Origin: Candidatus Tectomicrobia bacterium
GTDB lineage: Bacteria > UBA8248
Assembly (NCBI GenBank): GCA_016192135.1
Contig: JACPUR010000036.1
Span: 1 to 27,324, forward strand
Direction of reading: 5' to 3'
Length of the DNA stretch: 27,324 nt
Both the position numbers and the translations under genes were made by a program. Under the pieces are notes generated by a model. That model made no database searches. It was not told the origin of the DNA and worked only from the letters and a program-made list of their open reading frames with translations. Of this stretch, positions 1 through 27,324 are shown piece by piece; the stretch's first letter is position 1, and each line of letters starts with the position of its first letter.

Positions 1-1
1 C

Positions 2-94
2 AGGCGCGTGCCCTTCAGCGAGCGCGAGACCGTCCTCCGCTACGCCGAGCACTGGAAGAGGCGCTCCCTGCGGGAGGCCGCGCTGAAGGATTAG
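2..94 (+). CDS. C-terminal end of an unrecognised protein (partial)
   Basis: An open frame enters from the left edge and ends at a TAG at 92-94, giving 30 residues that finish in SLREAALKD. The stretch is rich in Arg and Glu and looks helical (ERETVLRYAEHWKRRS). Too little remains to name a family. It could be the tail of a longer gene read in the same direction as the receiver-like gene downstream, which starts 225 bases later. That gap makes co-transcription uncertain. Confidence 0.5.
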   Translation, partial: RRVPFSERETVLRYAEHWKRRSLREAALKD

Positions 95-319
95 CGCCGG
101 GCCCGCGCTCCTCAATAAATTTCAGTTTCCCGCCGCATCCCGCCCGCGTTTTCTCAATGCGAAACGCGCCCCGTCTCGACCTGAAACGCATCCTCCATCT
201 CAATGAGAGAAAGAAACGGCGCGGGCGGAAAAAGCGATCCGCCTCACAGCCGAGCGGCGGTTTCGCGCGTTACATGCTCAGCAAGGAGACAATTTTTCCA
301 TCTCGTGGAGGCCGCCCCG

Positions 320-766
320 ATGACCCTGGCCGCAGCAGCAGGCGCCCTGCTCGCCTTCGGCGAGGAGTTCTCTCGGCAGGCGTTCTACTCGATGCTCCAG
401 CGGTCGGGCGTCGAGAAGGTCCGCATCTGCGTCTCGTGCCAGGACGCGATGAGCACGCTGAACCAGTCGGCCCGGAAGTGGAACCTCCTGCTCCTGGACA
501 GCCGCATCTCCCGGGGGCTCGACACCGTCCGCGAGATTCGCAGGCGGATGGGACCGCACATCAAGATCCTGATGGTGTTCTCGGGCCCCACCAAGGAGGC
601 GGTCGCGGAGGCGATCGAGGCGGGAGTGGACGACATCATGATCTACCCCGTCTCCCAGGCCACGCTCGAGAAGAAGCTCGCGCGCCACGTGAGCCTGCAG
701 CAGTCCAAGGTCACCGCCTTCAAGCGGGCGGACCGCGCCGCCGACGTCTTCACGGCGAGCCAGTAG
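320..766 (+). CDS. Atypical response-regulator receiver (CheY-like) protein
   Basis: This is a 148-residue single-domain protein with the pattern of a CheY-type receiver. A hydrophobic strand ends in Asp60 (NLLLLD), the usual phospho-acceptor place. Ser88 follows strand 4 (ILMVFSG), where Thr/Ser is expected. A helix-strand pair (EAIEAGVDDIMIYP) leads to the beta5 proline. Two hallmarks are missing: the N-terminal acidic pair after strand 1, and the beta5 Lys, which is Tyr109 in IYP instead of KP. Phosphorylation may therefore be altered or lost. I chose the ATG at 320 because a GGAGG lies about 8 bases upstream. A longer in-frame extension to 203 has no such support and reads like non-coding sequence. 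The gene is convergent with the TerC-type gene. Family assignment is fairly safe; function is not. Confidence 0.75.
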   Translation: MTLAAAAGALLAFGEEFSRQAFYSMLQRSGVEKVRICVSCQDAMSTLNQSARKWNLLLLDSRISRGLDTVREIRRRMGPHIKILMVFSGPTKEAVAEAIEAGVDDIMIYPVSQATLEKKLARHVSLQQSKVTAFKRADRAADVFTASQ

Positions 767-800
767 AGGCGCCCGCCGCCCGGCGCCCCGGGCATCCCCC

Positions 801-852
801 CATTTCGCGCTTTCGCGGGTTTCCCGCGCGGGAGATTCGCGCCCCGCGCGAA
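801..852. terminator. Hairpin cluster between convergent genes, possible two-way terminator
   Basis: The 102-base gap between two convergent genes contains TTCGCGC-type words that pair. CGCGGG at 814-819 pairs with CCCGCG at 823-828 over a three-base loop. TTCGCG at 836-841 pairs with CGCGAA at 847-852. No T-run follows on either strand, so intrinsic termination is not proven. The position between two gene ends is the main reason for the call. Confidence 0.35.
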
Positions 853-868
853 GCAAAGACCCCCCGGC

Positions 869-1945
869 TCAGGACTCGGCCGGCCCCGGCTCCTCGCGCG
901 CCGGCGCGAGGAGCGACGCCACCACGCCCCCCGCCAGGATGAAGACGACCATCCCCAGCAGGTAGAAGTTGTAGTTTGGGCCCATCAGGTCCCTGAACCA
1001 GTCGGCCACCAGCATCTTGCCTCCGACCAGCACCAGCACCAGGGCGAGCGACACCTTGAGATAGCGGAACTTGTCCATCAGGCTGGCCAGGGCGAAGAAG
1101 AGCGAGCGCAGCCCCAGGATGGCGAAGACGTTGCTGGTGAAGACCAGGTTCGGGTCCGCCGTGATGGCGAAGATGGCCGGGATGGAGTCCACGGCGAACA
1201 GCACGTCCGTCGTCTCCACCGCGATGAGCGCGAGGGCGAGGGGGGTGAGCATCAGCGTCCCCGCCCCCGTCTTCTCGACGGCCTCGTCCCGCACGGCGAG
1301 CGCGCCCGGCATCTCCAGCTCCCGCGAGGCGGAGGTCCCGGCCCGAACCACGAAATGGTTGCCGTGGTAGCGCCCGGTGACGGGAAAGAAGCGCCGCGCC
1401 AGCCGGATCATGTAATTCTGCTCGGGGTCCACCGGCTCGTCGCCCATCGTGAGCATCTTCACGCCCGCATAGATCAAGAAAACGGCGAAGAGATACAGGA
1501 TCCAGTGGAACTCGGCGACCAGCTTGGCCCCCACCACGATCATCACGCCGCGCATCACCAGGGCGCCCAGGATGCCCCAGAAGAGGACCCGGTGCTGGTA
1601 GCGCGGCGGGACGCTGAAGTAGCGGAAGATGATGAGGATAACGAAGAGGTTGTCCATGCTGAGGGAGATCTCGACGATGTAGCCCGTGAGGTATTTCACG
1701 GCCGCGGGCACCCCGGTGTTGTACGTCTTGTCCACCGCGTCCAGCGTCTCCCCCATCCCCAGCCAGCGGCCCTCGTACGCGAAGTAGATGAAGATGGAGA
1801 AGGCGAGGCTCAGCGAGATCCAGAAGGCGGACCAGCCGAGGGCCTCCCTCATCGACACCACGTGCGCCTCGCGGTGAAAGACGCCGAGGTCCAGCGCCAG
1901 CATCAGCAGGACGAACACCAGGAAGAGCACCCACACCCAGACCAT
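869..1945 (-). CDS. TerC/Alx family integral membrane protein
   Basis: The protein is about 358 residues with some eight or nine hydrophobic segments and the two TerC signatures. One is the acidic membrane motif around EISLSMDNLFVILIIF. The second is AVETTDVLFAVDSIPAIFAIT. In this family these intramembrane Asp/Glu residues are thought to bind divalent metal; Alx and TerC homologues are linked to manganese export or metal homeostasis and, in some plasmids, tellurite resistance. A soluble loop (about EPVDPEQNYMIRLARRFFPV to the AVETT segment) is typical of the Alx branch. I chose the ATG at 1945 because GGAGG lies 5 bases upstream. In-frame starts at 1972 and 2068 are possible but add a Gly/Arg-rich leader unlike the family. 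The gene is divergent from the M24 peptidase gene. No yybP-ykoY riboswitch is evident upstream. Confidence 0.9.
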   Translation of the reverse strand: MVWVWVLFLVFVLLMLALDLGVFHREAHVVSMREALGWSAFWISLSLAFSIFIYFAYEGRWLGMGETLDAVDKTYNTGVPAAVKYLTGYIVEISLSMDNLFVILIIFRYFSVPPRYQHRVLFWGILGALVMRGVMIVVGAKLVAEFHWILYLFAVFLIYAGVKMLTMGDEPVDPEQNYMIRLARRFFPVTGRYHGNHFVVRAGTSASRELEMPGALAVRDEAVEKTGAGTLMLTPLALALIAVETTDVLFAVDSIPAIFAITADPNLVFTSNVFAILGLRSLFFALASLMDKFRYLKVSLALVLVLVGGKMLVADWFRDLMGPNYNFYLLGMVVFILAGGVVASLLAPAREEPGPAES

Positions 1946-2196
1946 CTGGCCCTCCGCAGCCGTGAACCTCATCCCCCCATCGAGAAGGAGGGCCCCGGGC
2001 CCGCCTCCCCGCGCGCCGCCTCGCGGCGAAACCCCCGAAGACTTGCATTTTTCGGGTCCTCGTGACAACTTCCCCTCCGTTCTCCTTGCGCCGGCGGCGC
2101 CCCCAGTCCACGGACATCCCGGCCCTCCGGCCAGGGGGACGGATGCAATGTCTCCGGCCCGAAGACGCCGCCCCCTTTCTCGCGCCGAGGCCGTCC

Positions 2197-3357
2197 ATGG
2201 ACCTTCCCTTCGACGCCCGCAAGCTCGACGCCCTCATGGAGAAAGAGGGCGTGGACCTGCTGCTCGCCTCCTCCAAGGACAACGTGGCCTACCTCCTGGG
2301 GGGCTACCGGTTCTTCTTCTTCGCCCACAAGGACGCCATCGGGGTGAGCCGCTACCTCCCCCTGCTCGGCTACCGGCGCGGGAGCCCGGAGAAGGCTTTC
2401 TACCTCGGCAACTCGATGGAATCATGGCAGCAGGAGTGGGAGCCCCTCTGGGTGCCCGAGGCGGCCAACAGCCACTGGCACAGCGAGAAGGCCGCCAAGG
2501 ACGCCGCCGGGCGCATCCGCAAGCTCGGCCTCGGGAAGGGCGCCATCGCCGTCGAGAAGGGCTTCCTGCCCGCCGACGCCTACCTCGCGCTCCAGGAAGA
2601 GCTGCCCGACGCCCGCCTCGTGGACGCCCACCTCATCCTGGAGGAGCTCCGGGCGGTCAAGCGGCCCGGGGAGCTGGCCCTGCTCAGACAGGCCTCGGAG
2701 GCCATCATCGACTGCATGGTCCAGGTGATGACCACCACCCCCGCGGGCGCCACCACCCTCGACATCGCCGAGCGGGTGCGCAAGGAGGAGGTCCAGCGCG
2801 GCCTCCACTTCGAGTACTGCCTCACCGCCGCGGGCCCGGGCTGGAACCGCGCGCCCTCCGCGAGGAACCGCTGGGAGAGGGGCCGCGCCCTCTCCCTCGA
2901 CTCGGGCGGCAACCTGCACGGCTACCTGGGCGACCTGGCCCGCATGGCCGTCATGGGCGAGCCCACCCCCCTCATGGAGGAGGTGATGGGCGAGGTGGAG
3001 GCCATCCAGATGGCGGCGCGCTCGGCCGTGCGCCCCGGGGCCACCGGCGCGGAGATCTTCGAGAAGGCCCTGGCCGAGCAGGCCAAGTGCCCCCACAAGG
3101 GCGAGCTCGTCTTCGTCGCGCACGGGATGGGCATCATCCAGCACGAGGCCCCGCGGCTCACCTCGGCCGGGGTGGTCCCCTACCCCGGGCCCTACGAGAG
3201 CCGGCCCCTCGAGGCGGGCATGGTGCTCTCCATCGAGACCGACCTGAAGAACGCCGAGGCGGGCTTCGTGAAGATCGAGGACACCGTCGTCGTCACCCCG
3301 GCGGGATGGGAGGCCTACGGCGACCGCGCCCGCGGCTGGACCGTCTGCGCCGGATAG
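2197..3357 (+). CDS. M24 family metallopeptidase (Xaa-Pro aminopeptidase-like)
   Basis: The 386-residue product has the two-domain layout of Xaa-Pro peptidases: an N-terminal creatinase-like domain (about 1-150) and a C-terminal pita-bread domain. All five metal ligands can be placed: Asp235 (SLDSGG), Asp246 (GDLAR), His309 (AHGMG), Glu347 (SIETD) and Glu361 (KIEDT). The substrate-side His316 (QHEAP) is also present. Creatinase itself lacks a full metal set, so a metal-dependent C-N hydrolase is more likely, perhaps cleaving a dipeptide or a small amide. The start at 2197 gives the usual family length; a longer frame to 2062 adds a Pro/Arg-rich leader with no recognisable fold. A weak GAGG precedes the start. 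The gene lies 111 bases upstream of the ThDP enzyme on the same strand, so the two may be co-expressed. The true substrate is unknown. Confidence 0.88.
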   Translation: MDLPFDARKLDALMEKEGVDLLLASSKDNVAYLLGGYRFFFFAHKDAIGVSRYLPLLGYRRGSPEKAFYLGNSMESWQQEWEPLWVPEAANSHWHSEKAAKDAAGRIRKLGLGKGAIAVEKGFLPADAYLALQEELPDARLVDAHLILEELRAVKRPGELALLRQASEAIIDCMVQVMTTTPAGATTLDIAERVRKEEVQRGLHFEYCLTAAGPGWNRAPSARNRWERGRALSLDSGGNLHGYLGDLARMAVMGEPTPLMEEVMGEVEAIQMAARSAVRPGATGAEIFEKALAEQAKCPHKGELVFVAHGMGIIQHEAPRLTSAGVVPYPGPYESRPLEAGMVLSIETDLKNAEAGFVKIEDTVVVTPAGWEAYGDRARGWTVCAG

Positions 3358-3468
3358 GTTGCCCGCCGGCATGGGCGCCGCCCGCGAAAGCCGCATCCCC
3401 CTCCCCCTGATCCCCTTCGTCCACACCCCATCCGCCGGGCGGAGCCCCGCCCCGCGCGAGGAGCGCGC

Positions 3469-5154
3469 ATGAAACGCCGGACCGGCTCGGACCTCATGCT
3501 GGAAACCCTCTTGAGCGAGGGCGTCCGCCACATCTTCGGCAACCCCGGCACGACCGAGCTTCCGCTCATGGACGCCCTCGTGACCGAGAAGGGCCTCCAG
3601 TACGTCCTCTGCCTCCAGGAGTCCGTCGCGGTGGGGGCGGCCGAGGGCTACGCCTTCGCCTCGGGGGGCCCCGGCATCATCAACCTCCACGTGGCGCCCG
3701 GGCTCGGGAACGCCATGGGGATGCTCTACAACTCGAAGCGGGCGGGGACGCCCCTGGTCGTCACGGCGGGGAACCAGGGCCAGGAGGGCCACCTGTGCGA
3801 GACCGTCCTCTGGGACGACCTCCCGCGCATGGCCGCGCCCTTGACCAAGTGGGCCTACGAGGTCCGCCGGGTGGAGGACCTCGAGCTGGCCCTGCGGCGG
3901 GCCATCAAGGTGGCTCTCGCGCCCCCCACGGGGCCGGTGTTCCTCTCCCTGCCGGGGGACGTGATGCTCGCCCCGCCCCCCGCGATGGCGGGCAAGCCCA
4001 CCCGGGTCGCGGCCGGCTTCCCGGCCGCCGGGGAGGCCATCCGCCGCGCCGCCGGGGCCCTGGCCGCGGCCAAGCGGCCCGCCGTCGTGGCCGGCTCGGG
4101 GGTGACGCGCTCGGGCGCCCTCGGGGAGCTCGTCCGCCTGGCCGAGGCGGCTGGGGCCCAGGTCTTCGGGGAGAGCGCCTCGAACACCATCTCCTTCCCG
4201 CTCGGCCACCCCCTCTACTCGGGCGAGCTGCTGCGCGTGGCCAAGCCCCTGCGGGCCCAGCTCGAGGGCTTCGACCTCCTTTTCTTCATCGGCACCGAGG
4301 CCTTCATCCTCTCCTTCCCGCCGGACGTGGCCATCATCCCCCCCTCGACCCGCACCATGCACCTCGACCTGAACGCGTGGGAGATCGGCAAGAACTTCCC
4401 GGCCGACCCCGCCCTGATGGGGGACCCGAAGACGACCCTCCCGCTCCTGACCGCCGCGCTGGAGGGGGCGCTCGGGGAAGCCGGGCGGGAGCGCGTGAAG
4501 GAGCGCCGCCGGGAGGCCGAGCGCGCGGCCGGGGAAATCCGGAAGAAGCAGGAGCCGCCCGCCCTCACCCCGGAGAGCGAGGCCGCCGAGGGGATGCCCC
4601 CCGCCGTCTTCCAGGCCGCCCTCCGGGACACCCTCCCGCGCGGCTGCGCCCTGGTGGACGAGTCCATCACCACCGGGGGGCCGGGGCTCCGCCGGGCCAT
4701 CGCGGGGAAGGCCGAGCACTTCTTCGGGATGAAGGGCGGGGGGATCGGTCTGGGGCTCCCGACCGCGCTCGGGGTGAAGGTGGCGATGCCCGAGCGGCCC
4801 GTGGTGTGCGTCTCGGGGGACGGCTCGGCCATGTACACCATCCAGACGCTCTGGTCCGCCGCCCGCTACGGCGTGGCCTGCGTCTGGATCGTCGCGAACA
4901 ACCGCAGCTACCGCATCCTCAAGGAGCGCATCCTGAACCTCCAGGGGAACGCCCAGGAGCTCCGCCGCTTCGTGGCGATGGACCTTAGCGACCCCGAGGT
5001 GGGCTTCGCCGGGCTGGCCGAGGGGATGGGGGTCAAGGGCCGGCGGGCCGGCTCGGCCCGGGAGCTCAAGCTCGCCCTCAAGGACGCCCTCGCCTCCGGG
5101 AAGCCCTGCCTCATCGACGCGCGCATCGAGAACGAGGCGCTGGAGCGGGGGTGA
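3469..5154 (+). CDS. Thiamine-diphosphate enzyme, benzoylformate decarboxylase / acetolactate synthase-like
   Basis: The 561-residue protein has the three-domain ThDP decarboxylase/synthase layout. The N-terminal PYR domain carries FGNPGTTELP and the catalytic Glu51 (CLQESVAVG). His74 in INLHVAPGLGNAMG matches the active-site His of benzoylformate decarboxylase. A Rossmann-like central domain follows at about 190-340. The C-terminal PP domain has the ThDP-Mg motif GDGSAMY at 450-456 ending at Asn477-Asn478. These details point to a non-oxidative 2-oxo-acid decarboxylase rather than a true acetolactate synthase, since FAD/quinone features are not evident. Substrate cannot be read from sequence. 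GAGGAG sits just upstream of the ATG. The gene ends in a hairpin-rich gap and is convergent with the DUF1116 gene. Neighbouring M24 and DUF1116 genes suggest a small-molecule catabolic role. Confidence 0.88.
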   Translation: MKRRTGSDLMLETLLSEGVRHIFGNPGTTELPLMDALVTEKGLQYVLCLQESVAVGAAEGYAFASGGPGIINLHVAPGLGNAMGMLYNSKRAGTPLVVTAGNQGQEGHLCETVLWDDLPRMAAPLTKWAYEVRRVEDLELALRRAIKVALAPPTGPVFLSLPGDVMLAPPPAMAGKPTRVAAGFPAAGEAIRRAAGALAAAKRPAVVAGSGVTRSGALGELVRLAEAAGAQVFGESASNTISFPLGHPLYSGELLRVAKPLRAQLEGFDLLFFIGTEAFILSFPPDVAIIPPSTRTMHLDLNAWEIGKNFPADPALMGDPKTTLPLLTAALEGALGEAGRERVKERRREAERAAGEIRKKQEPPALTPESEAAEGMPPAVFQAALRDTLPRGCALVDESITTGGPGLRRAIAGKAEHFFGMKGGGIGLGLPTALGVKVAMPERPVVCVSGDGSAMYTIQTLWSAARYGVACVWIVANNRSYRILKERILNLQGNAQELRRFVAMDLSDPEVGFAGLAEGMGVKGRRAGSARELKLALKDALASGKPCLIDARIENEALERG

Positions 5155-5196
5155 GGGGGGAATCCAAAAAGATGGTTCACTCCGCAGGGTGGCCTT

Positions 5197-5313
5197 CCCC
5201 TCTCCCCTTGGGAGAGGGTGGAGCATCCAAGCGTGCCGCTTGGATGCTCCGGGTGAGGGAGGCCCCGGCGCCACGGCCCCTCACCCCCATCCCCTCTCCC
5301 AGGGGGAGAGGGG
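5197..5313. repeat. Nested inverted-repeat cluster between convergent genes
   Basis: Three hairpins fill most of the gap. First, CCCCTCTCCCC pairs with GGGAGAGGG-type sequence at 5197-5219. Second, a perfect 12-bp stem, GGAGCATCCAAG at 5220-5231 with CTTGGATGCTCC at 5239-5250, has a 7-base loop. Third, CCCCTCTCCC at 5291-5300 pairs with GGGAGAGGGG at 5304-5313. The outer words GGGTGAGG (5251-5258) and CCTCACCC (5279-5286) also pair. The CCTCTCCC..GGGAGAGG type is a widespread extragenic repeat in GC-rich bacteria. Here it probably also acts as a two-way transcription barrier between the ThDP and DUF1116 genes. Confidence 0.75.
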
Positions 5314-5379
5314 AGCAGAACCTATCGAGAGCGCGCCGAGGAACAGGCGCATGAGCGGGCGCCTGATTCGACTTCACGG

Positions 5380-6633
5380 CTACCCCACCCCCAGCCCGGC
5401 CGCTAGGGCCTCGAGCGCCTTCTCGAAGCAGCCCATCGGGGCGCGCACGACCCCGGCCCCAACCTGGCCCACCCCCGGCTTCTTGTGGGCGATGCCCGTG
5501 TTGATGACGGGGGCCACCCCCAGCTCCACCACCTTCCGCACGTCGATGCCCTGCGGCACCCCCTGGAAGTCGAGGGGGGGAAGCGTCCAGTCCTGTGAGC
5601 GCCCGGCCGCGATCTCGTACATCTCCTGGGTGTAGCCCAGGGCGTCCGCCGCCCGGCCCGCCCCCACGAAGCCCGCCACGGCCGGGGAGGCCGCCATGGC
5701 GAAGCCCCCGAGCCCCACCGTCTCGACGATGGCCGAGTCCCCCATGTCGGGGTTCGCGTCCGCCTCGGAGAAGCCCGGGAAGTAGAGCCCCCGCGGCATC
5801 CCGGCCGGGGCGGTGAACCACGCCTCCCCCGTCCCGCTCACCCGGACGCCGAAGTCCGTCCCGTTCCGGCTCATGGCGGTGACGAGGGTCGAGCCCTCGA
5901 CGCCGTTCGCGGGGTCGGTGATGGCCTTTCCCATGGCCATGGCGATGTTGAGGAAGAACTGGTCGTTCCCCCCGATGAAGGCGAGCGCCTCCGCGAGCCC
6001 GTCCCCCTCCGCCGCCCGGGCGAGCCAGGGGGCCATCTCCCGCAGGAAGAGCCCGGTGCAGGCCGTGTTGCGCTGGTGCATCTCGTCCCCCATCGCGAGC
6101 CCCCGCGCCACCAGGCTCCGCAGCGGGAGCCCGCCCCGCAGGCGCAGCGCCCGCCCGAGGAGGGGGCCCAGCCCCTCCCCCAGCCAGCGGAGCCGGGCCA
6201 GTACCTCGGGGTCGTTCCCCCCGAAGCGCATCACCTTCCCCAGCCCCTCGTTCAGGGTGCAGAAGGCCCGGTTCCCGAAGGCGCGGTTCTCGACCGCCAT
6301 GACGGGCATGCTCCGCGTCGTGATCCCCGTCATGGGCCCCACCGCCCCGAAGTGATGGTTGGGGTGAAAAGCCACCCCGCCCCCGGCCGCGAGGCGCTCC
6401 GCCTCCGCCAGGTCCCCCGCCCAGCCCTCCAGCACCAGCGCCCCCGCCACCGCCCCCTTGAGGGGGCCGCACATCCGCCCCCACTCGATGGGCGGGCCGG
6501 CGTGGAGGGCCACCCGCTCCCCCTGGGCGAGCGCGGGGATGGCCTCCCCCGCCGGGAGGACGTCCACCAGCACCGGCTCCGCCGCCTGGAGCCGCCCCAG
6601 GACCTCCTCATTCGCCCGGCCGATGATCCCCAC
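5380..6633 (-). CDS. DUF1116 protein, AllG (oxamate carbamoyltransferase subunit)-like
   Basis: The 417-residue sequence matches the DUF1116/YlbE family by its N-terminal half (ANEEVLGRLQAAEPVLVDV, then LHAGPPIEWGRMCGPLKGA at 43-61), FHPNHHFGAVGPMTGITT at about 89-106, and ENRAFGNRAFCTLNEGLGK near 115-133. In Escherichia coli AllG works with AllF (FdrA) and AllH to split oxalurate into oxamate and carbamoyl phosphate at the end of anaerobic allantoin breakdown. No FdrA or AllH homologue lies in this window, so the reaction here is not established. The start is GTG at 6631-6633, preceded by GGGGAGG at a 5-base distance. The gene runs towards the ThDP gene and has an AT-rich upstream region. 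Family call is confident; enzymatic role is inferred only. Confidence 0.82.
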   Translation of the reverse strand: MGIIGRANEEVLGRLQAAEPVLVDVLPAGEAIPALAQGERVALHAGPPIEWGRMCGPLKGAVAGALVLEGWAGDLAEAERLAAGGGVAFHPNHHFGAVGPMTGITTRSMPVMAVENRAFGNRAFCTLNEGLGKVMRFGGNDPEVLARLRWLGEGLGPLLGRALRLRGGLPLRSLVARGLAMGDEMHQRNTACTGLFLREMAPWLARAAEGDGLAEALAFIGGNDQFFLNIAMAMGKAITDPANGVEGSTLVTAMSRNGTDFGVRVSGTGEAWFTAPAGMPRGLYFPGFSEADANPDMGDSAIVETVGLGGFAMAASPAVAGFVGAGRAADALGYTQEMYEIAAGRSQDWTLPPLDFQGVPQGIDVRKVVELGVAPVINTGIAHKKPGVGQVGAGVVRAPMGCFEKALEALAAGLGVG

Positions 6634-6796
6634 GGCGCCTCCCCGAAAAAAAATGCCCCCTGGGCGGTCTTAGATATAACTAATTGATATTACGTATGTT
6701 ATAGGCATATCCACCAGTCATCTTATCCTGGAATATCGTGAAATATCCTGAACATTTCTGAACGCGATGGATGAACGGACTCTCGCCTCCACATCT

Positions 6797-6824
6797 GTAG
6801 GGGCGTATTGCAATACGCCCCTAC
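6797..6824. repeat. Perfect 28-base palindrome, GTAGGGGCG family
   Basis: GTAGGGGCGTATTG is followed directly by its exact reverse complement. The outer arms (GTAGGGGCG..CGCCCCTAC) recur in other gaps of this window, while the core differs. Confidence 0.85.
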
Positions 6825-6970
6825 CTTTCCCTCCCGGCAAACCGGAGGCGGTCCCTCCGCCCCTAGAGAAGATACACCCCCCGCGCCGGAAGCCACTTAC
6901 ACCAATTTCGCGCACCTTCGCGCAAACCGCGCCGGTTTCGCGCGGGGAGAAACCCTCCGCCGGGCGGTCC

Positions 6971-7038
6971 GCAGGGGCGGACCTTGCGTCCACCCTCCGT
7001 GAATGGCAAAGGGACGAATACAAGATTCCCCCCCACGG
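6971..7038. repeat. Two degenerate copies of the GGGGCG palindrome family
   Basis: GCAGGGGCGGAC at 6971-6982 faces GTCCACCCT at 6988-6996, and GGGACGAAT at 7011-7019 faces ATTCCCCCC at 7025-7033. Both look like decayed members of the family. The trailing GACCATTC (7038-7045) also follows the copy at 15089-15113, so flanks as well as stems may be shared. Confidence 0.5.
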
Positions 7039-7080
7039 ACCATTCAGGCACCGGGATTTGGGGCGGATTGCGTAAGCTCT

Positions 7081-8424
7081 CTACACCCCCTCCCCCCACC
7101 TCGTCTCCCTCAGGTTCTCCACCAGCACCCTCCCCGCCTTCACGACATACCGCTTCTCGGGCTGGTCGATGAGGATGTCGTCGAAGTTCTCGGTGTCGAG
7201 GACGACGAAGTCGGCGTCCCGGCCGGGGGCGATGCCGTAGCGGTCCTCCACCCCGAGCACCTTGGCGGCGCTCTCCGTGAACATGGGGGGGATGAGGACG
7301 CGATCCGAGGCCCCGCTCATGTGGGCGACCGAGGCGAGGAGGAGGCCGATCTCCAGGAGGTCGCCCCGGCCGGAGGGGGTGAAGGCGTTGCGGATGTTGT
7401 TCGAGGCGATGGAGACGTTGACCCCCGCGCGGAGGAGGTCCTTGACCCGGGTGAGGCTGCGGTGGCGGGGGGGCACGGGGCCCCGCCCGCAGAGGAAAAG
7501 GTCGGTGGCGGGCAAGGGCAGGACGTGGATGCCCGCCTCGGCGATGAGCGAGACGATGCGGGCGGCCGCCCCCTCGTCCATGGCGCCGAGGGAGGTCAGG
7601 TGGCCCACGGCGACCCGGCCCTGGAGGCCCTGGGCGAGGGTGCGCCGGGCGACGGACTCGATGCGGCGGTCCCCGGGGTCGTCGGTGAAGTCGAGGTGGA
7701 GGTCGACGTCTTTCCCGAACTCCCCGGCCAGGCGGAAGACGATGTCGAGGTGGCGCTCGGGGTCGAGGTCGTTGTAGGGCACGCCCCCCACGGCGTCCCC
7801 GCCCATCCGGAGGGCCTCGCGCATGAGGTCCTCGGTGCCGGGCTGCTGCTCGATGCCCTCCTGGGGGAAGACGACGATCTGGAGGTCCACCCAGCCCCGC
7901 CAGGCCTCCCGGAGCTCGAGGGCGGCCTCCATGCCCTGGAGGCCCACGATGGGGTCCACCTCGGCCTGGGCGCGGGCGCGGGTCGCGCCGTGGCGGAGGA
8001 GGAGCTTGAGGGCGCGCCCGGAGCGCTCGTGGATGTCGCGCTTCGTGACCCGGCGCTTGAGCTCCAGGGTGATGGCGATGGCGTCCTGGAGGGTGCCGGA
8101 GAGGTTGGGGCGGCGCTCCTCGAGGAAGGCCTTGTCGAGGTGGATGTGGCTCTCGATGAAGCCGGGGAGGACGGCGCGGCCCCCCAGGTCCACCTCTTCC
8201 GGCCGGGCCGCCCGGGCGGGGCCGCGCCCGCTCCGCCCCGTCTCCGCCGGGCGGGCGGGGGCGACGGAGCAGAACTTCCCGCCCTCCACGAAAAGGTCGT
8301 GGAGCGCGCCCCCGGACGAGAGGCGGGCGTTCCGGAACACGGTTCCATCTTCGGGACGCTGGCTCACGCGGCGCCTCTCCACGCTGGGGTGCATTTCCGG
8401 AGCCGGCTCTGGGGCGACGGCCAT
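7081..8424 (-). CDS. Cytosine-deaminase-like amidohydrolase with altered active site
   Basis: The 447-residue protein has the amidohydrolase-superfamily TIM-barrel plan of CodA/AtzC enzymes. HxH metal ligands are His93 and His95 (PGFIESHIHLD). His243 (DLHLDF) and His275 (VAVGHLTS) fit the third and fourth histidines. A C-terminal beta-sandwich strand (GRDADFVVLDTENF) closes the composite domain. Two usual acids are absent. CodA's catalytic Glu (HCDE) aligns with Phe246 (HLDF), and its metal-binding Asp (GHDD) aligns with Asn342 (SNN). The SNNIRNAFTP pattern suggests a distinct subfamily, so deaminase activity should not be assumed. The ATG at 8424 follows an AAGG about 8 bases upstream. The gene is divergent from the Liv transporter operon across 220 bases, suggesting linked substrate use. 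Confidence 0.82.
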   Translation of the reverse strand: MAVAPEPAPEMHPSVERRRVSQRPEDGTVFRNARLSSGGALHDLFVEGGKFCSVAPARPAETGRSGRGPARAARPEEVDLGGRAVLPGFIESHIHLDKAFLEERRPNLSGTLQDAIAITLELKRRVTKRDIHERSGRALKLLLRHGATRARAQAEVDPIVGLQGMEAALELREAWRGWVDLQIVVFPQEGIEQQPGTEDLMREALRMGGDAVGGVPYNDLDPERHLDIVFRLAGEFGKDVDLHLDFTDDPGDRRIESVARRTLAQGLQGRVAVGHLTSLGAMDEGAAARIVSLIAEAGIHVLPLPATDLFLCGRGPVPPRHRSLTRVKDLLRAGVNVSIASNNIRNAFTPSGRGDLLEIGLLLASVAHMSGASDRVLIPPMFTESAAKVLGVEDRYGIAPGRDADFVVLDTENFDDILIDQPEKRYVVKAGRVLVENLRETRWGEGV

Positions 8425-8644
8425 CCATACCCTTCCGGGCGCGCGGGGGCAAGGGGCCGGGGGGAACGTCCAACTTCACCTTGACCCGCCCAGGGAAACA
8501 TGGGAGAAATGCCCCATTGGTTGCAGGTCTTTCGGCCCGCAGGAAAATGCGCTTTCTGGACATCGTGACGGGGCTGTTTCCAACGCGGCGGGAGAGCGTT
8601 TTTGTTTTTGGGCTCTGGCACGGGCGCCGTTCCTTGAGGGCTGA

Positions 8645-9526
8645 ATGAACGTATTCCACCTGCGGAACTTCGTCGAGCTCTGCTACAACAGCCTCTCCTA
8701 CGCGGCGCTTCTCTTCCTGCTGGCGAGCGGCCTCTCGATCATCTTCGGCGTCATGCGCATCGTGAACCTGGCGCACGCCGCCTTCTTCCTGCTGGGCGGC
8801 TACATCGCCCTCTCGGTGTACCGGGTGCTGGGGACGGCGCTGTGGACCCTCCCGGTGGCGATGGTGGTGGGGGGCGGGGTCGTGGCGGCGCTGGCGATGT
8901 TCATCGAGCGCTACTTCCTGCGCCGCCTGGGGCAGGACACCCTGGCCCAGGTGCTCGTCACCGTGGGCTTCGCCTTCATCCTGTTCGACACGAACATCCT
9001 CATCTGGACGGGGGACAACTACATGCTCCACCGCCCGTGGCCGCTGGACGACAGCACGGTCATCGGCGGCATCTCCTTCCCCCGCTACCGCGCCTTCATG
9101 ATCCTCTCGGCCGTGATGGTGTGGGCGATCCTCTACTTCGCGATCGAGCGGACCCGGGCCGGGGCCATCGTGCGGGCCACGGTGGACGACCCCCAGATGG
9201 CCCGGGGCGTGGGCATCAACACCAACATCGTGCAAATGAGCATCTACGGCCTAGGGGTGTTCCTCTCGGCCATGGGGGGCGTGGTAGGGGGCGCCTTCCT
9301 CGGCGTCTCGCCCGGCATCGACTTCCAGGTGCTCCCCTACGCTTTCGCGGTGGTCATCATCGGGGGCCTCGGGAGCCTGACCGGAGCGGTGGTGGGGAGC
9401 CTGGTGGTGGGCTTCGTCGAGAATTTCGGCACCGCGCTCTTCCCCGAGCTTTCCTACTTCGCCCTGTTCGCCCCGATGGCCGTCATCCTGGCCATCAAGC
9501 CGACGGGCCTCTTCGGGAGAGGCTGA
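8645..9526 (+). CDS. livH: Branched-chain amino acid-type ABC transporter permease (LivH-like)
   Basis: The 293-residue protein has about eight membrane spans and the LivH pattern: LLASGLSIIFGVMRIVNLAHAAFFLLGGY near the N terminus, ERTRAGAIVRATVDDPQMARGVGIN in the EAA-like cytoplasmic loop, and PYAFAVVIIGGLGSLTGAVVGSLVVG near the C terminus. It should form the membrane channel with the next gene product, powered by the two ATPases downstream. It is the first gene of the operon. The second permease starts only 2 bases after its stop, implying coupled translation. Family members carry branched-chain amino acids, urea, amides or aromatic acids, so the substrate is open. Confidence 0.93.
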   Translation: MNVFHLRNFVELCYNSLSYAALLFLLASGLSIIFGVMRIVNLAHAAFFLLGGYIALSVYRVLGTALWTLPVAMVVGGGVVAALAMFIERYFLRRLGQDTLAQVLVTVGFAFILFDTNILIWTGDNYMLHRPWPLDDSTVIGGISFPRYRAFMILSAVMVWAILYFAIERTRAGAIVRATVDDPQMARGVGINTNIVQMSIYGLGVFLSAMGGVVGGAFLGVSPGIDFQVLPYAFAVVIIGGLGSLTGAVVGSLVVGFVENFGTALFPELSYFALFAPMAVILAIKPTGLFGRG

Positions 9527-9528
9527 CC

Positions 9529-10545
9529 GTGGGCTCCAGCTCCTTCATCGAACGCCGGCGGATGAAGTACGCGCTCGTCGTGCTGGCGGCCGTCGCGGTC
9601 GTCACTCCGTTCCTGGACGACTACTACCAGACCATCGTCACGCGCTCGTTCATCTTCGCCATCATGGCAATCAGCCTGGACATCCTGATGGGCTACACCG
9701 GCCTCTCCTCGCTGGGCCACGGGGCCTATTTCGCCTTCGGCGCCTACTCGGCCGCCATCCTCGCCACGAAGGTGCCGGGGGTGAGCATCTTCGTCCTGTT
9801 CGCGGCGGCGCTGGGCCTCTCGTGCCTGCTCGCCGCCTTCCTGGGGCTCCTGGCCATCCGGGCGGTGGGGGTGTACTTCCTGATGATCACCCTGTCGTTC
9901 GCGATGGTGGTCTGGGGCCTCGTGTACCGCTGGCACACGGTGACGGGGGGCGACAACGGCATCGCGGTCCTGAACATCCCGACTTTCCTGGGGATGCCCA
10001 TCGGGGAATCGACGCCCTTCTTCTTCTTCACCTTCGGCGTGTTCCTGTGCGTCCTGAGCGTCCTCTACATCCTCGTGCAGAGCCCCTTCGGGAAGAGCTT
10101 GATCGGCATCCGGGAGCGCGAGGCGCGGATGAAGATGCTGGGCTACAACACCTGGCTCCACAAGTACCTGGCGTTCGTCATCTCGGGCACCTTCGCCGGC
10201 ATTTCGGGAATGCTCTGGACGCTCCAGAACCGCTTCGTCGGCCCGACCGACGTCGAGCTGGTGACCTCGGTGGAGGCCCTGCTGATGGTGGCCCTGGGCG
10301 GGCCCTCCACCCTCGTGGGACCTATTTTCGGCGCCTTCATCATCACCTTCCTGCGCTACTGGGTGAGCCTCTACGTCGAGCGGTGGTACATCATCCTGGG
10401 CGCGACCTATATCGTGACCGTCCTTTATGCCCGGGAAGGCGTCCTGGGCAAGTTCGAAGCCATCATGGCCCGGAGAAGGTCCCGGGCAAACAGCGAGCCG
10501 GCCCTCCCGCAGAGCCAGAAGCAGACAACGGAGTCACATACTTGA
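9529..10545 (+). CDS. livM: Branched-chain amino acid-type ABC transporter permease (LivM-like)
   Basis: The 338-residue partner permease carries the LivM signature LMGYTGLSSLGHGAYFAFGAY and the loop SPFGKSLIGIREREARMKMLGYN, where the coupling helix contacts the ATPases. It ends with MVALGGPSTLVGPIFGAF. I use the GTG at 9529 because GGGAGAGG lies just upstream and the gene abuts livH. An in-frame ATG at 9562 is an alternative. The last 30 or so residues are a hydrophilic Arg/Gln/Ser tail beyond the final helix. The gene is followed by an 85-base gap before the first binding protein. Confidence 0.93.
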   Translation: MGSSSFIERRRMKYALVVLAAVAVVTPFLDDYYQTIVTRSFIFAIMAISLDILMGYTGLSSLGHGAYFAFGAYSAAILATKVPGVSIFVLFAAALGLSCLLAAFLGLLAIRAVGVYFLMITLSFAMVVWGLVYRWHTVTGGDNGIAVLNIPTFLGMPIGESTPFFFFTFGVFLCVLSVLYILVQSPFGKSLIGIREREARMKMLGYNTWLHKYLAFVISGTFAGISGMLWTLQNRFVGPTDVELVTSVEALLMVALGGPSTLVGPIFGAFIITFLRYWVSLYVERWYIILGATYIVTVLYAREGVLGKFEAIMARRRSRANSEPALPQSQKQTTESHT

Positions 10546-10630
10546 CGGCTCCGGCTTCAGGCTCACGTCCGCTCCCGGCGCAACCCCTCCGGGGCAGGCG
10601 CGGGGAGCATTCCGCAGGGGAGGAAGCACC

Positions 10631-11890
10631 ATGAAAGCGAAATGCACCGCCGTAGTCGCAGTGGCTTGCCTTGCCTTCGCGGCCGGGGCGGCCCAGGGAG
10701 CCCAGAAGGAGGTGCGGATTGGCTTCCTCGCGCCCATGACGGGCCCCAACGCCCAGATCGGCAAGGACATGAGCAACGGCTTCATGATGTATCTCGAACA
10801 GATCAAGTACCAGATGGGGCCGCTCAAGGTGAAGTTCATCCTCGAGGACAAGGAGAGCAAGCCCCCCCTGGCCGTGGCCAAGGCCCAGAAGCTCATCCAG
10901 CGCGACAAGGTGCACATGTTCCTGGGCGGCCTGCTGGCGCCCACGGGCTACGCCCTGGCGCCCGTGGCCGACCGCTTCAAGGTGCCCTACATCTCCCCCG
11001 CTCCCGCGGGCGAGGACCAGACCCAGCGCCAGCGCGCCAAGTACTACGCCCGCCTCTCCTTCGCGAGCGGCCAGTGCCAGCACGCCCTGGGCGACTGGGC
11101 CTACGAGAACGGCATGCGCCGCGTCGCCACCGTGGCCGCCGACTACGCCTTCGGCTACGAGTCGGTCGGGGGCTTCCAGCGGACATTCGAGGAGAAGGGC
11201 GGCAAGGTCGTCGCGAAAATCTGGCCCAAGCTCTTCTCGGTGGACTACGGCCCCTATCTGCCCCTCATCCCCCGGGACGCGGACGCCGTCTACACCCTGA
11301 TGGTGGGGCCCATGTCCCTGGCCTTCCCCAAGCAGTTCAAGGCGGCCGGCTTCAAGATGGCCCTCCTCGGCGGCACGACGAGCGCCGACGAGTTCATCCT
11401 CCCCAACATGGGGGACGAGGCCATCGGCTACGTCACGGCCTCCCACTACAGCGCGGCCCTGGACACCCCCAGGAACCATGCGTTCGTGAAGGAGTTCCAG
11501 CAGCGCTACGGGAAGATGGCCTCCTACTACACCGAGAACTCCTACACCGCGGCGCAGGCGATCCACGAGGCGCTCAAGATGATCAATTACGCGCCCGAGA
11601 AGACAGACGCATTCCTCGCCGCGCTCAAAACCATCCGCATGAACGCCGTCCGCGGCCCGATCTACCTCGATCAACACGCCAATCCCGTGCAGAACTGCTA
11701 CATCCGCAAGGTCGAGCGCGCCGCCGGCGACCGCAACAGCCTGGGCGTGAAGGCCAATTCCCTTTGGAACATCGTGATAAAGACGTACCCGGCGGTGAGC
11801 CAGTTCTGGACCTACAAGCCGGAGGAGTTCCTGAAGAACCCGGTGTACGACAAGAACTTCCCGCCCTGCAAGTTCTGCGGGACGAACTAA
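10631..11890 (+). CDS. ABC transporter substrate-binding protein, Leu/Ile/Val-type (first of tandem pair)
   Basis: The 419-residue protein starts with a Sec signal peptide (MKAKCTAVVAVACLAFAAG, likely cut after AQG) and then the periplasmic binding fold of type I (KEVRIGFLAPMTGPNAQIGK). The segment LGGLLAPTGYALAPVADRFKV is a typical ligand-side region. It delivers substrate to the adjacent permeases. It is strikingly alike to the next gene product in length and, by eye, in about four residues of five. The C terminus has a CxxC (Cys413 and Cys416 in PPCKFCG), and a Cys in SGQCQHALG is shared too, so disulfides are possible. GGGGAGGAAG precedes the ATG. Specificity is not readable. Confidence 0.92.
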   Translation: MKAKCTAVVAVACLAFAAGAAQGAQKEVRIGFLAPMTGPNAQIGKDMSNGFMMYLEQIKYQMGPLKVKFILEDKESKPPLAVAKAQKLIQRDKVHMFLGGLLAPTGYALAPVADRFKVPYISPAPAGEDQTQRQRAKYYARLSFASGQCQHALGDWAYENGMRRVATVAADYAFGYESVGGFQRTFEEKGGKVVAKIWPKLFSVDYGPYLPLIPRDADAVYTLMVGPMSLAFPKQFKAAGFKMALLGGTTSADEFILPNMGDEAIGYVTASHYSAALDTPRNHAFVKEFQQRYGKMASYYTENSYTAAQAIHEALKMINYAPEKTDAFLAALKTIRMNAVRGPIYLDQHANPVQNCYIRKVERAAGDRNSLGVKANSLWNIVIKTYPAVSQFWTYKPEEFLKNPVYDKNFPPCKFCGTN

Positions 11891-11905
11891 GGCCCGCTTC
11901 GTGGG

Positions 11906-11933
11906 CCCGGCGGCGATCGGCCCCGCCGCCGGG
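11906..11933 (+). terminator. Strong GC hairpin after first binding-protein gene
   Basis: CCCGGCGGCG at 11906-11915 pairs perfectly with CGCCGCCGGG at 11924-11933 over an 8-base loop, 15 bases past the stop. There is no T-run, so it may be an mRNA-stabilising or attenuating hairpin rather than a full terminator. Confidence 0.55.
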
Positions 11934-11997
11934 GGTCCGATTTGGGATGTGACTTCGCCGCACATGGGCCGCATTCATGGGAGCGTCCGGGCGGCCG

Positions 11998-12027
11998 TTT
12001 TCACCGCCATCCTCGATAAGGTATCAT
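11998..12027 (+). promoter_or_regulatory. Candidate sigma-70 promoter for the second binding-protein gene
   Basis: TTTTCA at 11998-12003 and TATCAT at 12022-12027 are 18 bases apart, in the 216-base gap before the second binding-protein gene. The gap is long for an operon interior and follows a strong hairpin, which favours a separate start. Match is moderate. Confidence 0.35.
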
Positions 12028-12106
12028 GGCCCCACACGGCGAAAACTGCTGGTAGGGCCTGCATGAGCATCCCAAAGTTCCCCTGTCCATGAAGGGAGGG
12101 ATCACG

Positions 12107-13366
12107 ATGAAAGTCAGATGGATAGCGGCGCTGGTGGCCGGCGCCTTCGCGCTCGCCCTGGCGGGCGCAGCGCAGGCGGCGGCGAAGGAAGTGCGCATCG
12201 GCTTCATCGCGCCGATGACCGGCCCCTTCGCGCAGGTCGGCAAGGACATGACGAACGGCTTCCTGATGTACCTGGAGCAGAACAAGAACAAGATGGGCCC
12301 GCTGACCGTCAAGTTCACCATCGAGGACTACGAGGCCAAGCCCCCCGTCGCCGTGGCCAAGGCCCAGAAGCTCATCCAGCGCGACAAGGTGCACGTCTTC
12401 CTGGGCGGCCTGCTGGCCCCCACGGGCTACGCCCTGGCGCCCGTGGCCGACCGCTTCAAGGTCCCCTACCTCTCCCCGGCTCCCGCGGGCGACGACCAGA
12501 CCCAGCGCGTGCGGGCCAAGTACTACGCCCGCATCTCCTTCACGAGCAGCATGTGCCAGCACCCCCTGGGCGACTGGGCCTATGAGCAGGGCATGCGCCG
12601 CATCGTCACCGTGGGCGCCGACTACGCCTTCGGCTACGAGACGGTGGGCGGCTTCCAGGCCGGGTTCGAGGACAAGGGCGGCAAGATCGTCGCCAAGGTG
12701 TGGCCCAAGCTGGGCACCGTGGACTTCGGCCCCTACCTGCCCCAGATCCCGCGCAACGTGGACGCCGTCTACACCCTGATGGTGGGGCCGATGTCCCTGG
12801 CCTTCCCGAAGCAGTTCAAGGCGGCCGGGTTCACCATGCCCTTGCTCGGCGGCACGACCAGCGCGGACGAGTTCATCCTCCCCAGCATGGGCGACGAGGC
12901 CATCGGCTACATCACGGCCTCGCACTACAGCGCCGCCATCGACACCCCCAAGAACCACGCCTTCGTGAAGGAGTTCCAGAAGCGCTACGGGAAGATGGCC
13001 TCCTACTACTCCGAGGCCGCCTACACCAGCGCCCTCTACATCCACGAGGCCCTCAAGCGCACCGGCTACAATCCCGACAAGACCGAGGTCTGGCTCAACG
13101 AGCTGAAGAAGATCCGCCTGGACGCCGTCCGCGGCCCGATGTATCTCGACCAGTACGCCAACCCCGTGCAGAACTGCTACATCCGCAAGATCGAGCGTCA
13201 GCCGGGCGATTACAAGAACCTGGGCGTGAAGCCCAACTCGCTGTGGAACATCGTCATCAAGACCTACCCGGCCGTGAGCCAGTTCTGGAAGTGGACGCCG
13301 GGGGAATTCCTGAAGCATCCCGTGTACAACAAGGATTACCCGCCCTGCAAGAACTGCGGGCAGTAG
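12107..13366 (+). CDS. ABC transporter substrate-binding protein, Leu/Ile/Val-type (second of tandem pair)
   Basis: Exactly 419 residues, like its upstream neighbour, with a clearer Sec signal peptide (ending near AAQA) and mature start KEVRIGFIAPMTGPFAQVGK. Most of the domain is the same as in the first copy, and nucleotide identity is visible over long runs, for example in the region encoding AKAQKLIQRDKVH. The C terminus keeps the CxxC (Cys414 and Cys417 in PPCKNCG). Differences cluster in small patches such as KYQ/KNK and SSM/SGQ, some possibly near the ligand cleft. This is most simply a tandem duplication with divergence, giving two receptors for one permease. A GAAGGGAGGG lies just before the ATG at 12107; an in-frame ATG at 12089 lacks this. 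Confidence 0.92.
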   Translation: MKVRWIAALVAGAFALALAGAAQAAAKEVRIGFIAPMTGPFAQVGKDMTNGFLMYLEQNKNKMGPLTVKFTIEDYEAKPPVAVAKAQKLIQRDKVHVFLGGLLAPTGYALAPVADRFKVPYLSPAPAGDDQTQRVRAKYYARISFTSSMCQHPLGDWAYEQGMRRIVTVGADYAFGYETVGGFQAGFEDKGGKIVAKVWPKLGTVDFGPYLPQIPRNVDAVYTLMVGPMSLAFPKQFKAAGFTMPLLGGTTSADEFILPSMGDEAIGYITASHYSAAIDTPKNHAFVKEFQKRYGKMASYYSEAAYTSALYIHEALKRTGYNPDKTEVWLNELKKIRLDAVRGPMYLDQYANPVQNCYIRKIERQPGDYKNLGVKPNSLWNIVIKTYPAVSQFWKWTPGEFLKHPVYNKDYPPCKNCGQ

Positions 13367-13375
13367 CCTTTTTGC

Positions 13376-13413
13376 GGAGCCGCCGCCCGGAGGGGCCTCC
13401 GGGCGGCGGCTCC
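13376..13413 (+). terminator. 18-bp perfect hairpin between binding protein and ATPase genes
   Basis: The 18 bases at 13376-13393 are the exact reverse complement of 13396-13413, leaving only two bases between. The stem is nearly all G/C. No T-run follows, and genes continue 24 bases later, so it probably limits read-through or protects the upstream message. That would keep binding protein in excess over ATPase, as seen in many transport operons. Confidence 0.65.
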
Positions 13414-13436
13414 GGCTCAACCGAAGGGAACGGGAT

Positions 13437-14192
13437 TTGGCGACCGGCGAGCAGCCCCGCCTGGAGCTCCGGGGGGTTTCCAAGCACTTCGGCGGCCTCC
13501 ACGCCGTCGAAGACGTGAACCTGCGCCTCACCCGCGGGGGCCGGCACGGCATCCTGGGGCCGAACGGGGCGGGCAAGACCACCCTTTTCAACCTCATCAC
13601 CGGCGTCCTGCCCCTCACTTCGGGGAGCATCTCCCTGTTCGGGCAGGACGTCTCCCGGGAGCCCACCCACAAGCGGACGGCCCTGGGGATGGCGCGGACC
13701 TTCCAGATCACCAGCCTCTTCCCGAAGATGACGGTGCTCGACAACGTCCTGCTCGCGGTGCAGGGCCTGCGCCCCATGAAGCTGATGATGCTCAAGCCCC
13801 TCACCTCCTACGGGAACGTGTACGACAAGGCCGAGAAGCTGCTGACCGACGTGAACTTCTGGCACCTGCGCGACACCCAGGTGCGCAACCTCTCCCACGG
13901 CGAGCAGCGCCAGCTCGAAGTGGTGCTGGGGCTGGCCAGCGACCCGACGGTCCTCCTGCTGGACGAGCCCTCCGCCGGCCTCGCCACGGGCGAGTCGCGC
14001 GAGATGGCGCAGTTCCTCAACTCGCTCGACAAGGACCTCTCCATCCTCATCATCGAGCACGACCTGGACGTCCTCTTCGGCGTCGTCTCGCGCATCACGG
14101 TGCTGCACTACGGCAAGGTGCTCCTCGAGGGCCCGAGCGACCAGGTCCGGAACGATTCGCAGGTCAAAGAGATCTACTTGGGGAAGGGCTGA
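13437..14192 (+). CDS. livG: ABC transporter ATPase (LivG-like)
   Basis: The 251-residue ATPase has Walker A GPNGAGKTT at 41-49, the ABC signature LSHGEQRQLE near 152-161, Walker B LLLDEPSAGL near 173-182 and the switch His208 (IIEHDLDVLF). The insert after the Q-loop and the phrase ARTFQITSLFPKMTVLDNVLLAVQG are typical of LivG. The signature is LSHGE rather than LSGGE, a common variant in this branch. The start is a TTG at 13437 with AAGGGAA upstream. The next ATPase begins three bases after the stop. It would energise the permease pair. Confidence 0.92.
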   Translation: MATGEQPRLELRGVSKHFGGLHAVEDVNLRLTRGGRHGILGPNGAGKTTLFNLITGVLPLTSGSISLFGQDVSREPTHKRTALGMARTFQITSLFPKMTVLDNVLLAVQGLRPMKLMMLKPLTSYGNVYDKAEKLLTDVNFWHLRDTQVRNLSHGEQRQLEVVLGLASDPTVLLLDEPSAGLATGESREMAQFLNSLDKDLSILIIEHDLDVLFGVVSRITVLHYGKVLLEGPSDQVRNDSQVKEIYLGKG

Positions 14193-14195
14193 GAG

Positions 14196-14906
14196 GTGGC
14201 CGCGCTCCTGTCCGTCGAGGACATCCACACCTACTACGGCGACTCCTACATCCTCCAGGGGCTCTCCCTCGAGGTGCGCGAGGGGGAGGCGCTCGGCGTC
14301 CTCGGCCGCAACGGGATGGGGAAGACCACCCTCATCAACTCCATCATGGGCTTCGTCCAGCCCCGGCGGGGGCGGATCGTCTTCCAGGGCAAGGACATCA
14401 CCCGCACCCCGAGCTTCGAGACCTGCAACATGGGCATCGGGCTCTGCCCCCAGGGGCGGCGCGTGTTCCCCACCCTCACCGTGCGCGAGAACCTGCTGGT
14501 GGCCCACCAGGCCCGCAACGGCAAGAGCCGCTGGGACCTCAGCGCCGTCTACGAGCTCTTCCCCCGGCTGGGGGAGCGCCACGCCCAGCGCGCGGGCTCC
14601 CTCTCCGGCGGGGAGCAGCAGATGCTCGCCGTCGCCCGGGCGCTCGTGACCAATCCCGCCTGCCTCATCCTGGACGAGCCCTCCGAGGGCCTCGCCCCCC
14701 TCATCATCCAGCACATGGGCGAGGCCATCCGGAAGCTCCGCGAGGAGGGCCTGGCCATCCTCCTCGTCGAGCAGAACACCCCCTTCGCCCTCAAGGTGGT
14801 GGACCGGGTGAACATCGTCACGAAGGGGAGGGTGGTCCACGACCTCTCGCCCGAGGCGCTTTGGGCGAACGAGGAGATCAAGCACACCCACCTGGGGATC
14901 GGATAG
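14196..14906 (+). CDS. livF: ABC transporter ATPase (LivF-like)
   Basis: The 236-residue protein shows Walker A GRNGMGKTT at 37-45, LSGGEQQML at 136-144 and LILDEPSEGLAP at 157-168. The switch-His position reads LLVEQN, as usual in LivF proteins, where the His is replaced. Opening words SVEDIHTYYGDSYILQGLSLEV are typical. The start is GTG at 14196, 3 bases after the livG stop, with a GGGAAGGG upstream. It is the last gene of the operon and is followed by an intrinsic terminator. Confidence 0.92.
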   Translation: MAALLSVEDIHTYYGDSYILQGLSLEVREGEALGVLGRNGMGKTTLINSIMGFVQPRRGRIVFQGKDITRTPSFETCNMGIGLCPQGRRVFPTLTVRENLLVAHQARNGKSRWDLSAVYELFPRLGERHAQRAGSLSGGEQQMLAVARALVTNPACLILDEPSEGLAPLIIQHMGEAIRKLREEGLAILLVEQNTPFALKVVDRVNIVTKGRVVHDLSPEALWANEEIKHTHLGIG

Positions 14907-14941
14907 GCGGGCCTTCATCGCGGCATCAAGGCGAACCGGCC

Positions 14942-14972
14942 GCCCTCCCCGCCAAGGGAGGGCAGTTTTTTT
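14942..14972 (+). terminator. Intrinsic terminator of the Liv operon
   Basis: GCCCTCCC at 14942-14949 pairs with GGGAGGGC at 14956-14963 over a 6-base loop. A run of seven T follows at 14966-14972. This is the clearest rho-independent terminator in the window and lies 36 bases past the last ATPase gene. Confidence 0.85.
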
Positions 14973-14992
14973 CATTTCGCGCCGAGTCATTC

Positions 14993-15053
14993 TGTAGGGG
15001 CGATGCTTGTCATCGCCCCATGCAAAAGGGGCGAACACGAGGTTCGCCCCTAC
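14993..15053. repeat. Two adjoining GGGGCG-family palindromes
   Basis: GGGGCGATG at 14997-15005 pairs with CATCGCCCC at 15011-15019. GGGGCGAAC at 15028-15036 pairs with GTTCGCCCC at 15042-15050. The outer GTAG and CTAC ends are partly kept. Confidence 0.8.
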
Positions 15054-15071
15054 AAACCAATGCGGGCAGGC

Positions 15072-15113
15072 CCCTGTGCTTACCCACAGGGCGAACACGA
15101 GGTTCGCCCCTAC
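15072..15113. repeat. GGGCG palindrome with competing upstream hairpin
   Basis: A copy of the GAACACGAGGTTCGCCCC unit spans 15089-15113, repeating the core at 15031-15050 exactly. Upstream CCCTGTG (15072-15078) pairs with CACAGGG (15085-15091), so two stems compete for the same bases. Confidence 0.7.
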
Positions 15114-15141
15114 AGACCATTCGCCCAGGTTTTCCTGATCC

Positions 15142-15169
15142 GTAGGGGCGCACGGCCGTGCGCCCCTAC
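15142..15169. repeat. Perfect 28-base palindrome, GTAGGGGCG family
   Basis: GTAGGGGCGCACGG is followed directly by its exact reverse complement. It has the same length and outer arms as the copy at 6797-6824 but a different core. Confidence 0.85.
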
Positions 15170-15209
15170 ATATTTTGGGCGCTCACCCGCCTGGCGGTTC
15201 CCCGGAGGC

Positions 15210-17516
15210 CTACCCCTTCCCATCTTTCCCCTTTTTCACGAGCGCCAGGGCCACCCGGTCGGGGGCGAGGGGGAGGCGCCTGAAGCGCACCCCGGTCGCG
15301 TCGTAGACCGCGTTGGCGATGGCCGCCGCCGTCGGCACCGTCACCTGCTCCCCCGCCCCCTTGGCGCCGTAGGGGCCGTTCGAGTAGGGATCCTCGACGA
15401 TGATGGCCTCGACCCGGGGCATGTCCGCCACGGTGGGGGCCAGGTAGCCGTGCATGTCGGGGTTGAGCATGCGGCCCCCGCGCTGGACGATCTCCTCCAT
15501 GAGGCAGAAGCCCACCCCCATGTAGACGCCCCCGTCGATCTGCTGCCGCACGCCGAGGGGGCTGATGGCCCGGCCCACGTCGTGGGCCGCCCAGACCCCG
15601 GTCACCTCGATCTCCCCCGTCTCGGGGTCCACCAGCACCTCGGCGACCTGGGTGCCGAAGCCATAGACTTCGTAGGGATCGCCCAGGCCGGTGTCGTGGT
15701 CGGTCTTGGCGGCGGGGGGGATGCTGTCCGCCGCGCCCAGGAGCTTGTGCTTGTCCGCCACGAAGGCCTTGGCGATCTCGGCGAGGGTGAGGCGGGTTTC
15801 GGCGTGGGAGCGCGAGCGCACGGCGCCCCCCTTGAGCTCCAGGTCCTCCGGGTCGGCCTCGAGCAGGAGGCCGGCCAGGCGCAGCACCTCCTGGCGGGCA
15901 CGGAGCGCCGCCTGGAAGACGGCCTTCCCGCCCTGCATGGTGATGCGCGAGCTCGAGCTCGTGCCGCCGAAGGGATCGACCGCGGTGTCCACCGCCCCCA
16001 TGAGGAAGCTCCCGAAGGGCACGTCCATCGTCTCGGCCGCGATCTGGCAGAGCACGGTCTTGCTCCCCTGGCCGAAGTCCACCACCCCGGCCGCCACCCG
16101 GACCCGCCCGTCCGCCGTGAGGAAGATGTGGGCCTCGGCGGGGGAGTAGGCGTTCCCCGTGCCGTAGAGGCAGCTCGCCACCCCCATCCCGCGCAGCCTC
16201 CCGTCGGGGGCGCGGCGGGCGCCGTTCCCGCGCCTCGCGCGCCAGCCCGAGGCCTCCTCCGCCTTGGCGAGGGTCTCCATGAGGCCGACGCTCTCGGAGA
16301 GGCGCTGGTTCCACGGGGTGCGCGAGCCGATCTTGAGCCCGTTGATGCGGCGCAGCTCGATGGGGTCGATCCCCAGCGCGCGGGCCAGCTCGTCCAGCTG
16401 CTGCTCCCCGGCGAAGTGCACCTGGGGGCAGCCCGGGCCGCGCATCTGGCCCCCGTAGGGATGGTTGGTGTGGACGCAGTAGACGTCCACCTTCACGTTG
16501 GGGATCTGGTAGGGCCCGAGGGCGTGGTAGGTGGCCCGCTTGAAGGCGGGGGGGTTGTCCCCGCCGTTCGCGGCGTAGGCCCCCTTGTCGAGGTAGACCT
16601 CCACCTCGGCGGCCACGATGCGGCCGTCGCGCGTCGCCCCCGTGCGCGAGCGGATGAAGGCGGCGTGGCGCTTGGAGGAGGCGATCATGCTCTCCTCCCG
16701 TGAGTAGACGAGCCGGACGGGCCGCTGGGCCGCCCGCGCCAGAAGCGCCGCCCGCAGGCACACGTCCAGGCTGGCCTCGCTCTTGCCGCCGAAGGCCCCG
16801 CCCGGGATGGTCTGGATGAAGCGCACCGAGGCCTCGCCCTTCAAGCCCAGGGCCCGGGCGACGTTCTGGCGCACGAGGAAGGGCTGCTGGGTGCTGCCCC
16901 AGACGGTACAGCCGCCCCCGGGAAGGGGGGCCACCGCCGCCGACTCCACCTCGATGTAGAGGTGCTCGATCGAGGGGGTCTGGTACTCGTTCTCCACGAT
17001 CACGTCGGCGAGCCGGAAGCCCTCCTCGACGTCCCCGTTCCGGATCTTGGCGTGGTTGAGGAGGTTGCCCTCCGGCCAGAGCTTGGGCGCCCTGGGGCCC
17101 ATCGCCGCGCGCGGATCCTCGGCCACCGGGAGGGGTTCGTACGCCACCCGGATGAGGCCCAGCGCCGCCTCGGCCGCCTCGGCCGTCTCGGCGGCCACGA
17201 GGGCCACCACGTCCCCCATGTAGCGCACCCGCTCGCGGGCGATGAGGGGGGCGCCCCGGCGGTGGCCGATCATCCTGATTTCATTGGGAAAATCGGCCCC
17301 CGTGAGGACCGCCGCCACGCCCAGCGCCCGGCGGGCCGCCGAGGCGTCGACCGAGAGGAGGCGGGCGTGGGCGCTGCGGAGCGCCCGCCCCGTCAGCATC
17401 CCCGGCAGGCGCAGGTCGTCGAGGTAGGTCGCCGTCCCGGCGGCCTTCTCCGGGGCGTCCAGGAAGGGGAGCGTCTGGCCGATGGTCGCTCCTCCCATAT
17501 CCTTGGCTTCGGCCAT
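15210..17516 (-). CDS. Xanthine dehydrogenase family molybdopterin-binding subunit
   Basis: The 768-residue protein is a full-length large subunit of the molybdenum hydroxylase family. The N-terminal a/b hammerhead domain runs to about residue 130 (DAPEKAAGTATYLDDLRLPGML). The Moco-binding part has QQPFLVRQNVARALGL, GGAFGGK at 239-245, MRGPGCPQVHFAGEQQLD, and GAKGAGE, whose Glu723 is the catalytic base. Such enzymes hydroxylate purines, N-heterocycles, aldehydes or nicotinate-like rings; CO dehydrogenase's active-site loop is not evident. FAD and 2Fe-2S subunits, normally separate genes beside it, are absent on both sides here, so partners must lie elsewhere. TGGAGGAC lies about 6 bases upstream of the ATG. 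It faces the Liv operon tail and is divergent from the signalling operon. Substrate is unknown. Confidence 0.92.
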   Translation of the reverse strand: MAEAKDMGGATIGQTLPFLDAPEKAAGTATYLDDLRLPGMLTGRALRSAHARLLSVDASAARRALGVAAVLTGADFPNEIRMIGHRRGAPLIARERVRYMGDVVALVAAETAEAAEAALGLIRVAYEPLPVAEDPRAAMGPRAPKLWPEGNLLNHAKIRNGDVEEGFRLADVIVENEYQTPSIEHLYIEVESAAVAPLPGGGCTVWGSTQQPFLVRQNVARALGLKGEASVRFIQTIPGGAFGGKSEASLDVCLRAALLARAAQRPVRLVYSREESMIASSKRHAAFIRSRTGATRDGRIVAAEVEVYLDKGAYAANGGDNPPAFKRATYHALGPYQIPNVKVDVYCVHTNHPYGGQMRGPGCPQVHFAGEQQLDELARALGIDPIELRRINGLKIGSRTPWNQRLSESVGLMETLAKAEEASGWRARRGNGARRAPDGRLRGMGVASCLYGTGNAYSPAEAHIFLTADGRVRVAAGVVDFGQGSKTVLCQIAAETMDVPFGSFLMGAVDTAVDPFGGTSSSSRITMQGGKAVFQAALRARQEVLRLAGLLLEADPEDLELKGGAVRSRSHAETRLTLAEIAKAFVADKHKLLGAADSIPPAAKTDHDTGLGDPYEVYGFGTQVAEVLVDPETGEIEVTGVWAAHDVGRAISPLGVRQQIDGGVYMGVGFCLMEEIVQRGGRMLNPDMHGYLAPTVADMPRVEAIIVEDPYSNGPYGAKGAGEQVTVPTAAAIANAVYDATGVRFRRLPLAPDRVALALVKKGKDGKG

Positions 17517-17682
17517 GGTGTCCTCCAGGCTGCGGGAGCGGCTGATGAACGGGTCCTCAATCTACCGCCCGCCCCCGGGCTTGTCCACGAGGCGTTTTGG
17601 AGGCGGTTCCGCGTCCGGCCGATAGGGCATGGGCGAAGGGGGAGATGCCTTCCCGCGGAGACAGGCGGCGGGGGTCCTGTGC

Positions 17683-17688
17683 TATAAA
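17683..17688 (+). promoter_or_regulatory. Candidate -10 element upstream of the signalling operon
   Basis: TATAAA in GCTATAAATG stands out in a GC-rich divergent gap and lies about 50 bases before the first start. No good -35 box is found at the right spacing, so an activator or another sigma factor may be needed. Confidence 0.35.
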
Positions 17689-17738
17689 TGACGGCGCATG
17701 CGAGCGGATGGGCACGTCCGGACGAAGGGGCGGCGTCG

Positions 17739-18074
17739 ATGGGCGTCATCAACCTGGAGAACATCGAGGCCGGCATGGTCCTCGCCGCCGACGCCAAGGC
17801 GCGCAACGGCCGGGTGCTCCTGCCCGCCGGGAACGCCCTCACCGGAAAACACCTTCAGATTTTCAAGGCCTGGGGCGTGACCGAGGCCGACATCGAGGGG
17901 GTGACGCGCCAGGACGTGGCCGCCGCCGCCGCCGCCGAGTCGCAGGTGGAGCCCCGGCTCCTCGAGCGGGCCCAGGCCATCCTCCAGGAGCGCTTCCGCC
18001 ACGTGGAGGACGGCCACCCCTTCGCGGAGGAGCTCCGCCGGCTCTGCCTTCTCCGGACCGTGAAGAAGCTCTAG
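17739..18074 (+). CDS. Small protein resembling the N-terminal domain of HD-GYP/HDOD regulators
   Basis: The 111-residue product contains NLENIEAGMVLAADAKARNGRVLLPAGNALTGKHLQIFKAWGV. This GMVLA..nG..LLPAG..LT..HL..wGV pattern usually precedes HD-GYP or HDOD domains in one polypeptide. Here it is free-standing and the HDOD domain is coded by the next gene, starting 12 bases downstream, as though a fusion had been split. An Ala-rich stretch and a short helical C terminus follow. The ATG at 17739 has GAAGGGG upstream. An earlier in-frame ATG at 17688 overlaps the promoter-like TATAAA and is less likely. A role in signalling is inferred from position. Confidence 0.7.
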   Translation: MGVINLENIEAGMVLAADAKARNGRVLLPAGNALTGKHLQIFKAWGVTEADIEGVTRQDVAAAAAAESQVEPRLLERAQAILQERFRHVEDGHPFAEELRRLCLLRTVKKL

Positions 18075-18085
18075 GAGACGGGGAA

Positions 18086-18943
18086 TTGGCCATCCTCAAC
18101 CTGCGGCAGCTCCTCGGCCCCGACGATTCGGTCCCCTCCCTCCCCACGGTCTTCCACCAGCTGGATGTGGCGGTGAACAACCCGCGCAGCTCCATGCGCC
18201 AGGTCGCCGAGATCATCAGCGCGGACCAGGCACTCTCCGCGCGGCTCCTCAAGCTGGTCAACAGCGCCTTCTTCGGCTTCCCCTCCCGCATCGAGACCAT
18301 CACCCACGCCGTGACCATCGTGGGCATGCAGCAGCTCCGCGACCTGGCGCTGGCCACCTCCATCGTGCAGATGTTCAAGGGGATCCCGATCGCGCTCCTC
18401 AACCCCAAGTCCTTCTGGATGCACAGCATCGCCTCCGGCACGGCGGCCCGCATCCTGGCCTCCTACCACCAGGAGCCCAACGTGGAGCGCTTCTTCGTCG
18501 CGGGACTCCTGCACGACATCGGCCACCTCGTCCTCTACCGGCACCAGGCCGACCTGGCCAAGGAGACCCTCCTCCGGAGCATCGAGGCGGGCCGGGTGCT
18601 CTACCAGGTGGAGCGCGAGATGATGGGGACGGACCACGCCGAGGTGGGGGGCGAGCTACTCTCCTTCTGGAAGCTGCCGCCGAGCCTGGCGGAGGCGGTG
18701 CGGTTCCATCACCTTCCCTGCGGGTCCGGCCGGTATCCGCTCGAGGCCAGCATCGTCCATTTGAGCGACGTCATCGCCAACGCCCTCCAGTTGGGCACGA
18801 GCGGGGAGCGCCACGTGCCCCCCCTGGAGCCCCGGGCGTGGGACGGGCTCAAGCTCCCGGTCAGCATCCTCTCCCCGGCCGTCAGCCAGCTCGAGCAGCA
18901 GGTGGCGGGCGCCCTGGCGCTCTTCCTCGAGGACGCGCGATGA
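18086..18943 (+). CDS. HDOD domain signalling protein
   Basis: The 285-residue protein has the HDOD pattern: SVPSLPTVFHQLDVAVNNPRSS, then IISADQALSARLLKLVNSAFFGFPSRIETITHAVTIVGMQQLRDLALA, and GLLHDIGHLVLYR. The His143-Asp144 pair remains, unlike many HDOD proteins that lose it, but other HD-hydrolase ligands are not clear. HDOD proteins are linked to two-component and cyclic-di-GMP signalling, often without enzyme activity. I chose the TTG at 18086 because GGAG lies 8 bases upstream and the preceding frame overlaps the upstream gene. Its stop overlaps the kinase start (ATGA), so translation is likely coupled. Confidence 0.87.
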   Translation: MAILNLRQLLGPDDSVPSLPTVFHQLDVAVNNPRSSMRQVAEIISADQALSARLLKLVNSAFFGFPSRIETITHAVTIVGMQQLRDLALATSIVQMFKGIPIALLNPKSFWMHSIASGTAARILASYHQEPNVERFFVAGLLHDIGHLVLYRHQADLAKETLLRSIEAGRVLYQVEREMMGTDHAEVGGELLSFWKLPPSLAEAVRFHHLPCGSGRYPLEASIVHLSDVIANALQLGTSGERHVPPLEPRAWDGLKLPVSILSPAVSQLEQQVAGALALFLEDAR

Positions 18944-20679
18944 CGCCCGACGCCGACGCCCGCATCCGGGAGCTGGAGGCCCGGCTCGAGTACCTCGAGG
19001 AGGTGAACCGCTGGACCCTCGGGACGCTCAACATGGTGTCCACGATCAACGACTTCCAGGCCGTCCTGAGCGGCGGCCGGGGAATGGAGCATATCCTCGC
19101 GGAGACCAAGCTCCGCCTGAAGCGGCTGGTGCCCTTCGAGGGGATGGCCTTCTTTTCGGTGCGCGAGGATGATCAGAGCTTCGTCCTGGCGGACTGCGAG
19201 CCGGAGGAGGCGCGCGGCCCGCTCCAGGCGGAGGCGGACCGCCTGATCGAGGAGGGCACCTTCGCCTGGTCTCTCTTCCAGTTCCGGTCGGTCCTGGTCC
19301 CCGCGGGGGACGGCCGCGGCCGCCTGCTCCTCCACGTCGTCTCCACGCGCTCGCGCACGCGCGGCATGTTCATGGGCGCGCTCCCCTCCCCCGACTCGAA
19401 CATCTACGACGCCACGCTCAACCTCGTCTCCATCGTCCTGCTCAACTGCGCCTATGCGCTCGAGAGTTGCGATCTCTACCGGGCGCTCCACGACACCCAC
19501 CGCTCCCTGGAGCAGACCGTCCAGGAGCGCACGCGCGAGCTCCAGGTGGCCCGGGACCGCGCCGAGGAGGCGAACCGCGCCAAGAGCGAGTTCCTCTCGA
19601 ACATGAACCACGAGCTGCGCTCCCCGCTGAACGCCATCATCGGCTTCAGCGACGTGGTGCTGCTCAACTCCAAGGACCCCGAAACCGTCAGCCTGGTGGG
19701 GAAGGTGAAGGATGCGGGCAAGTACCTCGCCCGCCTCATCGAGGACCTGCTCGACCTCGACCGCATCGAGGTGGGCGGCGTGCGGCTGGACCTCCAGGAG
19801 GTCCAGATCAACCGCCTCGTGGCCTCGACGGTGGAGACCCAGCTCTCCCAGCTTCCCAAGGGCTTCTCCCTGGAGTGCACGCTGGACCCCGCCTGCGGCG
19901 CGGCGGTGTGCGACCCGACGCGCATCCGCCAGGTGCTCCAGAACCTGCTCGACAACGCGGTCAAGTACTCGCCCGAGGGCGGCACGGTGCGCATCCGCAC
20001 CTGGGTCGAGGCGGGGGAGGTGCGGGTGAGCGTGCAGGACGAGGGGATGGGCATCGCTCCCGAGCACCAGAAGGTCATCTTCGAGCGCTTCCGCCAGCTC
20101 GAGTCCGGCCACCGGCGGCGGGCGGGGGGCCTCGGCATCGGCCTGAGCCTCGCCCAGCGCCTCCTCGCCCTGCACGGCGGGCGCATCTGGGTGGAGAGCC
20201 GGGTCGGCGGAGGAAGCGTCTTCACCTTCGCGCTGCCCATCCTGCGCGCCGCCGCCGAGGGGGCCGGCCTTCCCGCACCCTTCCCGGCCGGCCCGGGGGA
20301 GATGGACGAGCCCTGGGCCGGGCGCAGCGTGCTCATCGTGGACGATGTGGAGGACTACCATAAGCTCATGCGCCTCCTGATGCGGCAGGCGGGCCGCATC
20401 CTCTCGGCCTTCGACGGCCAGGAGGCGATCGAGCTGGCCCGGCGGGAGCGGCCCGACCTCATCCTCATGGACCTGCGCATGCCGGTGCTGGACGGCTTCG
20501 AGGCCATCGGCCGCCTCAAGGCCGACACTGCGACACAGGGGATCCCCATCCTCGGGGTGAGCGCCCAGGTCATCAAGGAAGACCGGGACCGGTGCCTGGC
20601 GGCGGGGGCGGAGGGCTACATCACGAAGCCCCTCGACCTCGACGCCCTGCGCCTCGAGATCGAGCGGGTGATGGCGTAG
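18940..20679 (+). CDS. Hybrid sensor histidine kinase with C-terminal receiver
   Basis: The 579-residue protein has a short coiled coil (about 6-26), a GAF-like sensory region (about 27-180), and another coiled coil with EANRAKSEFLSNMNHELRSP. His224 is the phospho-acceptor of the H box. The ATPase domain has the N box (DNAVKYSPEGG from Asp338), DEGMGI, FERF and GGLGIGLSL. The receiver at about 463-579 has Asp468-Asp469, phospho-acceptor Asp511 (LILMDLRMP) and Lys563 (YITKP), all intact. There is no membrane span, so it should sense a cytosolic signal. It starts at the ATG overlapping the HDOD stop. The longer frame to 18838 has no ribosome site. It is the third gene of the operon and no DNA-binding output partner is seen here. 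Confidence 0.92.
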   Translation: MTPDADARIRELEARLEYLEEVNRWTLGTLNMVSTINDFQAVLSGGRGMEHILAETKLRLKRLVPFEGMAFFSVREDDQSFVLADCEPEEARGPLQAEADRLIEEGTFAWSLFQFRSVLVPAGDGRGRLLLHVVSTRSRTRGMFMGALPSPDSNIYDATLNLVSIVLLNCAYALESCDLYRALHDTHRSLEQTVQERTRELQVARDRAEEANRAKSEFLSNMNHELRSPLNAIIGFSDVVLLNSKDPETVSLVGKVKDAGKYLARLIEDLLDLDRIEVGGVRLDLQEVQINRLVASTVETQLSQLPKGFSLECTLDPACGAAVCDPTRIRQVLQNLLDNAVKYSPEGGTVRIRTWVEAGEVRVSVQDEGMGIAPEHQKVIFERFRQLESGHRRRAGGLGIGLSLAQRLLALHGGRIWVESRVGGGSVFTFALPILRAAAEGAGLPAPFPAGPGEMDEPWAGRSVLIVDDVEDYHKLMRLLMRQAGRILSAFDGQEAIELARRERPDLILMDLRMPVLDGFEAIGRLKADTATQGIPILGVSAQVIKEDRDRCLAAGAEGYITKPLDLDALRLEIERVMA

Positions 20680-20720
20680 GCGGGAAAACATCGGGCGCTG
20701 GCCGCCGCGGGGGCATTGCG

Positions 20721-20752
20721 CCGCAGGGGCGTATGGCAATACGCCCCTGCGG
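20721..20752. repeat. GCAGGGGCG-variant palindrome
   Basis: CCGCAGGGGCGTAT at 20721-20734 pairs perfectly with ATACGCCCCTGCGG at 20739-20752 over 4 bases. The arm has GCAG in place of GTAG, with the matching change on the other side. Confidence 0.85.
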
Positions 20753-20770
20753 AGTCTCTGCATGTTTTGT

Positions 20771-20802
20771 CCGCAGGGGCGACCGGCCGATCGCCCCTGC
20801 GG
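20771..20802. repeat. GCAGGGGCG-variant palindrome
   Basis: CCGCAGGGGCGA at 20771-20782 pairs with TCGCCCCTGCGG at 20791-20802. The same 12-base outer arm as the copy 50 bases upstream is used with a different core. Confidence 0.85.
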
Positions 20803-20837
20803 AGCCCCCGCCCGGTTCCGTAATCCCACGCATGAAT

Positions 20838-20866
20838 GGGGGCGAACACCAGGTTCGCCCCTACGG
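20838..20866. repeat. GGGGCGAAC palindrome copy
   Basis: GGGGCGAAC at 20839-20847 pairs with GTTCGCCCC at 20853-20861, with CTAC at the end. Core differs by one base from the copies at 15028-15050 and 15089-15113. Confidence 0.8.
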
Positions 20867-20893
20867 AAATCATCCTTCCGGGAGAGGGAAACA

Positions 20894-21577
20894 ATGGCCG
20901 CCTCGGATTCCCCGTCCCCTGGCATCCCCGGCCGCGAACTCTTCCCGGACTACCCCCGCGTCCCGGCCCTCTACCGGGCCGAGGTCGAGGGGTTGACCGA
21001 GGCGCAGCTCGACCGCAGGCGCCCCGAGAAGAGCTGGGGCCTCTGGTCCGTCCGGGACCAGGTGAGCCACATGGCGTCGGTGCCCTACCGGTGGATCCTC
21101 AACCGCTGGGGGGGGATCCTCTTCGGCGACGGCCTCCCGCGCGACCCCGAGCTCCTGCGCACGGGCTTCTCCGGCCGGATGATGAACCCCGCGCGCTTCC
21201 ACGCCATCGGGGACCTCCTGGCCGCGCAGGAGGACGCCTTCGCCCTGGCCTGGGAGGTGCTGGGGCGCGAGACGCGGGGCTCGATGCGGGCGAAGGAGAT
21301 CACCGAGCGCCTCCCGCCGGGGGCGCGCCGCCCGCCCGCCTACGAGGACGTGCGCGCGTGGCGGGAGCTCTCGATCAAGCCCCATCCCACGGGGGCCTGG
21401 CTGGACCCGGCCGACCCGGATCTCTTCCACTTCGACCTCGAGTACACCTTCCGTCACATCCTCTGGGAGGCGTACGCCCACCTGAAGACCATCCAGATGC
21501 ACAAGCGGGCGGAGGGCCTGCCGCCCCGGTCCGAAATCCCGGACGAGGGCTACGTCCGCATCCTGACCTGGGAATAA
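20894..21577 (+). CDS. DinB-like four-helix protein
   Basis: The 227-residue protein resembles the DinB/YfiT group. The N-terminal half has LTEAQLDRRRPEKSWGLWSVRDQVSHMAS, where the Trp..V.D...H pattern places a metal-binding His. The C-terminal helix has FRHILWEAYAHLKTIQMHK with an HxxxxxxxH pair of further ligands. The family includes metal-dependent thiol transferases and many unassigned members. Ribosome signal GGGAGAGGGAA lies just upstream of the ATG. It stands alone after a palindrome cluster and before the Tct genes. Function cannot be narrowed. Confidence 0.75.
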   Translation: MAASDSPSPGIPGRELFPDYPRVPALYRAEVEGLTEAQLDRRRPEKSWGLWSVRDQVSHMASVPYRWILNRWGGILFGDGLPRDPELLRTGFSGRMMNPARFHAIGDLLAAQEDAFALAWEVLGRETRGSMRAKEITERLPPGARRPPAYEDVRAWRELSIKPHPTGAWLDPADPDLFHFDLEYTFRHILWEAYAHLKTIQMHKRAEGLPPRSEIPDEGYVRILTWE

Positions 21578-21646
21578 CGCTCCGACGGCCGCCCGAAAAC
21601 CCGGGAAAATGCCCCCGAAAGCAGGAATAAATCGCAAAGTAAGTGG

Positions 21647-21675
21647 TTGCACATTCATTCACTTTCCCCTATCCT
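21647..21675 (+). promoter_or_regulatory. Candidate sigma-70 promoter of the tct operon
   Basis: TTGCAC at 21647-21652 and TATCCT at 21670-21675 are 17 bases apart, within the 249-base gap upstream of the tctC gene, leaving a leader of roughly 145 bases. Spacing is ideal and box matches are moderate. Confidence 0.5.
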
Positions 21676-21826
21676 TTGAGGATCATCCACGATACGAAGC
21701 GGACCAGACCGAAAAAGGGCTTCTTTTCCGGCGGGGTCGCGGCCTTGACGCTTTTGGAGGGGTCCCTAGCGCGGCGCGGACCCATTCCGCGCCCGGACGA
21801 TGCCAATTCCAAATAGGAGAAGGATC

Positions 21827-22810
21827 ATGCGGCAACGATTGGCAACCGCGGCAACCGCTTTCTCCGTCCTGGCGTTTATTCTCTCCTTCGGGGCCGCGCA
21901 CGCGGCCTGGCAGCCCACCAAGCCGGTCGAGTTTGTCATCCCGGCGGGCACCGGGGGCGGCGCCGATCTCATGGCCCGCTACATCTCCGCGCTCATCCAG
22001 AAGCGCAAGCTCGCGCCGGTGAATTTCCTGGTGGTGAACAAGTCCGGGGGCGCGGGGGCCGAGGGCTTCCTGCACGTGAAGTCCCAGAAGGGCAACCCCC
22101 ACGTGATCATCATCACCCTCTCCAACCTGTTCACGACGCCCCTCGCCACGGGCGTGCCCTTCAACTGGAAGGACCTGACGCCCATCTCGATGATGGCGCT
22201 CGACTACTTCGTCCTCTGGGTGAACGCCGAGTCCCCCTACAAGACGGCCAAGGACTACATCGCCGCCGTCAAGGCCAAGTCCGGCCAGATGAAGATGGCC
22301 GGCACGGGGGCGAAGCAGGAGGACCAGATCATCACCGTCCAGATGGAGCAGAACTTCGGCCTCAAGTTCATCTACGTCCCCTTCAAGGGCGGCGGGACGG
22401 TGTGCGCCAACCTGGTCGGCAAGCACGTCAACTCCACGGTCAACAATCCCTCGGAGTGCCGCGGGCATTGGCAGGCGAAGCGCGTCCGCCCCTTGGCCAC
22501 AATAGACACCGAGCGGATCAAGCTCCCCATGTGGGACACCATCCCGACCATGAAGGAGGCCACGGGGAAGGACATGTCCTACAACATGCTCCGCGGGATA
22601 TTCGCCGCGCCGGGCATCCCCAAGGAGGCGCAGGAGTACTACATCGGCCTCATGAAGCGCATCACCGAGACCGCCGACTGGAAGAAGTACATCAGCGACA
22701 GCGCGCTCAAGCCCCAGTTCATGACGGGGCCCGACTACGTGAAGTGGCTGGAGGGGGCGGAGGCGCTGCACAAGGACCTGATGACCAAGGCCGGCTTGAT
22801 CAAGAAGTAA
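21827..22810 (+). CDS. tctC: TctC/Bug-type tripartite tricarboxylate transporter binding protein
   Basis: The 327-residue protein begins with a Sec signal peptide, probably cut after AHA, and WQPTKPVEFVIPAGTGGGADLMARY, the usual Bug-protein opening. YVPFKGGGTVCANLVGKHVNSTVNNPSE matches the loop that closes over a carboxylate ligand. Two Cys in that region (TVC and SEC) are unusual and could form a disulfide. It should bind an organic acid in the periplasm and pass it to TctBA, driven by an ion gradient. The ATG at 21827 has AGGAGAAGGA upstream; an in-frame ATG at 21800 has weaker support. The next gene is 13 bases downstream. The tctA/B/C names denote family, not citrate specificity. Confidence 0.9.
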   Translation: MRQRLATAATAFSVLAFILSFGAAHAAWQPTKPVEFVIPAGTGGGADLMARYISALIQKRKLAPVNFLVVNKSGGAGAEGFLHVKSQKGNPHVIIITLSNLFTTPLATGVPFNWKDLTPISMMALDYFVLWVNAESPYKTAKDYIAAVKAKSGQMKMAGTGAKQEDQIITVQMEQNFGLKFIYVPFKGGGTVCANLVGKHVNSTVNNPSECRGHWQAKRVRPLATIDTERIKLPMWDTIPTMKEATGKDMSYNMLRGIFAAPGIPKEAQEYYIGLMKRITETADWKKYISDSALKPQFMTGPDYVKWLEGAEALHKDLMTKAGLIKK

Positions 22811-22823
22811 CGGGAAAGGGCCG

Positions 22824-23300
22824 ATGCGGAAGATCGAAATCCTGACGGCTTTGGGCTTCATCGCCTTCTCCCTCGCGGTGATGGGGGAGGCGAATAAAGT
22901 CGGCGTCGGAACGCCAGGGAAGGCGTTCCAGCCGGGTTTCTTCCCGTTCTGGCTGGGCGCCCTCCTGGGCCTCTGCGGCACCGTCCAGCTCGTCCGGCTT
23001 TTCACCACGGGAGCGAGGGCTTCCTACGTCCCCTTTTTCCATGACCGGACGGCGTGGGTTTCCGTCCTCAAGATCGTCGCGACGGGGGCGGCGATGCTCA
23101 TCCTCACCTACCTGGTGGGGTTCTACACGGCGGCCATTGTCTACATATTCGTCTATCTCCGCTTCGTCGGCCGCCACCGCTGGCCCGCCGTCCTCATCAT
23201 GAGCCTCGGGATCCCCATCGCCAGCCACATCATCTTCGAGCAGGTTCTCCAGATCCTCCTCCCGCAGGGGATCTTCAGCGTCATTCCCTATTTCGGCTGA
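22824..23300 (+). CDS. tctB: TctB-type small membrane subunit
   Basis: The 158-residue protein has about four membrane spans (near residues 8-24, 40-60, 82-105 and 120-145) and the TctB feature PGFFPFWLGALLGLCGTVQL. TctB is the small partner of TctA. GGAAAGGG precedes the ATG. It lies between tctC and tctA with gaps of 13 and 17 bases, so the three form one operon. Confidence 0.85.
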   Translation: MRKIEILTALGFIAFSLAVMGEANKVGVGTPGKAFQPGFFPFWLGALLGLCGTVQLVRLFTTGARASYVPFFHDRTAWVSVLKIVATGAAMLILTYLVGFYTAAIVYIFVYLRFVGRHRWPAVLIMSLGIPIASHIIFEQVLQILLPQGIFSVIPYFG

Positions 23301-23317
23301 GCCCGGGAGAGCGGACC

Positions 23318-24853
23318 GTGTGGGAAACTTTTAGCGATCTCGCGTTCGGCCTCTCCGTCGCCTTCACCATCCCCAACCTGATCGCCGGGGCGAGCGGGGT
23401 CATCGCGGGGACCGTCATCGGGGTCATCCCCGCCCTGGGCCCCACCCAGGGGGCGGCCCTCTTCCTCCCGGTCATCTTCCAGCTTCCCCCCGCGACGGGC
23501 CTCATCTTCCTCTCGGGCCTCTACATGGGCTCGATCTACGGCGGCTCGGCCACCTCCATCCTCTTCAACATCCCGGGCACCCCCATGGCCGTGGCCAGCG
23601 CCTTCGACGGCTACCCCATGGCCCTCAAGGGGGAGGGCGCGCGGGCGCTCGCGGGCTCGGCCGTCTCGGCCTTCGTGGCGGGGTCGGTCTGCATCGTGAT
23701 GTTCTCCTTCTTCGCCCGCCCGCTGGCGGAATACGCCCTCACCTGGGGCCCGCCCGAGTACTTCTCCGTCCTCATCCTCGCCTACGCCGCCCTGGCCGGG
23801 CTGGGGGGCGGAAGCGTCCTCAAGTCCGCGATGGCCACCATGATGGGGCTCATCTTCACCACGGTCGGCGTCGACATCGTCACCGGCACCCCTCGGGTCA
23901 CGTTCGGCCTGGTGCCGCTCCTGGCGGGCATCAAGTTCCTGGTGGTGGTGGTGGGGGCCTTCGGGGTGGGGGAGCTCCTCCGTGCGGGGGAGGAGAACAT
24001 CTTGGTGAAGGGCGCGGTCAAGGCCAAGGTGAGCTGGAGGGACGTGGCCGGCGCCGTCCGGGAGATGGCCGGCTACTGGAAGACCTTCCTCCGCTCCACC
24101 ATCACGGGCTTCTGGATCGGGGTGCTGCCCGGCACGGGGGCGACCCCGGCCTCCTTCGTGGGCTACGGCCTCGCCAAGCGCTTCTCCAAGAACCCGGAGA
24201 AGTTCGGCAAGGGGGACCTCGAGGGCGTGGTCGCCCCCGAGTCCGCCGCCGCGGCCGCGGAGGTGGGCTCGCTCCTGCCCCTGGTGACGCTGGGCATCCC
24301 CGGCTCCCCGACGGCGGCGGTCATCCTGGGAGCGGTCATGATCTGGGGCCTCCAGCCAGGGCCGCTCCTGATGAAGGACCACCCCGAGGTCGTCTGGGGC
24401 TTCATCGCCAGCATGTACATCGCGGCGGGCCTTTCTTTGATCCTGAATCTCTTCTTCATCCCCCTCTGGGCCCAGATACTCCGCATCCCCTTCACCGTCC
24501 AGGTGCCCCTGATCATGCTGCTCTGCTTCATCGGGGGCTACACCGAGAACAACACGCTGCCCACCATGTGGCTCGTCCTGCTCTTCGGCCTCGTAGGCTA
24601 TCTCTTCAAGAAGCTGAACTACCCGCTGGCCCCCCTGGTCGTGGGGGTCGTGCTCGGGGAGGACACGGAAACCGCCTTCCGCCAGAGCCTGATCATCTCC
24701 CAGGGGGATTTCAGCGTCTTCCTCACCCGGACGACCTCCCTCGTCCTCCTCCTGGGAGCCTTGGCCCTTTTCCTTTACCCGGTCGTGATGGATTTCCTGC
24801 AACGGCGCCGGGCGGCCGGCGCCCCGGCGGCCCACCCCCCTTTCCCGGCCTAG
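23318..24853 (+). CDS. tctA: TctA-type large membrane subunit
   Basis: The 511-residue protein has some ten or more spans. N-terminal GTVIGVIPALGPTQGAALFLPV and YGGSATSILFNIPGTP, and the mid-protein repeat GVLPGTGATPASFVGYGLAKRF and LGIPGSPTAAVILGAVMIWGLQPGP, are the paired conserved motifs of the TctA family. These suggest a duplicated fold. The start is GTG at 23318 with GGGAGAG about 8 bases upstream; an earlier open frame overlaps tctB and reads like its shadow. The Arg/Ala/Pro-rich tail is not conserved. Substrate is probably a carboxylate. Confidence 0.92.
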   Translation: MWETFSDLAFGLSVAFTIPNLIAGASGVIAGTVIGVIPALGPTQGAALFLPVIFQLPPATGLIFLSGLYMGSIYGGSATSILFNIPGTPMAVASAFDGYPMALKGEGARALAGSAVSAFVAGSVCIVMFSFFARPLAEYALTWGPPEYFSVLILAYAALAGLGGGSVLKSAMATMMGLIFTTVGVDIVTGTPRVTFGLVPLLAGIKFLVVVVGAFGVGELLRAGEENILVKGAVKAKVSWRDVAGAVREMAGYWKTFLRSTITGFWIGVLPGTGATPASFVGYGLAKRFSKNPEKFGKGDLEGVVAPESAAAAAEVGSLLPLVTLGIPGSPTAAVILGAVMIWGLQPGPLLMKDHPEVVWGFIASMYIAAGLSLILNLFFIPLWAQILRIPFTVQVPLIMLLCFIGGYTENNTLPTMWLVLLFGLVGYLFKKLNYPLAPLVVGVVLGEDTETAFRQSLIISQGDFSVFLTRTTSLVLLLGALALFLYPVVMDFLQRRRAAGAPAAHPPFPA

Positions 24854-24881
24854 CGCCCTCCGCCCCCTGTCCTTTCTCAAG

Positions 24882-24909
24882 ATGACATTGGCTTCATTTT
24901 CGATATAAT
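24882..24909 (+). promoter_or_regulatory. Sigma-70-like promoter of the Popeye-like gene
   Basis: ATGACA at 24882-24887 and a consensus TATAAT at 24904-24909 are 16 bases apart, about 80 bases before the start codon. This is the best promoter match in the window. Confidence 0.6.
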
Positions 24910-24990
24910 TCATCCGTCCCTGGTTTCACGTGCGGCACCGGGTTCCCGGGCGCGGCGTCTAATCCGGATTCATGCGAAGGCAGAAGCGAG

Positions 24991-25698
24991 ATGCTCGATT
25001 ACCTGCTGACCAGCCTCACCGCGGCCTTGACGTTCCAGTTTCTTCTCGAACGCGTCGCCTTCCTGCTCACGGCCCTCGCCTACGTCATGCGCGACATCCT
25101 GCTGCTGCGCAGCCTGGCGGTGGTTTCGGGGGTGCTGTGGTTCGTCCTGATGTACTTCGCCGGCTTCTCCTCGCTCGCCCTGGTCGAGCAGTCCCTCCTG
25201 CTGACCATCAATGTCGTGCGCATCGTCATGCTGGTGAAGGAGCGCCGGGGCGTCTCCTTCACCGAGGAGGAGCAGGAGCTCTACCGCACGGTGTTCAGCC
25301 GATTCTCGCCGGTGGAGTTCCTCAAGATCATCCGCCTGGCGGAGTGGCGGAACGGGGGGCCGGGCGAGCTGCTCGCCGTCCAGAACCAGCCGGTGAACCA
25401 CCTCATCATGATCTACAACGGCGAGGTGGCCATCGTGAAGGAGGATCACGAGGTGGTCCACCTCCGCGACGGGACGATGATCGGGGAGATGTCCTTCCTG
25501 CGGGGCGGGAACGCGACGGCCACGGTGCGGGTCGTCCGCCCCACGCGGTACGTGGCCTGGCCGCAGGAAGACCTGCGGAAGCTGCTGCGCCGGAACCCCA
25601 CCATGGACGTGGCGATGCAGTCGGTGCTGAGCGCCGACCTGATCAACAAGCTGACGTCCGAGACGGCGGCCGTCGCGGCCAGCGCCGGCGCCAAGTGA
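24991..25698 (+). CDS. Membrane protein with cyclic-nucleotide-binding-like domain (Popeye-like)
   Basis: The 235-residue protein has about three N-terminal spans (near 18-36, 40-58 and 62-83). A cytoplasmic linker (FTEEEQELYRTVFSRFSPVEFLKIIRLAEWRNG) leads to a jelly-roll domain like cNMP-binding domains (about 118-215: LIMIYNGEVAIVKEDHEVVHL, GTMIGEMSFLRGGNATATVRVV). This three-span plus cNMP-domain order and the linker resemble bacterial Popeye-domain proteins. The phosphate-cassette Arg usual in CAP-type domains is replaced (GGNATATV), so cAMP/cGMP binding is uncertain. Role may be sensing or scaffolding at the membrane. A strong promoter lies upstream. The secretin-like gene follows after 93 bases with its own promoter. 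Confidence 0.78.
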   Translation: MLDYLLTSLTAALTFQFLLERVAFLLTALAYVMRDILLLRSLAVVSGVLWFVLMYFAGFSSLALVEQSLLLTINVVRIVMLVKERRGVSFTEEEQELYRTVFSRFSPVEFLKIIRLAEWRNGGPGELLAVQNQPVNHLIMIYNGEVAIVKEDHEVVHLRDGTMIGEMSFLRGGNATATVRVVRPTRYVAWPQEDLRKLLRRNPTMDVAMQSVLSADLINKLTSETAAVAASAGAK

Positions 25699-25723
25699 GG
25701 GGCCTCCGGCCGGGCGGGGAATT

Positions 25724-25752
25724 TTGCCTTTTCCGCCCATCCGGAGTATAAA
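25724..25752 (+). promoter_or_regulatory. Candidate promoter of the secretin-like gene, with inverted repeat
   Basis: TTGCCT at 25724-25729 and TATAAA at 25747-25752 are 17 bases apart. The -10 box lies between CCGGA (25741-25745) and TCCGG (25754-25758), which pair and could be a small operator. The start codon is 40 bases downstream. Confidence 0.55.
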
Positions 25753-25791
25753 ATCCGGAAAGGTCGGCAAAGGGGAACGGCGGGAAGTCCG

Positions 25792-27324
25792 ATGGCGCCG
25801 GAAAGGCGAGGGATGCGGCCCAAAACCCGGTTATTGACCTGCCTCGTCCTCGGCGGCAGCCTTTGGGTTGCGGGCTGCGCCGCCCTTCTCGATCCCGACC
25901 GCGAGCGCAACAACCTCCTTTTCACCGACAAGGACATCGACGAGATATTCAAGTCCTACCAGAAGGACGCCACCCAAGCCAAGGAGCGCCGCGCCGCCGA
26001 GCTGAAGGGGGCGGTCAAGCGGGTCGACGTGACCCGGAAGGAGGGGGAGAAGGACTTCCTCGTCTCCGTCCACCTGGAGAACGCCTCCCTCAAGGAGGTC
26101 GTCGAGATTATCCTGGCGAAGACCGAGATCCCCTTCTTCCTCCAGGACGTCAAGCTGGCGGGCCTCGTCTCGGGACGGTTCGAGAACGTCCCCTTCATCC
26201 GCGCCATCAACATCATCCTGAATTCCGAGGGCTACTCGGCCAGCATGTCCGAGGAAGGCATCCTGTTCATCCGGGCCTCCTACGACGGCCCCGGGGCCCC
26301 GGCGGCGCCCGCGCCTGAAACCGCCCCGCCCCCCCCGCCGCCTTCCGCCCCCGGGCCGGGGCCGGCCTCGGGCGTCCAGCCGCCCAGCCGCTTCAGCGAT
26401 TCCTTCCCGCCGGCCATGTTCCGGCGGACCACCCTCATGGTGCAGAACGTTCCCCAGGCCCCGGCCGCCCCGCCGCAGCCGCCCGGCCTCCCGCTCCCGC
26501 AGCCGCCCGGCGCCCCGCTTCCGGAGCCGCCCGGTTTCCCGCTCCCGCAGCCGCCCGGTCTCCCGCTCCCGGAGCCGCCCGGGGCGTCGCGGAAGCCGCC
26601 CCAACCCGAGGTGTCGGTCGAGTACCCCCTGCAGCACCTGAATTCGGAATCGGCGGACAAGATACTGAACCGCCTCTTTCCCTCGGACGCGGCGGCCGGC
26701 GCCCTGCCGGGAGCCATCCCCGGCATCGGGATCGGCGCCGGGCCGTCGGAGCCCGGCGCGGAACCCGTCCGTTTCGGCATCGAGGCCACCCGGAACACGG
26801 TGATCATCCGGGGACCGAGGGACCAGGTCCTCAAGATGCGGAAGATTCTCCAGACCATCGACCGCGAGCCCCAGCACGTGCTGATCGAGGTGCTCTTCCT
26901 CGAGGTGAGCGCCGATGCCCTGGAGTCCCTCAACATCGCAATCGCCGACTTCTTCCGGCACCGGTTCGGCAGCCTCACGACCAATATCGGGTCCGAGACG
27001 CTGCGCGCCCTCACCTTCACCTACAACCGCGCCCCGGACGCCTTCGTCGAGTTCCTCCGGTTCAGGGGGGGCATCGATCTCCTCTACCGCAAGAACCTGG
27101 CCCGCGTCATCGCGCGGCCCTACCTGGCCTCCCTGACGGGGAAGACCTCGGCCCTCAAGATCACCGAGGACCGGAGCATCGTGGTCCAGAGCGTCGAGGG
27201 CGGCGCCGCCGTCGCCTCCACCAAGGAAATCTCGAGCGGCGTCGAGCTCAAGATCACGCCCACCGTCCACCTCTCGGGCTCGATCAACATGGTGGTCGAG
27301 GTCGAGGAGTCCGAGTTCATCCCC
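25792..27324 (+). CDS. Secretin-like lipoprotein (partial, runs off the window)
   Basis: An unbroken frame of 511 codons runs to the right edge. The N terminus has basic residues, a hydrophobic core and a lipobox (VAGC), so a lipid-anchored envelope protein is expected. An STN/N0-like domain follows (LENASLKEVVEIILAKTEIPFFLQDVKLAGLVSGRFENVPFIRAI). Next is a Pro-rich linker with 24-base tandem units, then an N1-like domain (EYPLQHLNSESADKILNRLFP, GIEATRNTVIIRGPRDQVLKMRKILQTID), and the secretin-domain start HVLIEVLFLEVSADALESLNI. It should form an outer-membrane channel of type II secretion, type IV pilus or related machines. The barrel core lies beyond the window. An alternative start is the ATG at 25813. 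Confidence 0.85.
   Translation, partial: MAPERRGMRPKTRLLTCLVLGGSLWVAGCAALLDPDRERNNLLFTDKDIDEIFKSYQKDATQAKERRAAELKGAVKRVDVTRKEGEKDFLVSVHLENASLKEVVEIILAKTEIPFFLQDVKLAGLVSGRFENVPFIRAINIILNSEGYSASMSEEGILFIRASYDGPGAPAAPAPETAPPPPPPSAPGPGPASGVQPPSRFSDSFPPAMFRRTTLMVQNVPQAPAAPPQPPGLPLPQPPGAPLPEPPGFPLPQPPGLPLPEPPGASRKPPQPEVSVEYPLQHLNSESADKILNRLFPSDAAAGALPGAIPGIGIGAGPSEPGAEPVRFGIEATRNTVIIRGPRDQVLKMRKILQTIDREPQHVLIEVLFLEVSADALESLNIAIADFFRHRFGSLTTNIGSETLRALTFTYNRAPDAFVEFLRFRGGIDLLYRKNLARVIARPYLASLTGKTSALKITEDRSIVVQSVEGGAAVASTKEISSGVELKITPTVHLSGSINMVVEVEESEFIP
26479..26583 (+). repeat. 24-base tandem repeat encoding PPGxPLP(Q/E)
   Basis: Four full units start at 26479, 26503, 26527 and 26551, followed by a partial unit at 26575. 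Each encodes eight residues, PPG-x-PLP-Q or E, alternating Q and E. They form a stiff, polyproline-like linker within the secretin-like protein. Confidence 0.85.

What the first reader, a model, noticed from the sequence alone, without database searches (positions are those of the whole stretch)
6797..20866. Palindrome family with fixed arms and co-varying cores in three intergenic gaps
At least eight units share GTAGGGGCG or GCAGGGGCG arms, yet their inner bases change while staying self-complementary (TATTG/CAATA, CACGG/CCGTG, ATG/CAT, AAC/GTT, TAT/ATA). Outer GTAG to GCAG changes are matched on the opposite arm too. Paired change implies selection on folding, or copying by an enzyme that recognises hairpin ends, as REP-associated transposases do. 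All copies lie in gaps; none interrupts a gene. Palindromes of this look are known as dispersed repeats in several GC-rich bacteria, but their mobiliser is usually unassigned.
Basis: partly seen in the sequence, partly recalled or inferred. Interest (0 to 1): 0.65.

Follow-up and report, generated by a model that had tools for sequence, protein, structure and literature searches.

The report
Mobile hairpin repeats and their transposases
The eight palindromes are short mobile DNA hairpins (REP elements) of several families, each family apparently copied by its own small transposase whose gene carries the same hairpin inside it; a short helix of that enzyme appears to decide which hairpin it recognises, which can be tested directly.

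Summary
Eight GTAG/GCAG-GGGCG hairpins lie in three gaps of the window. The genome has 147 strict two-ended copies against 0 for a reversed-pattern control. Cores differ because they are separate families, not mainly by compensatory mutation. The mobiliser can be assigned. The genome encodes RAYT (TnpA-REP) genes and remnants that Pfam's threshold misses. Each intact one carries its own family's REP in frame, just after the HUH motif. Two families in the window match two of these genes. This anatomy is already described (TnpA-REP subclass 2.4, Quentin 2018), so it is a new member of a known kind. What I did not find in the papers I could search: a 15-residue helix after the in-gene REP predicts which REP a RAYT carries (24/31 hold-out genes; 97 backbone columns 6/31; chance 6%), while the rest of the protein hardly does. 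In one pair of congeneric RAYTs the REP and helix differ as a block inside otherwise ~90% identical DNA. That suggests a specificity cassette. Activity was not tested.

The parts
6797..6824 (.). double-foot REP, core TATTGCAATA, perfect 28-bp palindrome
   Evidence: same core in G001/G002 and inside RAYTs of Nitrospirae and Zixibacteria loci L153, L141 (L134 near-identical)
6971..6995 (+). probable decayed single-foot REP (GCAGGGGCGGAC-CTTGC-GTCCACCC)
   Evidence: resembles GTAGGGGCGGACCTGTGTGTCCGCCC of same-family RAYT loci L083/L086; inference
14994..15018 (+). single-foot REP, stem-loop ATG-CTTGT-CAT
   Evidence: family of the own C35 RAYT by stem/loop type
15029..15053 (-). single-foot REP, AAC-CTCGT-GTT; faces 14994 in inverted orientation (GTAG ends outward)
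15064..15085 (+). probable decayed single-foot REP (GGGCAGGCCCCTGTGCTTACCC)
   Evidence: resembles GGGCAGGCCCCCGTGCCTGCCC of the own C6 RAYT remnant; inference
15089..15113 (-). single-foot REP, AAC-CTCGT-GTT
15142..15169 (.). double-foot REP, core CACGGCCGTG; identical to the REP inside and beside the own C15 RAYT
20723..20750 (.). double-foot REP with GCAG feet, core TATGGCAATA (imperfect)
20773..20800 (.). double-foot REP with GCAG feet, core ACCGGCCGAT (imperfect ACCGGCCGGT)
   Evidence: the own C30 RAYT remnant has the helix type (AGFK) that goes with CGGCCG-centred cores, inference
20840..20864 (-). single-foot REP, AAC-CTGGT-GTT

Best explanation
The units are REP elements: non-autonomous hairpins that fold as single-stranded DNA and are recognised and copied by HUH/tyrosine transposases (RAYT = TnpA-REP) encoded in the same genome. 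Each family (each core) goes with its own RAYT. Each RAYT gene is laid out as REP - N-half with HUH - REP in frame - specificity helix and tyrosine half - REP. Shown here: the repeats, their families, the RAYT genes and remnants, the in-frame copies, the match of in-gene to flanking REPs, gain or loss of units between congeners, and the statistical link between one helix and the REP. Inferred: that the enzymes cleave and transpose these REPs as E. coli TnpA-REP does in vitro, and that the helix reads the stem.
For: 147 copies vs control 0. Own genome has RAYT-like matches on C1, C35, C15, C6 and C30, the last two remnants; the three fullest hit NCBIfam NF047646 'REP-associated tyrosine transposase' (best E 3.4e-19, below its equivalog cut-off). 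The only PDB sequence hit of the profile is 4er8, TnpA-REP; the AlphaFold model of a relative aligns to 4er8 with Z 12.7 over 126 residues. In-gene palindrome in 73/89 RAYTs vs 2 and 3 of 89 in neighbouring coding stretches and 2.7% in shuffles; in-gene and flanking REP agree (>=16/20 nt) in 42/53 vs 4% when loci are permuted. The base before GTAG is C or T in 89%, with TC(C/T) preferred. Units avoid genes (14 vs 119.6 expected) and prefer convergent gaps (32/77 vs 16% of intergenic bases). Gaps 1 and 3 lack the units in congener G001, gap 3 also in G002, and gap 2 of G001 holds a different REP, ACCGGCCGGT.
Against: No activity data. No RAYT was found in this 96.8%-complete assembly for the GTTCGCGAAC, AGGCATGCCT or TATTGCAATA families; those may be orphans whose transposase was lost, acts in trans, or lies in missing sequence. 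RAYT scores against PF01797 (16-19 bits) are below Pfam's cut-off of 23.
Confidence: 0.92

Rival explanations
1. The hairpins are transcription terminators or mRNA-stability elements kept by selection on RNA folding, and the paired core changes are compensatory mutations.
For: Enriched in convergent gaps, i.e. at gene 3' ends; cores stay self-complementary.
Against: Cores are a few exact families rather than scattered compensated variants; the same exact 28-mers occur in unrelated families of the domain; orthologous gaps lack them; the families match RAYT genes. No Rfam match in the window.
Confidence: 0.05
2. The units are MITE-like elements moved by an unrelated DDE transposase.
For: Short, palindromic, dispersed, non-coding.
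Against: GTAG feet, copies inside and beside RAYT genes and the pyrimidine before GTAG are the RAYT signature. Target duplications were not measured.
Confidence: 0.02
3. Within the RAYT reading: the in-gene copy is a tolerated passenger in a disordered loop, and the helix-REP link only reflects enzyme-substrate co-evolution, without exchange of a cassette.
For: The loop is disordered in the model, lowest confidence at residues 96-101; Quentin 2018 (PMC6006769) sees the region as a peripheral extension; 16 of 89 RAYTs have no detectable in-gene REP.
Against: One congeneric pair differs as a block (REP plus helix, 47-73% identity in 243790-243940) between flanks of mostly 83-97%; the backbone tree carries almost no signal of REP class (30 changes vs 32.4 shuffled).
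Confidence: 0.5

Closest known systems
TnpA-REP (RAYT) subclass 2.4 with double-foot and canonical long REPs (Quentin et al. 2018, PMC6006769)
   Same: GT[AG]G...C[TC]AC double-foot REPs and single-foot REPs with three G-C pairs at the stem foot; REPs flanking the gene; REPs inserted in frame between HUH and Y motifs.
   Different: Several such RAYT/REP pairs, intact or as remnants, in one genome of a family not named by the tools; the helix-REP link and the block difference between congeners were not found in that paper's main text.
GTAG REP superfamily (Di Nocera et al. 2013, PMC3733652)
   Same: 20-40 bp palindromes, GTAG or GYAG end, extragenic, convergent-gap bias, dimers with GTAG outward, many copies.
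   Different: The string GTAGGGGC does not occur in the paper's main text (figures not readable); half of the units here have GTAG or GCAG at both ends.
E. coli REP and TnpA-REP (4er8; Corneloup et al. 2021, PMC8266576)
   Same: HUH/tyrosine fold; GTAG foot; a helix (alpha-3) contacts the hairpin; cleavage at CT before GTAG, compatible with the TC(C/T) flank here.
   Different: E. coli REP has a bulged stem; these are perfect or simple-loop stems; an in-gene REP is described as unique to subclass 2.4, not the E. coli subclass 2.2 (PMC6006769).
Rickettsia palindromic elements (own knowledge; CGTC REPs in PMC3733652)
   Same: Palindromic repeats that can sit in frame inside protein genes.
   Different: CGTC tag, no dedicated transposase, scattered in many genes rather than in the transposase.

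Membership tests
GTAG REP superfamily (PMC3733652) | 20-40 bp palindrome with GTAG at one end | tested here: met
GTAG REP superfamily (PMC3733652) | high copy number, mainly extragenic | tested here: met
   147 strict two-ended copies in the genome; 143 units in 0.82 Mb, 14 in coding vs 119.6 expected
GTAG REP superfamily (PMC3733652) | association with RAYT genes | tested here: met
TnpA-REP subclass 2.4 (PMC6006769) | double-foot REP and long REP with three G-C pairs at the stem foot | tested here: met
   GTAG-GGGCG...CGCCC-CTAC and GTAG-GGGCG...CGCCC
TnpA-REP subclass 2.4 (PMC6006769) | REP inserted in frame in tnpA between HUH and Y motifs | tested here: met
   own RAYTs on C1, C35, C15 and the C6 remnant; 73/89 RAYTs
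TnpA-REP subclass 2.4 (PMC6006769) | placement in the published subclass tree or HMM | not tested
   the subclass models are not in the tools
REP-associated tyrosine transposase NF047646 | score above curated cut-off of 80 bits | tested here: not met
   69, 59 and 55 bits, E 3e-19 to 6e-15; two of the three matches are split into two stretches around the in-gene REP, so I call these RAYT relatives, not NF047646 equivalogs
Pfam Y1_Tnp PF01797 | score above cut-off of 23 bits | tested here: not met
   16-19 bits; fold match of a relative to IS608, ISDra2 and 4er8 structures is clear
TnpA-REP | cleavage of single-stranded REP 5' of GTAG | not testable with these tools
   only the flank preference TC(C/T) was seen
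MITE of DDE elements | target-site duplication and terminal inverted repeats of a resident DDE element | not tested
   considered only; GTAG feet and the RAYT link make it unlikely

The most novel reading that the evidence does not exclude
RAYTs of this kind read the REP stem with one short helix (about FK-5 to FK+9, just after the in-gene REP), and they change REP family by replacing a cassette of roughly 150 bp that holds the in-gene REP and this helix, while the catalytic backbone stays. The in-gene REP would then be the marker, and perhaps the junction, of an exchangeable specificity module.
Probability: 0.3. Interest if true: 0.75.

Novelty: new member of a known kind. Interest (0 to 1): 0.55.

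Why it matters
REP repeats are very widespread, but how each transposase picks its own hairpin is known in detail for only a few enzymes. Here the repeat families of one genome are tied to RAYT genes, and natural variation across many phyla points to one helix as the likely reader of the stem. If right, REP specificity could be predicted from sequence and switched in the laboratory by exchanging some 15 residues, and orphan REP families could be matched to lost transposases. It also explains an annotation artefact seen here: spurious peptides such as VGAGFKPAPT, GEHKVRPY and RRGGSRTAPT are translated REPs.

Tried and rejected
PF01797 search of the own genome found nothing; this was a sensitivity failure, mended by a profile from same-family RAYTs. 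A literature search for the string GTAGGGGCG returned papers that looked unrelated. My first crude gene finder called antisense ORFs and its coding numbers were discarded (replaced). The idea that the whole C-terminal half swaps as a module was rejected: N- and C-half trees carry similar REP signal, 16 and 17 changes. Independent-pair sign tests on the backbone tree had too few supported pairs to reach significance; none of the pairs shown went the other way. Y1_Tnp genes of genome G057 sampled at 16 loci were mostly not flanked by GTAGGGGCG palindromes. No phage record matched gap 2; the palindrome pattern occurs in at least 120 stretches of IMG/VR contigs, which may include host or provirus DNA; not followed.

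Full report
What is in the window. Eight hairpin units lie in the three gaps 6634-7080, 14907-15209 and 20680-20893 (gene calls). Four are two-ended ('double-foot'): GTAG or GCAG-GGGCG-core-CGCCC-CTAC or CTGC, with cores TATTGCAATA, CACGGCCGTG, TATGGCAATA and ACCGGCCGAT. Four are single-foot: GTAG-GGGCG-stem-loop-CGCCC with loops CTTGT, CTCGT or CTGGT. Two further decayed units are likely at 6971-6995 and 15064-15085.

How common. The strict two-ended pattern occurs 147 times in this 3.92-Mb genome and never in the reversed control; 29 and 94 times in two congeners; 1 to 29 times in sister genus g5; and 0 times in genera g2 to g4 of the same family. Over 386 genomes, 65 have it. A 0.82-Mb sample of the own genome holds 143 units. 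The commonest two-ended cores are GTTCGCGAAC, AGGCATGCCT, TATTGCAATA, CACGGCCGTG, ACCGGCCGGT and GGTTTCAAACC; the commonest single-foot ones are AACCTCGTGTT, GGCCCCCGTGCC, GCCCCCCGTGGC, GGCCCCTGTGCC and ATGCTTGTCAT. Neighbouring units are often 23-28 nt apart. The bases before GTAG are preferentially TC(C/T). Only 14 of 143 units fall in predicted genes (119.6 expected), and 32 of 77 intergenic clean units lie between convergent genes, where 16% of intergenic bases lie.

Turnover. In congener G001, gap 1 and gap 3 lack the units, and in G002 gap 3 lacks them; gap 2 of G001 carries a different REP, ACCGGCCGGT. Flanking DNA is about 81-94% identical, so this is consistent with gain or loss over that distance, not proof of current mobility.

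The mobiliser. Pfam's Y1_Tnp model finds nothing in this genus, but weak hits in sister genus g5 turned out to be RAYT genes flanked by GTAG palindromes, with a palindrome in frame inside the gene. A profile of these four (A1) finds RAYTs in the own genome: open frames C1:243373-244077, C35:141926-143053, C15:38588-39103, a truncated one at C6:12116-12508, and a C-terminal remnant at C30:126956-127216. In C15 the in-gene REP is GTAGGGGCGCACGGCCGTGCGCCCCTAC, identical to the window unit 15142-15169. In C35 the in-gene REPs are AATCTCGTATT and AACCTTGTGTT, the type of window units 15029, 15089 and 20840. In C1 it is of the GGTTTCAAACC class. The stop codon of the C1 gene is the TAG of the next REP's GTAG; 13 of 89 RAYTs do this. 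For TATTGCAATA no own RAYT was found; RAYTs carrying it occur in Nitrospirae and Zixibacteria loci. The C30 remnant has the helix type seen with CGGCCG-centred cores, so it may be the lost partner of the ACCGGCCGGT family (inference).

How general. A scan of named genomes returned 80 RAYT loci from many phyla. Of 89 RAYTs with both motifs, 73 carry a palindrome between HUH and WQR, against 2 and 3 in neighbouring coding stretches and 2.7% in shuffles. Where a flanking palindrome exists, it matches the in-gene one in 42 of 53 cases, against 4% when loci are permuted. The AlphaFold model of one RAYT (L170) shows this stretch as poorly ordered (residues about 90-118), followed by a helix (119-138); the fold matches 4er8, TnpA-REP bound to a REP hairpin (Z 12.7, rmsd 2.7, 126 residues).

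What is known. Quentin et al. 2018 (PMC6006769) describe exactly this anatomy for TnpA-REP subclass 2.4: double-foot REPs, long REPs with three G-C pairs at the foot, and REPs inserted in frame between HUH and Y. They also state that each tnpA-REP has its own REP family. The finding is therefore a new member of a known kind. Published HMM or tree placement was not tested.

What I did not find described. In sliding windows over the RAYT alignment (in-gene loop removed), the helix after the loop assigns REP class by nearest neighbour in 94-98% of 48 genes, with pairs over 62% identity excluded. Chance is 13%, and most other windows give 0-20%; a second stretch before HUH gives 54-65%. The window was found on this set, so I tested it on 50 RAYTs from further loci. 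Nearest neighbour by FK-5..FK+9 has the same REP (>=16/20 nt) in 24 of 31 testable cases; 97 backbone columns give 6/31, the second stretch 10/31, other windows 1-3/31, and chance is 6%. Excluding pairs over 60% backbone identity it is 22/28 against 2/28. Mutual information peaks between residue FK-2 and base 4 after GGG. On a tree of the remaining columns REP class changes 30 times, about as often as when shuffled (32.4, minimum 26), though that tree is weakly supported. The own C1 RAYT and a congener's RAYT (G002 C127) are mostly 83-97% identical in DNA from 243520 to 243790 (one 63% step at 243670) and 83-90% from 243940 to 244030, but 47-73% in between, where the in-gene REP and helix lie. 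In PMC8266576 the E. coli alpha-3 helix contacts the hairpin (K82), and the helix here appears to correspond to it by order of elements; residue-level equivalence was not established.

Reading. The enzyme-substrate link is strong. That families switch by exchange of a cassette bounded by the in-gene REP rests on one clear pair and on backbone decoupling, so I give it about 0.3. The literature library is incomplete, so absence of a report is not proof of novelty.

Limits. E. coli-type activity is assumed by homology. The sample is 0.82 of 3.92 Mb. Gene calls are from a simple hexamer finder of mine. REP classes were assigned by central bases, partly by hand-made rules; the hold-out used sequence similarity instead to avoid this.

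Noticed in passing
window 6767-7075, 15003-16703, 20592-20996: REPs create spurious ORFs or extensions with peptides such as VGAYCNTPLP, GEHEVRPY and GGEHQVRPY; such translated-REP peptides can contaminate gene predictions.
   Followed up: partly
L175, L158, L166: Some RAYTs carry tandem in-frame repeats around the in-gene REP (e.g. four VGTGRD units in L175), as if the copy had expanded.
   Followed up: no
G000 C1:244074, C15:5969, C2:48031, C30:45980, C1:220564: Several predicted genes, including the C1 RAYT, end inside a REP's GTAG foot, so the REP seems to supply the stop codon.
   Followed up: partly
window 13375-13414: A perfect 19-nt inverted repeat (CGGAGCCGCCGCCCGGAGG) with a 2-nt loop between the genes ending at 13366 and starting at 13437; terminator-like or another repeat.
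   Followed up: no
window 5180-5370: The gap holds another element with an inverted repeat (GGAGCATCCAAGCG/CGCTTGGATGCTCC) and peptides like HPLSQGERG, perhaps a different dispersed repeat.
   Followed up: no
window 10661-13366: Two adjacent similar ABC substrate-binding protein genes (branched-chain amino acid type by appearance), probably a tandem duplication.
   Followed up: no
   Followed up: partly
Viral contigs, e.g. L381, L397: At least 120 IMG/VR stretches contain the two-ended palindrome, some several times; possible carriage by phages or provirus flanks.
   Followed up: no
G002:C26:10562-10589: Hybrid core CACGG/CCGGT, half of one family and half of another, suggesting recombination or template switching between REP families.
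   Followed up: no
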